Below, one piece after another: positions 1 through 64,000 of a DNA stretch of 64,000 nt. The notes under the pieces are model-generated. The model saw only the letters and a list, made by a program, of their open reading frames with translations, ran no database searches and had not been told where the DNA came from. The DNA is taken from positions 79,591 to 143,590 of the forward strand of contig JAVKGX010000005.1 in NCBI GenBank assembly GCA_031432545.1, read 5' to 3'. Both the position numbers and the translations under genes were made by a program. The first letter of the stretch is position 1; every line of letters begins with the position of its first letter. This stretch comes from Armatimonadota bacterium (GTDB lineage: Bacteria; Sysuimicrobiota; Sysuimicrobiia; Sysuimicrobiales; Sysuimicrobiaceae).

Positions 1-152
1 CAGACCTGCTCGTAGGCGGGGTTGGGTACGTGACCGCCGGCATAGCCGGAGACGACGTTCACCACGCCCCGCACCTCGTCGAAGACGGCTTCCAGACACC
101 AGAAGCAGCCGCCGGCCAGTGTGGCGACCTCATTTCGCCCCACAATGTCCAT
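1..152 (-). CDS. msrA: Peptide methionine (S)-S-oxide reductase MsrA, 5' part only
   Basis: Only the N-terminal part lies in the window; the gene runs off the left edge. The translation from the ATG at 152-150 has the MsrA signature [14 protein letters not shown] near residue 15, with the catalytic Cys in GCFWC, followed by VVSGYAGG. MsrA reduces methionine-S-sulfoxide in proteins and free methionine in the cytoplasm, using thioredoxin. No Shine-Dalgarno is visible before the ATG. A GTG nine bases further in (143) is an alternative start. A GGAGG-preceded ATG at 178 is out of frame. The gene is divergent from the SnoaL-like gene. Confidence 0.9.
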
Positions 153-283
153 TGTACGACATGCCGCCGGCGCCGCATGCAGTTCCTCCGTGCTCTTGAC
201 CGAGGGCGCAGACCAGGTACCGTCGAGGGAGAAGGACGGGGGCGTCCACTCGGCGAACGCACCGTCCGGCGGGGAGGCGGAGG

Positions 284-745
284 ATGGCAGACGCGACGAT
301 CCAGGAGCGGCTGGACTGGCGGATCACGCCCGAGCTGTACGAGAAGATCCGGCGCCTGTGGATCCAACACTCGAAGGCGGAGGACGCGCGGGACCTGCAG
401 GGGTTGATCGACACCCTCTCGCCCGACTGCGTCTACGAGATCGTGCCGACCGGGCATCGCTGGGAGGGCCACAACGGGGCGCGCGACTTCTACCTGAGTT
501 TCCTGGCTGCGTTCCCCGACGTGCACTTCCGCATGACGGACATCGTGATCGGCCCCCAGGGCGTCATCGAGGTTGCGGAGATGACCGGGACCCACCGGGG
601 ACCATGGATGGGTGTCGCGCCGACGGGCCGGTCGGCGCGCCTGACGATCCTCATATACTTCCCGTGGGATCCGCAACACGAGAAGTTCGCCGGCGAGCGG
701 ATCTACTTTGACCGCCTGTCGCTGCGCGAGCAGGGCATCGCCTGA
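284..745 (+). CDS. SnoaL-like (NTF2-fold) protein
   Basis: This 153-residue protein reads as a SnoaL/ester-cyclase-type domain of the NTF2 fold. An N-terminal helical part (about 10-45) is followed by alternating strands with the family-like stretches [17 protein letters not shown] and [14 protein letters not shown]. Such domains bind small hydrophobic or carboxylated molecules and may be enzymes (cyclases, isomerases, hydrolases) or binding proteins; the substrate here cannot be read. The ATG at 284 is preceded at very short spacing by GGCGGAGG. It stands alone between msrA (divergent) and a convergent small membrane protein gene. Confidence 0.75.
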
Positions 746-795
746 ACAGGCCCCGCACAGGGCGCCGGGAGCGGAAGGGGCTTGCAGGTTCGACG

Positions 796-966
796 TCAGA
801 ACAACGGCTGGACGAGGACGATCCCGAGCAGCGCGAATGCTGCGCCCATGAAGACCCCGGCGATCGCGTGTTCCTCCTCCGGGACGCGAAGCGCGCGGAG
901 GGAAGTCCACGTCAGGCACATGCACCAGCCGAAGAGTACGGCGGTGGCGACGAGGAATTTCAGCAC
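796..966 (-). CDS. Small two-helix membrane protein
   Basis: About 56 residues from the GTG at 966, which follows a GGGGG-rich ribosome-binding stretch by about six bases. Nearly all of it is two hydrophobic segments (LKFLVATAVLFGWCMCL and AIAGVFMGAAFALLGIVLV) joined by a charged turn, RALRVPEEEH. A longer frame starts at an ATG at 1002, but a good extended -10 at 1006-998 places transcription downstream of that ATG, so the GTG start is preferred. No family is recognised; function unknown. Confidence 0.55.
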   Translation of the reverse strand: MLKFLVATAVLFGWCMCLTWTSLRALRVPEEEHAIAGVFMGAAFALLGIVLVQPLF

Positions 967-997
967 GAAAACCCCCCGCAGGCCCCTATGGCCGCAG

Positions 998-1006
998 ATC
1001 ATACCA
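998..1006 (-). promoter_or_regulatory. Extended -10 promoter element (TGGTATGAT)
   Basis: Minus-strand TGG TATGAT, one mismatch from TATAAT with the TGn extension. It lies about 32 bases before the GTG start of the small membrane protein. No good -35 is seen, as is usual for extended -10 promoters. Confidence 0.45.
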
Positions 1007-1030
1007 TAGACGTCTGCGAGGGTCCAGGAG

Positions 1031-1384
1031 TCAGCGGTGTGTCGCCGTCTCCCTGGGCAGTTCGCTGAACGCGAGCCAGGCGCAGATGGCGACCACCACC
1101 AGTCCCCCGATCAGGGAGGTCCACATCGCGGCGGCGATGTCCGCAAAGCCCAGGACCCAGGGGGCGATCACGAACCAGACCCCGACGAGGCCGTTCACGT
1201 ATTGGATCCAGACCTTGCGGCGCGCCTCTTCGTTCGTTGCCGCCCAGGCTCCCAGGATGACGAGGATCAAGCCGCCGACGATGCTCGTAGCCATCACGGT
1301 CTGCATGTGCTGGAGCCCGAGGACGAACGGCGCCGCGACGAACCACAGCCCGATCAGGAAGTTCAGCCAGTTGCCCCACACCAT
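1031..1384 (-). CDS. SPW-repeat membrane protein
   Basis: A 117-residue integral membrane protein with two copies of an SPW-type unit. Each begins with NxLxGLWFVxAPxVLG (NFLIGLWFVAAPFVLG near residue 8; NGLVGVWFVIAPWVLG near residue 64) and continues into a second helix, giving four transmembrane segments. The SPW family has no established biochemical role. A textbook AGGAGGTGA lies about six bases before the ATG at 1384. It sits directly downstream of ispG on the same strand, but its own strong ribosome-binding site suggests independent translation. Confidence 0.8.
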   Translation of the reverse strand: MVWGNWLNFLIGLWFVAAPFVLGLQHMQTVMATSIVGGLILVILGAWAATNEEARRKVWIQYVNGLVGVWFVIAPWVLGFADIAAAMWTSLIGGLVVVAICAWLAFSELPRETATHR

Positions 1385-1469
1385 CCGGCTTCACCTCCTT
1401 TCCCTTACGGTTGGGGGTCTGCACCCCCATCTCTACCGGTAGCACCGGCGGGATCAGGTGTCAATCCTG

Positions 1470-2732
<1,263 letters not shown>

Positions 2733-3042
2733 CCGAGGGTTAGGATAGCATCCGCGGGGCCGTGGGCGGGCACAAATACGCCAGCGGCCCGCTTGCTCCG
2801 AGTTAGGCCGGGTCGCTCCTCGCGGAGTACCTCCTCCCATCTCGGTGCCGCGCTTCCGCTGGCAGCTGTACGCTAACACGCCGGGCCGAGGGGCGCAATC
2901 GGGAAAATCTCTTCGCGAAACCCCATTCGCTGCCTGTGCATTGTGGGGACAGTGTGGAGAGCCGAAGGGACGGTGGACTCACCTGCCCGCAGGCCTTACG
3001 CTCGAGTCTGGACCTTCGCTGGGTTCTGCAGGAGGGAATCGG
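2733..3042. other. Intergenic region between divergent ispG and flavoprotein genes
   Basis: About 310 bases with no supported gene. It must carry two divergent promoters, but no convincing -35/-10 pair is visible. A TATCCT lies just before ispG on the minus strand. The ribosome-binding site of the plus-strand flavoprotein gene (AGGAGG) is at its right end. No repeat or stable hairpin was found. Confidence 0.4.
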
Positions 3043-4179
3043 ATGGCCGACATCGTGATCCTGGGCGGGGGATTCGGTGGCCTCGCGGCCGCCGCGGCTG
3101 TGGCGCCGGCGGCGCACGCCGGACACCGCGTGACGCTCGTCGAGCGTCGGCGCGAGTTCCTGATGGGGTTACGCAAGCTGTGGATGCTGACCGGCCGGAG
3201 CACGCGGCAGGAAGGCGCGCGCCCCCTCGACGGCGTCCGCAAGCACGGCGCTGTGTGGCTGGACGACGAGGTCGTGGCGATCGAGCCCGATCGGAAGCGG
3301 GTGCGGACCGCCCGCGAGGAACTGCCGTACGACTTCCTCATCGTCGCGCTGGGCGCCCAGCCACGCCCGGATCTGGTCGCCGGCTTCGAGCACGCGTTGA
3401 ACCTCTACGACGCCGACGAGGTGGAGCGGCTCGCACCGCGCGTGGCCGAGTTTGCTGGCGGTCGCGTCGCCGTGGGGATCCTCGGGCTTCCCTACAAGTG
3501 CCCTCCGGCGCCCTACGAGGCCGTGATGCTGATGGACGATCACTTCCGCCGCCGCGGGGTGCGCGACCGGGTGGAAATGGTGGCGTTTACGCCCCAGCCG
3601 ACGTCGCTCCCCGTGGCCGGACCGGACGCGTGCGCCGCCGTCGAGGGGCAGCTCGCCGCGAAGGGAATCCGCTTCGAGCCCAACCGCAGGGTGCGGGGGA
3701 TCGAAGCCGGCCGGGTCGTGTTTGAGGACGGCGCAGTCGAGTTCGACCTGCTGGTGGCTGTGCCACCGCACCGACCCCCGGCGGTCGTCAAAGACAGTGG
3801 CCTGACCTCACACAGCGAGTGGATACGCCCCGATCCCCGGACGATGCGCACGGGCTTGGACGGAGTCTTCGCGGTCGGCGACGTCACCGAGATCCTCATG
3901 CCCAACGGCATGCCTTTGCCCAAGGCCGGGGTGTTCGCGGAGTCCCAGGCTCAGGTGGCGGTCTCGCAGATCCTGCGCGAACTTGGCCTGACGGAGACCG
4001 GGGCCACCTTCAGCGGGGCGGGCTACTGTTTCATCGAAGTGGGCGGGGGGATGGCTGCCAAGGTTCACGGCGACTTCCTGGCCCTGCCCGCGCCGGACGT
4101 GCGGGTGTCTTCGCCGAGCGAGCGGGTACTGGAAGAAAAGCGTGCCTTCGAACAGGAGCGGCTGGCGGCGTGGCTGTGA
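3043..4179 (+). CDS. NAD(P)/FAD-dependent oxidoreductase, sulfide:quinone reductase-like
   Basis: A 378-residue flavoprotein with an N-terminal FAD-binding Rossmann motif (VILGGGFGGLAAAA) and the second FAD motif GVFAVGDVTEI about three quarters along. The fold and the LPKAGVFAESQAQVA stretch are typical of the sulfide:quinone reductase/NDH-2 group. Two cysteines, in PYKCPPAPYE and in GYCFIEVGGG, sit where SQR-type enzymes carry redox-active cysteines, so electron transfer from sulfide or a sulfur compound to quinone is plausible. A plain NADH dehydrogenase role cannot be excluded. The start at 3043 has AGGAGG nine bases upstream. The gene overlaps the next one by four bases. Confidence 0.75.
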   Translation: MADIVILGGGFGGLAAAAAVAPAAHAGHRVTLVERRREFLMGLRKLWMLTGRSTRQEGARPLDGVRKHGAVWLDDEVVAIEPDRKRVRTAREELPYDFLIVALGAQPRPDLVAGFEHALNLYDADEVERLAPRVAEFAGGRVAVGILGLPYKCPPAPYEAVMLMDDHFRRRGVRDRVEMVAFTPQPTSLPVAGPDACAAVEGQLAAKGIRFEPNRRVRGIEAGRVVFEDGAVEFDLLVAVPPHRPPAVVKDSGLTSHSEWIRPDPRTMRTGLDGVFAVGDVTEILMPNGMPLPKAGVFAESQAQVAVSQILRELGLTETGATFSGAGYCFIEVGGGMAAKVHGDFLALPAPDVRVSSPSERVLEEKRAFEQERLAAWL

Positions 4180-4883
4180 GTCCCGCCGAGGGTGCAGAAC
4201 CAAAAGAGGCGATAGCCCGCCGGGCGTATGCGCTGGCCTGGTCGGGGGGCAAGGACTCGACCCTCGCCCTCCACCGCGCCCGCGCCCAGGGCCTGCAGGT
4301 GCGCTGGCTGTTCAACATCTACGAGGGCGCCAGCGGGCGGGTCCGCTTCCACGGGGTCCGTTCCGAGTGGATCCAGGCGCAGGCGCGCGCGATCGGAATC
4401 CCGCTGGTCCAGCACCACACGCATCCCGACGCCTTCGAGCCTGTGTTCGTCCGCGCGCTCGACGACCTGTGGAAGCGGGGCGCGCGGGGGGTGTTGTTCG
4501 GCAACGTCCATCTGAGCGACGTCCGGGGCTGGTATGAGCAGCACACGTATGCCCGGGGCTTCGAACACCGCGAGCCTTTGTGGGGCAGTTCGCCCGCCTC
4601 GCTGGTGCGCGAGTTCTTGGCTGCGGGGTATCGGGCGGTGGTGACCGCCGTCGACCTCTCCCGTGCCGAGGCAACCTGGGTGGGCCGGGAGCTCGACGGA
4701 GACCTCCTGGCCGAGATCTGCGCACGGGGCGCCGACCCGTGCGGGGAGTTCGGTGAGTACCACACGTTCGTCTTCGACGGTCCGCTGTTCGCCCGGCCGG
4801 TCCGGTTCGGTCTGGGCGCGCGGCTGGAACGTGAGGGGCACCTGTTCGTGGATCTGATCGACGTGCCGACCGCCAATCCCTGA
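4176..4883 (+). CDS. Dph6-like ATP-dependent PP-loop amidoligase family protein
   Basis: About 235 residues from a GTG at 4176 whose last two bases lie in the upstream stop codon. The N-terminal half has the PP-loop ATP-pyrophosphatase motif YALAWSGGKDSTLALH, and the C-terminal region has GRELDGDLLAEI and the family motif CGEFGEYHTFV. The archaeal/eukaryal relative Dph6 amidates diphthine on elongation factor 2; bacteria lack diphthamide, so the bacterial substrate is unknown. Translational coupling to the SQR-like gene and to the following thioesterase suggests one operon. A GTG at 4170 is an equally possible start. Confidence 0.8.
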   Translation: MSPAEGAEPKEAIARRAYALAWSGGKDSTLALHRARAQGLQVRWLFNIYEGASGRVRFHGVRSEWIQAQARAIGIPLVQHHTHPDAFEPVFVRALDDLWKRGARGVLFGNVHLSDVRGWYEQHTYARGFEHREPLWGSSPASLVREFLAAGYRAVVTAVDLSRAEATWVGRELDGDLLAEICARGADPCGEFGEYHTFVFDGPLFARPVRFGLGARLEREGHLFVDLIDVPTANP

Positions 4884-4903
4884 TGCCGCCTTCGAGGTGG
4901 GGC

Positions 4904-5308
4904 ATGCGTGCAGGTCTGGTACCGGGAACGAGCGCCGAGGTCCACATCGTCGTGACCGAGGCGATGGTGGCCAACTTCGACGAGCTGGGCATGGTCCACC
5001 CCGTCTACTCGACGTGGACGATGGTCAAGCACCTCGAAGAGGCCAGCCGGAAGCTCCTGCTGCCCTTCTTGGAAGAGGACGAGGACGCCGTCGGCCACGC
5101 GGTCGAGGTCGTTCATCTGGCGCCCACACCGGTGGGCATGCGGGTGCGCGCGCGGGCGGTCCTCGAGCGCGTGGAGGGCCGGCGCGTATACTGCCGCCTG
5201 GAGGCGTTCAACGAGCGCGGCAAGATCGGCGACGGACGCAACGTCCAGGTCGTCGTCCCCCGTGAACGCCTGACCCAGACGTTCCGCGAGATCGGGGCGA
5301 TCCCCTAG
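4904..5308 (+). CDS. FlK-like acyl-CoA thioesterase (hotdog fold)
   Basis: A 134-residue hotdog-fold protein resembling fluoroacetyl-CoA thioesterase FlK along its whole length. From MRAGLVPG, the three FlK catalytic residues are matched at identical spacing: Thr37 (STWTMV), Glu45 (HLEEAS) and His71 (VVHLAPTP), followed by VEGRR and IGDGRN equivalents. It should hydrolyse short acyl-CoA thioesters in the cytoplasm; fluoroacetyl-CoA specificity cannot be inferred. The ATG at 4904 has GAGGTGG just upstream and matches the FlK N-terminus. An ATG at 4883 overlapping the previous stop would add seven residues. The gene converges on livK with only three bases between stops. Confidence 0.75.
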   Translation: MRAGLVPGTSAEVHIVVTEAMVANFDELGMVHPVYSTWTMVKHLEEASRKLLLPFLEEDEDAVGHAVEVVHLAPTPVGMRVRARAVLERVEGRRVYCRLEAFNERGKIGDGRNVQVVVPRERLTQTFREIGAIP

Positions 5309-5311
5309 CGC

Positions 5312-6496
5312 CTACCGCAGCCAGGCCCAGTTGCCCCGCCGCACCTGCAGCATGACCGCGGCGCGCTGCTTGTCCAGCCCCAGGTGGTCCTCGGGCGAGA
5401 AGTTGAACACCCCGGTGATCCCGATCAGCTCCTTGGTGTTGGTCTCGATCTCGTCCCGGATCGCGCGCCGGAACGCCGCCACGTTACCGGGATCGACGCC
5501 GCGGCGCAGCGCCCGCTCGATCGCTGGCTTCAGGATGAGCATCGCGTCCAGCGCGTGTCCGCCGAATGTGTTGCGCGTACCGGGCCCGAACCGGCTCTCG
5601 TAGCGGCGCACGTACTCCAGCAGGACCGGCCGCTGCGGGTCGTTGACGTTCAGCTGCTCGGCGACCAGCACCTTTCCGGCCGGCAGGTACACCCCCTCGA
5701 CGTTGGGGCCGCCCAGATCGAGGAACGTCTTGTTCGCGACCCCGTGGCTGTGGTAGACGGGCAGCCGGATCCCCAGATCGCGGATGTTCTTGCTGGCCAC
5801 GTTGGCGCCCGGAGGAATGGCCCAGATCAGGATCGCCTGCGGGTTCCGACCCATCGCCCGCACGATCTGCGCGCTCACGTCGGTGGCGGTTCGGGCGAAG
5901 AACTCCTTGGCCACGACCTCGATGTTCTTGGCGGGCGCCAAGCGGTCGAGTTCGACGGCTCCGCCCTGGCCGAAGGCGTCGTCGAACCCCAAGAAGGCGA
6001 TGCGGCTGATCCGGAGCCTGCGCATGTGGTCGGTGAGCACGTCGATCATCATCCGGTCGGTCTGCGGCGTCTTGAAGACCCAGAAGCGCTCCCGCACCGG
6101 TTCGACGATGGTGGCCGCGGCGGCCAGCGAAATGTTGGGGATGCCCACGCTCTGCACCGTGCCGATGATCGCCAGGCTGGCGGGGCTGGTCGTGCAGCAG
6201 ACGACGGCTGCGACGCGCTCCTCCTCGATGAAGCGCCGCACCGCGACCACCGTCTTGGTCACGTCGGACTCGCCGTCGGTGACCACCCACCGGATCGGCA
6301 CCCGTCCGCGCGGTATCTGCGCGAAGCCCAGGTCGTTCTCGTAGAGCTGGACCGTGTTGCGCTCGGGCACGCCCAGCGAGGACGCCGGTCCCGTGATGTC
6401 GACGACGACTCCGATCCGAATCGCCCCGACCTGCGCGGTCACCGGTGCCGCGAGCAGCGCCGCGATGAAGACCGCTATCCACAACAGCCGTGCCAT
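5312..6496 (-). CDS. livK: Branched-chain amino acid ABC transporter substrate-binding protein (LivK type)
   Basis: A 394-residue exported periplasmic-binding protein of the LivJ/LivK family (type 1 fold). It has a signal peptide (MARLLWIAVFIAALLAAPVTA), then IRIGVVVDITGPASSLG, the ligand-region stretch CCTTSPASLAIIG and a C-terminal GVFNFSPEDHLG typical of the family. Ligands in this family include Leu, Ile, Val, other amino acids, amides, urea and aromatic acids, so the ligand is open. It is the last gene of a minus-strand liv operon in the order H-MG-F-K. GGGGGTGAG precedes the ATG. Confidence 0.88.
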   Translation of the reverse strand: MARLLWIAVFIAALLAAPVTAQVGAIRIGVVVDITGPASSLGVPERNTVQLYENDLGFAQIPRGRVPIRWVVTDGESDVTKTVVAVRRFIEEERVAAVVCCTTSPASLAIIGTVQSVGIPNISLAAAATIVEPVRERFWVFKTPQTDRMMIDVLTDHMRRLRISRIAFLGFDDAFGQGGAVELDRLAPAKNIEVVAKEFFARTATDVSAQIVRAMGRNPQAILIWAIPPGANVASKNIRDLGIRLPVYHSHGVANKTFLDLGGPNVEGVYLPAGKVLVAEQLNVNDPQRPVLLEYVRRYESRFGPGTRNTFGGHALDAMLILKPAIERALRRGVDPGNVAAFRRAIRDEIETNTKELIGITGVFNFSPEDHLGLDKQRAAVMLQVRRGNWAWLR

Positions 6497-6501
6497 CCGT
6501 C

Positions 6502-7263
6502 TCACCCCCTGTCCTCCTCCAGATGCCCGCCGAGGTAGGCCGCCTGTACCTTGGGGTCCCCGGCGAGTCGGGACGCCGATCCGTGCAGTACGACCGTGCC
6601 GCGCTCCATGACGTAGGCCCGATCGGCCACCGCGAGGGCCGCCTTCGCATTCTGTTCCACGAGCAGGATGGACAATCCCCGGGCGCTCAAGGCGCGGACG
6701 ACCTCGAGGATCTCCCGCACGACGAGCGGCGCCAGACCGAGCAACGGCTCGTCCATCATCAGCAGGCGCGGCGCGCTCATCAGTCCGCGCCCGATCGCGA
6801 GCATCTGCTGCTCGCCCCCGGACAGCGTGCGCGCGATCTGCCGCTGGCGCTCGCGCAGAACCGGAAAGTGGGCGAAGACGAACTCCATGTCCGCCGCGAC
6901 GCCGGCGCCCTCGCGGCGCCGGTGGAACGCACCCAGAAGCAGGTTGTCCCGCACGCTCAACGATCCGAACAGCTGGCGGCGCTCGGGGACTAGGGTCATC
7001 CCGCGCCACACGCGCTGTTCGGTGGGGACGCCGGACAGTTCCTCTCCGTCCAAGAGCACCGACCCCGTGGCCGGTAGCAGCCCCATGATGGCGTTGAGCA
7101 GGCTCGTCTTGCCCGCACCGTTGGGCCCGATGATCGCGACGAGTTCGCCCGGCTGTACCTCCAGCGCGGCGCCGTGCAGCGCCCGCACCTGTCCGTAGCG
7201 CGCTTGCAGATCGCGCACGGCCAGCGCCCCGCCCGCTGTGGACTTCGCCCGTGGTTGCTGCAA
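6502..7263 (-). CDS. livF: Branched-chain amino acid ABC transporter ATPase LivF
   Basis: A 253-residue ABC ATPase with Walker A GPNGAGKTSLLNAIMG, the Q-loop region LVPERRQLF, signature LSGGEQQMLAIGRGLM, Walker B LLMMDEPLLGLAP and switch His region LVEQNAKAAL. The ERRQLF and GLAPLVV stretches are characteristic of LivF. It powers Liv-type import at the inner face of the membrane with the LivG domain of the neighbouring fusion protein. The start is a TTG at 7263, seven bases after GGAGG. Its stop lies five bases before the livK start. Confidence 0.9.
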   Translation of the reverse strand: MQQPRAKSTAGGALAVRDLQARYGQVRALHGAALEVQPGELVAIIGPNGAGKTSLLNAIMGLLPATGSVLLDGEELSGVPTEQRVWRGMTLVPERRQLFGSLSVRDNLLLGAFHRRREGAGVAADMEFVFAHFPVLRERQRQIARTLSGGEQQMLAIGRGLMSAPRLLMMDEPLLGLAPLVVREILEVVRALSARGLSILLVEQNAKAALAVADRAYVMERGTVVLHGSASRLAGDPKVQAAYLGGHLEEDRG

Positions 7264-7293
7264 CGCTGCCGCCTCCGGCCGCCGAGTGCCGTC

Positions 7294-9161
<1,868 letters not shown>

Positions 9162-9165
<4 letters not shown>

Positions 9166-10058
9166 TCCTGTGCCGCCTCCTCGCTAACCAGTACACCCTC
9201 GCGCAGCGCGAGCGCCGCGCGCCAGAGCATCGCCCCGATCAGGACGCCGAAGGCGATGGCGTCCCGATAGTGGGACGAAACCAGCCCGGCGCCGAGGGAC
9301 TCGACGACGCCGAACAGCACGCACGCCAGCACCGTGAGCGGATAGCTCACGAAGCCGGCGGCCACAGCTCCCACGAAGCCCTTCAGACCCAACAGTAACC
9401 CCATGTCGTACGTCGCTAGGGCGACCGGTGTGATCAGCACACCGGCGAGTCCTCCCAGCGCTCCCGCCAGCGTCCACGCCAGCGCGCCCATCGCCTCCAC
9501 GCGGATCCCCACCAGGCGCGCGGCGGTGTCGTTGACCGCGCAGGCCCGCAGGGCCCGACCCAGCAGCGTACGGGTGAAGAACAGGTACAAGACGGCGAGC
9601 ACGACGATCACGGCACCGACGACCCACAGGCTCTGTCGGCTGACGACGGCCTGGGCGATGCGCACGGGCTCGCCGATGGTGAACGGCGGGAGGTTGTAGG
9701 GGTCGGTGCCCCAGCCGATCAGCAAGATGCCCTTGAGGGCGAGGTGGGCCGCGATGGTCACGATGAGCAGCACGATCGGAGGAGCCGTCCCCACGGGCCG
9801 GATCCCGAAGTGGTACAGGGCCCAGCCCAGCGCTGCCGAAGCCGGTACGGCGATCACCAACCCCAGGCCGACCGGCAGACCCGCGGCCACGACGGAGGCG
9901 GCCAGCAGCGCGCCGAAGGCTGCGAACTCGCCTTGGGCGACGTTGACCGTCCGCGTCACGGCGTGGATCGTGACCAGCCCGAGCCCGAGCAGCGCGTAGA
10001 TGGCCCCGTTGACGATGCCGCTGGCGACGAACTGCGCGATCTGCTCTGCCGGAGTCAT
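9162..10058 (-). CDS. livH: Branched-chain amino acid ABC transporter permease LivH
   Basis: A 298-residue membrane protein with about eight hydrophobic segments and the LivH features GIVNGAIYALLGLGLVTIH, NVAQGEFAAFGALLA and RALRACAVNDTAARLVGI (the loop contacting the ATPase). It is the first gene of the minus-strand operon livH-livMG-livF-livK and probably has its promoter in the gap before the Fur-type gene. The ATG at 10058 has GAAGGAG upstream at long spacing. Its stop overlaps the GTG of the fusion gene. Confidence 0.9.
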
Positions 10059-10193
10059 CGAATCGAAAGACGCTCCTTCGGATCCCGTTGGAGGACCGCC
10101 CCCGAGGGCGGCCCGTGACCTCGTCGTCCCAAGTTCTTCCCCCGCACCTGCGTCGATTCCTGGAGCCCCCTCAGGCAGGAAGGGAGATAGTGC

Positions 10194-10607
10194 GTGGGGT
10201 ATCCTTGGAATATGAGAATGACTCTCATTCCCATAAAAATGACGCCTCAGAGGAGGGTCATCCTCGAGACGCTTCGGGCCTCGCGCAGCCATCCCAGCGC
10301 CGAGGAGGTCCTGTCGTCGGTGCGCAGACACCTGCCGCGGGTCAGCCTGGGGTCGGTGTACCGGAACCTGCGGGTGCTGCGGGAGGCGGGGTTGGTGCGC
10401 GAGATCGTCACCGGCGAGTTCCGCAGATACGACGCGGTCACGACTCCACACGCGCACTTCGTCTGCGAACGCTGCCAGCGTGCCTACGACCTCCCCGAGC
10501 CGGTGGCGACGGCCGGGTTCGCGGGCAACGTCCCGGAGGGGTTCACGGTCAACTGGGTCGACATAGAGGTGCGCGGCGTGTGCGCGGCGTGCGGAGGGAC
10601 ACCGTGA
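10194..10607 (+). CDS. Fur-family metal- or peroxide-responsive repressor
   Basis: Up to 137 residues with a winged-helix N-terminal domain (MTPQRRVILETLRASRSHPSAEEVL, recognition region SLGSVYRNLRVLREAGLV) and a C-terminal dimerisation domain. This has HAHFVCERCQRAYD and GVCAACGG, the two CxxC pairs of a structural zinc site. An Asp five residues after the second Cys is at the PerR Asp104 position, where Fur carries Glu. The GTG at 10194 has the best ribosome-binding site (GGAAGGGAG), but ATGs at 10212, 10218 and 10239 are in frame and the last fits the usual family start. A palindromic operator overlaps these starts. The next gene overlaps by four bases. Confidence 0.85.
   Translation: MGYPWNMRMTLIPIKMTPQRRVILETLRASRSHPSAEEVLSSVRRHLPRVSLGSVYRNLRVLREAGLVREIVTGEFRRYDAVTTPHAHFVCERCQRAYDLPEPVATAGFAGNVPEGFTVNWVDIEVRGVCAACGGTP
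10212..10228. promoter_or_regulatory. Fur-like palindromic operator
   Basis: The 17-base sequence ATGAGAATGACTCTCAT is an exact 6-5-6 inverted repeat. Read as 7-1-7 (TGAGAATGACTCTCA) it agrees at 12 of 14 defined positions with the canonical Fur box TGATAATnATTATCA. It lies in an AT-rich island at the very start of the Fur-type gene, so autoregulation is likely. Confidence 0.55.
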
Positions 10608-10993
10608 GCACCGGGCGGACCGAGGAGTATTTGCGCGGCGTGCTGCACCTGCGGGCTGGCCAGCGGCGCGTCAGCCTGACGGCGTTGGCGCGGTGGCTGG
10701 GTGTGTCGCCGGCCTCCGCGCACGAGATGGTCTGCCGGCTGCAACGCTTGGGGCTGGTGACCTACTCGCGCGAGGAGGGCGTGCGCCTCACGCCGGAGGG
10801 CGGCCGGCGGGCATTCGGCAAGGAGCGGCGGTACCACCTGTCCCAGCGGTTCCTCGAGGACGTGCTGGGGATGGAACCGGACGTGGCGCGGCGCGAAGCG
10901 GTGCGTTTCGAGCGCGGCATGACACCGGTCGTCGAGCAGCAGATCATCCGCCTGTTCAGCGAACGCGCCCACCGCAAACGCGGTACATTCTGA
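10604..10993 (+). CDS. DtxR/MntR-fold transcriptional regulator lacking the usual metal ligands
   Basis: A 129-residue protein starting at a GTG overlapping the Fur-type stop. Residues 1-65 form the winged helix of the DtxR family (TEEYLRGVLHLR, VSPASAHEMVCRLQRLGLV) and 70-125 the helical dimer domain; there is no SH3-like third domain. Aligned with DtxR, the ligands His79, Glu83, His98, Cys102 and His106 are replaced by Tyr, Gln, Arg, Val and Arg (YHLSQRFL; ARREAVRFERGM), leaving only Glu103. It therefore probably does not sense Fe/Mn in the DtxR way. Co-transcription with the Fur-type gene suggests a joint regulatory role. Confidence 0.8.
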   Translation: MSTGRTEEYLRGVLHLRAGQRRVSLTALARWLGVSPASAHEMVCRLQRLGLVTYSREEGVRLTPEGGRRAFGKERRYHLSQRFLEDVLGMEPDVARREAVRFERGMTPVVEQQIIRLFSERAHRKRGTF

Positions 10994-11112
10994 GGCAACC
11001 TCCCCTCCGCTCGAACGCGCGCGTATCATGGGTGCGGAGGATGCTTCCGGCCGCGCCTCGAACTCTAATTCCCACGACGTCGTTGCGCGGTCAGCCCACC
11101 ACGGAGGCACGC

Positions 11113-12510
11113 ATGGCCGATACCTATGACCTGGTCGTGATCGGCGCCGGCCCCGGAGGCTACGTGGGCGCGATCCGGGCGGCGCAGCTGGGGATGCGCA
11201 CCGCGATCGTCGAGCGGGACAAACTCGGCGGGACGTGCACCCACTACGGCTGCATACCGACCAAGGCGCTGCTGCATGCCGCCGACGTCGTCGAGCAAGC
11301 GCGGCGGGCCGCACAGTTCGGCATCGTCGTCGAAGGCGCCGCCGTGGACATGCGCGGAGTCCAGGGCTACCGTCAGCGTGTCGTCGACGCCAACCACAAG
11401 GGCGTCGAGTTTCTCATGCGCAAGAACAAGGTCGCGACGTTCGCCGGTACCGCCCGCCTCGCCGCCCGGAACCGGGTCCACGTGTCGCTCAACGATGGCT
11501 CGGAGACCGAACTGCAGGCCCACCACGTCCTGCTGGCGACCGGATCGCGGCCACGCAGCATCCCCGGGGTGTCGATCGACGGCAACCGCATCCTCAGCAG
11601 CGACCACATCGTCTTCCTGCAGGAAGTTCCCCGGCGGCTGGCGATCCTGGGTGCCGGTGTGATCGGATGTGAGTTCGCCAGCGTCTTCGCGGCCTTCGGC
11701 AGCGAGGTGACGATGATCGAGATCCTGCCGCGCGTGCTGCCGGGGGAGGACGAGGAGGTGAGCGGCGCGATCGAGAAGGCGTTTGGCCGGCGTGGCATCC
11801 GGATCCACACCGGCGCCAAGCTGAGTTCGATAGAACCCGCCGAGGGCGGCCTGCGCCTGTGGGTGGAGAAGGAGGGCAAGACCGAGTCGCTGGAGGCGGA
11901 CCTGTTGCTCGTGGCCGTGGGGCGTGGGCCGGTGAGCGACGACCTGGGATTGGCGGACGTCGGCGTGGAGCTGGACGGCGGGTTCATCCGGACCGACGAG
12001 CGTTTCCGCACGACTGCAGACGGCATCCGCGCGGTCGGCGACGTGATTCACGCTGTGCCGATGCTGGCGCACGTGGCCTCCCACGAGGCGGTGCGGGCAG
12101 TGGAGGACATCGCCGGGCAGGAGTTCCAGCCGCTGGACTACGACGCCGTTCCGCGCTGCACGTATTCGAATCCGGAGGTGGCTTCGTTCGGCCTGACCGA
12201 GGCACAAGCCCGGGAGCGCGGATACGACGTGAGAGTCGGTCGCTACCCGTTTTTGGCCAACGGCAAGGCGCGGATCTTGGGCGAGCGGGACGGATTCGTC
12301 AAGATCGTGACGGATGCGCGGTACGGCGAGATCCTGGGGATGCACATGGTGGGGCCGAGGGTGACCGAGCTGCTGACGGAGGGCATCCTCGGCAGGAGCG
12401 TCGAGGCCACGGTCCACGAGATCGCGCATGCGATGCACGCGCACCCGACGCTGGGCGAAGCGATCCACGAAGCCGCGCTCGACGCGCTCGGTCGGGCGAT
12501 CCACATGTAG
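11113..12510 (+). CDS. lpdA: Dihydrolipoyl dehydrogenase (E3)
   Basis: A 465-residue FAD disulfide oxidoreductase that reoxidises the dihydrolipoyl arm of E2 with NAD+. It has the FAD motif VIGAGPGGYVGAI, redox disulfide Cys42-Cys47 in GGTCTHYGCIPTK, NAD motif LGAGVIGCEFA, second FAD motif AVGDV and the C-terminal active-site HAHPTLGE. The residues between the two cysteines (THYG) differ from the common LNVG. The ATG at 11113 follows GGAGG; a possible -10 (TATCAT, 11024-11029) lies upstream. It is the first gene of the 2-oxo acid dehydrogenase cluster, whose other subunits follow on the same strand. Confidence 0.93.
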   Translation: MADTYDLVVIGAGPGGYVGAIRAAQLGMRTAIVERDKLGGTCTHYGCIPTKALLHAADVVEQARRAAQFGIVVEGAAVDMRGVQGYRQRVVDANHKGVEFLMRKNKVATFAGTARLAARNRVHVSLNDGSETELQAHHVLLATGSRPRSIPGVSIDGNRILSSDHIVFLQEVPRRLAILGAGVIGCEFASVFAAFGSEVTMIEILPRVLPGEDEEVSGAIEKAFGRRGIRIHTGAKLSSIEPAEGGLRLWVEKEGKTESLEADLLLVAVGRGPVSDDLGLADVGVELDGGFIRTDERFRTTADGIRAVGDVIHAVPMLAHVASHEAVRAVEDIAGQEFQPLDYDAVPRCTYSNPEVASFGLTEAQARERGYDVRVGRYPFLANGKARILGERDGFVKIVTDARYGEILGMHMVGPRVTELLTEGILGRSVEATVHEIAHAMHAHPTLGEAIHEAALDALGRAIHM

Positions 12511-12570
12511 GCACCGAACGTCATGGATCGGCAGGGGACGGCCATTGGTGAAGGGGCAAAGGGGGTTGCG

Positions 12571-13641
12571 ATGAGCGCACGGGAGGTCACCGCCAAGGCA
12601 AAGCACCTCGAGATGGGCCTCAGCGACGCCGACGTGCTCGAGATGTACCGCTACATCGTCCTGGCGCGCGCGCTGGACGACCGGATGTGGGTCCTGCAGC
12701 GGGCCGGCAAAGCCATGTTCGTGATCTCTGGGCCCGGGCACGAGGGCGCGCAGGTCGGGATGATGTGGCCGTTGGACCGCAAGCACGACTGGTTCGTGCC
12801 TTTCTACCGGTCGGTGGCGGCGGTCCTCGTCAAGGGCATGTCGCCGGCCGAGATCCTGCTGTCGCTGCTGGCGAAGGCGACGGATCCCAGCAGCGGAGGC
12901 CGCCAGATGCCGGCCCACTACGGCCACCCGCGCTACAAAATCCTGTCGACGAGCAGCCCGGTGGGCACGCAGTACCCCCACGCCGCGGGGATCGCGTACG
13001 CGGCGAAGATCCGGCGAACCGGGGAGGTGGTCATCACCTCCATCGGGGACGGCGGGACGAGCCAGGGCGACTGGCACGAGGCCCTCAACTTCGCGGCGAT
13101 CCACAAGGTGCCGTGCATCTTCGCGGTGGAGAACAACCGATACGCGATTTCGGTCCCGCTGAACAAGCAGATGGCGGTGCCCAGCATCGCGCTGCGTGCG
13201 CAGGGCTACGGGATGCCCGGTTCCTCCGTGGACGGCAACGACGTCCTGGAGTGCTATCGCGTCACCAAGGAAGCGTATGACCGCGCGAAACGGGGGGATG
13301 GGCCCACCCTCATCGAGTTCCGCGTCGAGCGGTTGGGGTCGCACAGCAGCGACGACCAGCAGGAGCGCTACCGGCCGAAGGAGGAGATCGAAGCCGCAAG
13401 ACAGCGCGATCCCATCCTCACCTTCGGGACGTATCTGCGCTCGGTGGGACTGCTGGACGACGCGAAGGACCAGCAGCTGCGCGCGGAAGTGCAGCGGGAG
13501 ATCGACGAGGCCACCGACGTCGCCGAGCGCGCGCCGGACCCCGATCCGGCCACCGCGGCCCGGCACGTCTACTACGACCCTGACCCGGACAACCCCGTGG
13601 ACCCGGTGTGGTGGAGGGGCGACACCGACCGTCGGAGGTGA
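12571..13641 (+). CDS. Branched-chain-type 2-oxo acid dehydrogenase E1 alpha
   Basis: A 356-residue ThDP-dependent decarboxylase subunit. The thiamine diphosphate/Mg motif runs from IGDGGTSQGDWHEALNFA to VENNRYAIS. The stretch HYGHPRYKILSTSSPVGTQ and the phosphorylation-loop-like LGSHSSDDQQERYR resemble branched-chain 2-oxo acid dehydrogenase more than pyruvate dehydrogenase. With E1 beta it decarboxylates a 2-oxo acid and acylates the E2 lipoyl group. The ATG at 12571 follows a G-rich site; an in-frame ATG at 12523 would add 16 residues. The Liv transporter nearby is consistent with a branched-chain substrate, but specificity is inferred. Confidence 0.9.
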   Translation: MSAREVTAKAKHLEMGLSDADVLEMYRYIVLARALDDRMWVLQRAGKAMFVISGPGHEGAQVGMMWPLDRKHDWFVPFYRSVAAVLVKGMSPAEILLSLLAKATDPSSGGRQMPAHYGHPRYKILSTSSPVGTQYPHAAGIAYAAKIRRTGEVVITSIGDGGTSQGDWHEALNFAAIHKVPCIFAVENNRYAISVPLNKQMAVPSIALRAQGYGMPGSSVDGNDVLECYRVTKEAYDRAKRGDGPTLIEFRVERLGSHSSDDQQERYRPKEEIEAARQRDPILTFGTYLRSVGLLDDAKDQQLRAEVQREIDEATDVAERAPDPDPATAARHVYYDPDPDNPVDPVWWRGDTDRRR

Positions 13642-13644
13642 GCG

Positions 13645-14628
13645 ATGCCCGAGATCCGTTACCTGGATGCGCTGAACCAGGCTCACCACGAGGAGTTCGA
13701 GCGTGACGAGCGGGTCATCGTGATGGGCGAAGACGTCGGCCGCAAGGGCGGTGTCTTCGGCGTGACGATGGGCCTGTACGAGAAATTCGGAGAGGACCGG
13801 GTCATCGACACGCCGCTGGCGGAGTCTTCGATCGTCGGGTGCGCGATCGGCATGGCGGCCAACGGGCTGCTGCCGATCGCCGAGATCCAGTTCGCCGACT
13901 TCATCCATCCGGCATTCGACCAGATCGTGAGCGAGGCGGCCCGCATGCGCTACCGCTCGAACGGTGCGTTCGGGTGCCCGATGGTGATCCGCGTTCCCTA
14001 CGGCGGCTCCCACGGCACGGCGCTGTACCACTCGCAGAGCGTCGAGGCCTTCTACGCGCACGTGCCGGGGTTGAAGGTCGTCGCCCCCTACACGCCCTAC
14101 GACGCTAAGGGGATGCTGAAGGAGGCCATTCGGGACCCCGACCCGGTGCTGTTCCTGGAGCACAAGCGCATGTACCGGATCGTCAAGGGTGAAGTTCCCG
14201 AGGGCGACTACACGGTGCCGATCGGCCCCGCGGTGGTCCGGCGCGAGGGCAAGGACATCTCGGTCTTCGCGTACGGTTGGATGCTGCACGAGTCGCTGCA
14301 GGCGGCCCAGGCGCTGGCCGCCGAGGGGATCGACGTGGAGGTGGTCGACGTCCGGAGCCTCCGACCGCTGGACAAGGAGACGATTCTCGGCTCGGTGGCG
14401 AAGACCAACAAGGCGCTGATCGTCTACGAGGACAACCGCTTCGTCGGGTTCGGTGCCGAACTGGCGGCCCTGATCGCCGAAGAGGCGTTCGAGGACCTCG
14501 ACGGTCCGGTGACGCGCCTTGCGGGCCCGGATGTCCCCGGCATCCCGTTCGCCAAACCCCTGGAGCAGTGGTTCTGGATCACCCAGGAGAAGATCGCCTC
14601 GGCGGTTCGCAAGCTGGCGCACTACTAA
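13645..14628 (+). CDS. Branched-chain-type 2-oxo acid dehydrogenase E1 beta
   Basis: A 327-residue transketolase-like beta subunit. It opens MPEIRYLDALNQAHHEEF and has GEDVGRKGGVFGVT, DTPLAESSIVGCAIGMA, QFADFIHPAFDQI and the C-terminal transketolase domain DVRSLRPLDKETI and YEDNRFVGFGAE. It forms the alpha2beta2 E1 heterotetramer with the gene three bases upstream. The family member cannot be fixed from sequence alone (BCKDH or acetoin/pyruvate type), but the E1 alpha features favour BCKDH. Confidence 0.92.
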   Translation: MPEIRYLDALNQAHHEEFERDERVIVMGEDVGRKGGVFGVTMGLYEKFGEDRVIDTPLAESSIVGCAIGMAANGLLPIAEIQFADFIHPAFDQIVSEAARMRYRSNGAFGCPMVIRVPYGGSHGTALYHSQSVEAFYAHVPGLKVVAPYTPYDAKGMLKEAIRDPDPVLFLEHKRMYRIVKGEVPEGDYTVPIGPAVVRREGKDISVFAYGWMLHESLQAAQALAAEGIDVEVVDVRSLRPLDKETILGSVAKTNKALIVYEDNRFVGFGAELAALIAEEAFEDLDGPVTRLAGPDVPGIPFAKPLEQWFWITQEKIASAVRKLAHY

Positions 14629-14669
14629 GAGGACAGTCGGCGGGCGCCGTCGATGAGGAGGACGTAGGG

Positions 14670-15905
14670 ATGCCCACCGAAGTGAAGATGCCGCAGCTGG
14701 GCGAGAGCACCTACGAGGCCACGATCGGGAAGTGGCTGAAGAAACCCGGCGACCAGATCCAGCGCTTCGAGCCGCTCGTCGAACTGATCACCGACAAGGT
14801 CAACGTGGAGATGCCCTCTCCGGTCGGGGGCAAGCTGCTGGAGATCGTGGCCGAGGAAGGCCAGACGCTTCCCACTGGCGCTGTGATCGCCCTGGTGGAG
14901 ACCGCGGAGCCGGCACAAGCACCCACCGCGGCCGCTGGGACCGACGGAGAAGAGCCACAGGCACGCCAGGAGGTGTCCGCGGTCGGGAAGGCCGCCGAGG
15001 CCGCCCCGCGCAGGGCGGGCGGGCTGCGGCTGTCGCCGCTGGTCAGCCGGCTGGCGGACGAGCACGGCATCCACCCGGAAGAACTCGCGCGCATCGAGGG
15101 CACGGGGGCGGGCGGACGGATCACAAAGAACGACGTCCTCAGATACCTTGAGCGGCGCGGTGCGGCTGCCGCCCCGGCGGCTCCACCCAAGCCACCCGAG
15201 GTGCGGGCCGCGTCCGGTGACCGCGTGATTCCACTGGACGCGGTGCGCAGGGCGATCGCCGACCGCATGGCCCGCGCGAAGCGTGAGATCCCGCACGCCT
15301 ACGGCGTCGTCGAGGCCGACGTCACAGAGCTGACGCGCTGGTACGAGGCCAACCGCGACGCCTTCCTGGCGCACAACGGGGTGCGGCTGACGTACACGGC
15401 GCTGTTCGTCCGGGCGGTCGTCGAGGGCCTCAAGGCGTTTCCGATCGTCAACGCCCAGTGGTCGGAACAGGGGATCGTCCAGAAGGGCGCGATGAACATC
15501 GGCGTGGCGGTCTCTTTCGAAGACGCCCTGGTGGTTCCGGTGATCCACCACGCGGAGGAGAAGAGCCTGGTCGGGGTGGCGCGGGAGCTCGATGCGATCG
15601 TGCGCCGCACGCGCGAGGGTAAGCTGGCCCTCGACGACGTCCAGGGCGGGACGTTCACGATCACGAATCCGGGCGTGTTCGGCTCGATCCTCTCGATGCC
15701 GATCATCAATTACCCGCAGGCGGCCATCCTCGCGACCGACGCAATCGTGAAGCGGCCGGTCGTACGGGACGACGCGATCGCGATCCGTGCGATCATGCAC
15801 CTGGGGCTGTCGTTCGACCACCGCGTCTTCGACGGCGCCGTGGCGGTGGGCTTCCTCAACAAGGTAAAGGAGTGCCTCGAGGCCGTCGATCCGGTGACGA
15901 GGTGA
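14670..15905 (+). CDS. Dihydrolipoamide acyltransferase E2
   Basis: A 411-residue E2 core subunit with one lipoyl domain (residues 1-80, lipoyl-lysine Lys43 in ITDKVNVEMPS), an Ala/Pro-rich linker, a peripheral-subunit-binding domain at about 127-167 (LSPLVSRLADEHGIHPEEL to GAGGRITKNDVL) and the catalytic acyltransferase domain with His384/Asp388 in SFDHRVFDGA. It transfers the acyl group to CoA and organises the complex. Its lipoyl domain is the evident client of the LipA encoded next. The ATG at 14670 follows GAGGAGGACGTAGGG. Confidence 0.93.
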   Translation: MPTEVKMPQLGESTYEATIGKWLKKPGDQIQRFEPLVELITDKVNVEMPSPVGGKLLEIVAEEGQTLPTGAVIALVETAEPAQAPTAAAGTDGEEPQARQEVSAVGKAAEAAPRRAGGLRLSPLVSRLADEHGIHPEELARIEGTGAGGRITKNDVLRYLERRGAAAAPAAPPKPPEVRAASGDRVIPLDAVRRAIADRMARAKREIPHAYGVVEADVTELTRWYEANRDAFLAHNGVRLTYTALFVRAVVEGLKAFPIVNAQWSEQGIVQKGAMNIGVAVSFEDALVVPVIHHAEEKSLVGVARELDAIVRRTREGKLALDDVQGGTFTITNPGVFGSILSMPIINYPQAAILATDAIVKRPVVRDDAIAIRAIMHLGLSFDHRVFDGAVAVGFLNKVKECLEAVDPVTR

Positions 15906-15943
15906 GCACGGGCGGCCGGCGGCCGCCCCACGGAGAACACCCT

Positions 15944-16831
15944 GTGGCCATCGATACCAAACCGACGCCGCTGCAGCGCCCACCCTGGCTGAAGGCCAGG
16001 CTGCCGACGGGCCCCAACTACAGCGAACTCGTCCGGATCATGCGCGAGCAGAAGCTGCACACCGTCTGCGAGGAGGCACGCTGTCCGAACATCGGCGACT
16101 GCTGGGAGCGCCGGACGGCCACCTTCTTGGTCCTCGGAAACGTCTGCACGCGGAACTGCTCGTACTGCGCGATCGCCCACGGGCTCCCCAGCGAGCTGGA
16201 CTGGCAGGAACCGGAGCGCGTGGCCCGGGCGGTCCAGGCCATGGGGCTGCGGCACGCCGTCGTGACGTCCGTCGACCGGGACGACCTCCGGGACGGGGGA
16301 GCGGGGATCTTTGCGATGACGATCCGCAAGATCCGGGACTACGTACCGGGCTGCGGAATCGAGGTGTTGATCCCCGACTTCAAGGGGGACGCCGATGCGC
16401 TCCGCACAGTCTTGGACGCCGGCCCGGACATCCTCAACCACAACATCGAGACCGTGCGGCACATCTTCCGCCGCGTCCGCAGCGGGGGGGACTACGACCG
16501 CTCGCTGGAGCTGCTGCGCCGGGTGAAGGCCTGGGGCTATCCCTGTCTGACCAAGAGCGGGCTCATGGTGGGACTGGGTGAGACGATGGACGACGTCCTG
16601 GAGACGATGCGAGACCTGCGCGCGGTGGGCTGCGACATCCTGACCGTCGGGCAGTACCTGAGTCCGGGCCCCGACTACGAGCCGATCCACCGCTACTGGC
16701 ACCCCGACGAGTTTGCGGAGATCAAGCGCGCCGGACGGGCCATGGGGTTCCGCCACGTCGAGTCCGGCCCGCTGGTGCGCTCCAGCTACCACGCCGACGA
16801 GCAGGTGGATCGCGCGACGGCGACCGCATGA
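15944..16831 (+). CDS. lipA: Lipoyl synthase
   Basis: A 295-residue radical SAM enzyme that inserts two sulfurs into octanoyl groups on E2 lipoyl domains. Auxiliary cluster cysteines are Cys42, Cys47 and Cys53 (VCEEARCPNIGDCW), radical SAM cysteines are Cys68, Cys72 and Cys75 (CTRNCSYCAI), and the conserved C-terminal RSSYHA supplies the serine ligand. GTG at 15944 is preferred (GGAG upstream). A GTG at 15902 overlapping the E2 stop would add 14 residues. No octanoyltransferase gene is in the window, so LipB/LipM must be elsewhere. Confidence 0.95.
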   Translation: MAIDTKPTPLQRPPWLKARLPTGPNYSELVRIMREQKLHTVCEEARCPNIGDCWERRTATFLVLGNVCTRNCSYCAIAHGLPSELDWQEPERVARAVQAMGLRHAVVTSVDRDDLRDGGAGIFAMTIRKIRDYVPGCGIEVLIPDFKGDADALRTVLDAGPDILNHNIETVRHIFRRVRSGGDYDRSLELLRRVKAWGYPCLTKSGLMVGLGETMDDVLETMRDLRAVGCDILTVGQYLSPGPDYEPIHRYWHPDEFAEIKRAGRAMGFRHVESGPLVRSSYHADEQVDRATATA

Positions 16832-17286
16832 GGGCGGTGGCGCATCGACCGCGCACCCGCGCGCCCGCCGCACCGCCTCCGGTTGACGTGCACCTTCGCA
16901 GGCTCTGGCAGGACGCGCTGCTGGTCTTCCTGCACGGACCCGGCTGCGCGGGGTGCGTGCAGATCGCGTCCCAGTTGGTCCGGCATTGGGCGGAGTGGGA
17001 CAGATGGGGAACCGGGGTGATCGTCCTGCGGTCTGACCCGTCCGGCTTTTCCGATGTGCCGTTTCCGCAGGTCCATGACCCGGGCGGCGGCGCCAGGCAG
17101 GCGTACGGAGGGGCGGCGGACGCCGTCCTGGCATGCCTCGATCACCGCGGCCGCTGGATGGCGGGGTGGACGGTGACCCACCCGGAGGCGGTGGACTGGC
17201 ACGAGGTGGCCCAGACCGTCCGCTGGGTGGCCATCCAGGAGCCGGAGTGCGCGGCCTGCGCCGTCGAACCCGCGTGGGAAGACTGA
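16828..17286 (+). CDS. Thioredoxin-like protein with CAGC motif
   Basis: A 152-residue soluble protein starting at an ATG overlapping the lipA stop. LLVFLHGPGCAGCVQIASQL resembles the beta-strand, active-site CxxC (Cys40-Cys43) and helix of a thioredoxin fold. VIVLRSDPSGF and AVLACLDHRGRWMAGW could be the central and C-terminal strands, and a second CxxC (CAAC) lies near the C-terminus. The usual cis-proline before the third strand is not evident. Coupling to lipA hints at a thiol-redox or sulfur-handling task for lipoylation, but this is inference only. Confidence 0.6.
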   Translation: MRAVAHRPRTRAPAAPPPVDVHLRRLWQDALLVFLHGPGCAGCVQIASQLVRHWAEWDRWGTGVIVLRSDPSGFSDVPFPQVHDPGGGARQAYGGAADAVLACLDHRGRWMAGWTVTHPEAVDWHEVAQTVRWVAIQEPECAACAVEPAWED

Positions 17287-17292
17287 CGAGAT

Positions 17293-17321
17293 TTGACACC
17301 CCGCCTCCGTTGGGCTAGATT
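17293..17321 (+). promoter_or_regulatory. Sigma70-type promoter (TTGACA-17-TAGATT)
   Basis: A perfect -35 TTGACA (17293-17298), a 17-base spacer and -10 TAGATT (17316-17321, 4 of 6). It lies just after the thioredoxin-like gene and about 175 bases before the MoeB/MoeZ-type gene, which it probably drives through a long leader. Confidence 0.7.
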
Positions 17322-17327
17322 CCTGGC

Positions 17328-17495
17328 AGGGTTCGCAGCCGAGATGACACCGTCGCTTCCGCTCCACCGCCCGCGCGAGTGTATCTGTCCTCGGCGGGAG
17401 CGCCCCGGTTCCCCCCGGGCATAGCCTCCCGCGCGCGCGGGCAGATCCCGACGATCCTTCACGTTGTTTTCGGTCGGCAGACCAGGAGGAAGGCC
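17328..17495 (+). other. Long structured 5' leader of the MoeZ-type gene
   Basis: From the predicted transcription start to the start codon the leader is about 168 bases. It can form at least two GC-rich hairpins (CCCCGG with CCGGG around 17403-17420, and a nearly loopless CCCGCGC/GCGCGGG around 17428-17441). It ends in the ribosome-binding site AGGAGGAAGG. I recognise no TPP, SAM, T-box or Moco riboswitch core in it. Confidence 0.35.
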
Positions 17496-18665
17496 ATGAT
17501 CACGGCCGGGGCGATGCTTTCTACAGAACAGCTCGATCGGTACTCGCGGCAGATCGTGCTCGAGGAGGTAGGGGTTGCGGGTCAGCGCAGGATGCTGGAC
17601 GCGAAGGTGGTGATCATCGGCGCCGGCGGGCTGGGATCGCCGGCGGCGCTGTACCTCGCCGCAGCCGGCGTGGGGACGCTCGGCATTGTCGACGGAGACC
17701 GGGTGGACCTCACCAACCTGCATCGCCAGGTGTTGCACTACACCCACGACATTGGCCGCCCCAAGACCCAGTCGGCGCGCCGCACGCTGGAGGACATCAA
17801 TCCCGACGTGCGGGTGATCCCGCATGCGACGGTGCTGACATCGGACAACGCCCTGAAGATCCTCGAACCGTACGATGTCGTGGTCAACGGAAGCGACAAC
17901 TTCCCCACGCGGTACCTGGTGAACGACGCCTGTGTCCTCCTGGGCAAGCCGCTCGTGGACGCCAGCATCCTGCGCTGGGAGGGGCAGGCCACGACGTTTT
18001 TGCCCGGGCGCGGCTGCTACCGGTGCCTCTTCCCCACACCGCCGCCTCCCGGCGCCGTGCCGTCCTGCGCCGAGGGCGGGATCATCGGCGCGGTGGCGGG
18101 GTTCATGGGCACGTACCAGGCCATCGAGACGATCAAGATCCTGCTCGGCGTCGGGACGGCGCAGGCCAACCGGTTAATGCTGTTTGACGCGCTGGACGGT
18201 GAGGTGCGCTACGTCCGGTGGGCCCGCAACCCCGACTGCCCCGTGTGCGGTGACGCACCGACGATCCGCGAACTCATCGACTACGAGCAGTTCTGCGGGG
18301 TGCCGATGCCCGACCGCGCGGCTCCGGCTGTCCGCAGCCCGGCGGAGGTGAGCGCCGTCGAGGCGGCGCAGATGCTGGCGGCAGGAGCGCAGCTCGTGGA
18401 CGTCCGGGAGGCGTGGGAGGTCGCTCAGTCGCACATCCCGGGGATGCGCTGGATTCCGATGGGCGAGGTCGAGCAGCGGGTCGGCGAGATCGCTCGGGAC
18501 CGGCCGGTGATCGTCTACTGCGCGTCGGGTCAGCGCAGCGGGAAGGTGACGGAGTGGCTGCGAGAGCGCGGATACGGCCAGGCCTACAATCTCGCTGGCG
18601 GCATCATCGCCTGGCAGAACGCACACCAACCGGTGGCGCAGGGCGCCACGCAAGACCAGGGGTAG
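17496..18665 (+). CDS. moeZ: MoeB/ThiF-type adenylyltransferase with C-terminal rhodanese domain (MoeZ type)
   Basis: A 389-residue two-domain protein. Residues about 10-250 are an E1-like adenylyltransferase (RYSRQIVLEEVG, ATP site VVIIGAGGLGSPAALYLA, NLHRQVLH, zinc CxxC pairs CYRC and CPVC). Residues about 280-380 are a rhodanese domain with the persulfide Cys in VYCASGQRSGK. MoeZ-type enzymes activate and thiolate the C-termini of ubiquitin-like sulfur carriers (MoaD, ThiS, CysO) for molybdopterin, thiamine or cysteine synthesis. No carrier is encoded beside it, so the partner is unknown. moeA and moaC elsewhere in the window and the Mo hydroxylases fit a molybdopterin role. Confidence 0.88.
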   Translation: MITAGAMLSTEQLDRYSRQIVLEEVGVAGQRRMLDAKVVIIGAGGLGSPAALYLAAAGVGTLGIVDGDRVDLTNLHRQVLHYTHDIGRPKTQSARRTLEDINPDVRVIPHATVLTSDNALKILEPYDVVVNGSDNFPTRYLVNDACVLLGKPLVDASILRWEGQATTFLPGRGCYRCLFPTPPPPGAVPSCAEGGIIGAVAGFMGTYQAIETIKILLGVGTAQANRLMLFDALDGEVRYVRWARNPDCPVCGDAPTIRELIDYEQFCGVPMPDRAAPAVRSPAEVSAVEAAQMLAAGAQLVDVREAWEVAQSHIPGMRWIPMGEVEQRVGEIARDRPVIVYCASGQRSGKVTEWLRERGYGQAYNLAGGIIAWQNAHQPVAQGATQDQG

Positions 18666-18669
18666 CCGC

Positions 18670-19152
18670 TCAGATACCCATCACGTGGGCGACGACGCGG
18701 CGGGTCTGCGGGCCGTCGAGTTCCGCGAAGATCACGCTCTGCCAGCGCCCCAGCAGCAGCTTGCCCTCGCTGATGGGGATCGTGACGCTGTTGCCGACCA
18801 GCAGCGACCGCAGGTGGGAGACCGCGTTGCCGCGTTCGCAGTCGGAGTAGTCGGGGTCGTTGTGCAGATAACGGTCGGTCTCCGTGACCAGGCGCTTGAG
18901 CAGTTCCTTGATGTCGTGCAGCAGCGCTCCCTGGAACTCGTTTAAGAACAGTGCGGTGGTCGTGTGAAGGGACTGCAGGTGCACGATCCCGTGGGTGACC
19001 TCGGCCAGGGCCGGGAGGCTGCGCACCATCTCCGTGATGTTCTGAACCTCGTACTTTTCGGTGCTGTCGATCTGGAAGGTCTCGGTGAACACCTTGAAGA
19101 GCGCACCCGCCACCTGCTTCACGTGGATCTCCCTCCCAGTGGGCACACCCAT
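18670..19152 (-). CDS. YjbQ family (UPF0047) protein
   Basis: A 160-residue protein with the YjbQ hallmarks: DITEMV-like NITEMVRS, GIVHLQSLHTTTALFLNE, an Asp/His-bearing stretch YLHNDPDY, NAVSHLRSLLVG, and LLLGRWQSVIFAELDGPQTR. Family members have weak thiamine-phosphate synthase activity in vitro but no settled physiological role. The ATG at 19152 gives a length near the family norm plus a short leader; a longer frame from 19308 would extend past the predicted divergent promoter. It is convergent with the MoeZ-type gene, five bases apart. Confidence 0.8.
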   Translation of the reverse strand: MGVPTGREIHVKQVAGALFKVFTETFQIDSTEKYEVQNITEMVRSLPALAEVTHGIVHLQSLHTTTALFLNEFQGALLHDIKELLKRLVTETDRYLHNDPDYSDCERGNAVSHLRSLLVGNSVTIPISEGKLLLGRWQSVIFAELDGPQTRRVVAHVMGI

Positions 19153-19239
19153 GCCCTCCCGGGCCGCAGCGCCGTCGCCCGGAGCGTTCTCGATCTTCTC
19201 CAAACCCGCTCGAAGAGCCGGACCGTCGAATTCAGGCGG

Positions 19240-19268
19240 ATTGTAGCACACGACACGGTGTTTGACAC
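19240..19268 (-). promoter_or_regulatory. Divergent promoter for the YjbQ gene
   Basis: Minus strand: -35 GTGTCA (19268-19263, 4 of 6), a 17-base spacer and -10 TACAAT (19245-19240, 5 of 6). Its -35 shares five bases with the -35 of the opposing promoter. Confidence 0.5.
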
Positions 19269-19290
19269 CCCTGGGGGGCAACCCTACAAT
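19262..19290 (+). promoter_or_regulatory. Sigma70-type promoter (TTGACA-17-TACAAT)
   Basis: A perfect -35 (19262-19267), exactly 17 bases of spacer and -10 TACAAT (19285-19290). It is the best consensus promoter seen in the window and lies 30 bases before the GTG of the A-type iron-sulfur carrier gene. Confidence 0.8.
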
Positions 19291-19319
19291 CGAGTCGGAC
19301 AGCCGCACTGGAGGCAGCC

Positions 19320-19694
19320 GTGATCACGATCACAGAGACCGCCGCGGGGAAGCTGAAGGAGATTCTGGCGCAGGAAGACGCGCCCAAAGGCCACCTGCGT
19401 CTGTTCGTGGCCAAGGGCGGTTGCGAGGGCTACACATACGGCATGGGGTTCGACGACGAGGTCCGCGAGGGCGACCGTGTGCTCGAGCAACACGGCGTCC
19501 GTCTCGTTGTCGATCCGTTGACTTTCAAGGTGATGGCGGGCGCGCGGATCGACTACCGCCGCACGCCGATGGGGGAAGGGTTCGCGGTGCACAACCCGAG
19601 GGCGGTCGCCACCTGTGGCTGCGGGCACTCCTTCAAGACGCAGGACGATCCCGGCGAGCCCGATCCGTGCGAGCAGGCGGAGGATACCCGATGA
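19320..19694 (+). CDS. A-type iron-sulfur carrier (IscA/HesB family)
   Basis: A 124-residue protein with the A-type carrier fold. It starts at a GTG preceded by GGAGG, opens MITITETAAGKLKEIL, and has LRLFVAKGGCEGYTYGMGF and the C-terminal pair ATCGCGHSF; the Cys of GGCEG and the two of CGCG are the cluster ligands. Such proteins receive Fe-S clusters from a scaffold and pass them to apo-enzymes. Here LipA, IspG and the Mo-hydroxylase Fe-S subunit are possible clients. A short acidic tail follows the CGCG motif. It overlaps the NifU-like gene by four bases. Confidence 0.9.
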   Translation: MITITETAAGKLKEILAQEDAPKGHLRLFVAKGGCEGYTYGMGFDDEVREGDRVLEQHGVRLVVDPLTFKVMAGARIDYRRTPMGEGFAVHNPRAVATCGCGHSFKTQDDPGEPDPCEQAEDTR

Positions 19695-19948
19695 GCGAGG
19701 CCGTCCAGCAGGTAGAGCCGACGCTGCACGAGCGCGTCCAGCGGGTGCTCGACACCATCCGGCCCTATATCCAGGCCGACGGGGGTGACATCGAACTGGT
19801 CGACGTCGCCGACGGCGTCGTGCAGATCCGACTCGCCGGGGCGTGCGTCGGCTGCATGTACTCTATGATGACGCTGCAGGCCGGCGTCGAGCGCATGATC
19901 CGGGAGGAGATTCCCGAGATCAAGGCCGTGGAAGCCGTTCCCTTCTAG
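19691..19948 (+). CDS. NifU-like C-terminal (Nfu) domain protein
   Basis: An 85-residue Nfu-type domain: VLDTIRPYIQADGGDIELVDV, then the cluster-binding CxxC in GACVGCMYSMMTLQAGVE. Nfu proteins bind a bridging 4Fe-4S cluster in a dimer and deliver it to targets, notably the auxiliary cluster of lipoyl synthase. The ATG overlaps the stop of the A-type carrier gene, so the two are made together. A strong terminator follows. Confidence 0.93.
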   Translation: MSEAVQQVEPTLHERVQRVLDTIRPYIQADGGDIELVDVADGVVQIRLAGACVGCMYSMMTLQAGVERMIREEIPEIKAVEAVPF

Positions 19949-19977
19949 CCGACGCGGTGCATCAGGGAAACGCTCGA

Positions 19978-20010
19978 GGCCCCTCCCCGACGGCGAGGGG
20001 CCGTTTCTTT
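19978..20010 (+). terminator. Intrinsic terminator after the Fe-S carrier operon
   Basis: An eight-base perfect stem GGCCCCTC / GAGGGGCC (19978-19985 with 19995-20002), a nine-base loop and a downstream T-rich GTTTCTTT. It is a classical factor-independent terminator 30 bases after the NifU-like stop. Confidence 0.85.
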
Positions 20011-20040
20011 GGGAGTGAGAAGCCAACGGGAGTGGTCGAG

Positions 20041-21501
20041 ATGGCGACCCAGTGGACACGGGTCCTCCGCAAACTGGACGACTACCGGTGGGAGATCCCG
20101 CGCGACTACAAGCCGGGCATGCGGGTACCCGGATTGGTGTACGCGGATGAGTCGATGCTGCGGCAAATCGGCCAGGACCAGGCCCTCGAACAAGTCGCCA
20201 ACGTCGCTACGCTGCCCGGCATCGTCCGGTATTCCCTGGCGATGCCCGACATCCACTGGGGCTACGGCTTCCCAGTGGGCGGCGTGGCGGCGATGCGCGC
20301 CGATGACGGCGTGATCTCACCGGGCGGAATCGGCTTCGACATCAACTGTGGGGTCCGGCTGCTGCGGACCGACCTCAGCGAGGAGGAGGTCCGACCGAAG
20401 CTGCGGGAGCTGGTCGAGACGTTGTTCCGCAACGTTCCCTCGGGCGTCGGCAGCACCGGTAAGGTACGGGTGTCGATGCAGGAGATCGACGATGTGCTGC
20501 GCTTTGGGGCGCGGTGGGCCGTCGAGAAAGGGTTCGGCACGCCGGCAGACCTCGACAGCATCGAAGCCGGAGGACAGCTGCGCGAGGCCGACCCTGCCAA
20601 CGTCAGCCACAGGGCGCGGGAGCGCGGCAAGGACCAGCTGGGCACCCTGGGCTCGGGGAACCACTTCCTGGAGGTCCAGGTCGTAGACCAGGTCTACGAT
20701 GCCCGCGCCGCCGGGGCGATGGGCATCACCGCACCCGGCCAAGTCGTCGTCTTCATCCACACGGGGTCGCGCGGGCTCGGCTACCAGATCTGCGAGGACT
20801 ATCTCAAGGTGATGGACCGTGCCGGCGCGAAATACGGCATCGCGCTGCCGGATCGCCAGTTGGCCTGCGCACCGTTCGGGTCGCCGGAGGGGCAGGACTA
20901 CTTCCGGGCGATGTGCTGCGCGGCGAATTTCGCGTGGGCCAACCGCCAGATGATCACGCACTGGGTGAGGGAGTCGTTCGCACGCGTGCTGGGACGGGCC
21001 CTGGAGGACATCGGGCTGCAGATCGTCTACGACGTCGCTCACAACATCGCCAAGCTGGAGACGTACCCGACGAACGGGGAACTGCAACGCGTCGTGGTGC
21101 ACCGCAAAGGCGCCACGCGTGCGTTTCCGCCGGGCCACCCCGAGGTTCCGGCGCGTTACCGCGACGTCGGCCAGCCGGTGCTGATCCCCGGCGACATGGG
21201 TCGCTACTCGTTCGTCGCCGTGGGCACCGAGCGCGCGATGGCGGAGACCTTCGGATCGACCTGCCACGGGGCCGGCCGTGTCCGCAGCCGCAAGGCGGCG
21301 GTGCGCGAACTGCGCGGGGTGGACGTCGCCAGCGTGCTGGAACGGAGGGGAATCCTCGTGCGCGCACAGAACCGCGGCCTGCTCGCCGAGGAGGCCTCGG
21401 AGGCCTACAAGGACGTCGCAGAGGTGGTCGAGGTCTGCCACGGCGCAGGCATCTCCCGGAAGGTGGCCCGCATGCGCCCGATCGGCGTGGTCAAGGGGTG
21501 A
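20041..21501 (+). CDS. rtcB: RNA-splicing ligase RtcB
   Basis: A 486-residue GTP- and Mn-dependent 3'-phosphate/5'-OH RNA ligase. Key features are [32 protein letters not shown] (metal Cys103), [20 protein letters not shown] and the guanylylated histidine His409 in [12 protein letters not shown]. In bacteria RtcB repairs cleaved tRNA/rRNA; no archease or rtcA gene is adjacent here. The ATG at 20041 follows GGGAGTGG. Its stop overlaps the GTG of the acyl-CoA dehydrogenase gene, an unusual pairing with no obvious functional link. Confidence 0.95.
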
Positions 21502-22646
21502 GCGGCGTGGACTTCGATTTGACCGAGGCCCAGCGGATCGTGCAGCAGTCGGTCGGCGACTTCGCCGCGCGCGAGGTCCGGCCGCAGGCCGCGGCCTGGG
21601 ACCGCGAGGGGAGGTTCCCGCACGAAGTGGTGCCCCGGCTCGCCGAGCTCGGGCTGCTCGGGATGACGATCCCGGAGCAGTACGGCGGCAGCGAACTCGA
21701 CACGGTGAGCATCGCGCTGGCGATCGAGCGCATCGCCTGGGCCGACGGCGCGCTCGCGCTCACCGTTGCTTCGCACAACTCGTTGTGCGCGTCGCACATC
21801 GCACGCTTCGGCAGCTCGTGGCAGAAAGCGAGGTACCTGCCGCCCCTGGCGGCCGGGGAGGCATTGGGTGGGTGGTGCCTGACCGAGCCCCACGCCGGCA
21901 GTGACGCTGCAGCGATCCGGACCCGAGCGGAACGGCGCGGGAGCGTGTACGTGCTCAACGGTTCCAAGGTCTTCGTGACGCAGGGGTCCGTTGCCGGCGT
22001 GTACGTCGTGCTCGCCGTGACCGATCCCACGCGCGCGCGAGAGGGGATCAGTGCATTCATCGTCGAGCGCCAGACACCCGGTGTGAGGGTGGGCAAGAAG
22101 GAGGACAAGCTGGGTCTACGCGCGTCCGACACCGCCGAGGTCGTCTTCGAGGATGCCGAGGTGCCGGAGGACAACCGCATTGGTGAGGAGGGCGCCGGAT
22201 ACGAGCAGGCGATGCGGGTGCTGGAAGGCGGCCGCATCGGAATCGGCGCGATGGCGGTGGGGATCGGGCGGGCGTCGCTGGAGGCGAGCCTCGCGTACGC
22301 GCGGCAACGGCACGCGTTCGGGCAACCCATCGCGCAGTTTCAGGCGGTGCAGTGGATGCTGGCCGACATGGCGATGGAGCTGGACGCCGCGTGGCTGCTG
22401 GTTCTGCGCTCGGCGTGGCTCGCCGATCGGCAGCTGCCGTTCCGGCGCGAAGCGAGCATGGCCAAGCTGTACGCCTCCGAGGCGGCGCGGCGAGCCACCA
22501 ACAAGGCCGTCCAGATCCATGGCGGGTACGGTTTCATCAAGGACTATCCGGTCGAGCGCTACTATCGCGACGTCAAGCTGTGTGAGATCGGCGAGGGAAC
22601 CAGCGAGATCCAGCGGCTGATCATCGCCCGTGAAACGCTCGGGTGA
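21498..22646 (+). CDS. Acyl-CoA dehydrogenase
   Basis: A 382-residue FAD enzyme oxidising an acyl-CoA to the enoyl-CoA and passing electrons to ETF. Visible features are [31 protein letters not shown], the FAD/substrate motif [49 protein letters not shown] and the catalytic base Glu366 in [11 protein letters not shown]. The Glu position is that of short/branched-chain enzymes, which suits isobutyryl- or isovaleryl-CoA made by the branched-chain dehydrogenase upstream, though the substrate is inferred. GTG at 21498 overlaps the rtcB stop; GTG at 21507 is an alternative. Confidence 0.92.
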
Positions 22647-22718
22647 ATTCGATGAGCGGGGACGGACCCCGCTCCAGCGGACGGCCCTCCGAACCCCGCA
22701 CCACGGATCACGGCGCCC

Positions 22719-24035
22719 ATGACCGGGGCCTGGCTGGTCGTCCTGTTCTTGATCTCCGTCAACGCGTTGTATGTGCTGGCGGAGTTTGCGGCCGTGAGCG
22801 TCCGCCGGACCCAGGTCCGCCGGTTGGCAGAGCAGGGCAACCGGCTGGCCGCCATGCTGCTGTCCGTCGTGGAGGATCGCCGCGCCCTGGACACGTACGT
22901 GGCGGCGTGCCAGATCGGCATCACGTGGTCGAGCCTGGTACTGGGGGCCTACGGCCAGGCGACGCTGGCGCCCCGCGTCGCACCGCTGTTCGAGAGCTGG
23001 GGCGGGTTGCAGCAGGCCGCCGCCCACTCCACTTCGGCGGTGGTCGTGCTCGTTGGGCTCACGGCCCTGCAGGTCGTCCTCGGCGAACTCGTGCCCAAGT
23101 CGGCCGCCCTGCAGCACCCCACGCCCTCCGCCCTGTATACCGCGCTGCCCATGCGGTGGTCCCTGGCCGCCTACGCGTGGTTCATCCGTCTGCTCAACGG
23201 CAGCGCGTGGGCCGTGTTGCGCCTGCTGGGGATGGCGTCGACCGGCCACCGGCACATCCACTCGCCGGATGAGATCGAGCTGCTGATCGCGCAAAGCCGC
23301 GACGCGGGGCTGCTGGAGCCTGACGAGCACGACCGGCTGCGCCGGGCGCTGCGGCTGGCCCGGCGGCCGGTGCGGCAGTTGATGGTCCCCCGGCCCCAGA
23401 TGGTCGCCCTCGATCTGACTGCGCCGGCCGACGAACTGGTGGACCGCGTCCTGACCGCTCCGTACACGCGGCTGCCTGCCTACGAGGGGTCGATCGACAG
23501 GGTCGTGGGCGTCCTGCACACCAAGGACTTCGCGTTGTGCTGGCTGGACGGCGCAGACGCCGCGTCCGTCCGCGCGTCGCTGCGGCCGCCCCTGTTCGTT
23601 CCCGAGAGCATGACGGCCGACCGGGTCCTGGCGCGGCTGCGGGAGGGGCGCAGCCACATGGCCATCGTGCTGGACGAGTTCGGCGGCGTGGCGGGGTTGG
23701 TGACGGTCGAAGACGTCCTCGGGGAGGTGCTGGGCGAGGTGGGCGACGAGTTCCACGCGCCCGAGCCCGCCCCCGAGCCGATGCCCGACGGACGCGTGCG
23801 GTTGCCCGGGCGGATGCCTCTCGACGAGGCCGAAGCGTGGCTGGGCACCCGATGGGAAGGCGAGTCCGAGACAGTCGGCGGACTGGTCGTCGAGACCCTC
23901 GGACGGGTGCCGGTGGCGGGCGAGCGCGTGAACGTGCGGGGCGTGGACGTCGAGGTGGAGCGCGTCGCGGGCCACGCCGTGCTGTCGGTCTTGGCGACCC
24001 CTCTGCGGCCGGACGGCGGAGGAGAGGATGGATAG
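22719..24035 (+). CDS. CNNM/CorC family membrane protein (first of tandem pair)
   Basis: A 438-residue protein with an N-terminal DUF21/CNNM membrane domain (residues 1-190, about four hydrophobic helices; AEFAAVSVRRTQVRRL and LGELVPKSAAL), two CBS domains (about 210-335; LMVPRPQMVALDL, SHMAIVLDEFGGVAGLVTVEDVL) and a CorC/HlyC C-terminal domain (RVRLPGRMPLDEAEAWLG). Family members are linked to Mg/Co efflux or homeostasis; haemolysin is a historical label. No strong ribosome-binding site is visible. Its end overlaps the second copy by eight bases. Confidence 0.85.
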   Translation: MTGAWLVVLFLISVNALYVLAEFAAVSVRRTQVRRLAEQGNRLAAMLLSVVEDRRALDTYVAACQIGITWSSLVLGAYGQATLAPRVAPLFESWGGLQQAAAHSTSAVVVLVGLTALQVVLGELVPKSAALQHPTPSALYTALPMRWSLAAYAWFIRLLNGSAWAVLRLLGMASTGHRHIHSPDEIELLIAQSRDAGLLEPDEHDRLRRALRLARRPVRQLMVPRPQMVALDLTAPADELVDRVLTAPYTRLPAYEGSIDRVVGVLHTKDFALCWLDGADAASVRASLRPPLFVPESMTADRVLARLREGRSHMAIVLDEFGGVAGLVTVEDVLGEVLGEVGDEFHAPEPAPEPMPDGRVRLPGRMPLDEAEAWLGTRWEGESETVGGLVVETLGRVPVAGERVNVRGVDVEVERVAGHAVLSVLATPLRPDGGGEDG

Positions 24036-25341
24036 CTGGACCCCAGTGGCCGTCATCGCCGGTCTGATCCTGCTCAACGGCGTGTTCGTCGCCGCGGAGT
24101 TTGCCATCGTCGGTGCTCCCCGCGCTCGCATCCAGTACCGCGCCGCGCTCGGGCACCGTCTGGCGCGCCGGGTGTGGGACGTACTGCAGGACCCGCAGCG
24201 GCAGGATCGCTACGTGGCCACCGCCCAATTGGGCATCACCTTCGCCAGCATCGGGCTGGGCATGTACGGCGAGCATGTCGTCGCCGACTGGCTCGCCGAG
24301 GTGTTCGGATCGCTGGGTGCCGGGCGCTGGATCGCCGCCCACACAGTGGGCAGCGCGACGGCGGTGGTCCTGCTGACCTACCTGCACATCGTGCTGGGCG
24401 AGATGGTCCCCAAGGCTCTGGCGTTGCAGCGCGCCGAGCAGACGGCCTACTGGGTCACGCCGTTGATGGGGTGGCTTCGGACGGCCCTGTATCCGCTTGT
24501 GGCAGGATTGAACGGCGCGGGCAACAGCGTCCTCCGACTGCTGGGCATCCGACGGCAGGCGGCGACGCATCACTACTACACACCGGAGGAGCTGCTGTAT
24601 GTCGTGCAGGAGAGCGCAGAGGGCGGGGTGCTGCAGCGTGAGTCGGGGAGGATGCTGCGGGAGTTGTTCGAGTTCGGAGACCGCACGGCGGCCGAGGTGA
24701 TGGTGCCGCGGGTGCGCATCGTCGGGATCCCGATCGGTGCCACGTCCCAGGAGATTTCCGCGATCCTCCGCGCCCAGCCACATACCCGCTACCCGGTGTA
24801 TCGGGGTGACCTCGACCACGTGGTGGGCATGGTCCACATCAAGGATCTGCTGCGGCTGTACGGCGGGCGCCGATCGCTGGAACTGCCGGATGTGCGGTCT
24901 GTGCCGTTCGTACCGCAGACGGCGACCCTGACGGCCGTGTTGGCGGCGATGCGCCGGGCGCGCACGCAGATCGCGATCGTCATCGACGAGCACGGGGGTA
25001 CTTCGGGGCTCGTGACGGTCGAGGATCTGTTCGAGGAGGTTGTGGGCGATATCGAGGAATCGGGAGGGCGGCGTCCGGACATCTACGAGGACGACACCGG
25101 ACGCGTGCGCGCGGCGGGAACGGCGAGGCTGGACGAAGTCGGCGAGCGCTTCGGGCGAGTGCTGGAGCACGAAGAGGTGGACACCGTCAGCGGTCTGGTG
25201 CTGGCGCTGCTCGGCCGGCCACCGGCGGTCGGTGATGCGGTCACCTACGACGGGCTGCGATTTGAAGTCCTGGCCGTCAAGGGGTACGGTGTGGAAGAGT
25301 GCGCGATACGACGCGTGGACGCAGAGGAGGGTTCGCGTTGA
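24028..25341 (+). CDS. CNNM/CorC family membrane protein (second of tandem pair)
   Basis: A 437-residue paralogue of the upstream gene in the same order of domains: CNNM membrane domain (AEFAIVGAPRARIQYR, LGEMVPKALALQ), two CBS domains (VMVPRVRIVGIPI, TQIAIVIDEHGGTSGLVTVEDLF) and a CorC_HlyC domain. The pair is translationally coupled (ATG inside the previous gene after GGAGAGG), suggesting a heteromeric transporter or regulator. The second copy retains longer acidic surface loops (DIEESGGRRPDIYEDD) and overlaps the TTG start of the next gene. Confidence 0.87.
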   Translation: MDSWTPVAVIAGLILLNGVFVAAEFAIVGAPRARIQYRAALGHRLARRVWDVLQDPQRQDRYVATAQLGITFASIGLGMYGEHVVADWLAEVFGSLGAGRWIAAHTVGSATAVVLLTYLHIVLGEMVPKALALQRAEQTAYWVTPLMGWLRTALYPLVAGLNGAGNSVLRLLGIRRQAATHHYYTPEELLYVVQESAEGGVLQRESGRMLRELFEFGDRTAAEVMVPRVRIVGIPIGATSQEISAILRAQPHTRYPVYRGDLDHVVGMVHIKDLLRLYGGRRSLELPDVRSVPFVPQTATLTAVLAAMRRARTQIAIVIDEHGGTSGLVTVEDLFEEVVGDIEESGGRRPDIYEDDTGRVRAAGTARLDEVGERFGRVLEHEEVDTVSGLVLALLGRPPAVGDAVTYDGLRFEVLAVKGYGVEECAIRRVDAEEGSR

Positions 25342-26318
25342 TCACGACGGTTGTCGGCAGTTACCCGAAGGTTCCGGATCTGCCAGCTCCCGGCAAATGG
25401 CGCACCGGGGCGGAGAAGCTGCAGCGCGGCCAGATCACCCCCGAGGCCTTTCGGGCGATCGAGGACGAGGTGACGCGGGAGGTGATCGCGGAGCAGGTCG
25501 AAGCGGGTCTGGATTTGATCACCGACGGCCAGATCCGGTGGGAGGACGGTCAGACCTACTTCGCGCGGCGGATGGGGGGCTTTTCGATCGACGGCCTGCA
25601 GCGGTGGTTCGACACGAATGTCTACTACCGGGAGCCGGTGTGCGAGGGCGAGGTCACCTGGCGGGAGCCGATCACCGTCGAGGACTACCGGTTCGCGGTC
25701 TCGTCCAGCCCTCGGCCGGTCAAGCCGGTGGTGACCGGGCCGTACACGATCGCGCGCCTGAGCCAGAACCGCCACTACCCGACGTTTGCTGAGTTCGTGC
25801 TCGCGCTGGCGCGTACGTTGAACCGTGAACTCCACGCGCTGGCCGCCGAACGTCCGTCGTGGATCCAGGTCGACGAGCCGGCCATCACCCAGTACAAACC
25901 TGACTTTCCGCTATTCCGGGACGCGATGGCGGTTCTGGTCGAAGGCGTCGACGCGCCGCTGGCGCTGTACACGTACTTTGGCGACGTGGCCGGGATCTAC
26001 CCGCAGATCCTCGATTTGCCCTTCGGTCTGATCGGACTGGACTTCGTTGCCGGCCACCGCAACTGGGAGGTGGTCCAAGACGCCCGGTTCCCGGACGACC
26101 GGGTTTTGGGTTTCGGGATCCTCGACGCGCGCAATACGCGCATGGAGACCGTCGACGAGGTACGGGCGGCGCTGGACCGGGTGGCGAAGATCGTGCCGCT
26201 CGACCGCCTCCACCTCAGTCCCAGCGCCGGACTGGAGTTCCTGCCCCGCCGGGTGGCCAGGGCGAAGATCGCGCGGATCGCCGAAGTCAAGCGCGTCGTC
26301 GAGGGGGTGACCGCATGA
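25338..26318 (+). CDS. Core-MetE-like protein without zinc ligands
   Basis: A 326-residue protein of the cobalamin-independent methionine synthase C-terminal (core-MetE) family: TTVVGSYPK, ITDGQIRWEDGQTYFARRM, PVVTGPYTIARLS, WIQVDEPAI, GFGILDARN and LHLSPSAGLEFLP. The zinc ligands of the family are absent: the HxC site reads Tyr211-Thr-Tyr213 and the C-terminal SPxCG Cys is Ala297, whereas the neighbour keeps all three. It may be a non-catalytic partner or use a different chemistry. The start is a TTG overlapping the upstream stop, with GAGGAGGG seven bases before it. Confidence 0.8.
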   Translation: MITTVVGSYPKVPDLPAPGKWRTGAEKLQRGQITPEAFRAIEDEVTREVIAEQVEAGLDLITDGQIRWEDGQTYFARRMGGFSIDGLQRWFDTNVYYREPVCEGEVTWREPITVEDYRFAVSSSPRPVKPVVTGPYTIARLSQNRHYPTFAEFVLALARTLNRELHALAAERPSWIQVDEPAITQYKPDFPLFRDAMAVLVEGVDAPLALYTYFGDVAGIYPQILDLPFGLIGLDFVAGHRNWEVVQDARFPDDRVLGFGILDARNTRMETVDEVRAALDRVAKIVPLDRLHLSPSAGLEFLPRRVARAKIARIAEVKRVVEGVTA

Positions 26319-27307
26319 GCGCGCTGCCGCTGTTCCCGACGACCACCGTCGGGTCGTTCCCCAAGCCGCCGTACCTCCTGGAGGCGCGCCGCAGGCGCCT
26401 GCGTGGGCAGGCCGACCCCGACGAACTCCGCGATCTGGAACGCCGCGCCACACGGGAGTGGATCGAGCGCCAGATGGCGCTGGGGATCGACATCCTGGTC
26501 GACGGCGAGATGTACCGCGGCGACATGGTGGCGTTCTTCGCCGACGAGATGGAAGGCTTCGAGATCGCCGGATTGGTGCGGTCGTACGGCAATCGGTTCT
26601 ACCCGAAGCCGGTGGTGACGGGTCCGGTGGGGCGGCGACGGCCCATCACCGTCGAGTGGTTCCGCTATGCCCAGTCTCTGACCGATCGGCCGGTCAAGGG
26701 CATGCTCACCGGGCCGTACACGATCGCGGAATGGTCGTTCAACGAGTACTACCCGACACGGCGCGCGCTCGTCATGGAGCTCGCACGCGCGATCCACGAG
26801 GAGGCGGTGGACCTGGAGCGCGCGGGTGCGCGCTTCATCCAGATCGACGAGCCCGCCATCCACACGCGCCCAGACGAGGACTTCGCGCTGGCGGCCGAAG
26901 CGATGGAGATCGTGACTGACGGCCTGGGTGCTTACACGATCACCCACATCTGCTACGGGGACGTTCCGCGGATCTATCCCGCGATGCTAAAGCTGGCGGT
27001 GAATCAGATCGACCTGGCGCTCAAGAACGAGGAGTTCGCGCTGCTGGAGACGTTCAGGCAGCACCCCTTCACCCGTGACATCGGGCTGGGTGTTGTGGAC
27101 GCCCACTCGCACCGGGTCGAGTCGGTCGAGGAGATCGCGCAAGGCATCCGGCTCGCCTTGGAGGTATTCGAGCCGCGCCAGATCTGCGTCTCGCCCGACT
27201 GCGGTCTGAAGACGCGGACGACGGAGGAGACGGTGGCCAAGCTGCGCGCGATGGTCACGGCCGCCGGGCTCGTCCGCGCGGAGGTCGCACGCGGGGTGGG
27301 GGCGTAG
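26315..27307 (+). CDS. Core-MetE-type methionine synthase (zinc site intact)
   Basis: A 330-residue core-MetE protein lacking the N-terminal half of classical MetE. It has TTVGSFPKPPYLLEARR, ILVDGEMYRGDMVAFF, FIQIDEPAIHTR and zinc ligands His211-x-Cys213 (THICYGDV) and Cys296 (SPDCGLKTR). Proteins of this size transfer a methyl group to homocysteine, in some lineages from a corrinoid protein or another donor rather than polyglutamyl methyl-THF. The donor here is unknown. It overlaps the zinc-less paralogue by four bases, so the two are probably made in equal amounts. Confidence 0.85.
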   Translation: MSALPLFPTTTVGSFPKPPYLLEARRRRLRGQADPDELRDLERRATREWIERQMALGIDILVDGEMYRGDMVAFFADEMEGFEIAGLVRSYGNRFYPKPVVTGPVGRRRPITVEWFRYAQSLTDRPVKGMLTGPYTIAEWSFNEYYPTRRALVMELARAIHEEAVDLERAGARFIQIDEPAIHTRPDEDFALAAEAMEIVTDGLGAYTITHICYGDVPRIYPAMLKLAVNQIDLALKNEEFALLETFRQHPFTRDIGLGVVDAHSHRVESVEEIAQGIRLALEVFEPRQICVSPDCGLKTRTTEETVAKLRAMVTAAGLVRAEVARGVGA

Positions 27308-28027
27308 GTGGCCGAGGTCCGGCGATCGCGCCGGCGGCGCCGCAGGCGCACCGCGGCTGTGGCGGCACCGGCCCCGACCGAGGCGGGTCCGGGGACCGGG
27401 GTCGCCGACCTCCCCCGCGCCGTAACCGTCACCGGCCATCGGTACATCCGGGCGGCGCCCCAAGCGGTGTATGGCATGATCAGCCGGCTGGAGCACCTGC
27501 CGCGATGGACGACGCTGTGGTTCCGGTCGGACGTGGTCGACCGAAAGCAGGGTCAGGTGACGGTGCAGTTGCGGGGGTACGTAGCAGGACTGCCGGTGGA
27601 ATCGACGGTTCGGGCAACGCTGCAGCCCCCACGTGCACTCCAGTGGCGACAGCTGGCGGGGACGCTCCTGCACTACGGAGCGCGGTTCGAGCTGGACGGG
27701 GTCGAGGAGGGTACGCTCGTCACATATACGGTCCAGATGGAACCGGGAACTGTACTGCTGGGCGAGGGGGCCACCCGGCTCGTGCTCGTCGAGGAGGTCG
27801 AGCGCACCCTCGGTCGCCTGAAGATCAGCGCCGAACGCGAACTGGTGGCCGAAGAGATCCGGCTGATGAAAGCGAGGCCTGCGGGGTCGACCCTGGGGCC
27901 CACGGAAGCACCTCCGGCACCGCCCCCATCGGCCGAACAACCGACGACGGCCGGTGCCGCCGCAGAACAAGCAACCTCGGCACCGGCCAGGAAGCGGCGC
28001 CGCAGGAGAAGGCGGTCGCGACACTGA
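27308..28027 (+). CDS. SRPBCC-fold protein with arginine-rich tails
   Basis: A 239-residue protein starting at a GTG directly after the previous stop. Residues about 40-190 look like an SRPBCC/START-type lipid- or ligand-binding domain (HRYIRAAPQAVYGMISRLEHLPRWTTLW, then strands VTVQLRGYVAG and ATLQPPRALQWRQL). Both ends are strongly basic, RRSRRRRRRR at the N-terminus and RKRRRRRRRSRH at the C-terminus, joined by Pro/Ala-rich linkers. Such tails suggest binding to nucleic acid or anionic membrane. It completes the MetE-like operon; its role there is unknown. Confidence 0.65.
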   Translation: MAEVRRSRRRRRRRTAAVAAPAPTEAGPGTGVADLPRAVTVTGHRYIRAAPQAVYGMISRLEHLPRWTTLWFRSDVVDRKQGQVTVQLRGYVAGLPVESTVRATLQPPRALQWRQLAGTLLHYGARFELDGVEEGTLVTYTVQMEPGTVLLGEGATRLVLVEEVERTLGRLKISAERELVAEEIRLMKARPAGSTLGPTEAPPAPPPSAEQPTTAGAAAEQATSAPARKRRRRRRRSRH

Positions 28028-28089
28028 CCGAGATGCCGGCCGCCCCGCCCGGTCAGGCTACCAGCCCAGTCAATGGGTCGGCGGATCTA

Positions 28090-28098
28090 TGATATAGT
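28090..28098 (+). promoter_or_regulatory. Extended -10 promoter element (TGATATAGT)
   Basis: TG-A-TATAGT, with the TGn extension and five of six -10 positions. It stands in an AT-rich patch about 80 bases before the solute-binding lipoprotein gene. No matching -35 is seen. Confidence 0.5.
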
Positions 28099-28176
28099 GA
28101 CCTTGTCGATCCGTGTTCTCCACGATCCCTCTGCGCGCTTCCGGTTCCCAGCGAAGACTGACGAGGAGGTGCAGCC

Positions 28177-29469
28177 ATGACCTGTAGGACTCTGGCGGTC
28201 CTGGTTGGTGTGCTGTTGGTTGCAGCCGCCTGTGCGCCCCGGACGGGGGAGGTGGAGGCAGAGCGCATCGGCGGCACGGTCACCGTGCTCGGGGTTTGGG
28301 GCGGGGCTGAGCTCGAGAGTTTCCGCGAGATGGTGAGGCCGTTCGAGCAACGCACCGGCATCACCGTGGAGTACGAGGGAACGCGCGATCTGAACGCCGT
28401 GCTCACGACGAGGATCCAGGCCGGAAATCCCCCTGACGTAGCGGGTTTGCCTGGGCCGGGTCAGATGGCCGAGTTCGCGCGGGCCGGCCACCTCAAGCCC
28501 CTGGACGACGTCGTGGACGCACAGCAGATGGGCGAGGAGTACGCGCAGACCTGGCGCGACTTGGGCAGCGTGGAAGGCCGCCTGTACGGGATCTTCGTGA
28601 AGACGTCCCTCAAGGGACTGGTCTGGTACAACCCGAAGGCGTTCCAGGCCGCCGGCTACCAGGTTCCGACGACGTTCGACGAACTGATGGCGCTGACGGA
28701 ACGCATCGCGGCCGAGGGCAAGACGCCCTGGTGCATCGGCCTGGAGAGCGGCGCAGCCAGCGGCTGGCCGGCCACCGACTGGATCGAGGTGCTGCTGCTG
28801 AAGTCGGCCGGGCCGCAGACGTACGACCAATGGTACCGCCACGAGATCCCGTGGGAGGATCCGGAGGTCCGCGATGCGTGGGAGAAGTTCGGGCGCATCG
28901 TCGGCAACCCGCAGTACGTGTACGGCGGGCGGCAGGGAGTGCTGTCGACGAACTTCGGGGAGTCACCGTTCCCGATGTTCACCGACCCGCCGGGCTGCTA
29001 CCTGCACCACCAGGCGACGTTCATCCAGGACTTCATCCAGCGGCAGTATCCGAACCTGGTGGCGGGTGAGGACTTCGACTTCTTCGCGTTCCCGGCGCCC
29101 AATCCGCAGTTTGCGAACGCGGTGGTTGCGGCCGGCGACCTGTTCGGGATGTTCAACGACACGCCGCAGGCGCGTGCGCTGCTCCGGTACCTGACGACCG
29201 CAGATGCGCAGGCCATCTGGGTCAAGCGGGGCGGGGCGCTGTCGCCGAACCGGCGCGTGAGCCTGGACGACTACCCGGATCCGTTGAGCCGACGGGCGGC
29301 CGAGATCCTGGTCGGCGCCGACATCGCGCGCTTCGACGCCTCGGATCTGATGCCGGAAGCCGTCAACAACGCGTTCTGGAGGGGGACGCTGGACTTCGTC
29401 AACGACCCCAACCGCCTCCAGGAGATCCTCGCGCGGCTGGAGCGGATCGCGCGGGAGTCGTACAGGTAA
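28177..29469 (+). CDS. Extracellular solute-binding lipoprotein, ABC transporter family 1 (sugar type)
   Basis: A 430-residue lipoprotein: signal peptide LAVLVGVLLVAAAC with the lipobox VAAAC (lipidated Cys19), then the MalE-like binding fold (TVTVLGVWGGAELESFREMVRPFEQRTGI, FEQRTGITVEYEG, GNPPDVAGLPGPGQ, GIFVKTSLKGLVWYNP). It should capture a sugar or other organic solute for an ABC importer. No permease or ATPase gene is adjacent, so it is an orphan that must join a transporter encoded elsewhere or act as a sensor. A GAGGAGGTG ribosome-binding site precedes the ATG. Confidence 0.85.
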   Translation: MTCRTLAVLVGVLLVAAACAPRTGEVEAERIGGTVTVLGVWGGAELESFREMVRPFEQRTGITVEYEGTRDLNAVLTTRIQAGNPPDVAGLPGPGQMAEFARAGHLKPLDDVVDAQQMGEEYAQTWRDLGSVEGRLYGIFVKTSLKGLVWYNPKAFQAAGYQVPTTFDELMALTERIAAEGKTPWCIGLESGAASGWPATDWIEVLLLKSAGPQTYDQWYRHEIPWEDPEVRDAWEKFGRIVGNPQYVYGGRQGVLSTNFGESPFPMFTDPPGCYLHHQATFIQDFIQRQYPNLVAGEDFDFFAFPAPNPQFANAVVAAGDLFGMFNDTPQARALLRYLTTADAQAIWVKRGGALSPNRRVSLDDYPDPLSRRAAEILVGADIARFDASDLMPEAVNNAFWRGTLDFVNDPNRLQEILARLERIARESYR

Positions 29470-29490
29470 GCTGTTTCGTACCGGACTGCG

Positions 29491-31317
29491 CTACGGGTTG
29501 CGTGCACCGGACCCGTGCGCGTCCGCGGGGTGCGGTGCGGGTTCGTGGGCAAGGGGCAGCGCGAACGAGAAGACGCTGCCCCTGCCTGGCTGGCTGACGG
29601 CCCATATGCGCCCGCCCTGCATCTCGACCAGGTGGCGCGCGATCGCCAGGCCGAGGCCGCTGCCGCCCGAGCCCCGGGTGCGCGAGCGGTCCACCCGGTA
29701 GAAGCGCTCGAAGATCCGCGGGAGGTCATCGGGGGGGATGCCTCGGCCGTCGTCGCAGACGGCCACGACGGCCTCGGTGCCCTGACGGCTCAACCGCACG
29801 CGGATCTCCCCTCCCTCGGAGGTGAACTTCAAGGCGTTGTCCACGAGGTTGGTCAGAATCTGCTCCACGCGGTCGGGGTCGGCCACAACCACGGTCGGGT
29901 CGCTTGCCTCACAGACCAGGCGGACACCGGCCTGCTCCGCGCGCGGCTGGTGGCGGGCCGCCACCGCGGCGCACGCCTCCGCCAAGTCCACGGGGCGCGT
30001 CTCGAACGTCACCCCCTTGCTCTCCAGCCGCGACAGTTCCATCAGGTCGTCGACCATCTTCACCAGGCGGTTGGCCTCGCTCTCGATGATCTCCAGAAAG
30101 CGTCGGCTGTTTCGCTCGTCGCGCATCGCGCCACCCAGCAGCGTCTCGACGAACCCCTTGATGGACGTCAGCGGCGTGCGCAGCTCGTGCGAGACGTTGG
30201 CAACCAGTTCGCGGCGCAATCGCTCGGAACGGCGCAGTTCGGTGACGTCGCGCACCACGGCGACCGCCCCCGCCGGCAGGCCGCCGGTTGCGCGGATGGG
30301 ACTGCACGTGACCTCGACCACACGGCCGGTTCCGTCGAGTTCGACCTCCTCCGACTGCACGCGCCCGTCCGCCGCCGCCTGCAAGAGGGAGACCAGGGTC
30401 GGATTGCGGATGGCCGCCGTGGCCTTCTTGCCGACCACGTCGTCGCCCAACCCGAGCATCTCACGGGCGGCACCGTTGAACAGCAACACGGTCTGGTCCG
30501 GTCCGACAGCGACGACGGCGTCGCGGATGCCGGCCAGTACGGCTTCCAACCGGTTGCGTTCTTCGCGGATCTGCTCGATCGTCTCCGCCAGCTGTCGTGC
30601 CATCCGGTTGAACGCCAGACCCAACCTGCCCACCTCGTCGTGGGTGCGCACCGGCACCTGGCGGCCGTAGTCCCCCTGGCTGATGGCCCGCGCGCCCCGC
30701 TCCAGCTCGCCGAGCGGCCGGGTGATCGAGCGGCTGATGCGGAAACCCAAGAATGCAGCCGCGACCAGGGCCAGCAGGCCTGCTGTGAAGAACGCCCACC
30801 AGATCTGCTGAAGCTGGCGATCGACCCAGAGGCGGGGCGCGGAGACGTGGATGATCCCCACGACCTCCCCGTCTTGCACGATGGGTGCTGCGGCGAAAAT
30901 GCGCATCTCCCGGTTCCGGTCGTCCCACCGCTGCGCGGTGGCCGCATCGCCCTCACGGGCGCGCAGCACCTCGGGCGGAGGCGGCGGCTGATCGGATCCG
31001 AGGTGCGGCTTGATGCCCGTGGCGTCGCGGACGCCGACGTAAGCACCCTTCCGCCACTCGAACGACTTGGCGGCTTGTTCCAACGCTCGGAAGTCGGCCC
31101 CAGCCACCATCCGCGGCCGCAGGGCCTCGGCGATCACCCGCGCCTGGGACTCCAGCATGAGTTCGTAGCTGCGCGTGTACCGCCACTCGATCTGCCGCAC
31201 GACGTAGAAGCCGGCCGTCAACAGGGCGAGAACCACGATGAGCAGGTAGCTGGCCAGCAGGCGCGCACGCAGGCTGGTCACGAACGCCGCTGCGCCGGAC
31301 CGGACCCCGGCGGTCAT
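29491..31317 (-). CDS. Membrane sensor histidine kinase (PhoR/WalK type)
   Basis: A 608-residue kinase: TM1 (about 19-40), extracytoplasmic sensor (41-170), TM2 (about 172-192), HAMP (193-245), PAS domain (about 255-365; LAGIRDAVVAVGPDQTVLLFNGAA), HisKA with phospho-acceptor His377 (VSHELRTPLTSIKGFVETLL), and HATPase with N-box NLVDNALKF, DDGRGIP and GSGLGLA. The order is that of PhoR/WalK kinases. Its ATG overlaps the stop of the response-regulator gene (RR-HK order). The signal is unknown; no pst or cell-wall operon adjoins it. Confidence 0.92.
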   Translation of the reverse strand: MTAGVRSGAAAFVTSLRARLLASYLLIVVLALLTAGFYVVRQIEWRYTRSYELMLESQARVIAEALRPRMVAGADFRALEQAAKSFEWRKGAYVGVRDATGIKPHLGSDQPPPPPEVLRAREGDAATAQRWDDRNREMRIFAAAPIVQDGEVVGIIHVSAPRLWVDRQLQQIWWAFFTAGLLALVAAAFLGFRISRSITRPLGELERGARAISQGDYGRQVPVRTHDEVGRLGLAFNRMARQLAETIEQIREERNRLEAVLAGIRDAVVAVGPDQTVLLFNGAAREMLGLGDDVVGKKATAAIRNPTLVSLLQAAADGRVQSEEVELDGTGRVVEVTCSPIRATGGLPAGAVAVVRDVTELRRSERLRRELVANVSHELRTPLTSIKGFVETLLGGAMRDERNSRRFLEIIESEANRLVKMVDDLMELSRLESKGVTFETRPVDLAEACAAVAARHQPRAEQAGVRLVCEASDPTVVVADPDRVEQILTNLVDNALKFTSEGGEIRVRLSRQGTEAVVAVCDDGRGIPPDDLPRIFERFYRVDRSRTRGSGGSGLGLAIARHLVEMQGGRIWAVSQPGRGSVFSFALPLAHEPAPHPADAHGSGARNP

Positions 31318-32042
31318 CGCGCCGACCTCCGTGCCCGGCGGGCGGCCGTCGGGTCGGGCGGCTTGAACTTGTAACCCACCCCACGGACGGTGACGATGAA
31401 CGTCGGGCTGGCAGGATCGTCTTCGATCTTGTCGCGCAGCCGACTGATGTGCATGTCCACCGTGCGGGTGCTCCCGAAGTAGTCGTAGCCCCAGACGTGC
31501 TCCAGCAGCGCGTCGCGGCTGAAGACGCGGTTGGGATGGGCCATCAGCATGCGCAGCAGATCGAACTCCTTGGCGGTCAGCTCCACCGGCCGATCGCGCA
31601 GCCTGACCTCGCGGGTGTTCGGATCCAGAACCAGGTCGCCCGCCACCGTAGCGGGGAGAAGGCCCGTCTCGTCTCCGTCACCCCGGGTCCGGCGGAGGAT
31701 GGCGCGGATGCGGGCCACCAGCTCTCGCGGGCTGAACGGCTTCGTCACGTAGTCGTCGGCACCGGTCTCCAACCCGACGACGCGGTCCAGTTCGCTGTCC
31801 TTCGCGGTCAACACGAGGATGGGTACGGGGCTCTCGCGCCGCAGCGTACGGCAGATCTCCAGGCCGTCCACGTACGGGAGCATGAGGTCCAGCACGATGA
31901 GGTCCGGGCGCTCGCTGCGAGCGGCCTGCAGAGCGGAGCGGCCGTCGTAGGCCACGCGCACATCGAAGCCCTCCTGCGCCAAGTTGTAGCGCACCAGCTC
32001 CACGATGTGCGGCTCGTCGTCGACGACGAGGATCCTGTGCAT
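31314..32042 (-). CDS. OmpR/PhoB-family response regulator
   Basis: A 242-residue regulator with receiver domain 1-120 (ILVVDDEPHIVELV, phospho-acceptor Asp52 in VLDLMLPYVDG, LTAKDSE, KPFSPRELVARI) and a C-terminal winged-helix domain (LTAKEFDLLRMLMAHPNRVFSRDALL, VDMHISRLRDKIE, TVRGVGYKF). It is the cognate partner of the overlapping kinase gene and comes first in the transcript. The targets are unknown; pckA lies next upstream on the same strand but separated by about 80 bases. Confidence 0.93.
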   Translation of the reverse strand: MHRILVVDDEPHIVELVRYNLAQEGFDVRVAYDGRSALQAARSERPDLIVLDLMLPYVDGLEICRTLRRESPVPILVLTAKDSELDRVVGLETGADDYVTKPFSPRELVARIRAILRRTRGDGDETGLLPATVAGDLVLDPNTREVRLRDRPVELTAKEFDLLRMLMAHPNRVFSRDALLEHVWGYDYFGSTRTVDMHISRLRDKIEDDPASPTFIVTVRGVGYKFKPPDPTAARRARRSAR

Positions 32043-32120
32043 GGGAAGACTCTCAGAGCAATCTCCCGCCGCGGTGTCACGAGACGGTAACGACGGGGCC
32101 GAGTCCGTTGCGGGTCCCCG

Positions 32121-33710
32121 TCACACCCTCGGCCCGGCGTCCCGGATCTCCTGCGAGACCTGGCTGGCGAAGCGCCGGAAGTTCTCCGTGAACATCCGCG
32201 CCAGCCGGCGCGCCTGAGCGTCGTAGGCGTCCCCGTCGCTCCATGTCGCCCGCGGCAGCAGGATCTCTTGCGGCACGCCCGGTACGCGTTCCGGAACGTG
32301 CAGACCGAACACCGGATCCGAACGGTACGGCACGTCGTCGAGGTCTCCTGTGAGGGCGGCGCGCAGGAGCGCCCGCGTGTGCTGAATGCCGATCCGCCGA
32401 CCGACGCCGAACGGACCACCGGTCCAACCGGTGTTGACCAGCCAGGCGCGGACGCGGTGGGCTCGGATCCGTCCGGCCAGCAGTTCGGCGTACCGTCCGG
32501 GGGCCAGGGGCAGGAAGGGCGCTCCGAAGCAGGCGCTGAACGTGGCCTCAGGATCGGTCACACCCCGCTCCGTGCCGGCCACCTTGGCGGTGTAGCCGGA
32601 CAGGAAGTGGTACATCACCTGCTCGGGGGTCAGGCGCGCGATGGGCGGCAGGACTCCGAAGGCGTCGGCCGTCAGCAGGACGACGTCGCTGGGATGCCCG
32701 GCCCGTCCCCCGGGTACGTAGTTTGAAAGATGGGTGATCGGGTATGCGCCGCGGGTGTTCTCGGTGATGGTGGCGTCGTCGAGGTCCAGGGTGCGCGTGC
32801 TGGGGTCCATCACGACGTTCTCGAGGATCGTGCCGAACATCCGGGTCGTGGCGTAGATTTCGGGTTCGGCTTCCGGGGAGAGGCGGATCACCTTGGCGTA
32901 GCAGCCGCCCTCGAAATTGAAGATCCCTTCGTCGGTCCAGCCGTGCTCGTCGTCGCCCACCAGTGGCCTATGAGGATCGGTGGAGAGCGTGGTCTTGCCG
33001 GTGCCCGAAAGTCCGAAGAACAGCGCGGACCGACCGTCGGCGCCGACGTTGGCGGAACAATGCATCGAGGGGATGCCCTGCCTGGGCAGCAGGTAGTTCA
33101 TGACAGTGAACATCGACTTCTTGATCTCGCCGGCGTACGACGTGCCGCCGATCAAGACGATGCGCTGCGCGAAGTTCAAGACGATGAACGTCTCGGAGCG
33201 AGTACCGTGGCGCAGCGGGTCCGCCTGGCACGAGGGCAGGGAGACCACGGTGAACTGCGGATCGTGCAGGGCGGCGGCCGCCGGGTCTTCGATCCGTAAG
33301 AACAGGTTTCGGGCGAACAGACTGTGCCAGGCGTACTCCGTGATGACCCGGATCGGCAGGCGATACCGGGGATCGGCGCCGAGGTGCAGGTCCTGGACGT
33401 ACAGATCGCGTGTGCGTGCGTGCCGGAACGCATGGTCGCGCAGAGCCTCGAAGTGCGCCGGCGCCATGGGGCGGTTGACCTCGCCCCACCAGATCTCCGA
33501 TTCGGTCTGCTCTTCGCGGACCACGAACTTGTCGTTCGGCGACCGGCCGGTATGAGGAGCGGTGATCGTCACGAGGGGGCCGCCTTCGGCCAGCGCGCCC
33601 TCGCGGCGGCGTACGGCGTGCTCGACGAGTTCCGGTGAGGAGAGATTCCAGTAGACCGCACCGTCGGTGGGGAACGGCAGGGAGGGAGTCGGCCTATCGG
33701 CGAGCTTCAT
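32121..33710 (-). CDS. pckA: Phosphoenolpyruvate carboxykinase (ATP)
   Basis: A 529-residue ATP-type PEPCK converting oxaloacetate plus ATP to PEP and CO2 (gluconeogenesis). Visible motifs are [27 protein letters not shown], the kinase-1a P-loop [16 protein letters not shown] (233-240), the metal/ATP stretch [20 protein letters not shown] and [12 protein letters not shown]. The ATG at 33710 follows GGAGG by seven bases. Gluconeogenic PEPCK suits a cell living on amino acids, as the transport and oxo-acid genes around it suggest. Confidence 0.96.
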
Positions 33711-33988
33711 GCGCAGCCTCCTGGGCACGCTCGGAAAACGCGACAAAGCGCCGCGGGGTTCTGGGGCGCCCACCCGGGCTGAGCCGCCTTTGTCCCAGAC
33801 CCTCCAGAAGGATAGCACGGGCGAGGAGCCCGAAGACTGCGCGGGCCGAAGCGGAGGTCCCGGGGCTCGGCCGGTCGTGTATCCTGGAGAACGGAGCGTC
33901 CCGGCCGTGTCCCTCCTGCCGGATGAGTCCGGCCGGCGCCTGCGACCCCGGCGGGGTCGGATTCGGATGACGGGGAGGCGGTCAGGCG

Positions 33989-35086
33989 GTGAAAACCCAA
34001 AGCCACACGGCGCCTTCGGTTCGGCGAATCCCTGATCGCATGCGGGCCCTGCGCAAGACGGATCGATCGCCCGGCCTGACGTTGCACGAGGTGGCGGTCG
34101 GACAGCCCGGCCCGGGGGAGGTCCTGGTCCGCGTGCTCCGGGCCGGCATCTGCGGGACGGACCTCCACATCCACCGGTGGGACGCCTGGGCTGCCTCGCG
34201 GGTACGCCCGCTCACCACGCTGGGCCACGAGTTCTGCGGGGTCGTCGCGGCCGTCGGGCCCGGCGTCGCGGGTGTGACCGAGGGCGAGCGGGTATCCGTC
34301 GAGTGCCACATCAACTGCGGACGTTGCCTGCAGTGCCGGAGCGGTCAGGCGCACATCTGCCCGAACATCGAGATCATCGGGGTCGACCGGGACGGTGCGT
34401 TCGCCGACTACGTGGTCGTACCGGCCCGCAATCTCTGGCGGATTCCCCACGGGATCCCGGTCGACGTCGCGGCGATCATGGACCCCATCGGGAACGCGGT
34501 CCACGCGGCGCTGTCGGCGAGCCTCGTCGCGGCGCGTGTCGTAGTCATCGGCTGCGGCCCGATCGGGCTCATCGCCGTCGCGGTCGCCCGCAGCGCCGGG
34601 GCCTCCCTCGTGGCGGCCACTGACGTCCGGCCGCGGCGGCTGGAACTGGCGCGCATCATGGGGGCCGATCTGGCGGTCGACGCCCGTGAGGATGTCGCCG
34701 AACTCCTCCTCGACGCCACCGGCGGCGTGGGCGCCGACGTCGTCCTTGAGATGTCCGGTCATCCCAACGGGCTCCACACCGGCCTGCGGGTGCTGCGCAA
34801 CGGCGGCCACGTCGCGCTGCTGGGGCTGCCGTCCCGCCCCGTGGAACTGGACCTGACGAATCTGGTGATCTTCAAGGGCGCGACGGTTCTGGGAGTCTTC
34901 GGTCGGCGTCTGTGGGAGACGTGGGAGCAGAGCACGCGCCTGCTGCAGAACGGGCTGGACGTGACCCCGGTGATCACGCACCGCTTTCCGCTGGAGGCGT
35001 TCGAGGAAGCCTTTTCGGTGCTGGAGTCGGGCGAGGCGGGGAAGGTCGTCTTCGAGATCGGGCCCGACTCAGAGCTCTGGGACTAG
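33989..35086 (+). CDS. tdh: Threonine 3-dehydrogenase-like zinc alcohol dehydrogenase
   Basis: A 365-residue medium-chain dehydrogenase. The catalytic zinc region is Cys55 ([14 protein letters not shown]) with His80-Glu81 (LGHEFCG); structural zinc cysteines are Cys110, Cys113, Cys116 and Cys124; NAD-binding is [14 protein letters not shown]. The [13 protein letters not shown] stretch is typical of L-threonine 3-dehydrogenase, which makes 2-amino-3-oxobutyrate for Kbl, encoded 540 bases downstream. The GTG at 33989 has GGGAGG upstream; an ATG at 34040 fits the family N-terminus but has no ribosome-binding site. Confidence 0.88.
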
Positions 35087-35151
35087 CGGTGTGGGGGTAG
35101 GGAGACTATGATGGGTGAGGTTTGCCGACAGCGGAAGCGAGGTGATCCGGT

Positions 35152-35493
35152 TTGATCAAGCCCGTCGTCGCGGTGGGCATAGCCTTCGCGGCCGTCTTCG
35201 CACAACTGTTGCCGTCGTGTGACGAACAGAGCCGCGTCGTTCTGGGTTGGGTGGAAGACAAGTACATCGAGGCGGACTTCGGCCGGCAGTACATCATCGT
35301 GGTCGACCGCAAGCCGTACGACGTCCCGCGGCCCTTCTACGAAGACGTGCGGGTCGGGGACAAGGTGCGCTACGATGGGCGGAAGTGGGAGATCGTGCAG
35401 CGCGCGGGAGAGCCGTCGCGGCTGGTGCCGATTACGATCCTGTCCCCGTCCCCCAGCCCGACCCCCACTCCGCGTCCCTCACCGACGCCGTAG
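35152..35493 (+). CDS. Small secreted protein or lipoprotein of unknown function
   Basis: A 113-residue protein with an N-terminal hydrophobic signal (PVVAVGIAFAAVFAQLLPSC) ending at Cys23; the box LPSC is a weak lipobox because of Pro at -2. The middle (GWVEDKYIEADFGRQYIIVVDRKPYDVP, VGDKVRYDGRKWEIVQ) looks like a small beta barrel. The C-terminus is a Pro/Ser/Thr repeat (SPSPSPTPTPRPSPTP), a wall- or surface-spanning stalk. The start is a TTG after GAGGTGAT. It separates tdh from kbl. No family is recognised. Confidence 0.6.
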   Translation: MIKPVVAVGIAFAAVFAQLLPSCDEQSRVVLGWVEDKYIEADFGRQYIIVVDRKPYDVPRPFYEDVRVGDKVRYDGRKWEIVQRAGEPSRLVPITILSPSPSPTPTPRPSPTP

Positions 35494-35627
35494 AGGGAGT
35501 CTGCAGGGTGACACCGTAGGCCGGCGGGCGCGGGTCTCCGAGCATCTGCAACGTCCGCCGCCGGGATCGCAGGGGTTTGCGCCCGTCCCGTCCAAGACCA
35601 CAGACACCCGCCGTGGGAGGGTCCGGA

Positions 35628-36815
35628 ATGCTCCAGCAGACCCATCCGTTGCGTCATCTCGAGGCAGAACTCGCCGACCTGCGCGCCCGCGGGCTGTACT
35701 GTTGGCCGCGAGAACTGCAGAGCGTGCAGGCTCCGCGGGCGGTCTACGACGGCCGAGAGGTCGTCAACCTGTGCTCGAACAACTACCTGGCGTTGGCGAA
35801 TCATCCGAAGCTGAAGGAAGCCGCGCGCCGTGCCGTGGACCAGCTCGGCGTCGGCTCCGGTGCGGTCCGCACGATCGCGGGCAACATGGCGCTGCACCGC
35901 GAGTTGGAGGAAGAGCTGGCTCGCTTCAAGCACACCGAGGCGACCCTCCTCTACCAGTCGGGCTTTGCCGCCAACGCGGGCACGGTCTCCGCGATCCTCA
36001 CGAAGGAGGACGTCGTCGTCAGCGACGAGCTGAACCACGCCAGCATCATCGACGGTTGCCGGCTCAGTGGCGCGACAAAGAAGATCTACCGCCACCGCGA
36101 CGTCGCCCACGCGCGGGAGTTGCTGGCGGCCTCCCGCGACGCCCGCGTCGTCCTGCTGATCACCGACGGCGTGTTCAGCATGGACGGCGACATCGCGCCG
36201 TTGCCGGAACTGTGCGCGCTGGCGCGCGAGTACGGTGCGATCATGATGGTCGACGACGCTCATGCAAGCGGCGTGCTGGGGCGCCAAGGACGCGGGACGG
36301 TGGACCACTTCGGCCTGCACGGACAGGTGGACATCCAGGTCGGCACGCTGTCCAAGGCGTTCGCGACCCTGGGAGGATACGTCGCGGGCAGCCGCGCGCT
36401 GATCGAGTACCTGATGCACAAAGCTCGGCCGCTGCTGTTCTCCACCTCTCACCCCCCGGCCGTCGCCGCCGCGGCGCTGGCCGCGGTGAGGGTGGTGCAG
36501 GAGGAGGAGGGGCTGATCGAGCGGCTGTGGGAGAACACGCGGTACTTCAAGGACGGGTTGCGCCAGCTGGGATTCGACACCGGGGCCAGCCAGACGCCGA
36601 TCACGCCCGTAATGACCGGCGACGAGATCCTCGCCATGCGCCTCAGCGACCGACTCTTCGAGGAGGGAGTGTTCGCGCTGGGCATCGGCTTCCCGACCGT
36701 CCCGCGTGGCAAGGCCCGGGTGCGCACGATCGTCACCTCTGGCCACACGCGCGAAGACCTGGACCGGGCGCTCGACGCGTTCGAACGGGTCGGCCGGGAA
36801 CTGGGACTCATATGA
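35628..36815 (+). CDS. kbl: Glycine C-acetyltransferase (2-amino-3-ketobutyrate CoA ligase)
   Basis: A 395-residue PLP enzyme of the alpha-oxoamine synthase family: NLCSNNYLALANHP, GSGAVRTIAGNMALHRELE, DELNHASIIDGCRLS, DGVFSMDGDIAPL, DDAHASGVLG and the PLP-lysine Lys243 in GTLSKAFATLGG. Kbl cleaves 2-amino-3-oxobutyrate with CoA to glycine and acetyl-CoA, completing threonine breakdown begun by Tdh. BioF is the main alternative, but tdh nearby and no biotin genes favour Kbl. GGGAGG precedes the ATG at 35628. Confidence 0.88.
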   Translation: MLQQTHPLRHLEAELADLRARGLYCWPRELQSVQAPRAVYDGREVVNLCSNNYLALANHPKLKEAARRAVDQLGVGSGAVRTIAGNMALHRELEEELARFKHTEATLLYQSGFAANAGTVSAILTKEDVVVSDELNHASIIDGCRLSGATKKIYRHRDVAHARELLAASRDARVVLLITDGVFSMDGDIAPLPELCALAREYGAIMMVDDAHASGVLGRQGRGTVDHFGLHGQVDIQVGTLSKAFATLGGYVAGSRALIEYLMHKARPLLFSTSHPPAVAAAALAAVRVVQEEEGLIERLWENTRYFKDGLRQLGFDTGASQTPITPVMTGDEILAMRLSDRLFEEGVFALGIGFPTVPRGKARVRTIVTSGHTREDLDRALDAFERVGRELGLI

Positions 36816-36822
36816 ACGCGCC

Positions 36823-38058
36823 ATGAAGGTCTTCACGTCCCTACCCACCGTCGACGAGGCAGTCGACCGCTTCCTGGGCACGGTGCGCCCGCAGCCGAGG
36901 GGTTCGGAGATCGTACGGCTGGAACACGTGCTCGGCCGGATCACCGCCCAAGACCTCGTCGCGCCCGAAGACCTGCCACCGTTCGACCGCTCGGCCGTGG
37001 ACGGCTACGCGGTCCGCTGTGCGGACGTCGCAGGCGCTTCCGCTGAGGCTCCGGCCACACTCCGGGTGGTCGGCGAGGTCCGGGTGGGGGAGGCCGCTCG
37101 AGTTTCGCTCCTCCCCGGACAGGCAGTGCGTATTCCCACCGGAGGGATGTTGCCGGAGGGCGCGGACGCCGTCGTGATGCAGGAGCACTGCGACCGCCAG
37201 GGTGAACGGCTGGCGGTGCACACGAGCGTGCAGGCCGGTGCCAACGTGGTCTGCCAGGCTGCCGACGTCCGCCGCGGCGAGGTCGTGGCACTTGCGGGTA
37301 CGCGGATCCGGCCGCAGGAACTGGGGCTGCTCGCAGGGCTGGGCATCGTGGAGGTGCCGTGCTGTGTGCCGCCGCGCGTGGCGATCTTCTCCACCGGCGA
37401 CGAGGTCGTGCCGGCCGACCGCACGCCGATGCCGGGTCAGGTGCGCGACATGAACCGCCACAGCCTGGCTGGGCAGGTGTCGCGTCTGGGCGCGGTCCCC
37501 CTCGTCGGCGGGATCCTGTCCGACGAGGCCGAGGCGGTCGAGCGGCGCCTGCGCGATGCGATGCACTCGGCGGACGTCCTCCTGGTGTCCGGCGGGAGTT
37601 CGGTGGGAGCACGCGACGTGCTGGCCGAGGTCGTCCCGCGTCTGGGCGCACCCGGCGTGGTGGTCCACGGGGTCGCGATCAAACCAGGCAAGCCGACCCT
37701 GCTGGCGCTGTGCGACGGGAAGGTGGTGATCGGGCTGCCGGGCAACCCGGTCTCTGCGATGGTCGTCTTCGAGGCCTTCGCCAGACCGGTGCTGGAAGCG
37801 ATGCTGGGGCTGCGGCCCGACCTCCGGGGCGCCCGTCGGGTCCTCGCCCGGCTGGCGCAGAGGTTGCGCGCTCCGGCTGACCGAGAGGAGTTCGTGCGCG
37901 TTCGAATCGCCGGGCGGGGCGACTGTCCGGTCGCACACCCCGTTCTGGGCGGATCTGCGATCATCACCACGATGACCCGCGCCGATGGCTACGTCCGCGT
38001 GCCGATGGGCCAGACGCTGGACGGCGGGGCGTGGGTCGAGGTGCATCTGTTCGACTGA
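36823..38058 (+). CDS. moeA: Molybdopterin molybdenumtransferase MoeA
   Basis: A 411-residue MoeA inserting molybdate into adenylylated molybdopterin. Motifs are LGRITAQDLVAPEDLPPFDRSAVDGYAV, VRIPTGGMLPEGADAVVMQE, ATP/MPT-binding IFSTGDEV, VSGGSSVGARD, KPGKPTLLA and GLPGNPVSAMVVFE, followed by the C-terminal domain IV. It lies eight bases after kbl, with moaC two genes downstream. Together with the Mo hydroxylase subunits at 49.6-55.7 kb it shows active Mo-cofactor use. An ATG at 36812 overlapping the kbl stop is out of frame. Confidence 0.94.
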   Translation: MKVFTSLPTVDEAVDRFLGTVRPQPRGSEIVRLEHVLGRITAQDLVAPEDLPPFDRSAVDGYAVRCADVAGASAEAPATLRVVGEVRVGEAARVSLLPGQAVRIPTGGMLPEGADAVVMQEHCDRQGERLAVHTSVQAGANVVCQAADVRRGEVVALAGTRIRPQELGLLAGLGIVEVPCCVPPRVAIFSTGDEVVPADRTPMPGQVRDMNRHSLAGQVSRLGAVPLVGGILSDEAEAVERRLRDAMHSADVLLVSGGSSVGARDVLAEVVPRLGAPGVVVHGVAIKPGKPTLLALCDGKVVIGLPGNPVSAMVVFEAFARPVLEAMLGLRPDLRGARRVLARLAQRLRAPADREEFVRVRIAGRGDCPVAHPVLGGSAIITTMTRADGYVRVPMGQTLDGGAWVEVHLFD

Positions 38059-38062
38059 GCGC

Positions 38063-38446
38063 ATGGACATGGTCCACCCCGACCGCGGCGCCGCAGGACC
38101 TCCGGATCGGCCGGAGTACTTCAGTGGGGAGGTGCGCATGCAGCATCTCCGCCGGACCGACGACCCGCGCGGGGTGGAGATCGTCGCGGTCTTCTTCGAG
38201 CCTGGCTCCCGCACCCGACCGCACGTGCACCACACCGACCAGACGCTCGTGTTCTTCGAAGGGGAGGGAATCGTGGCGACGGAGACCGTACGGCGGACCG
38301 TGCGGGCCGGCGAGGTCGTCGTGATCCCGGCCGGTACCTGGCACTGGCACGGGGCGACCCGAAAGGCGGGTGCGTCCCACCTGTCGATCAAGCCGCCCGG
38401 ACCCACCGATTGGGACGCGCCGCTGCGGAACTGGCATGAGTATTGA
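38063..38446 (+). CDS. Cupin-domain protein
   Basis: A 127-residue single cupin: metal-binding motif 1 [18 protein letters not shown] and motif 2 with [13 protein letters not shown]. Small cupins bind a divalent metal and act as isomerases, dioxygenases or sensors; the substrate cannot be read. It lies four bases after moeA and overlaps moaC by eleven, so it is part of the Mo-cofactor operon by position. Possible starts are ATGs at 38063 and 38069. The first 20 residues look non-conserved, with a GGGGAGGTGCGC upstream of an internal ATG at 38138. Confidence 0.75.
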
Positions 38447-39044
38447 GGCACGGGGCCGGCGGTCGCAGGTCCACGGTCGGCGGCGGACGGACCGAAGCCC
38501 ACAGAAGGCCGACACCCCGGCAGCGGCCTCCGCTCTGACCCATCTGGACTCGGCAGGGCGGCCGCGGATGGTCGACGTAGGCGCCAAGGCGGAGTCCGTT
38601 CGCGAGGCGACCGCGCGCGGGGAGGTCCGGATGAAGCCCGCGACGTTGGCCATGGTCCGCGAGGGCCGCGCGCACAAAGGAGACGTGCTGGCCGCCGCGC
38701 AGATCGCGGGGATCCAGGCCGCCAAGCGCACCTGGGAAATCGTCCCGATGTGCCACCCCGTTCCGCTGACGGGTGTGGAGATGGACTTCGACTTCGACGC
38801 GCAACAGTCGGCGGTTCGCATCCGGGCCACGGCCCGCACCGTCGCACGGACCGGCGTCGAGATGGAGGCGCTGACGGCCGTGGTGGCGGCGGCGCTGTGT
38901 GTCTACGACATGTGCAAGGCCGTGGACCGCGAGATGACCATCACCGAAGTCTGGCTGGAACGGAAGTCGGGCGGCCGGTCTGGCACGTGGGAGCGCACAC
39001 CGGGCTTTGCACTCCGGAAGGCATCACGGGACGAACGGACGTGA
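38436..39044 (+). CDS. moaC: Cyclic pyranopterin monophosphate synthase MoaC
   Basis: A 202-residue MoaC, the enzyme closing the cyclic pyranopterin in the second step of molybdopterin synthesis. Hallmarks are [35 protein letters not shown], the active-site [11 protein letters not shown] and [26 protein letters not shown]. An extra basic N-terminus of about 33 residues precedes the usual start, so translation might begin later than the ATG at 38436. moaA is not adjacent. It overlaps the following thioesterase gene by four bases. Confidence 0.93.
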
Positions 39045-39454
39045 TCGAGCGCGCCAACCGCTGCTTCGTGTGCGGTCCGGACAACCCCATCGGCTTGCAC
39101 CTGCGCTTTTCTCCGGACGGCAGGGCGATCGAGGCGGAGTTCGTGCCGACCGAGCTGCACGTCGGATACGAGGGCATCGTACACGGTGGCATCCTCGCGG
39201 CGGCGATGGATGACGCGATGGCCAATCTCTTCTACTTCCGCGGCCAGAAGGGTCTGACGGCCCGGATGGAGGTTCGATTTCGGCGGGCGGTGCGGCCCGG
39301 ACAGGCGCTCCGCGTCCGGGCCTGGATCGAGGAGGAGGGCCCGCGCACGATCACGGCGCGGGCCGAGGTCCTGTGCGGTGGGGACGTCGCCTGCGCGGCG
39401 TCGGGCACCTTCTTGCGGAGTCAGATCGAGCGGGACAGCCTTGGACAGTCCTGA
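39041..39454 (+). CDS. PaaI-type hotdog thioesterase
   Basis: A 137-residue 4HBT-family protein: [18 protein letters not shown] at the N-terminus, the catalytic-loop [23 protein letters not shown] (His-Gly-Gly followed by Asp) and [18 protein letters not shown]. It should hydrolyse a thioester of CoA or another carrier in the cytoplasm; the substrate is unknown. It starts at a GTG overlapping the moaC stop and overlaps smpB by 14 bases, bridging the Mo-cofactor genes to the trans-translation genes. Confidence 0.85.
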
Positions 39455-39914
39455 GCGCACCGTCCTCACCAACCGGCGCGCACGCCACGAATACCACATC
39501 GAGCAGACCCACGAAGCCGGTCTGGTGCTGACCGGGACCGAGGTGAAGTCGCTGCGCGCCGGAAAGGCCTCGCTCCAGGACGCCTACGCACGCATCCGCG
39601 GCGGCGAGGTGTGGCTGATGAACATGTATATCCACCCCTACGAGAAGGGAGGCGTCTTCAACCACGACCCGCTGCGTCCGCGCAAGCTGCTCCTCCGTTC
39701 GGAGGAGATCCGACGCCTGGTCGGCAGAGTCCAGCAGAGGGGTTACACACTGATCCCCCTGCGCGTGTACTTCCGGCGGGGCTACGCCAAGGTCGAGCTG
39801 GCGCTGGCGCGCGGCAAGAAACTGTACGACCGACGGGAAGCGGTGGCCCGGCGAGACGCCGAACGGCAGATCGCCCGCGCGGTTGGGGAACGCAAGCCCT
39901 CCCGGAATCCGTGA
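39441..39914 (+). CDS. smpB: SsrA-binding protein SmpB
   Basis: A 157-residue OB-fold protein that binds tmRNA and delivers it to stalled ribosomes. It has RRARHEYHIEQTHEAGLVLTGTEVKSLRAGKASLQDAYARI, MNMYIHPYEKGG, RPRKLLLRSEEIRRL and the basic C-terminal tail RGKKLYDRREAVARRDAERQIARA that enters the decoding site. The TTG at 39441 gives the normal family length; no in-frame ATG precedes the conserved region. The tmRNA gene begins 33 bases after its stop. Confidence 0.95.
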   Translation: MDSPERTVLTNRRARHEYHIEQTHEAGLVLTGTEVKSLRAGKASLQDAYARIRGGEVWLMNMYIHPYEKGGVFNHDPLRPRKLLLRSEEIRRLVGRVQQRGYTLIPLRVYFRRGYAKVELALARGKKLYDRREAVARRDAERQIARAVGERKPSRNP

Positions 39915-39920
39915 TACAAT
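39912..39920 (+). promoter_or_regulatory. Extended -10 promoter of ssrA (TGATACAAT)
   Basis: TG-A-TACAAT, five of six in the -10 plus the TGn extension; the TGA of the smpB stop codon is its TGn part. It lies 27 bases before the mature tmRNA 5' end, leaving a leader of about 20 bases for RNase P removal. Confidence 0.6.
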
Positions 39921-39947
39921 GGTGAAGGCAACGACACTGTTGTAAAA

Positions 39948-40296
39948 GGGGGCGAAAGGTTTCGACTGGGCAGGAAGAAGCAGGGCTGCGGGCCGAGGTC
40001 CCAGGGTCCTCGCAAATCAACCTGGAAGGCGAACAAACGCCAACAAGCCCGTTCTCGCCGCGGCCTAATCCCCGCGGCCGCCTTCCGGGTCTCGCCGGCG
40101 GATCCGGGTAAGGCGTCACCGGCCGGCTGCGCTGGGCCGCTCCGCCCTCGGCGGCACGGCTAAGACAGAGGGGGCTGGTGCCGCGGCGATCCCGCCTGCG
40201 GGAGCGCACGGCGCGAGACGAGAACGCAGGCTAGGCTCGTAGACGCTCTGCCCTCACCTGCTCAGGACGCGGGTTCGATTCCCGCCGCCTCCACCA
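39948..40296 (+). ncRNA. ssrA: Transfer-messenger RNA (tmRNA)
   Basis: About 349 bases. The 5' end GGGGGCGAAAGGTTTCGACTGG pairs through GGGGGCG (39948-39954) with CGCCTCC (40286-40292), followed by discriminator A and encoded CCA. The T-arm GGGTTCGATTCCC is at the 3' end. The tag frame starts at a resume GCA (40012) and ends at TAA (40066-40068), encoding ANQPGRRTNANKPVLAAA, a protease-targeting tag ending in small hydrophobic residues. The G-C rich pseudoknot segments lie between 40070 and 40240. It rescues stalled ribosomes with SmpB, encoded just upstream. Confidence 0.95.
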
Positions 40297-40298
40297 GA

Positions 40299-40317
40299 GT
40301 TGTAGGCTCCCTACAAC
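40299..40317. other. Hairpin directly after the tmRNA 3' end
   Basis: A perfect eight-base stem GTTGTAGG / CCTACAAC with a three-base loop starts three bases after the CCA of ssrA. It could stop transcription or mark the 3' processing boundary, but no T run follows, so it is not a typical factor-independent terminator. Confidence 0.45.
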
Positions 40318-40439
40318 GGCGCTCGTTCCGCCCTAGCGGAGGGGCGTCGGTCTCCCGAACGGCACGGACCGCAGCGAAAATGAGGAGGCCACCGTCGGCG
40401 GCCTCCTGGGCCAGACTGCCAGGTGCGACCGTCAGGCGT

Positions 40440-40934
40440 TCATCGGTCGCGCTCGGGCGGACAGGCATCAGGCTGATCGTTCAGACACGGTGATCCGCTC
40501 AGCCGGACGCTGGGGATCGTCGGACCGACGATCACGAGCACGACACCTGTGGGGGCAATGACCAGCTGGACGTTGACTTGCTGGATCGTGCCGATCGGCG
40601 TGCGGGCCACCACGGGTTGCCCCAGCTGCAGCGGCACGGTGTAGAACACTCGCCCCTGCAGTTTCGGCCCGGCCGGGGTGTTCATCCGGACGAGTTGGCC
40701 TGGCGGGATCCACACCCCGGGCTGGAGGAACAGGAGCGAGACACCGCGTTCGGTGCGGAGCACCGCGGTACGGTAGCAGCGGCCGGCCCGGATGACGACG
40801 GCACCGACCGCCACAGAACGGTCCGGGCAGAACAGTGCCGCCGCGGGGTCCGGACGCGCCCCGCCGGGGCCCGCGGCGGCTGGGATGCCCAGGGCGAGCA
40901 CAAGACAGCTCGCTGTCGCGAGCAGACGGATCAT
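40440..40934 (-). CDS. Small secreted protein of unknown function
   Basis: A 164-residue protein with a clear signal peptide (MIRLLATASCLVLALGIPAAAG) and a mature part of beta-strand-like segments (LLFLQPGVWIPPGQLVRM, VFYTVPLQLGQPVVARTPIG, VLVIVGPTIPSVRL). Four cysteines in two spread pairs (LFCPD, GRCYR, SPCLN, DACPP) may form disulfides, consistent with export. AGGAGGTGA precedes the ATG at 40934. I recognise no family. It lies between ssrA and a transglutaminase-like gene on the same strand. Confidence 0.65.
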   Translation of the reverse strand: MIRLLATASCLVLALGIPAAAGPGGARPDPAAALFCPDRSVAVGAVVIRAGRCYRTAVLRTERGVSLLFLQPGVWIPPGQLVRMNTPAGPKLQGRVFYTVPLQLGQPVVARTPIGTIQQVNVQLVIAPTGVVLVIVGPTIPSVRLSGSPCLNDQPDACPPERDR

Positions 40935-41007
40935 GGGATCACCTCCTCAGTCCTGATGCACAGGGCCTATATAGAGGATACGAGGTCGGCGGGGCCTGCG
41001 GTTCCCG

Positions 41008-41673
41008 TCAGAGCCATCGGGCCACGGCCCGGGCGCCGTACAGCTGTGCCAGCGCCGCCCGGGTCGGCCGGCGGCCTGATTCCTTGAAGGCCAAAAAGCG
41101 CCGCAGCATCCTTCCGTGGCGCCGATCGGACGTGCGCAGCCGCCGGTGGGGCATCCGGATCAAAGCCCGCTCGACCTCCCACACGTTGTGATCGCTCAAG
41201 CGCCAGTCGCCGCGCACGATCTCGTCCAGATCGGCCACGCCGTAAGCGACAATGCGGCCCGATCCATCCACGTACGGGTCGACGTAACTCATCACAAGGT
41301 CTCGGATCGTGCGGAAGACGGGCTTGCGGCCGTGCAGCCCCCGATCGCGCGATCGCCCGATGCTGCCCCATCGGCCGCCGGACCGATACACGAACAGGAC
41401 GTGGTCCAATCGGTCCTGCGACTCCAGGTCCAAAACCAGGGGCGGATGTCCATGTTGTTCGAGGATCGTGGCCGCCGCCAGGACCGCCTCCAGACAGTGG
41501 GCCTCCCAGTGGCGCACCACCCCGCGGAACGTCCGCAACGTCTCATCCTCACGCTCCCAGTTGTACGGGAGGGTTCGCAAAAACCGCTGCACCTGCTGTG
41601 GGGTGCGGTGGGCGAGTACGACGCGCCGCTCCTTGGGGGTGAATGCCGATAGCGGCGGCCTGCGCGGACGCAT
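41008..41673 (-). CDS. Transglutaminase-like hypothetical protein
   Basis: A 221-residue soluble protein. HWEAHCLEAVLAAATILEQHGHPP, DRLDHVLFVYRSGGRWGSIG and RSRDRGLHGRKPVF place Cys60, His91 and Asp110 in the order and spacing of a transglutaminase/papain-like triad, with an aromatic-rich strand after the His. The N-terminal FLRTLPYNWEREDETLRTFRGVV is usual in such proteins, whose substrates are unknown. No signal peptide is seen, so it is cytoplasmic. It is divergent from the PerR-like gene, sharing a 66-base AT-rich intergenic region. Confidence 0.6.
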   Translation of the reverse strand: MRPRRPPLSAFTPKERRVVLAHRTPQQVQRFLRTLPYNWEREDETLRTFRGVVRHWEAHCLEAVLAAATILEQHGHPPLVLDLESQDRLDHVLFVYRSGGRWGSIGRSRDRGLHGRKPVFRTIRDLVMSYVDPYVDGSGRIVAYGVADLDEIVRGDWRLSDHNVWEVERALIRMPHRRLRTSDRRHGRMLRRFLAFKESGRRPTRAALAQLYGARAVARWL

Positions 41674-41739
41674 CGTCGAGGGGGTTCTATGCGACGGCCC
41701 GGCCTCCCTTGCGCTGTCCGAACCGATATGTAATACTAT
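41674..41739. promoter_or_regulatory. AT-rich divergent control region before the PerR-like gene
   Basis: The right end of this 66-base gap, with the first codons of the PerR-like gene (about 41725-41760), is an AT-rich island including GATATGTAATACTATG and GGATATCATAAC. -10-like hexamers occur on both strands (TACTAT, plus; TATGAT, minus). No perfect PerR box (TTATAATnATTATAA) is present. The PerR-like gene has no Shine-Dalgarno and may be leaderless. Confidence 0.35.
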
Positions 41740-42210
41740 GTGCAAATGGATATCATAACGCAGACCCGCCGAGAACTCGCGGCGACCGGACGCCGTGTCA
41801 CCCCGCAGCGGCTGGCAGTCTACGGGGCGCTGCGGCGTGCGCGGGACCACCCGTCGGCGGAGGATGTGTACCGCTCGGTCCGGCGGACCCACCCGACGAT
41901 GAGCCGGGCGACCGTATACCGTGCGCTCGATCTGTTCGCCTCGCTCGGACTCGTGGAGGTGTTCCGGGGCGCGGACGGGGTCGCGCGGTACGATCCGCAT
42001 CCCAGCTCGCACGTCAACCTGGAATGTGCGGTGTGCGGGCGCATCGAGGACGTATCCGACCCCGGTCTGCAGACGCTGGCACAGCGCACCGCCCAGCGGG
42101 TGGGCTTCGCGCTGGCCGGGCTCGTGGTCCTGCGCGGCAGGTGTCGGATGTGCGCGGCGGCTCCGAAGACGGCAACACCAAACCGGAAAGGGAGGGGACA
42201 TCATGGGTGA
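41740..42210 (+). CDS. PerR-like Fur-family repressor
   Basis: A protein of about 156 residues with winged helix RVTPQRLAVYGALRRARDHPSAEDVY, recognition helix TMSRATVYRALDLFASLGL, regulatory metal region RYDPHPSSHVNLECAVCGRIEDV and a second CxxC (CRMC). The Asp five residues after the second Cys corresponds to PerR Asp104 (Glu in Fur), the residue that enables peroxide sensing by Fe-dependent His oxidation. The start is GTG 41740 or ATG 41746. It overlaps a ferritin-like gene by eight bases, a usual PerR target, supporting an oxidative-stress role. Confidence 0.85.
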   Translation: MQMDIITQTRRELAATGRRVTPQRLAVYGALRRARDHPSAEDVYRSVRRTHPTMSRATVYRALDLFASLGLVEVFRGADGVARYDPHPSSHVNLECAVCGRIEDVSDPGLQTLAQRTAQRVGFALAGLVVLRGRCRMCAAAPKTATPNRKGRGHHG

Positions 42211-42697
42211 GAAGGGCAGGGCCATCGTCGATCTGGACGTCGAGGAGCTCATCGGTCAACTGCGCAAGGCTTACCTCGACGAGCTGCTGGCGTTTTACTC
42301 GTACTGGATCACTGCTCAGGTGGCGGAAGGCTGGCACGGTGAGGAGCTCGTAGAGCACTTCCAGGACGAGGCGAAGGACGAACTCGGCCACGCGCAGAAG
42401 CTGGCAGCCCGCATCGTGGAACTGGGGGGTGATCCGGTCGTCCACCCGCGGGACTGGGAGGCCGGTGCCAACGCGCCGTGGACTGCGCCCCGTGCGAACT
42501 GGGCGGACGCCGACGGCATGGTCGAAGACCAGATCCGGGCCGAGCGAGGGGCGATCGAGACGTACAACCGCCTGGCGAAGATGACGTTCGGCAAGGACCC
42601 CGTCACCTACGCCCTCGCGACGGAGTTGCTCGCAGACGAAGTCCGCCACGAGGAGTTCCTGGAAAACCTTCTGGGCGGCCGCAGATCGAAGGCGTAG
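42203..42697 (+). CDS. Ferritin-like diiron protein (bacterioferritin/Dps-like)
   Basis: A 164-residue four-helix-bundle protein. Diiron ligands appear as Glu in AYLDELLAFYSYW, ExxH in DEAKDELGHAQKL, Glu in QIRAERGAIETYN and ExxH in LADEVRHEEFLENL. It probably oxidises and stores ferrous iron or removes peroxide in the cytoplasm. GGGAGGGG precedes the ATG, which lies inside the PerR-like gene, so regulator and effector form one operon. A long hairpin follows its stop. Confidence 0.85.
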   Translation: MGEKGRAIVDLDVEELIGQLRKAYLDELLAFYSYWITAQVAEGWHGEELVEHFQDEAKDELGHAQKLAARIVELGGDPVVHPRDWEAGANAPWTAPRANWADADGMVEDQIRAERGAIETYNRLAKMTFGKDPVTYALATELLADEVRHEEFLENLLGGRRSKA

Positions 42698-42713
42698 CCG
42701 CCCGACCGTACGT

Positions 42714-42755
42714 GAGGACTCCTTCCGGGCCTGCGGGGCCGCGGGAGGAGTTCTC
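42714..42755 (+). terminator. Long hairpin after the ferritin-like gene
   Basis: An imperfect stem of about 14-17 pairs, GAGGACTCCTTCCGG (42714-42728) with a GCGGGAGGAGTTCTC arm (42741-42755), including G-U pairs. Only a weak T-rich TTCTCGTCT follows, so termination strength is uncertain. Confidence 0.5.
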
Positions 42756-42851
42756 GTCTGCGCGGTCGAACGCGTGGGATGGGCCAGAGGGGGAAACCAA
42801 CGACAGCAGGGGTTGCAGCTAGGCGTCGCGGATTTCTCGGAGAACACCCGA

Positions 42852-44639
42852 ATGGCCCGCTTCGGCGCGTTGATCTTCATCGCCGCGCTCGCACTCGGCG
42901 TGCGCGGAGCGCCTGCCTTCGGTCAGGCAGGCCCCCGAATCGTCGTCAACGGGGAAGAACTCCGGCTCGACCCGCCGGCGGCGTTCCGCAGGGGCGTCCT
43001 GTTCGCTCCGATCGACAACCTGTTCGCGCCCTACGGCGCATCGGCCCGCTGGGATCTTGCGACCCGCACCGCGGAGGTGCAGGGCGGACGCGACGTCCGC
43101 GTCCAGTTTCGGGCCAACGACACCCACGCGACGGTCAACGGGGAGCTGCGTCCTCTGCCCTCGCCCGCGGTGGTCGTCGACGGCCGCCTGCTCGTGCCGG
43201 TCGAGTTCGCCTATCAGGCGCTGGGTGCGTGGGTGCGGTGGGAGGCTCAGGAGAACACCCTGCACGTCGCCTCCCAGGTCCTGAGGTTGGTGTTCGAGCG
43301 CGGGTTGTGGGGTCTTCGCCTGCAGATCGAAGCCACCGGTCCGGTGCGGGCGCGCACGGTCACGCTAGCGCAGCCAGACCGGGTGGTGATCGACCTTTTG
43401 AACGCGGTCTCCCGGATCCAGACCCGCGAGACCGCGCTGCAGGACGGCGGCATCCAGCGGGTGCGCATCGCGCAGTTCCAGACCAAGCCCTACGTGACGC
43501 GGATCGTGCTGGACGTGGAAACCCCGCTGGAGGCGGAAGTCGGACAGGGCAGCGGTCACGATCTGGTGGTGACGTTCCGGCCGCCCCGGGCGTCGACCTC
43601 CCTCGCGCCACCTACGGATCCGCCGCGGTCGGCCACGCCGGCCCTGGTCGAGACGGTGGCGCCGCTCCCTCCCCCGCCGGGACCGTTGCCGGGCCACCAC
43701 GACGTCCAGTTGCCGACCCCACCTCCGGCGACTCCGCCGGGACCGGCCGGGGATACGCCGCGCATCCTCGAGGTCGTCGTCCAGCGGGAGGTCGGCCGCA
43801 TCCGGGTGGTCGTGCACGGAGACCGCCCCTTGCAGTACAGGGTACACGAGCTGCCCGAGCCGGACCGGTTGATCCTGGATCTCCCGGCGGTGTTCGTCCC
43901 CGTCAAACAGGAGATCCCGGTCGGCGGTCCGATCGAGGTGGTGCGCGCTGCGCAGTTCCAGGCCGATCCCAACATCGCCCGCATCGTGCTCCAGTGGCGC
44001 CAGCGGACCTCGTACCAGATATCGGCGGAGGAAGGGGGCGCCCGTCTGGTGATCGCGGTCGAAGACGAGCCGGCGTCGGTCGTCCGGGGTCGCCACGTCG
44101 TGGCGATCGACCCCGGCCACGGCGGCAAAGACCCGGGCGCGATCGGGGTGACCGGACTGGTGGAGAAAGACGTCGTCCTCGACGTCTCCTTGCGCGTGCG
44201 GACCGTACTTGCGCGGGCCGGCGTCCGCACCGTGATGACGCGCGAGGCCGACATCTTCGTGGACCTGGCCGACCGTGTGCCGATCGCGTTGCGCGCGGGC
44301 GCCACGGTCTTCGTCAGCGTCCACGCGAACTCGAACACGCGGGGCGTGATCCGCGGCTCGGAGACCTACTACCTCAAGCCCAGCGGTCTGCCGCTGGCGA
44401 CCGCGATCCAGGAAGAAATGGGGCGTAGCCTGGGGATCCCCGACCGCGGCGTGCGCAGCGCGAACTTCAAGGTGCTGCGCGACGCGCCGATCCCCGCTGC
44501 CCTGGTGGAGATCGGGTACCTATCCAACCTACAGGACGAGGCCCTGCTGCGCACACCCTCATTCCGCCAGCTCGCTGCCGAGGCGATCGGACGGGGCATC
44601 CTGCGCTTCCTGACCACCGCGCCGCCGCCGCAGCCGTGA
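42852..44639 (+). CDS. N-acetylmuramoyl-L-alanine amidase with AMIN domains
   Basis: A 595-residue exported zinc amidase that cuts the glycan-peptide bond of peptidoglycan. In order: signal peptide (1-25), copper-amine-oxidase-N-like domain (about 28-140), AMIN domain (about 145-245), Pro-rich linker (250-300), second AMIN domain (about 303-405), amidase_3 domain (about 414-590). Zinc ligands are His423 (DPGHGGKDPG), Glu438 (GLVEKDV) and His491 (SVHANSN), and the catalytic Glu is Glu553 (LVEIGYLSN). AMIN domains bind peptidoglycan and target division or septal sites. The start follows GGAGAACACCCGA. Confidence 0.93.
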   Translation: MARFGALIFIAALALGVRGAPAFGQAGPRIVVNGEELRLDPPAAFRRGVLFAPIDNLFAPYGASARWDLATRTAEVQGGRDVRVQFRANDTHATVNGELRPLPSPAVVVDGRLLVPVEFAYQALGAWVRWEAQENTLHVASQVLRLVFERGLWGLRLQIEATGPVRARTVTLAQPDRVVIDLLNAVSRIQTRETALQDGGIQRVRIAQFQTKPYVTRIVLDVETPLEAEVGQGSGHDLVVTFRPPRASTSLAPPTDPPRSATPALVETVAPLPPPPGPLPGHHDVQLPTPPPATPPGPAGDTPRILEVVVQREVGRIRVVVHGDRPLQYRVHELPEPDRLILDLPAVFVPVKQEIPVGGPIEVVRAAQFQADPNIARIVLQWRQRTSYQISAEEGGARLVIAVEDEPASVVRGRHVVAIDPGHGGKDPGAIGVTGLVEKDVVLDVSLRVRTVLARAGVRTVMTREADIFVDLADRVPIALRAGATVFVSVHANSNTRGVIRGSETYYLKPSGLPLATAIQEEMGRSLGIPDRGVRSANFKVLRDAPIPAALVEIGYLSNLQDEALLRTPSFRQLAAEAIGRGILRFLTTAPPPQP

Positions 44640-44643
44640 TTTG

Positions 44644-45390
44644 ATGAGGCTCACCGTCTTGGGCCGATCGGGAGGCTACGCACGGGCCGGGGAAGCGTGC
44701 TCCGGCTACCTGGTGGAAGACGGCGGGAGGCGGATCCTGCTCGACCTCGGCAACGGCGTGCTGTCCCGCCTGCTGGAGCGTTTGGACGTGTACGCGCTGG
44801 ACGGTTTGGTGCTGTCCCACATGCACCCCGACCACGTGGCCGACTTCCCCTCGCTGCGCGTTGCGCTGGAGTGGAGCCATCCGAGCGGAAGTTGGGGAGG
44901 GCACCTTCCCGTGATGGCCGGGCAGGACGCCCCCGCCTACCTGGCGGGCTACGCCGGGGACGATGCGATGCGGTGCTTCGACATCCTCCGGATCCGCCCC
45001 GGCACAGCGGTCGACTTCTGTGGGTTTCGGCTGCGGTTTGCGAGGGCGTCCCATCCCGTACCGACGTACGCGGTGCGCATCGAGAGCGGAGGGTGTGCGC
45101 TCGTGTACACCGCCGACACCGGGCCGTCGGACGACGTCGTTTGCCTGGCTGAGGGCGCCGACCTGCTGCTGGCGGAGGCCACGCTCACGGATGCCTACGA
45201 GCACCTGGCTGCCTCGGTTGGCCACCTGACGGGATCGATGGCGGGTGAGATGGCGGCGCGGGCCGGCGTCGGTCGTCTGCTGCTCACGCACTTCTTCCCC
45301 ACCAGCGACCCACAGGAGTCTGCCCGCCAGGCACAGAAGGCGTTCGGTGACGTCGCCTGCGCGGAGGAGAGACGGACGTACGAGGTTTGA
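44644..45390 (+). CDS. MBL-fold metallohydrolase (RNase Z/PhnP-like)
   Basis: A 248-residue metallo-beta-lactamase-fold hydrolase with metal motif [15 protein letters not shown], later ligands in [24 protein letters not shown] and the C-terminal [11 protein letters not shown]. The arrangement resembles the RNase Z/phosphodiesterase branch (a single domain with no exosite arm seen). Nuclease or phosphodiesterase activity is plausible next to rph, the tRNA 3' trimming exonuclease gene, which starts two bases after its stop. The ATG at 44644 is preferred over the TTG at 44641. Confidence 0.8.
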
Positions 45391-45391
45391 G

Positions 45392-46132
45392 ATGGCGCAG
45401 CACAAAACCGGTGCGGTGCGGGCGGACGGCCGCGCGGCGGACGAACTGCGCCCCTGTCGGATCACCCGCCGGTACCTGAAGCACGCCGAGGGATCGGTGT
45501 TGATCGAGCTGGGGGATACGCGCGTCATCTGCGCGGCCACGGTCGAGGATCGTGTGCCGCAGTGGCTGAGGGGCAGCGGGCAGGGATGGATCACCGCGGA
45601 ATACGGGATGCTGCCGCGCTCTTCCCGGGAACGCATCCCCCGCGAGGCCGGGGGCAAGATCGGAGGCCGTACCCATGAGATCCAGAGGCTGATCGGCCGA
45701 TCCCTGCGTGCTGCGGTCGACCTCAAGAATCTGGGAGAACGCACGATCTGGATCGACTGCGACGTGCTGCAGGCCGACGGCGGCACCCGGACGGCGGCGG
45801 TGACCGGGGCGTTCGTTGCGCTCGTCGATGCGATCGGGCTGCTGCACCGCACCCAGGCGCTGTCCTCCTGGCCCGTCCGCAGCTTCGTCGCCGCCACGAG
45901 CGTGGGGATCGTGGGCGGGATGCCGATGCTCGACCTGGCGTACGACGAGGACTCGAAGGCAGAGGTCGACATGAACCTGGTCATGACCGACCGCGGCGAG
46001 TTCGTGGAGATTCAGGGGACGGGGGAGGGCAGGGCGTTCGCGCGTGAGGAACTCCTCGCGCTGATGCATCTGGGGGAATCCGGAATCCGTCGCTTGATCG
46101 AGATCCAGAAGGAGAGCCTGCGGGACGGCTGA
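45392..46132 (+). CDS. rph: Ribonuclease PH
   Basis: A 246-residue phosphorolytic 3'-5' exoribonuclease that trims tRNA 3' ends. Characteristic motifs are [32 protein letters not shown], the basic phosphate-binding [33 protein letters not shown] and [17 protein letters not shown]. Gene order rph-rdgB is widespread in bacteria. The ATG follows GAGG at a seven-base spacing. It is full length. Confidence 0.96.
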
Positions 46133-46184
46133 GGCACGGGCCTTGCACACAGAGAAGCGTGACCCACGTGGGGGGTCTGGCATC

Positions 46185-46802
46185 GTGAGCAGCCACACAC
46201 GCGCCGTGCTCGTCATCGCGACCCGGAACCCCGGCAAGCTGCGAGAATTGCAGCGGATCCTCGACGACCTTCCGTTCGAGCTGCGGACGCTGCGCGACTA
46301 TCCGGACCTCCCGGTCCTTCCTGAGGAAGGGGCCATGTACGCGGAGAACGCGGTTTCCAAGGCCGTCACGGTCGCGCGGTGGACGGGTGAGATCGCCCTC
46401 GCCGACGACTCCGGCATCGAGGTGGATTACCTGGAAGGCCGGCCCGGAGTGCACTCGGCACGCTTCCTGGGCGACGACGCCACCGACGAAGACCGCAACC
46501 GGGAGGTCCTGCGGAGACTGGAGGGGGTACCCCCGGAGAGTCGGACGGCGCGCTACCGTGCGGTCGTCGCCGTCGCCTTTCCGGACGGTTCGGTGCGGAC
46601 GTTCGAGGGCGTCTGCGAGGGGATGATCGCCCGGACGCCGCGGGGAGAAGGCGGATTCGGCTACGACCCGATCTTCTACGTTCCGGAGCTGGACCGCACG
46701 GTGGCCGAACTCTCCCCGGAGGAGAAGGACCGGATCAGCCATCGCGGGCAGGCGCTGCGCGCAGCCCGAGGTTTCCTGGCGGAGCTGGCCCGCGGGTCGT
46801 AG
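46185..46802 (+). CDS. rdgB: XTP/dITP diphosphatase (RdgB/HAM1)
   Basis: A 205-residue house-cleaning pyrophosphatase hydrolysing dITP and XTP to monophosphates. Motifs are LVIATRNPGKLRELQRIL, YAENAVSKA, the metal-binding ALADDSGIEVDYLEGRPGVHSARF and GGFGYDPIFYVP with EKDRISHRGQA. The GTG at 46185 gives the usual start after a G6 stretch nine bases upstream; a TTG at 46143 would add 14 residues. It follows rph, the common partnership. Confidence 0.95.
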   Translation: MSSHTRAVLVIATRNPGKLRELQRILDDLPFELRTLRDYPDLPVLPEEGAMYAENAVSKAVTVARWTGEIALADDSGIEVDYLEGRPGVHSARFLGDDATDEDRNREVLRRLEGVPPESRTARYRAVVAVAFPDGSVRTFEGVCEGMIARTPRGEGGFGYDPIFYVPELDRTVAELSPEEKDRISHRGQALRAARGFLAELARGS

Positions 46803-46828
46803 CGCGGTTTCCGGCCCGGCGTTGGCCC

Positions 46829-46837
46829 TGATAAGAT
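46829..46837 (+). promoter_or_regulatory. Extended -10 promoter element (TGATAAGAT)
   Basis: TG-A-TAAGAT, four of six in the -10 with the TGn extension, in the gap after rdgB and 34 bases before the next gene. Upstream GTTGGC is at best a poor -35. Confidence 0.4.
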
Positions 46838-46870
46838 TCCAAGCAAGGGGTTTGAGAACCGGAGGCAGGC

Positions 46871-47608
46871 ATGGCCAACTCGTTCTTCGGAAATCCCTTC
46901 TGGAACTACTGGTCGCTCACGTTCGCGGTATTTTTGATCTTCTTGTTCTCCTTCATCGTCGCCGGGATGGACGTCCGCGAGGAGATCGCTGAGGCACTGC
47001 GCAAGGCGCAGACCAAGCGCGGCAGGGCAAAGCCGAGGTTCACCGATCCGCTGGCCGACCGCAGCGTGGCGGCCACACTCGATCCGGGGGCCAACCGGCA
47101 GCTTCCACCCCATCTGCAGTGGGTGTACGATCGGGTTGTCCCGATCGCCCGTCGCCTCGGCATCGAGGCGCGTGTCCTCGTCTACGAAGACTCCAAGAGC
47201 CATCCGCTAATCCACGTCACCGACGGCAAGAGGCTGATCAGCTACCGCCTGGACAAGACCCTCGCGCAGGAAGCCCGCTCGGGGGACGCCGACAAGCTCG
47301 CGGAAGCGGACCGCCGCATCGAGGCGTTCCTCCGGCTCGAGTGGCTGGGCGACGAGACGGCGATGCGGCGCACGACGGAACTCGCCAAGGAAGCCGCGCG
47401 CAGCGCGGCCAAAGCACAGACACGGGCCACTCCGGATGCCGGCACGGCACAGGGCCCGGAGTCGGAGGCCGCACGGGTCGGGGCTGCCGAACAGGAAGGC
47501 AAGGCCGCATCCGCCGCCGACCCCAGGGCGGCCGAGCGCCAGCGGATCATCGAGGAAGCCAGGGCGCGGGCGGCGGCCCGCAGGGCGCAGAAGGAAGGCG
47601 ACTCGTAG
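46871..47608 (+). CDS. Membrane-anchored protein with Ala-rich coiled C-terminus
   Basis: A 245-residue protein: one N-terminal transmembrane segment (WSLTFAVFLIFLFSFIVAGM, about 14-33), a soluble middle domain (about 75-165; HLQWVYDRVVPIARRLGIEARVLVYED, DGKRLISYRLDKTLAQEA) and a low-complexity Ala/Glu/Arg C-terminus (about 170-245, IIEEARARAAARRAQKEGDS) likely to form a helix or coiled coil. GGAGG precedes the ATG. No family is recognised. It converges on the DUF885 gene, seven bases apart. Confidence 0.65.
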   Translation: MANSFFGNPFWNYWSLTFAVFLIFLFSFIVAGMDVREEIAEALRKAQTKRGRAKPRFTDPLADRSVAATLDPGANRQLPPHLQWVYDRVVPIARRLGIEARVLVYEDSKSHPLIHVTDGKRLISYRLDKTLAQEARSGDADKLAEADRRIEAFLRLEWLGDETAMRRTTELAKEAARSAAKAQTRATPDAGTAQGPESEAARVGAAEQEGKAASAADPRAAERQRIIEEARARAAARRAQKEGDS

Positions 47609-47614
47609 GGTGCC

Positions 47615-49252
47615 TTAAAGAAGCGGACCGCCGGGATCCTGCAGCAACGCCCGGCGCGCCAGCGGCAGCGGTGGGGCTCCCAGACCGATCAACCGGTCGT
47701 GGAACTCCCGCAGCCGGAATGCTCCTGCCCACTCCCTCTCGCAGTCCGCGCGGAGTCTGCGCACCATGAGCTTTCCCAGCGTGTAGTTCAGATACCCGGG
47801 ATCGAAGGTACCGCGCTCGGCCTCCTTCGACGCCGGAAGCGGCTCCAAGTAGGCGTCTTCGACGAACCGGCGCGCGGCCTGCTGGACGGTCATCCCGCGG
47901 GCGTGCATCCCCACGGCGACGACGTACCGCACCGCGCGGGTCAGCGCGTCGAGGACCTGGGCCAGTTGGAACTTGGGGTTCCCCTCACCGTATCCGGCCT
48001 CGAGCATCATCTCCTCGCAGTAGTGCGCCCACCCCTCGACGAACGCATACGACGTGTACACCTTCGCGACGCGGGACGGGACACGCTTGAGGTGGAGGAA
48101 GTGGATGTAGTGTCCGGGGTAGGCTTCGTGGACGCTCGTGTTCGTGAGGGTGTAGTAGTCGAAGCGGCGCAGCCATTGTTCCTTCTGCTCGGGCGCCCAC
48201 TTCGGATCCGGCAGGGTGACATAGTAATACGACTCCGTCGCCCGCTCCTCGAACGGTCCCGAGGTGTCCATCATCGCGAACGCCCACCGCAAAAACGGCG
48301 GTGTCGGCTCGACGCGGCAGTCGGACTGCTCGGGCAGGCCCACCAGGTCGCGTTCCACAAGGAAGGCGCGGAGTTCGTCCAGGATGCGCCGGGTGGCAGG
48401 GATCAGCTCCGCTTCGTCAGGGTGCTCTTCGGCCATCGCGCGCACGATCTCCGCCGGTGAGCGCTGCCCATCGATCGCCCTGGCCACTTCCGCACACCGA
48501 GCCTTCAGCCTGTCGAGTTCGGCTTCCCCCACCCGCGCCAGCTCGTCCACGTCCATCGCCACGCGTTCGCCGGTCCACAGCATCTGCTGGAACCGCTGCG
48601 GCCCGATCGCGAATTCGTCCGTCGTCTGGGGCAGGACGACGTCGTGTAGGTGCCGGAGGAGGGTCCCAACGGCCGTGGCGGCGCGGCCGCAGGCTTCGCT
48701 GAGCCGCGTGCGCATACGGTCCGACGCAGGGTTTGCGGCCTGGGGCAGGTCGGTTTCCAGGAACTCAACCAGGCCCTCGAACATCTCGACGGCGGTCTGC
48801 GCGTGAGGGCGCGGGCAGCGTTCGAGGTTGCGTCGGGCGTCGGCGACGACGCGGGGGAACTGGTTGAGGTGCTCGGCCAGCCTGTTGAGGCGCTCGTCAA
48901 GCGGAGCGTAGTCGCGCTTGATGTAGTGGCTGACGTCGAGTAGGTGCGTGTAGACGATGGGGTTGCGCGCGAACTCGCGCAACCCTTCGAGTTCGAACTG
49001 CTCGCGCTCGATGCCGATCATCAAGAGTTCCCGATCCATGGCGTGCTGTGGCGGCAGCGGGGACGGGTCGACAGCTTCGAGTTGGCGGCGGAACGTCGAC
49101 AGCTCGCGGATCCGACGGTCGATGGCGTCGGGGCCGAACGTACCTGCCTGGCCGTCGTAGTCGTGCAGGCCGATGCGCGATGCCCACATCGGATAGAAGG
49201 CGAAGTGGGCGGACAGGGTCCGGTCGGCCAGCTGCTCGAACGGGCTCTTCAT
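47615..49252 (-). CDS. DUF885 family metallo-hydrolase
   Basis: A 545-residue all-helical protein of the DUF885 family, distantly related to carboxypeptidase/M3-like zinc peptidases. The metal motif HEAYPGHYIH lies about two thirds along, with the third ligand in FVEGWAHYCEEMM. Other family stretches are SRIGLHDYDGQ and YYYVTLPDP. It has no signal peptide, so it probably acts on peptides in the cytoplasm; no DUF885 substrate is assumed. The ATG at 49252 follows GGAGG by five bases. Confidence 0.88.
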   Translation of the reverse strand: MKSPFEQLADRTLSAHFAFYPMWASRIGLHDYDGQAGTFGPDAIDRRIRELSTFRRQLEAVDPSPLPPQHAMDRELLMIGIEREQFELEGLREFARNPIVYTHLLDVSHYIKRDYAPLDERLNRLAEHLNQFPRVVADARRNLERCPRPHAQTAVEMFEGLVEFLETDLPQAANPASDRMRTRLSEACGRAATAVGTLLRHLHDVVLPQTTDEFAIGPQRFQQMLWTGERVAMDVDELARVGEAELDRLKARCAEVARAIDGQRSPAEIVRAMAEEHPDEAELIPATRRILDELRAFLVERDLVGLPEQSDCRVEPTPPFLRWAFAMMDTSGPFEERATESYYYVTLPDPKWAPEQKEQWLRRFDYYTLTNTSVHEAYPGHYIHFLHLKRVPSRVAKVYTSYAFVEGWAHYCEEMMLEAGYGEGNPKFQLAQVLDALTRAVRYVVAVGMHARGMTVQQAARRFVEDAYLEPLPASKEAERGTFDPGYLNYTLGKLMVRRLRADCEREWAGAFRLREFHDRLIGLGAPPLPLARRALLQDPGGPLL

Positions 49253-49354
49253 GTGCGCCTCCACGTGGTGGATGGATTCGAGTTCCGCCCGGGGCCCTCC
49301 CGCCGCGGACGTCGTGCCCCCGGAGCCGGCCCCTGGTCCCCATCCCCAGACCCC

Positions 49355-49363
49355 TGGTACAGT
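49355..49363 (+). promoter_or_regulatory. Extended -10 promoter element of tRNA-Pro (TGGTACAGT)
   Basis: TG-G-TACAGT, with the TGn extension and four of six in the -10, placed 12 bases before the mature tRNA 5' end. No -35 is seen. Confidence 0.4.
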
Positions 49364-49374
49364 GTTACCGGTTT

Positions 49375-49451
49375 CGGGGCGTGGCGCAGCCCGGCAGCGC
49401 GTCTGCTTTGGGAGCAGAAGGTCGCCGGTTCAAGTCCGGCCGCCCCGACCA
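49375..49451 (+). tRNA. tRNA-Pro (anticodon TGG)
   Basis: A 77-base cloverleaf with acceptor stem CGGGGCG/CGCCCCG (49375-49381 with 49441-49447), D-arm containing GGCGCAGCCCGGCAGCGC, anticodon loop TTTGGGA giving anticodon TGG, T-arm GCCGGTTCAAGTCCGGC, discriminator A and encoded CCA. Its T-arm, acceptor 3' strand and CCA are part of an 88-base sequence repeated 174 bases downstream. Confidence 0.93.
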
Positions 49452-49509
49452 TCACCTGCATGCGACATCCGAGGCGGGGTGCTGCAGCGGCGGGGTCGGT
49501 GCATCGGAA
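49422..49509 (+). repeat. Direct repeat copy 1 (tRNA-Pro 3' end plus flank)
   Basis: Eighty-eight bases covering the T-arm, 3' acceptor strand and CCA of tRNA-Pro plus 58 bases downstream. It matches 49596-49683 with a single mismatch (A at 49486, G at 49660). On the minus strand, copy 1 also holds a remnant of the C-terminal codons and stop of the Mo-hydroxylase gene ending in copy 2. Confidence 0.95.
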
Positions 49510-49529
49510 CCGGCGACCTTGGGCGGGGT

Positions 49530-49590
49530 CCCCGGCAAGTGGCGGGTGGGTGTATGGGGGCGGAGGGGAGTTGCGGGCCACTTGCTGGGG
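49530..49590. repeat. Inverted repeat inside the 86-base gap between the direct repeats
   Basis: Arms CCCCGGCAAGTGGC (49530-49543) and GCCACTTGCTGGGG (49577-49590) are complementary at 13 of 14 positions around a 33-base G-rich loop. It is a potential stem-loop or a remnant of a mobile-element end. No gene fits in this gap. Confidence 0.7.
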
Positions 49591-49595
49591 TGGAT

Positions 49596-49683
49596 TCGCC
49601 GGTTCAAGTCCGGCCGCCCCGACCATCACCTGCATGCGACATCCGAGGCGGGGTGCTGCGGCGGCGGGGTCGGTGCATCGGAA
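49596..49683 (+). repeat. Direct repeat copy 2 (tRNA-Pro 3' end plus flank)
   Basis: The second copy of the 88-base repeat. It contains a T-arm, 3' acceptor strand and CCA but no 5' half of a tRNA, so it is not a tRNA gene. The 3' end of the adjacent Mo-hydroxylase large-subunit gene (stop at 49628-49626) lies within it. Confidence 0.95.
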
Positions 49684-52028
49684 GCGGAACCTTCGGAGAT
49701 GGCCCGGACGATCGCCTCGGGGCTCAGGGGGCTTTCGAGCAGGCGAACTCCGAACGGACGGAGGGCGTCCTCCACCGCTGCGTTGATGACCGCCGGCACC
49801 GGTATCGTCCCGCCCTCGCCCACCCCCTTCACGCCCTCCGGGTTGCTGGGCGAGGGCACCTGCGTGTGAAAGAGGACCAGGTCCGGCATCTCCATGGCGG
49901 TGGGGATCAGGTAGTCCATGTAGGTGCGGACCAGCGGTTGCCCCTCGTCGTCCCACCGCAAGAACTCGTACAGGGCGTTGCCCAGCCCCTGCGCGAACCC
50001 GCCGACGATCTGGCCCCTGACGAGCTGGGGATTGATCTCCACACCGCAGTCGTGGCCGATCACGTAACGCAGGACGCGCACCTCCCCCAGATCCGGCAGC
50101 ACCTCCACGATAGCCGCGTGTACCCCGTAGGCGTAGTTGAGCGCTGTGCTGTCGAAGTGGTAGGTGGCCTCCAACCCAGGCGGTAGTTCCTCGGAGAAGC
50201 GCAGCTGGCGCGGCAGGCGCGTGGCATCGAGGTTCGGCCCGGAGGCCAGTTGCGCCAACTGGCGGAACGACAACGACCGAGACGGCGCGCCGCGGACCCG
50301 CACGACGCCTTCCGATACCTCGAGGTCCGTCGGCGAAACCTCCAGCAGCCGCGACGCCAGGTTGAGGATCTTGTCCCGCACCCGTGTGGCTGCGCCACTG
50401 GCCGCGTTGCCGGCGGCGACGGCGGACCGGCTGGCGAACGTGCCGATCCCGGTCGGGACTCCGGCTGTGTCGCCGACCGTGACCTCGACGTCCTCGTAAC
50501 GGACACCGAGGCGATGGGCGACGATCTGCGCCACCATCGTCTCGTGGCCCTGGCCCTGCGACGCGCAGCCCGCGAAGACCTGGACGCGCCCTGAGGCGTC
50601 CACCCTTACCGTGGCGGTCTCGTACGGACCGAGGCCCGACATCTCCACGTAGGGCACCACGCCGATGCCCAAGAACCGACCTTCGCGCCGCGCTCTGCGT
50701 TGCCGCTCGCGCCACGCAGGGTAGTCGAGTTCGGCTAGGGCGCGCTCCAGCATCGCCGGGTAGTCGCCGCTGTCGTAGACGACGCTGCCCAAACCGTCGC
50801 GCCGCGGCACGCCGGTGTCGTAGGGGAGGTCTTCGGGGCGGAGCAGGTTTCGTCGGCGCAGTTCCACAGGGTCGATGCCGACCTGGGCTGCAGCCAGGTC
50901 CAGCAGCCTCTCGATTGCAAACACGCCCTGCGGCCGGCCGGCGCCCCGATAGGGCGCTAGGGGCGGCTTGTTCGTGTACACGCAGACCACATCCACCGAC
51001 AGGGCCGGCAGCCGGTATGGCCCCGGAAGCGTCATCGCCGTGGTCAGGGGAGGCACAATCCCGAAGCTGGAGTCGTACGCGCCGTTGTCGTTGAGGATGC
51101 GGCCGCGCAGCCCGAGGATGCGGCCTTGGCCGTCGAGCGCCAGTTCGAGCTCCTGGAGTTGGTCGCGCTCCTGGTAGGTTGCCAGGAAGTCCTCGCTTCG
51201 GTCGCCGACCCACTTCACCGGACGCCCCAGTTCCAGCGCCAGCCGCGCCGCCAGCAGGTACTCGGGGTAGAAGCGGTTCTTCGCGCCGAATCCTCCGCCG
51301 ACGTCCGGGGCGATGACACGCACCTGCGCTTCGTCCAGACCGAGCAGGACGGCCAGGATGCGGCGGGCTGTGTGCGGCGACTGCGTGGTGAGCCAGACTG
51401 TGAGCGCCGGGCGCGGACCGCGCAGATCGGGTTCTGCCACGACCGCGCGTGTCTCCATCGCCTGTGGGCTGCAACGGCCGATTCGCAGCTGCGCACGCAC
51501 CACCGAAGCCGCCGCCATAAAGGCCGCGTCCGCATCCCCCACGCGGATGGGGACCCGTGCCATAAGATTCCCCGGGGCCTCGTCTGGGTGCAACTGCGCC
51601 GCGTCTGGGCGGAGGGCGGCTTCGACGTCCACGACGGGGGGAAGCGGATCGTAGTCCACCGCCACCAGGTCGGCTGCGTCCTCGGCCTCGTAGCGGTCCT
51701 GTGCCACGACCACCGCGATCGGCTCTCCCACGTAGCGGACCACGTCGGACGCGAGGACGTGGGGCAGCGCATGCCGCATCGAAGGATGCCCCACCACCGC
51801 CGGCAGCCGGGGCAGGGGTGGATCGAAGTCGGCCGCCGCCCTCGCCAGCGCGATGTCCGGCAGGGCGCGGGCGTGCGTGAGGTCCACGCGAACCAACCTG
51901 GCGTGTGCGTGGCTGCTGCGGACGATCGCCATGTGCAGCGTACCGGGCGGCTGGACGTCCCCCACGTAGCGCCCGCGCCCGGTGAGCAGCCGGACATCCT
52001 CCTTGCGGCGCAACGCTTGGCCGATCAC
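49626..52028 (-). CDS. Xanthine dehydrogenase-family molybdenum-binding subunit (copy B)
   Basis: An 800-residue large subunit of a Mo hydroxylase. It has RYVGDVQPPGTLHMAIVRSSHAHA, YVGEPIAVVVA, DVGGGFGAKNRFYPEYLLAAR, the substrate-loop APYRGAGRPQG, the cofactor-contact SQGQGHETMVAQI and the catalytic Glu in GVGEGGTIPVPAVINA. The AYRCSFR loop of CO dehydrogenase is absent, so it is a hydroxylase or dehydrogenase of a carbon substrate. It starts at a GTG overlapping the previous large-subunit stop and is the last gene of the minus-strand operon. Its C-terminal tail lies in a direct repeat. Confidence 0.9.
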   Translation of the reverse strand: MIGQALRRKEDVRLLTGRGRYVGDVQPPGTLHMAIVRSSHAHARLVRVDLTHARALPDIALARAAADFDPPLPRLPAVVGHPSMRHALPHVLASDVVRYVGEPIAVVVAQDRYEAEDAADLVAVDYDPLPPVVDVEAALRPDAAQLHPDEAPGNLMARVPIRVGDADAAFMAAASVVRAQLRIGRCSPQAMETRAVVAEPDLRGPRPALTVWLTTQSPHTARRILAVLLGLDEAQVRVIAPDVGGGFGAKNRFYPEYLLAARLALELGRPVKWVGDRSEDFLATYQERDQLQELELALDGQGRILGLRGRILNDNGAYDSSFGIVPPLTTAMTLPGPYRLPALSVDVVCVYTNKPPLAPYRGAGRPQGVFAIERLLDLAAAQVGIDPVELRRRNLLRPEDLPYDTGVPRRDGLGSVVYDSGDYPAMLERALAELDYPAWRERQRRARREGRFLGIGVVPYVEMSGLGPYETATVRVDASGRVQVFAGCASQGQGHETMVAQIVAHRLGVRYEDVEVTVGDTAGVPTGIGTFASRSAVAAGNAASGAATRVRDKILNLASRLLEVSPTDLEVSEGVVRVRGAPSRSLSFRQLAQLASGPNLDATRLPRQLRFSEELPPGLEATYHFDSTALNYAYGVHAAIVEVLPDLGEVRVLRYVIGHDCGVEINPQLVRGQIVGGFAQGLGNALYEFLRWDDEGQPLVRTYMDYLIPTAMEMPDLVLFHTQVPSPSNPEGVKGVGEGGTIPVPAVINAAVEDALRPFGVRLLESPLSPEAIVRAISEGSASDAPTPPPQHPASDVACR

Positions 52029-54328
52029 GTCTGCCGTCGCCCGCTGTGGTCGAGCAGGGCCAGAACGTACTCGGGCGTCAGGGGGATCCGCTGGACCTGC
52101 GCGCCGACCGCGTCGGACACGGCGTTGGCGATCGCCGCCGGTGCACCGATCGCGCCGCCTTCGGCCATGCCCTTCATCCCTCCGGGGCGGTCGGAGGGAT
52201 TTTCCAGATGCAGGATCTCGATTCCGTCAGGCATGTCCGTGGCTAGGGGCAGCAGGTAGTCCATGAACGTGCTGGCCAGGGGCTGGCCGTCCGGGCCGTA
52301 GACGGCGTGCTCGAGGACGGCTTCCCCCAGACCCTGCGCGATGGCGCCGTGGATCTGGCCGCGGACGATCCGGGCGTTGAGGACCCGACCGCAGTCCTCG
52401 ACGACCACGTACCGCAGGGGGCGCAGCGCGCCCGTGTGCGGGTCGACCTCGACTACGGCGAGGTGCGCGGCGTTGGAGAACGTGGCGGGCGGCGGGTCGA
52501 AGTACTCGACCGCTTCCAGCCCCGGCTGCAACGTCCCCGCCTTTCCCAGGGGGATCTTGTAGGCTGCCCGTGCGACCTCGTCGAACGTCACGGATCGGGA
52601 GAGGCTGCCGCGGACGCGGATCCGCCCTCCTTCCCACTCCAGGTCGCTCACGGCGGCTTCGAGCAAGGAGGAGGCGATCGCCAGCGCCCGCTCGCGCACA
52701 CGGAGGGCAGCACCGTACACAGCGCCCGCGCCGGCCACCGAGGTGCGGCTGCCGAAGGTGCCGGACCCATGGGGGCTCGCCCGGCTGTCGAATGGCTCCA
52801 CCTGAATGCGGTCGGCCGGTACCTGGAGCACCTCCGCGACGATCTGCGCCATCGTGGTCTCGTGGCCCTGTCCTTGGGAGGTGAAGCTCAGCGACACCCG
52901 CACGGAGCCCGACGGGTCGACGCGTACGGCAGCGGCTTCATGGCCCGGAATGTCCGTCATGCCGCGCCGTGCGAACGTCGCGGAGCCCATCCCCGTGTAC
53001 TCCGTGTAGCAGGCCACCCCGATCCCCAAAAGTCTCCCGCTGCGGGTCCGTTCGCGCTGCTGGTCGGCACGCAGGCGCTCGTAATCGGTCGCCTCGCACA
53101 GGCGCTGCAGCGCCTGGTGGAAGGAGCCACCGTCGTACGTCAGGCCGCTGGCGCTCTGATAGGGGAACGCGTCAGGGGAGATGAGGTTCCTCCTGCGCAC
53201 CTCCACCGCATCGAGGCCGACCTCGCGGGCCAGGCAGTCCATGGCCCGCTCCATGGCGAACGCGCCCACGGTCATCCCGACTCCGCGGTAGGCGCCGGTC
53301 GGCGGCTTGTTCGTGCAGACGGCGAGCACCTCGTACGCGTAGTGGTCGACCGCGTAGGGCCCCGGCAGGATCTGCGCCGCACCGAGCGGCTCCAGGGCGG
53401 CGGTGGTGGGGAATACGTGGTAGGCGCCGACGTCACCGACGACGCGGCCACGCAGCCCCAGCACGCGCCCCTCGGTCGTCGCCGCCACTTCCACCTCCAC
53501 TCGTTCCTCGCGTGCCTGGGTGGCGGCCGTCAGGTTCTCGCGCCGGTCCTCGACCCACTTCACCGGCCGACCGAGGCGCGCCGCCAGCCAGCAGACGACG
53601 ACGTCCTCCGGATACAGGTGCATCTTCTGACCGAAGCCACCCCCGGTGTCGGGCACCAAAAGACGGATCCGATGTTCCGGCAGCCCAAGGCAGGCGGCGA
53701 GGGCGGAACGGATGAGCGCCGGTACCTGGGTCCCAATCCAGACGTGGAGCATCTGCCCTTCGTAGGCAGCCAGAATCCCGCGGCCTTCCATCGGTGAGGC
53801 AGCGCACCGTGCAGACCGAACGTCGATGCAGACCGTGACGGGTGCGTGCCGAAACACCGCTTCCGGGTCCCCGCCGTGGTGCGACCTGTGGTACAGGATG
53901 TTGCTGGCGGCGTCGTGCAGCCGCGGGGCATCTGGGCGGAGGGCCGTCTCCGCGTCGGCGACGGTCGGCAGAGGATCGTAGTCGACTTCCACGCGTTCGG
54001 CCAGGTCTTCGGCTTCGTATCGATCTGCCGCGACGACCACGGCCACCGGCTCACCCACGTATCGGACGCGGTCGGCTGCCAGCGGCCACTGGGCGGTGGG
54101 TGTGAATCCGTCCGCATCCAGGCGTGGGGCGATCGGGTGCACACCCTCGAGATCCTCGTAGGTCCACACCCACTCCGCGGCCCGTCGCACGCGCAAAATC
54201 CGCGCATGGGCATGGGGGCTTCGCACGAACGCCGCATGGAGCGCCCCGGGCAGCCGTATGTCGTCCAGATACCTGGCCCTTCCGGACAGCAGCCGCGGGT
54301 CCTCGTGCCGTGTGATTCCCGCCGTCAT
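52025..54328 (-). CDS. Xanthine dehydrogenase-family molybdenum-binding subunit (copy A)
   Basis: A 767-residue paralogue encoded just upstream of copy B in the same operon. It has RYLDDIRLPGALHAAFVRSPHAHA, DTGGGFGQKMHLYPEDVVVC, loop GAYRGVGMTVGAFAMER, SQGQGHETTMAQI and catalytic Glu in GMAEGGAIGAPAAIANA. The substrate-loop sequence differs from copy B (GVGMT against GAGRP), suggesting two substrates or two steps handled by one electron-transfer pair. The ATG at 54328 overlaps the stop of the Fe-S subunit gene. Confidence 0.9.
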   Translation of the reverse strand: MTAGITRHEDPRLLSGRARYLDDIRLPGALHAAFVRSPHAHARILRVRRAAEWVWTYEDLEGVHPIAPRLDADGFTPTAQWPLAADRVRYVGEPVAVVVAADRYEAEDLAERVEVDYDPLPTVADAETALRPDAPRLHDAASNILYHRSHHGGDPEAVFRHAPVTVCIDVRSARCAASPMEGRGILAAYEGQMLHVWIGTQVPALIRSALAACLGLPEHRIRLLVPDTGGGFGQKMHLYPEDVVVCWLAARLGRPVKWVEDRRENLTAATQAREERVEVEVAATTEGRVLGLRGRVVGDVGAYHVFPTTAALEPLGAAQILPGPYAVDHYAYEVLAVCTNKPPTGAYRGVGMTVGAFAMERAMDCLAREVGLDAVEVRRRNLISPDAFPYQSASGLTYDGGSFHQALQRLCEATDYERLRADQQRERTRSGRLLGIGVACYTEYTGMGSATFARRGMTDIPGHEAAAVRVDPSGSVRVSLSFTSQGQGHETTMAQIVAEVLQVPADRIQVEPFDSRASPHGSGTFGSRTSVAGAGAVYGAALRVRERALAIASSLLEAAVSDLEWEGGRIRVRGSLSRSVTFDEVARAAYKIPLGKAGTLQPGLEAVEYFDPPPATFSNAAHLAVVEVDPHTGALRPLRYVVVEDCGRVLNARIVRGQIHGAIAQGLGEAVLEHAVYGPDGQPLASTFMDYLLPLATDMPDGIEILHLENPSDRPGGMKGMAEGGAIGAPAAIANAVSDAVGAQVQRIPLTPEYVLALLDHSGRRQT

Positions 54329-54819
54329 GGCTGTTGGCGAGCCGTAGACAGTGCCCGGGCGGCTGCCAGGATCGCATCGACGATCGAGAGGTATCCGGTG
54401 CAGCGGCACAAGTGACCTGCCAGCATCTCCCGCACCTGCTGTGGTGTCGGCTCCGGGTGGTCACGCAAGAATGCCACCGCGCTCATCAGGATGCCCGGCG
54501 TGCAGAACCCACACTGCAGGGCGTGATGGGCGGAGAAGGCCTCCTGAAGAAGGTGCAGGGACGTAGGTCCGCCCAGGCTCTCGACGGTCTCCACGCGGGC
54601 GCCCTCTACCTGCACCGCCAGCAGCAGGCAACTGCGAACGGGCCGACCGTCCACCAGCACCGTGCAGGCGCCGCACACGCCGTGTTCACACCCCAGGTGC
54701 GTTCCGGTCAGTCCAAGGTCGTCGCGCAGGGTGTCGGCGAGTGTCTTGCGCGTCTGGACCTCCACGGTGTGGACGGCGCCGTTGACGTTGAGCTGCAACC
54801 GCCGGCGGCGTGTGCTCAC
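54325..54819 (-). CDS. Xanthine dehydrogenase-family 2Fe-2S subunit
   Basis: A 164-residue small subunit carrying two 2Fe-2S clusters: plant-type Cys44, Cys49, Cys52 and Cys64 (GCEHGVCGACTVLVDGRPVRSC region) and the helical-domain Cys103, Cys106, Cys138 and Cys140 (QCGFCTPGI; HLCRCTGY). It passes electrons from the Mo centre to FAD in the neighbouring subunit. The GTG at 54819 overlaps the stop of the FAD subunit gene, and its own stop overlaps the copy A large subunit. Confidence 0.94.
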   Translation of the reverse strand: MSTRRRRLQLNVNGAVHTVEVQTRKTLADTLRDDLGLTGTHLGCEHGVCGACTVLVDGRPVRSCLLLAVQVEGARVETVESLGGPTSLHLLQEAFSAHHALQCGFCTPGILMSAVAFLRDHPEPTPQQVREMLAGHLCRCTGYLSIVDAILAAARALSTARQQP

Positions 54820-55688
54820 AGATCGCCTCCTGCTCGTTGAGCGGCCCGCCGGAGCGCACGTGCGGCGAGGACGGCGGCCGCGCGCCTGCGGTAGGCTCCG
54901 CTCGCGTGGACGTCGTCGTCCGGCTGAAGCGCCTCGGCGGCCGCGCGGGCGGCCTCCTCCCATAGCTCCTCGGTGGGTCTGGCGCCCACCAGCAGCCCTT
55001 CGATCCCGGTCGGCGTGACCGGCACCGGCCCGCATCCGGCGAACGCCAGTCGCGCTGCGACGATGCGGCCATCGTCGATGCGCACGGTGGCTGCGACGCC
55101 GACGAGCGCGTAGTCGCCGTGGCGGCGGGCCAGCTCCTCGAAGGCGCCGCCCGTTCCGGCCGGCGGGAGGGGAAACCGCACCTCCACCAGGATCTCCTCG
55201 GGATCCAGCGCGGTCGTCAGGTACGTCCGGAACAGGTCCCTCGCCCGGATGGTCCTGCGAGCCCCCCGCCGCGCCGCGACCACCTCGCCGTCCAGACACA
55301 GCAGCAGCGCGGGCAGTTCGGCGGCGGGGTCGGCGTGCGCGATGGAACCGCCGACGGTGCCGCGGTTGCGGATCGGCGGGTGGCCGACGTGCCGCAGAGT
55401 CTCGATCAGCAGGGGCAGGTGGCGACCGACCTCCGCAGATGCCTCCGCGTCAGCCTGGCGAGTCATCGCGCCCACCACCAGCGTGTCGTCGGCGACTTCG
55501 ACGTAAGCGAGCGCGGCGATCCGGTTGAGGTCCACCACGACCCCGGGCCTGGCCAGGCGCATGTTCAGTAGCGGCATCAGGCTCTGGCCACCTGCCAGGA
55601 CCTTCGCGTCCGTACCGTGCTCGGCGAGCAGGTCGAGGGCCTGGTCGAGGGTGCGCGGATCGTAGTAGTCGAAGACAGGCGGTTTCAC
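54816..55688 (-). CDS. Xanthine dehydrogenase-family FAD-binding subunit
   Basis: A 290-residue CoxM/XdhB-type subunit: FDYYDPRTLDQALDLLAE, the FAD-binding VLAGGQSLMPLLNMRLARP, NRGTVGGSIAHADPAAELPALLL and the C-terminal domain YRRRAAAVLAARALRRA. It takes electrons from the 2Fe-2S subunit and donates to NAD+, quinone or another acceptor. The GTG at 55688 overlaps the livM stop, so the enzyme genes follow the transporter genes without a gap. Confidence 0.93.
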   Translation of the reverse strand: MKPPVFDYYDPRTLDQALDLLAEHGTDAKVLAGGQSLMPLLNMRLARPGVVVDLNRIAALAYVEVADDTLVVGAMTRQADAEASAEVGRHLPLLIETLRHVGHPPIRNRGTVGGSIAHADPAAELPALLLCLDGEVVAARRGARRTIRARDLFRTYLTTALDPEEILVEVRFPLPPAGTGGAFEELARRHGDYALVGVAATVRIDDGRIVAARLAFAGCGPVPVTPTGIEGLLVGARPTEELWEEAARAAAEALQPDDDVHASGAYRRRAAAVLAARALRRAAQRAGGDL

Positions 55689-56686
55689 CGTTGCGTCCCT
55701 GCTCCTGCCGGCGCGGCATCGGCGGGGGCGGAACGGGCCGCCACGCGCCCCCGCGGCCGCGCCCCCAACGCCACCAGCACGCCCCTAGGCATCACCAGCG
55801 AGATCACCAAGAGGATCACGCCGTAGACGGCGATGGCCGGGATGGGGAGTTGCACGTAGTTCTTCAACACCACGTCGATTCCGCGCAGCGTGACCGCGCC
55901 GACCACGGGACCCCAGACCAGACCGCTGCCCCCGATCATCGCCGCGATGACCGGGAACAGGCTGCGGTCGGCACCCAGGACAACGGAGACGTCGATGTAG
56001 CCGGAGTGCAGGCCGAAGACACCGCCGGCCATCGCGGTCGGCATGGCTCCCAGCGCCAGCGCGGTCTGCTTGGTGCGGAAACGATCGATGCCGCTGGCTT
56101 CCGATGCGAGTTCGCTTTCCCGAATCGCCGTCATCGCCAGCCCCAACCGGCTGCCGGCCAGCAGGTGGTTCAGGGCCAGCGAACCGACCGCGAGGGCAAG
56201 CGTCAGCAGGTAAGCAGCCCTCAGCGACAGGTAGTGCTGGGCCGGAACGTACAAACCGTGCGAGCCGCCCGTCAGATCCGGAAGGTTGTCCACGAGCAGA
56301 CGCAGCAGCAGCAACAGGGCGAACGTGGCCACTGCGAAGTAGGCGTCGCGTAGCCGCAGCAACGGGTAGGCGACGATGGCCGCAAAGCCGGCGGCCACGA
56401 GGCCTCCGGACAGCACCGCGGCTGCTACGCCCGCGGGGCCAGCTTCGCCGAGGGTCGGCACGCGCAGCAGCAACAGGAAGGTCGTGTAGGCGCCGATGCC
56501 AAAGAAGGTGGCCTGACCTAGGTTGTACAGACCGAGGAACCCGCCCAGCAAGTCGTAGTTGCACGCAAGCGTGATCAGCAGGAACGTGAACAGCAGCGCG
56601 GTCACCAGGTCGCGTGTCAGCACGAGCGGCGCCACCAGCAGGGCACCCAACCCCATCGCCAGACCCCACCATCTGAAGGCGTTCAT
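55685..56686 (-). CDS. livM: Second Liv-type ABC permease LivM
   Basis: A 333-residue permease with the LivM features YDLLGGFLGLYNLGQATFFGIGAYTTFLLL, RDAYFAVATFALLLLLRLL, SRLGLAMTAIRESELASEASGI (ATPase-contact loop) and PVVGAVTLRGIDVVL. Unlike the first Liv operon, this LivM is not fused to an ATPase; the C-terminus is a short basic/Pro-Ala tail. It overlaps both neighbours by four bases, showing that uptake and hydroxylase genes form one transcript. Confidence 0.92.
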   Translation of the reverse strand: MNAFRWWGLAMGLGALLVAPLVLTRDLVTALLFTFLLITLACNYDLLGGFLGLYNLGQATFFGIGAYTTFLLLLRVPTLGEAGPAGVAAAVLSGGLVAAGFAAIVAYPLLRLRDAYFAVATFALLLLLRLLVDNLPDLTGGSHGLYVPAQHYLSLRAAYLLTLALAVGSLALNHLLAGSRLGLAMTAIRESELASEASGIDRFRTKQTALALGAMPTAMAGGVFGLHSGYIDVSVVLGADRSLFPVIAAMIGGSGLVWGPVVGAVTLRGIDVVLKNYVQLPIPAIAVYGVILLVISLVMPRGVLVALGARPRGRVAARSAPADAAPAGAGTQR

Positions 56687-57576
56687 CGCAGCAGACCTCC
56701 CAGCAGACCTGAGGGGCGCAGGAGGAGGACGGCGAACAGGACCAGCAGGTAGGTCAACGGCGACCAGACCGGTCCGATCCAGAAACCCGTGAACACCTCG
56801 GCCACGCCGAGGGCGAGCCCCGCCCACAGGGCGCCGGGCAGGTTGCCCACCCCGCCCGCAGCGGAGACCGTGAAGGCGATCATGGTCAAGCGGAGTCCGT
56901 CGTAGGGGCCCAGCGGTACGGCGACGACGTAGAACGTCCCTGCGAGGGCGGTCGCGGCGATCCCCAGCGTCAGGATCGTGCGCGAAACGCGTCGCGGGTC
57001 GAGTCCGATGACGAGGGCGCCCGTTCGGTTCTGGGCGACCGCCCGTGCCTCTTTGCCGATGCGGGTACGGGTGAGGAACAGGTGAAACAACACGACCGCC
57101 GCTGCGGAGAACGCGAGCACGCTGGCCCGCGGGCCGGATACCGTGACGTCGCCGAGCCGCAGCGACGTGACGCCGAGCTGGAGCGCGAAGATCGGCTGCG
57201 GCTCGACCGCACGGGCCCAGTACACGCCCAGCAGCGACTCCAACGCGAGGGCCAAGCCAAAAGTGGCCATGATCGAACCCACCAGGATCTCGGTGGTAGA
57301 GCGCGCCGTCAGCGGCCGAACCAGCGCGGCCTCGAAGAGACCGCCCACGACCAGGAACACCACAACGACCACCGCCAGTCCCAGGGCGAAGGGCATCCCG
57401 ACATGGCGGACGAGCAGCGTACCCAAGGCAGCCCCTAAGACCATCACGACGCCGTGCGACACGTTCAACACGTGCGTCGTCGCGAGGATCAAAGAGAAGG
57501 CGAAGGCCATCAGCGCGTACAAACCTCCCAACACCACGCCACCCAGCAGCAGTTCGAAGAAAAGGGGCCAGCTCAT
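56683..57576 (-). CDS. livH: Second Liv-type ABC permease LivH
   Basis: A 297-residue permease with about eight hydrophobic segments: GGLYALMAFAFSLILATTHVLNVSHGVVMVLG, RTRIGKEARAVAQNRTGALVIGL (ATPase-contact loop) and GGVGNLPGALWAGLALGVAE. It pairs with LivM in the membrane channel. Its ATG lies eight bases after the livF stop, and its stop overlaps the livM start. Confidence 0.92.
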   Translation of the reverse strand: MSWPLFFELLLGGVVLGGLYALMAFAFSLILATTHVLNVSHGVVMVLGAALGTLLVRHVGMPFALGLAVVVVVFLVVGGLFEAALVRPLTARSTTEILVGSIMATFGLALALESLLGVYWARAVEPQPIFALQLGVTSLRLGDVTVSGPRASVLAFSAAAVVLFHLFLTRTRIGKEARAVAQNRTGALVIGLDPRRVSRTILTLGIAATALAGTFYVVAVPLGPYDGLRLTMIAFTVSAAGGVGNLPGALWAGLALGVAEVFTGFWIGPVWSPLTYLLVLFAVLLLRPSGLLGGLLR

Positions 57577-57583
57577 CTCGACC

Positions 57584-58285
57584 TCACACCGCCAAGTAGG
57601 TGGTGCGCAGATGGGGACTGTCCAGCAGATCGGACGCCGAGCCCTCCATCACCACACGACCTGCCTCCATCACGTAGCCGCGGTGCGCGACCGCCAACAC
57701 CTCGTGCACGTGCTGCTCGACAACCAGCAACGTCAGGCCGCGCCGCTTGAGAAGCCGGAGTTTCTCGTACAGGGCGTCGACGACGCGCGGTGCCAGTCCC
57801 AGGGACGGCTCGTCCAGCATCAGCAACGACGGGCTCGCCATGAGTGCGCGGGCGATGGCCAGCATCTGCTGCTCCCCGCCCGACAGCGTGCCGGCCAGCT
57901 GGCGCCTACGATCGCGCAGCACCGGGAAGAGTTCGTACACTTCCGCTTCGAGGTCGGCAAAGGTGCGCCCGCGCCCGGGCACGAAGCCCAGCTCCAGGTT
58001 CTCCGCAACCCGCATCAGCGGGAACAGCTCGCGACCCTCGGGAACCAAAGCCATGCCGACCCGCACGCGGGCAGCGGGGGATGTGCTGGCCAGCGACCGG
58101 CCCGCATAGCGGACGTCCCCCGCCGCGAGGGGGAGCAGCCCCTGGACCGCGCGCAGCGTGCTGGTCTTGCCTGCGCCGTTGGGACCCAGCAGGGCCACCG
58201 TCTCCCCCTCCGCCACGCGGAACGTCGCATCCCAGACGGCGTGGAAGTCGCCGTACTTCACGTGGAGGCCGACGACTTCAAGCAC
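57584..58285 (-). CDS. livF: Second Liv-type ABC ATPase LivF
   Basis: A 233-residue ATPase: Walker A LLGPNGAGKTSTLRAVQG, LivF-type ALVPEGRELFPLM, signature LSGGEQQMLAIARALM, Walker B LLMLDEPSLGLAP and VEQHVHEVLAVA. The GTG at 58285 lies within the end of livG (eight-base overlap) after GAGGTG. It energises transport together with LivG. Confidence 0.93.
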   Translation of the reverse strand: MLEVVGLHVKYGDFHAVWDATFRVAEGETVALLGPNGAGKTSTLRAVQGLLPLAAGDVRYAGRSLASTSPAARVRVGMALVPEGRELFPLMRVAENLELGFVPGRGRTFADLEAEVYELFPVLRDRRRQLAGTLSGGEQQMLAIARALMASPSLLMLDEPSLGLAPRVVDALYEKLRLLKRRGLTLLVVEQHVHEVLAVAHRGYVMEAGRVVMEGSASDLLDSPHLRTTYLAV

Positions 58286-59024
58286 CCAGCACCTCGGCGC
58301 GGCGCTCGCCCAAGTACGCCCGGACAACCTGGGGATCGGCCATCACCGCCTCCGGAGGGCCGTCGGCGATCAGGCGCCCCTGATCGAGGACGACCACTCG
58401 ATCGCACAGCCGGGCGGTGAGGCGTACGTTGTGCTCGACCATGACGATCGTGAGGCCCAGCTCTTCGTTGAGGCGCCGTACCGTCTGCGCCATATGCTCG
58501 AGGTCCTCCTGCACGAGGCCCGCCATGACCTCGTCCAGGCAGAGCAGGCGTGGCCCGGTGCCCAGGGCCCGTGCCATCTCCAGCCGCTTGCGCTCCGGGA
58601 GGTTGAGGGAGTCGGCTGGTTGGTCAGCGAGATCGTCCAGGTGCAGCCAGTGCAGGATGCGGCGCGCCTGGGCTCGAGCCTGCCCGACGGTCGCCCCGCG
58701 CCCGTACCGCCCGTACAGGTAGCTCACCGTCACGTTGTCGAGGACAGTCATCTGCGCGAAGGGTTGCACGATCTGGAACGTGCGCACCAGGCCGAGCCGA
58801 CAGACGCGATGGGCGGGGATCCCCGTCACGTCCCGCCCCGCGAACACGACGCGACCGCCATCCGGACGCAGGAAACCGGAGACGACGTGGAACAGTGTCG
58901 TCTTGCCGGCTCCGTTGGGGCCGATCAGGCCCAACCTCTCGCGCTCGGTGACCGTGAAGCTCACTCCGTCGAGAGCGATGACGCCCCCGAATCGCTTGCG
59001 GATGTCTCGGACCTCCAGCAGCAC
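58278..59024 (-). CDS. livG: Second Liv-type ABC ATPase LivG
   Basis: A 248-residue ATPase: FGGVIALDGVSFTV, Walker A IGPNGAGKTTLFHVVSG, VRTFQIVQPFAQMTVLDNV, a diverged signature SLNLPERKRLEMARAL (usual in this LivG branch), Walker B LLCLDEVMAGL and MVEHNVRLTARLCDRV. The GTG at 59024 follows GGAGGG. It lies 17 bases after the livK stop. Confidence 0.92.
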   Translation of the reverse strand: MLLEVRDIRKRFGGVIALDGVSFTVTERERLGLIGPNGAGKTTLFHVVSGFLRPDGGRVVFAGRDVTGIPAHRVCRLGLVRTFQIVQPFAQMTVLDNVTVSYLYGRYGRGATVGQARAQARRILHWLHLDDLADQPADSLNLPERKRLEMARALGTGPRLLCLDEVMAGLVQEDLEHMAQTVRRLNEELGLTIVMVEHNVRLTARLCDRVVVLDQGRLIADGPPEAVMADPQVVRAYLGERRAEVLGA

Positions 59025-59041
59025 CGCACCCTCCGACGTAC

Positions 59042-60259
59042 CTACCGAGGGCGCCGGTACGCGGTGTCGGCGAGCTCGCGCGGCCAGACCACGTTCACCT
59101 TCCCGTCCTGGATCTGCGCGACGTACGCCGTCTGGTTGCCGTGCCCGTTCAGCACCTGGCCGGCGACCGTCAGGTTCCAGCTGAAGCGGAACGCGCCGAT
59201 GACCGTGCGGACTTCGAACTGCGGATCGCGCATCGTCTGCGCGATGGCCTCACGGTCCAGGCGGCCGGTTCGCTCGATCGCCGCCCGGATGACGTCCAGG
59301 GCCACGATGCGGTTGGCCACCCAGGGCAGGTCGTAGGGGTCGCGTCCCATGCGCTGGAAGATGCGCCGCGAGCGCTCGTCCAGGGCACGGCGTGCGGTGT
59401 AGGTGGCCCCGACCACGTCCTCGGCGGTTCCGCCCACCGCCTGGACGAACGGGAAGGCCAGCGCCCGCACGTACGTCTCCTTGGGCCGCAATCCCAGTTC
59501 GCGCGCCTGGCGCAAAAACGCGATCGACGGGGCGGTCCAGAGGCCCAGGAACATCACGTCGGGATTGAGGGCGCGCCACCGTGCCAGGACCGCCGAGAAG
59601 TCCGAGTGACCGAACGGGACGATCTGCTGGTCGACGATGCGCAGTCCGGCCTCGCGCGCGTACGCGACGGCACCGGCGGTCACGTCGCGCGTATGTGCGC
59701 TGTCTTCGTACACGAACGCCACCGTGCGTACGGGTGTGCCCGCGGAAACGCTTTGGCCTACAAGCTCGAAATAGCTGCGCGTCCACCACAGCCCGGGTGC
59801 CAGGGTCCCGAACAGGTATCGGAAGTTGCGGGCGAAGATCGCGCGGTCGTTGGCCTCCATCGCGACCATCGGGATGCGCAGGCGCTCGGCGACGGTGGAC
59901 GCCCGCAGGGTGATCGGGCTGGTCGCCGGGCCGAAGAACATCAGCACGTTGTCGACCGCCGCCAACCGTTCGTACAGCTCCACCGCCTTGTCCGCCGAGC
60001 TCTCGTCGTCGTACAGGACCATCTCGACGGGCAGCCGCCGGCCGAGTTCGCGGACCATGATCCCGCCGTCCTCGTTGATCGCGCGGACCCACTCCCGCAT
60101 GAACTGCTGGTAAACGGGACCCCACTCGGCCGCAAACGGACCGGTCACCGCGAGCGTGCCGCCGAGTCGGATGCTGGGCGCCGGCGCCGCCATCGCTCCC
60201 ACCGTCAGGAGGCTGAGGGTGATCGCCGCCACGATCCGCACTGCCCACGCCTTGTTCAT
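59042..60259 (-). CDS. livK: Second Liv-type ABC substrate-binding protein
   Basis: A 405-residue exported protein: signal peptide VRIVAAITLSLLTVGAMAAP, then SIRLGGTLAVTGPFAAEWG, the ligand-region FFGPATSPITLRAST, MEANDRAIFARNFRYLFG and FVYEDSAHTRDVTAGAVAYA. It resembles LivK-type proteins that bind aromatic acids, amides or amino acids. The ligand is presumably the substrate of the catabolic enzymes encoded in the same operon. A strong AGGAGGGAG precedes the ATG. Confidence 0.9.
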   Translation of the reverse strand: MNKAWAVRIVAAITLSLLTVGAMAAPAPSIRLGGTLAVTGPFAAEWGPVYQQFMREWVRAINEDGGIMVRELGRRLPVEMVLYDDESSADKAVELYERLAAVDNVLMFFGPATSPITLRASTVAERLRIPMVAMEANDRAIFARNFRYLFGTLAPGLWWTRSYFELVGQSVSAGTPVRTVAFVYEDSAHTRDVTAGAVAYAREAGLRIVDQQIVPFGHSDFSAVLARWRALNPDVMFLGLWTAPSIAFLRQARELGLRPKETYVRALAFPFVQAVGGTAEDVVGATYTARRALDERSRRIFQRMGRDPYDLPWVANRIVALDVIRAAIERTGRLDREAIAQTMRDPQFEVRTVIGAFRFSWNLTVAGQVLNGHGNQTAYVAQIQDGKVNVVWPRELADTAYRRPR

Positions 60260-60291
60260 GGTTCTCCCTCCTCGTGTGTACTCTCCGCCTT

Positions 60292-61089
60292 TCAGACGTC
60301 CATGATCGCCTTTCGCTGACCGCCGTCGAGCGTGATCCACGCGCCGTTCATGAAGCTGGCGCGCTCCGAAGCCACGAACACGACCACCGCGGCCACCTCC
60401 TCGGGTGTGCAGATGCGCCCCAGCGGGATGCTCTCGATGGCCCGCCGGCTGGCCTGTTCGATCGACATCCCCTTGTCCCGCGCGTAGGCGGCGACCAGAC
60501 CATCCCACCGCTCCGTGGCCACCGGGCCGGGGTTGACGGCGTTGACGAGGATCCCGTGAGGGCCGTACTGCTCGGCCAGCGCGGAGGTCATCGCGAGGTC
60601 GGCGGCGTTGGCGGCGCTGGCGGTCAGCTCCCAGTACGCCGGTTTGATCCCATCGTTGCCGACCACGTTGACGATCCTCCCGCCGCCCCGCCGCAGCAGG
60701 TGGGGGACGGCGGCCTTGGTGCAGCGGACGTACCCCATGAACTTCAGCTGGAGGCTGAGTTGCCAGTCGTCCTCGGTGAGGTCCAACAGCAGCCCGCCGG
60801 GGGAGGCGCCGGCGCAGTTGACGAGGACGTCGAGGCCGCCGAAGTGCGCCGCAGCCGCGTCGACGCACCGCTGCGCGTCCTCCCACTTCGTCATGTCCCC
60901 CGCAATCCAGAAGACTGGACTGCCGGTCTCGGTGCGGATCGCATCCGCGGCCGCGCGCAAAGCGGGCTCGCCCCGCGCGCAGATCGCCACGCGAGCGCCT
61001 TCGCGGGCGAACTCGAGTGCGCAGGCTCGCCCGATGCCCTTGGACCCGCCGGTAATGAACACCACCTTGTCTCGGAGTCCCAGTTCCAT
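60292..61089 (-). CDS. Atypical short-chain dehydrogenase/reductase family protein
   Basis: A 265-residue SDR with an intact NAD(P)-binding end (VVFITGGSKGIGRACALEFARE), structural NCAGASPGG and C-terminal VNPGPVATERWD and SFMNGAWITLDGG. The catalytic YxxxK is missing: the aligned stretch is TASAANAADLA, placing Ala157 and Asn161 where Tyr and Lys should be. Either it uses another mechanism (some SDR subgroups with AGGAGN-type loops do) or it has lost dehydrogenase activity. AAGGAGGG precedes the ATG. It stands between the nitrilase-type gene and livK. Confidence 0.82.
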   Translation of the reverse strand: MELGLRDKVVFITGGSKGIGRACALEFAREGARVAICARGEPALRAAADAIRTETGSPVFWIAGDMTKWEDAQRCVDAAAAHFGGLDVLVNCAGASPGGLLLDLTEDDWQLSLQLKFMGYVRCTKAAVPHLLRRGGGRIVNVVGNDGIKPAYWELTASAANAADLAMTSALAEQYGPHGILVNAVNPGPVATERWDGLVAAYARDKGMSIEQASRRAIESIPLGRICTPEEVAAVVVFVASERASFMNGAWITLDGGQRKAIMDV

Positions 61090-61118
61090 CCTTGCCCTCC
61101 TTCCCGCCCCGCAGAAGA

Positions 61119-61982
61119 CTATCGCGACTCGTACACGACGGACGTCGCCCGTGCCAACTCCCCATAGAGTTCGGGTCGACGGTCGGCGACGAGATCCATC
61201 TCGGGGGTGCGGCGCGATCCTTCGGCCGCATGCAGATCGCAGTCCGCGACCAACAGCGCTTCCTCCGCGTGCGGACCGGGTCCGGCGACGGCGAACCCAC
61301 TGGGCGCGAACACACCGCTGCAGCCGAGCGCGCGCACCCCTCCGTCTTGGCCTGCGCGGTTGGCGCAGGCGATCCACAGCCGGCTGCCGTATGCGTGGCC
61401 GGCAGCCAGGTAGTCCGCACCGCACCACCCGCGGTCGTCCCACGGCCGGGACTTGCCACGGTCTGTCCAGGTCGTCGGCACACAGACGATGTGCGCGCCC
61501 CTGAGCATCAGCAGGCGGACCACTTCCGCGAACCTGAGGTCGTAGCAGATCAGCATTCCGATCCGGCCCAAGGGTGTCTGCCAGACACCGGGTGCCGCGT
61601 CCCCTGGGTCGAACACCTCTCGCTCGTGGTGGTACAGGTGGGCTTTGCGATAGGCGCCGACCAGGCCCGCCGGTCCTACGAGCACGGCCGTGTTGTACAG
61701 ACGCGTCCCCAAACGCTCCGGGAGCCCTGCGACCAGGTGCATCCCCGTCTGCGCCGCAATCGCCGTCCACTGCTGCACCGTCGGGCCGTCCAACGGCTCG
61801 GCTGCGGATTCCACGTCAGCGCGAGAGCAAAAGTCGTACGACACCGTGGACAACTCCGGGAGCACGGCGAGCGCCGCTCCGGCGTCCGCCGCGCAGCCGA
61901 GCAGATCGGCGATGCGCTCCCGCGTGGATGTGGGGTCGTCCCAGCATCCCGCCATCTGGATCACGGCCACCCGTACCTTCAT
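61119..61982 (-). CDS. Nitrilase-superfamily carbon-nitrogen hydrolase
   Basis: A 287-residue C-N hydrolase with the Glu-Lys-Cys triad at Glu43 (LPELSTVSYD), Lys113 (YRKAHLYHHE) and Cys146 (LICYDLRFAE). Such enzymes cleave amides, carbamoyl groups or nitriles; the amidase/carbamoylase branch fits the YDLRFAE form better than true nitrilase. In an operon with a Mo hydroxylase and a ring-cleavage-like enzyme it could hydrolyse an open-chain amide intermediate. It overlaps the VOC gene by four bases. Confidence 0.88.
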   Translation of the reverse strand: MKVRVAVIQMAGCWDDPTSTRERIADLLGCAADAGAALAVLPELSTVSYDFCSRADVESAAEPLDGPTVQQWTAIAAQTGMHLVAGLPERLGTRLYNTAVLVGPAGLVGAYRKAHLYHHEREVFDPGDAAPGVWQTPLGRIGMLICYDLRFAEVVRLLMLRGAHIVCVPTTWTDRGKSRPWDDRGWCGADYLAAGHAYGSRLWIACANRAGQDGGVRALGCSGVFAPSGFAVAGPGPHAEEALLVADCDLHAAEGSRRTPEMDLVADRRPELYGELARATSVVYESR

Positions 61983-62392
61983 GGCCCGTCCTGCAGGGGC
62001 TGCGTGAGTTCGACCAAAAGGCCTTCGACGAGGGGTTGGGCGAGGAACGCGATGAGCGTGTTGCCGGCCCCCGGGCGCGGGTTCGCCTCGCGGAGTTCCA
62101 CCCCTCGCGCACGCAGCCAGCGCATCGCGTCTTCAATGTCATCGACCTGAAGCGCGACGTGTTGTATCCCCTCGCCGTGCTCGTCCAGCCAACGCCGGTT
62201 GAAGTCGTCGGCCAGGGGCTGGATGAGTTCCACGAGCGTTCCCGCCACGGGCACGAACCCGATCCGCAGGACCCCCGGCCCGTAGTCTTCCCAGTGTTGG
62301 ACCTCCAGTCCCAGGGCGTCGCGCAACGTCCGGGCGACCGCCTGCGCGTCGCGCACGACCACGCCGATGTGGTGGATTCCGCGTACCCTCAT
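61979..62392 (-). CDS. VOC-family protein (methylmalonyl-CoA epimerase-like)
   Basis: A 137-residue two-module vicinal-oxygen-chelate protein: MRVRGIHHIGVVVRDAQAVA, LVELIQPLADD, GIQHVALQVDDIEDAMRWL and LVELTQPL give the His/Glu/His/Glu metal-ligand pattern of methylmalonyl-CoA epimerase. VOC proteins also include dioxygenases and isomerases, so epimerase is only the nearest likeness. It overlaps both neighbours by four bases. Confidence 0.85.
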   Translation of the reverse strand: MRVRGIHHIGVVVRDAQAVARTLRDALGLEVQHWEDYGPGVLRIGFVPVAGTLVELIQPLADDFNRRWLDEHGEGIQHVALQVDDIEDAMRWLRARGVELREANPRPGAGNTLIAFLAQPLVEGLLVELTQPLQDGP

Positions 62393-63057
62393 GGGTCGAC
62401 TAGGGCTGCGACCCGCGCCGGTCCGCCGTTTCCTCCTCTGACCGGGACGGGCATCGCGATCAGCGTGAAATGCTGCCGCCCGATCCGATCCAGGTTGATC
62501 AGGTTCTCGATGAGGCAGACGTTCGCTCCCAAAGTGATCCGGTGGACCGGATACTTGGGTTGTCCCGCCGGCTTGGCAGGCCCGCCGTCGACGGGGAAGT
62601 CCACGGCCAGCGCCCGCGCGCCCCGTTCGACCAGCCAGCGCGCCGCCTCTTCCGACAGGTACGGGTTGTCCTTGTACAGCGACGGATCGTTCCAGTGCGC
62701 CTGGGCCCACCCGGTCCACAGGACCACGCGTCGATCCTGTAGCTCCGAGGGACCTTGGATGGCGCCGACGAGGTGATCGACCATCAGTGGTTCTCCCGGC
62801 CGCGCCCCAGAGCGTAAGTCCAGCATCACGGCCGGACCGTTCAGCCACTCCAGGGGCACGCGGTCGATGGTCAGTCCGTCGGGCACGAAGTGGTAGGGGG
62901 CATCGACGTGGGTGCCGGTGTGGATGCTGAACGTGGCAAAGCCGGTGGACAGACCGTGCAGTTCGTGGTGGTGGATGGGCACGTAGTAGATGTGCGGGTG
63001 GCCGGGGACGGGTTGGACTTCTGGGCCCCAGGGGATCGTCAGGTCGACCCACCGCAT
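62389..63057 (-). CDS. Cyclase-family metal-dependent hydrolase (kynurenine formamidase-like)
   Basis: A 222-residue protein of the cyclase family (PF04199 type) with the metal-binding signature HTGTHVDAPYHF (His46, His50, Asp52, His56) and DFPVDGG. Members hydrolyse N-formyl amides (kynurenine formamidase) or cyclic amides and imides. In this operon it could deformylate or open an amide product. The ATG at 63057 lies five bases after the stop of the preceding gene. Confidence 0.87.
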   Translation of the reverse strand: MRWVDLTIPWGPEVQPVPGHPHIYYVPIHHHELHGLSTGFATFSIHTGTHVDAPYHFVPDGLTIDRVPLEWLNGPAVMLDLRSGARPGEPLMVDHLVGAIQGPSELQDRRVVLWTGWAQAHWNDPSLYKDNPYLSEEAARWLVERGARALAVDFPVDGGPAKPAGQPKYPVHRITLGANVCLIENLINLDRIGRQHFTLIAMPVPVRGGNGGPARVAALVDP

Positions 63058-63061
63058 CCGC

Positions 63062-64000
63062 TCACTCCCCGACCAGCAACATGCCATCGCGTACGAGGAC
63101 TTCGCCGTCCACCTCCACCGTCGGGCGCAGCAGCAGGCCGTCGAGGTGGAGTTCACTTGTCACCGTTCCCCCGATGACGTGATTGTCGCCGATCGCGACG
63201 TGGACCGAGCCCCGGCTCTTCTTGTCCTCGGTCATGGATCCGATCAGACGCGCCCGGTCGTTGGTGCCGATAGCGAACTCCGCTACGTTGGTGGCGCCCT
63301 CATCCGCGGCGGCGATGAGTTGCTTCAGTTGCGCGGCGCCGGTGCCTCCGTCGATGCGGACGACGCGTCCGGCGCGGACGGCCAGACGGATGGGCTCGTC
63401 CAGCCGCCCGATCCCGTCCATCGTGTGCTCGACGACCACCACACCCTCCGCGCTGCCTTCCACCGGCGCGATCGCCGCCTCCCCATCGGGCATGGCGGCG
63501 AAGGTTCCCGGACCGTTCACGCGTCCGGTGAGCGCCACCGCGGTGCGCCCGGCCACCGACAGGGTCAAGTCCGTTCCGGCGGGCGTGCGAACCCGGATCG
63601 TGCGTGCCTCGCTCAGTCGGCGCGCCACGGTGGTGGTGACCGCTTCGATCCGATCGTAGTCGGCCAGCATCGCAGGCCCGGTCATGATCTCCTCGGTGAT
63701 GCCGCGCAGGACCAGCACCCGGGCACCCTGGCGCAGGGCTTGCTGGGTCGCATCGGTGTGGGTGATCGCGTACGTGACGGGCTGAATGATCACGTTGGCG
63801 GCGCGCATCGCACCCGCCACGATCGGCGGGGGCTCGTTGCCGTGCGCCCGACGCGGGGTCATGCATACGAGCACGGGTTCGGCGCCGGCTTCCCTGGCGG
63901 CCTCCAGGATCGCTTGCGCGATGGGTAGCGTCTTGGTGTCCGCGACGATGCAGACTTGCTCTGCCACGCGGACCCGGGCGCAGGTGCGCACGACGTTCCG
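63062..64000 (-). CDS. NicX/AmpS-like metalloenzyme (2,5-dihydroxypyridine dioxygenase or aminopeptidase T family), 5' end missing
   Basis: The frame is open to the right edge, so the N-terminus lies outside. Visible are about 312 codons: NVVRTCARVRVAEQVCIVADTK, PIAQAILEAAREAGAEPVLV, RLSEARTIRVRTPAGTDLTLS, VRIDGG, NVAEFAIGTNDRAR and the C-terminal metal region SVHVAIGDNHVIGG with SELHLDGLLL (HxD). This family includes aminopeptidase T-type peptidases and NicX, the Fe-dependent dioxygenase that opens the 2,5-dihydroxypyridine ring. The operon context favours a catabolic enzyme, but sequence alone does not decide. Confidence 0.78.
   Translation of the reverse strand, partial: RNVVRTCARVRVAEQVCIVADTKTLPIAQAILEAAREAGAEPVLVCMTPRRAHGNEPPPIVAGAMRAANVIIQPVTYAITHTDATQQALRQGARVLVLRGITEEIMTGPAMLADYDRIEAVTTTVARRLSEARTIRVRTPAGTDLTLSVAGRTAVALTGRVNGPGTFAAMPDGEAAIAPVEGSAEGVVVVEHTMDGIGRLDEPIRLAVRAGRVVRIDGGTGAAQLKQLIAAADEGATNVAEFAIGTNDRARLIGSMTEDKKSRGSVHVAIGDNHVIGGTVTSELHLDGLLLRPTVEVDGEVLVRDGMLLVGE

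Follow-up and report, generated by a model that had tools for sequence, protein, structure and literature searches.

Which compound is handled by a locus that encodes a molybdenum hydroxylase, a Liv-type importer and several amide hydrolases in one packed run of genes? The run lies at the end of the window, i.e. the whole stretch of 64,000 nucleotides analysed here, which comes from CSP1-3 (Sysuimicrobiota), a poorly known phylum described chiefly for carbon fixation. An earlier note on this DNA had proposed a pathway for an N-heteroaromatic or cyclic amide with its own uptake system. If this conserved locus does serve such a nitrogen-rich organic substrate, it would mean a further source of carbon and nitrogen for the phylum and would offer a lead for cultivation.

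Extent of the locus and its importers

Between the end of the window and position 49626 the minus strand, which carries all the window genes described below, holds 14 packed genes. All 14 genes that had been described are present, with corrected bounds, and every family assignment, checked by profile search, lies above the Pfam gathering score. In order of transcription the gaps between them are +4, -4, -4, +29, +32, +17, -8, +7, -4, -4, -4, -4 and -4 nt (that is, from -8 to +32 nt), and the spacing supports a reading of the 14 genes as one operon-like unit. Since the gene order is conserved in other genera (see below), the arrangement is beyond chance. A scan of positions 49200-49800 revealed neither a promoter nor a terminator, and an Rfam search, made in case a riboswitch would hint at the ligand, gave tRNAs only.

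The window ends where its contig (C5) ends, and extending the assembly beyond 64000, as had been suggested, led to another contig of the same assembly (C16), which overlaps the window contig by 316 bp with two mismatches; the join between the two rests on this overlap. C16 carries on the reading frame of the M29-fold gene, followed by a GntR gene and 15 more co-directional genes whose products include cupins, an isochorismatase-family amidase, BMP and NMT1/Ssu importers, a second cyclase-family hydrolase, an M20 protein (with its top score as an ArgE/DapE deacylase) and an XRE-cupin regulator, and further away the contig also has an Asp/Glu racemase gene. To judge from these sequences, the run probably continues for about 16 genes on C16. 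Thus the 14 genes are real, but the start of the run lies beyond the window, probably on C16, and the gene at 63062 has lost its 5' end at the contig border.

The Liv-type (HAAT) importer is complete, as previously claimed, with all five components above the gathering score: a LivK-type substrate-binding protein (59042..60259; Peripla_BP_6, 171 bits, with matches in the PDB), the ATPases LivG (58278..59024; ABC_tran and BCA_ABC_TP_C) and LivF (57584..58285; ABC_tran), and the permeases LivH (56683..57576) and LivM (55685..56686), both with BPD_transp_2. LivK is 79-81% identical to its counterpart in the near-complete genome of a relative (G001). In one pairwise alignment, for which the pocket residues of LBP were partly taken from PMC6983066, LBP residues 102 and 226 correspond to Asn and Ala, whereas Ser79 is kept. 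The Liv system is not the sole importer, however, as the BMP and NMT1/Ssu systems belong to the same presumed run.

Enzymes encoded in the window

The hydroxylase of the xanthine-oxidase family consists, as described before, of an FAD subunit (54816..55688; FAD_binding_5 and CO_deh_flav_C), a 2Fe-2S subunit (54325..54819; Fer2 and Fer2_2) and two Mo-binding large subunits, MoL2 (52025..54328; MoCoBD_1/2 and Ald_Xan_dh_C) and MoL1 (49626..52028), with full domains, all passing the Pfam thresholds, and the active-site Glu motif. MoL2, with the loop AYRGVGM, is of the type common to the relatives, and is 52-54% identical to the Mo subunit adjoining the conserved genes in three of them (G001-G003). 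MoL1, with the loop PYRGAGR, is not an ortholog of the relatives' second subunit, and its nearest matches in the PDB are two enzymes acting on N-heterocycles, 6-hydroxypseudooxynicotine dehydrogenase and quinoline 2-oxidoreductase. These two enzymes share with the window proteins the FAD/2Fe-2S/Mo architecture and the active-site Glu, and MoL2 has their AYRGVG loop, but the window operon encodes two distinct Mo subunits. The Mo subunits match CO dehydrogenase almost as closely as they match the N-heterocycle enzymes, and the FAD, FeS and Mo subunits also give good scores to glyceraldehyde dehydrogenase models.

Several amide-type hydrolases had been noted as well, and both the cyclase and the nitrilase lie above the gathering score. 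The cyclase-family metal hydrolase Cyc1 (62389..63057; Cyclase, 104 bits) carries at residue 46 the metal motif HTGTHVDAPYH, which fits HxGTHxDxPxH. Its matches in the PDB are to cyclase-family proteins, KynB and isatin hydrolase, and among plasmid records only relatives of <40% identity were found. The nitrilase-superfamily amidase (61119..61982; CN_hydrolase, 151 bits) has an intact catalytic triad of E43, K113 and C146. A single-domain VOC protein (61979..62392; Glyoxalase_4) has the likely metal ligands H8, E55, H78 and E128, which an alignment shows to be kept in relatives, and scores 83 bits against the methylmalonyl-CoA epimerase model, where the cut-off is 115. The SDR-fold protein (60292..61089; adh_short) does have the fold and the nucleotide motif GGSKGIG, but in an alignment of five orthologs Gly, Ala and Asn replace the Ser, Tyr and Lys of the columns that we take, from comparison with FabG, to be catalytic. 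It therefore cannot count as an ordinary dehydrogenase, and the nearest SDR structure in the PDB pointed to no function.

The short M29-fold protein

The first gene of the window run (63062..64000, cut by the contig end; M29, 74 bits) encodes a protein of 323 aa once joined to C16, with a TTG start that overlaps the stop of the GntR gene. The earlier note likened this protein to NicX and ascribed ring opening to it. In fold the likeness is clear: for an AlphaFold model with a pLDDT of 95.5, the nearest solved fold is NicX, a 2,5-dihydroxypyridine 5,6-dioxygenase (7cn3; Z 34.5 over 302 residues, 2.6 A), against Z 22.2 for aminopeptidase T (matches ranking below the crocagin proteins, at Z 15.9, are partial and were disregarded). 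The two proteins share a compact fold over nearly their entire length and the His and Asp of the HxD motif, but are only 22-23% identical.

The metal site is different. NicX binds Fe(II) through His265, Ser302, His318 and Asp320, and His265 and Ser302 are each required for iron binding and activity (PMC7910607); the corresponding columns of the window protein are Glu, Ala, His and Asp. Instead, the window protein has all five metal ligands of M29 hydrolases (Glu, Glu, His, His, Asp; E174, E241, H267, H285 and D287 in the 312-aa frame of the window), residues that are needed in Lmo1603 (PMC4661694). In a phylogenetic tree a branch with 100/100 support separates the NicX sequences from the others, and the M29 protein is not among them. 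Both the iron ligands and the tree thus rule out that it is a NicX, and the NicX type of ring opening ascribed to it is not supported.

Nor do we accept an identification as aminopeptidase T, which by the terms of the earlier note would have refuted its proposal. The AmpT group also splits off with 100/100 support, again without the window protein, and the active-site Tyr (Tyr315 of Lmo1603) is His in all four orthologs from genomes that have the conserved genes. Compared with aminopeptidase T, AmpS and PepS, the window protein shares the five ligands but is shorter (about 325 aa, rather than 366-418 aa). A true aminopeptidase T paralog is found elsewhere in the genome, whereas no NicX-type paralog was found there.

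The short M29 clade is common in catabolic clusters, where it is usually annotated as aminopeptidase. Because it combines a NicX fold with a two-metal hydrolase site, this label is probably a mis-annotation. We offer as speculation, and consider rather doubtful, that this short M29 protein hydrolyses an N-heterocyclic lactam or imide and so opens the ring in an oxygenase-free N-heteroaromatic pathway, and that NicX derived from such an enzyme by exchange of its metal site. The clade offers a route to understanding the evolution of a pyridine-ring dioxygenase. Short M29 relatives also occur in clusters with carboxylate transporters that bear no likeness to heterocycle pathways, a point against the reading preferred below. 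A search of plasmid records yielded M29 genes labelled "aminopeptidase" among catabolic genes of mixed kinds, several of them with such transporters, but not this module.

Conservation and competing explanations

The core M29-Cyc1-VOC-Nit-SDR recurs, in the same order, in four genera of CSP1-3, an uncultured phylum, with a MoL2-type subunit close by. In G001 the core, Liv, Mo, XRE, BMP, isochorismatase and cupin genes form one run, which retains most of the window half and of the C16 half side by side. Among 43 genomes, orthologs of the isochorismatase-family amidase are confined to the four that have the core and one other, although in two of them on separate contigs; the chance probability of this co-occurrence is 4e-5 if relatedness is ignored. 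The second half adjoins cytosine-deaminase-like amidohydrolases in two relatives, G003 and G029 (348 and 213 bits to PRK07572), and in G029 also a hydantoinase/dihydropyrimidinase-like enzyme. Known pyrimidine and hydantoin gene sets (cytosine deaminase, dihydropyrimidinase, RutB-like amidase) thus have counterparts beside the BMP-isochorismatase-cyclase block of the relatives, but such enzymes are absent from the window and all the matches are below curated cut-offs. Another genome, G020, has Cyc1-VOC-SDR without M29 and nitrilase, so these two may be accessory. In G001 genes for an M24 peptidase and an oligopeptide importer lie divergently beside the core, and G002 looks alike.

For the gene content, the conserved core and the neighbours in relatives, the general proposal of the earlier note fits best: an N-heteroaromatic or cyclic amide that is taken up by a system of its own. 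We lean towards the view that the 14 genes are half of a larger locus for the import and breakdown of an N-heteroaromatic or a cyclic amide or ureide by oxygenase-free steps, with a substrate that is probably nucleobase-like or hydantoin-like. The order of reactions that we infer would begin with import through the Liv system and the neighbouring BMP and NMT1/Ssu systems; the Mo hydroxylase would then hydroxylate a ring carbon with oxygen from water, giving a lactam or imide. No oxygenase for ring cleavage was found, so the ring is probably opened by hydrolysis, perhaps by a metal hydrolase, either of the cyclase family or the M29-fold enzyme, after which the nitrilase, isochorismatase-family and M20 enzymes would free amide or carbamoyl nitrogen and the VOC protein may carry out a rearrangement. 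Which genes are present, how they are arranged, their families, their catalytic residues and their conservation can be read from the sequence; the class of substrate, the sequence of reactions and the hydrolytic opening of the ring are our inference. No single enzyme reached the curated cut-off of any model with a defined heterocycle substrate, and the literature gave no useful match for this gene set.

One may also consider that the locus scavenges peptides or modified amino acids, with M29 and M20 peptidases, nitrilase and isochorismatase amidases, amino acid import by Liv and a Mo enzyme that oxidises a released aldehyde. The M29 ligands, the deacylase-like M20 protein, the glyceraldehyde dehydrogenase scores and the M24 and oligopeptide importer genes of G001 and G002 agree with this; yet in the tree the M29 protein does not group with aminopeptidase T, it has His for the active-site Tyr, the genome has a true aminopeptidase T elsewhere, and the relatives' neighbours are cytosine-deaminase-like and hydantoinase-like, making scavenging rather unlikely. 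A nic-type nicotinate or hydroxypyridine pathway, in which the 63062 protein would act as a ring-opening oxygenase like NicX, is far less probable. The closeness of the NicX fold speaks for it, and the isochorismatase-family and racemase genes of C16 are of the families of NicF and NicE, so that a Mo hydroxylase, a NicX-fold protein, an amidase and a more distant racemase are shared with the Pseudomonas nic cluster (NicAB, NicC, NicX, NicD, NicE, NicF). However, the locus has no alpha/beta-hydrolase deformylase, its M29 protein has two-metal hydrolase ligands in place of the NicX iron site, its hydroxylase architecture is unlike that of the control nic cluster, and it adds Liv, BMP and Ssu importers as well as cyclase-family, VOC, nitrilase and SDR genes. 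The lack of a NicC-like monooxygenase in the window, reported earlier, extends to searches of the genome assembly, on which all our genome-wide absences rest; its only clear FAD_binding_3 enzyme is of the salicylyl-CoA-hydroxylase type and belongs to another locus.

A role for Cyc1 in tryptophan breakdown, as kynurenine formamidase, in a locus degrading an aromatic amide or a kynurenine-type compound, would agree with its matches to the arylformamidase model and to KynB structures, and contig C6 does have a kynureninase-like gene with a CoA-ligase and the salicylyl-CoA-hydroxylase-type monooxygenase. We consider it improbable: Cyc1 reaches 62 bits against that model (TIGR03035), far from the cut-off of 223, so that the KynB-like assignment fails by profile; C6 is a different locus; and the core is kept beside Mo subunits in other genera. 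It is least probable of all that the Mo enzyme is a CO dehydrogenase to which the remaining run is only loosely linked. The large subunit of a true form I CO dehydrogenase carries the motif AYRCSFR, and on the absence of this motif from both Mo large subunits, which have the loops given above, we reject that identity. Carboxydotrophy has been reported for the phylum (PMC11604079) and the top NCBIfam match is to an exception model of the CO-dehydrogenase group, but the scores are under the cut-off and the MoL2-type subunit tracks the catabolic core.

A minus-strand run that probably continues on a second contig

The fourteen coupled minus-strand genes that the earlier note described at 49626-64000, with their families (a NicX/AmpS-like metalloenzyme, here called the M29 protein, a cyclase-family hydrolase or Cyc1, VOC protein, nitrilase, SDR-fold protein, LivKGFHM transporter, FAD and 2Fe-2S subunits and two Mo subunits), are borne out. 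The genes are tightly coupled (intergenic gaps from -8 to +32 nt), and each product falls in the Pfam family assigned to it. Just past the last gene lies a plus-strand tRNA-Pro (TGG) gene (49375-49451); a tmRNA gene (tag ANKPVLAAA) is on the same strand at 39948-40296. The assembly (2.19 Mb, 21 contigs, completeness rating 100%) has as nearest named relatives metagenome genomes of CSP1-3 / 'Armatimonadota', and the CSP1-3 phylum is described as Sysuimicrobiota (PMC11604079).

The window spans contig C5 from base 79591 to the contig's last base, 143590. Its positions 63685-64000 correspond to C16:1-316 with 2 mismatches, and the M29 frame runs through the join to a TTG start that shares bases with the stop codon of a GntR/FCD regulator; the resulting protein has 323 aa, the same length as in relatives. 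We infer the C5/C16 adjacency from the assembly, and it is backed by the fact that the GntR gene adjoins M29 in other genomes too. Going upstream on C16, the same strand encodes, with no gap above 77 nt, this regulator (346-1095), two cupins (1115-1495 and 1498-1863), an isochorismatase-family protein (1845-2537), a BMP-type importer (2552-7144), a second cyclase-family hydrolase, Cyc2 (7191-7943), an NMT1/Ssu importer (7992-11553), an M20 hydrolase (11631-12932), a further cupin and an XRE-cupin regulator (13355-14008). Divergently to the run, C16 also carries a HyuAB pair resembling caprolactamase (577 and 301 bits, cut-offs 1000), an Asp/Glu racemase, a second HyuB and a dipeptide importer (L007:14838-18670 and L008:4620-7167), possibly a second cyclic-amide locus.

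The M29 protein and the other enzymes

The M29 protein (63062 to beyond 64000) has NicX (1.7e-8) and then AmpS (5e-4) as its closest solved relatives by sequence, and its model (pLDDT 95.5) matches NicX with a Z of 34.5 across 302 residues, versus 22.2 for aminopeptidase T. NicX requires His265, Ser302, His318 and Asp320 for iron binding and activity (PMC7910607); the window protein, while sharing the NicX fold and the latter His and Asp, has Glu and Ala at the first two columns. It has the full set of five metal ligands known from M29 aminopeptidases (PMC4661694), although His replaces their active-site Tyr. In a maximum-likelihood tree of 69 rows, NicX forms one fully supported group and aminopeptidase T another, the core M29 proteins falling outside both; contig C14 carries a true aminopeptidase T paralog. 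The enzyme thus combines NicX architecture with a hydrolase-type metal site, and the NicX ring-opening step previously proposed is not borne out, given the Glu/Ala columns and the tree position.

Tandem M29 genes occur at L090:5803-7950 (G005), L098:679-2783 (G041), L099:9303-11452 (G011) and L100:8317-10484 (G017), adjoining Ssu-type importer genes; three of these loci also have an Asp/Glu racemase there. Their second copies have His at the His265 column and an HxD motif, and lack the hydrolase ligands; although they do not group with NicX in the tree, they are stronger candidates for a NicX-like enzyme than the gene in the window. An M29 relative 68-70% identical (L040:10001-10606 / G004:C5:11230-11847) adjoins a BMP-type importer; its frame is open in the C-terminal two thirds only, with an in-frame TAA reported, and it looks decayed.

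Cyc1 (motif HTGTHVDAPYH) is closest to cyclase-family proteins, kynurenine formamidase and isatin hydrolase; as a KynB it scores far under the cut-off. The nitrilase has catalytic residues E43, K113 and C146 (motif CYDLRFAE). Putative metal ligands of the VOC protein are H8, E55, H78 and E128, a set of four typical of the isomerase/glyoxalase kind and unlike the two His and one carboxylate of extradiol dioxygenases. The SDR-fold protein (60292-61089) retains its nucleotide motif, with Gly, Ala and Asn at the Ser, Tyr and Lys positions, as in its orthologs. It is among the best-conserved module members (72-85% in G001, G002, G003 and G020), and its nearest solved structure, 6jh7, seemingly also lacks the Tyr and Lys. 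For MoL1 (49626-52028), the Mo subunit tested, the nearest PDB entries are 6-hydroxypseudooxynicotine dehydrogenase and quinoline 2-oxidoreductase; CO dehydrogenase ranks only slightly lower.

Conservation and exchange of the module

The core order M29-Cyc1-VOC-Nit-SDR, followed by Mo subunits, is the same in G001, G002 and G003, which represent three different genera of another family than the source genome. G001 has a single run of core, Liv, two Mo subunits, XRE, BMP, isochorismatase and cupin. In G002 the order of the second half is XRE, BMP, isochorismatase, cupin, Cyc2, cupins. The G003 version includes a Mo subunit, M20, a cytosine-deaminase-like amidohydrolase, Ssu importer, 2Fe-2S protein, BMP and isochorismatase; in G029 its neighbours are Cyc2, a Mo subunit and two further enzymes, one a cytosine-deaminase-like amidohydrolase and the other resembling hydantoinase/dihydropyrimidinase. 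Since these cytosine-deaminase-like and hydantoinase-like neighbours all score under curated cut-offs, they indicate a compound class, not one compound. The importer next to the core differs, LivK being 81% identical in G001, the Liv set dissimilar in G003 and no importer lying beside the core in G002. The MoL2-type subunit (52025-54328 in the window) is common to all four core genomes; the second Mo subunit of the other three is no ortholog of MoL1. The Mo pairs of G001 and G002 (L075:2245-6869 and L039:13736-18423) have no adjoining FAD or 2Fe-2S gene, and in one member of each the YRG loop and QGQG motif normally present are missing. Among 43 genomes, the isochorismatase ortholog occurs only in the four core genomes and G029, and G020 has only Cyc1, VOC and SDR together.

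Compared with their counterparts in G001-G003, most proteins of the module show 72-85% identity (60-68% for VOC and nitrilase), against 61-71% for RNase PH and YebC, and the core is absent from the nearest genomes of the source genome's own family. Module identities mostly above these two proteins, together with this absence, make exchange between families likely.

A proposed catabolic pathway

The earlier inference of a pathway for an N-heteroaromatic or cyclic amide with its own uptake stands. The locus is real, conserved, catabolic and served by several importers. What is new is the combination of genes from known families, together with an uncharacterised M29 clade. The substrate would be imported and hydroxylated by the Mo enzyme with water-derived oxygen, after which the ring would be opened by hydrolysis and several amidases would remove amide or carbamoyl nitrogen; we infer the substrate, the order of reactions and the parts played by VOC and SDR. 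Such a pathway, with no need for an oxygenase, would fit the facultatively anaerobic lifestyle put forward for Sysuimicrobiota (PMC11604079).

Elsewhere in the genome, L135 (C6:40000-50000) holds a kynureninase-like gene, a salicylyl-CoA-hydroxylase-type monooxygenase, a benzoate-CoA-ligase-family gene and the possible start of a tryptophan 2,3-dioxygenase, an apparent tryptophan/aminobenzoate locus.
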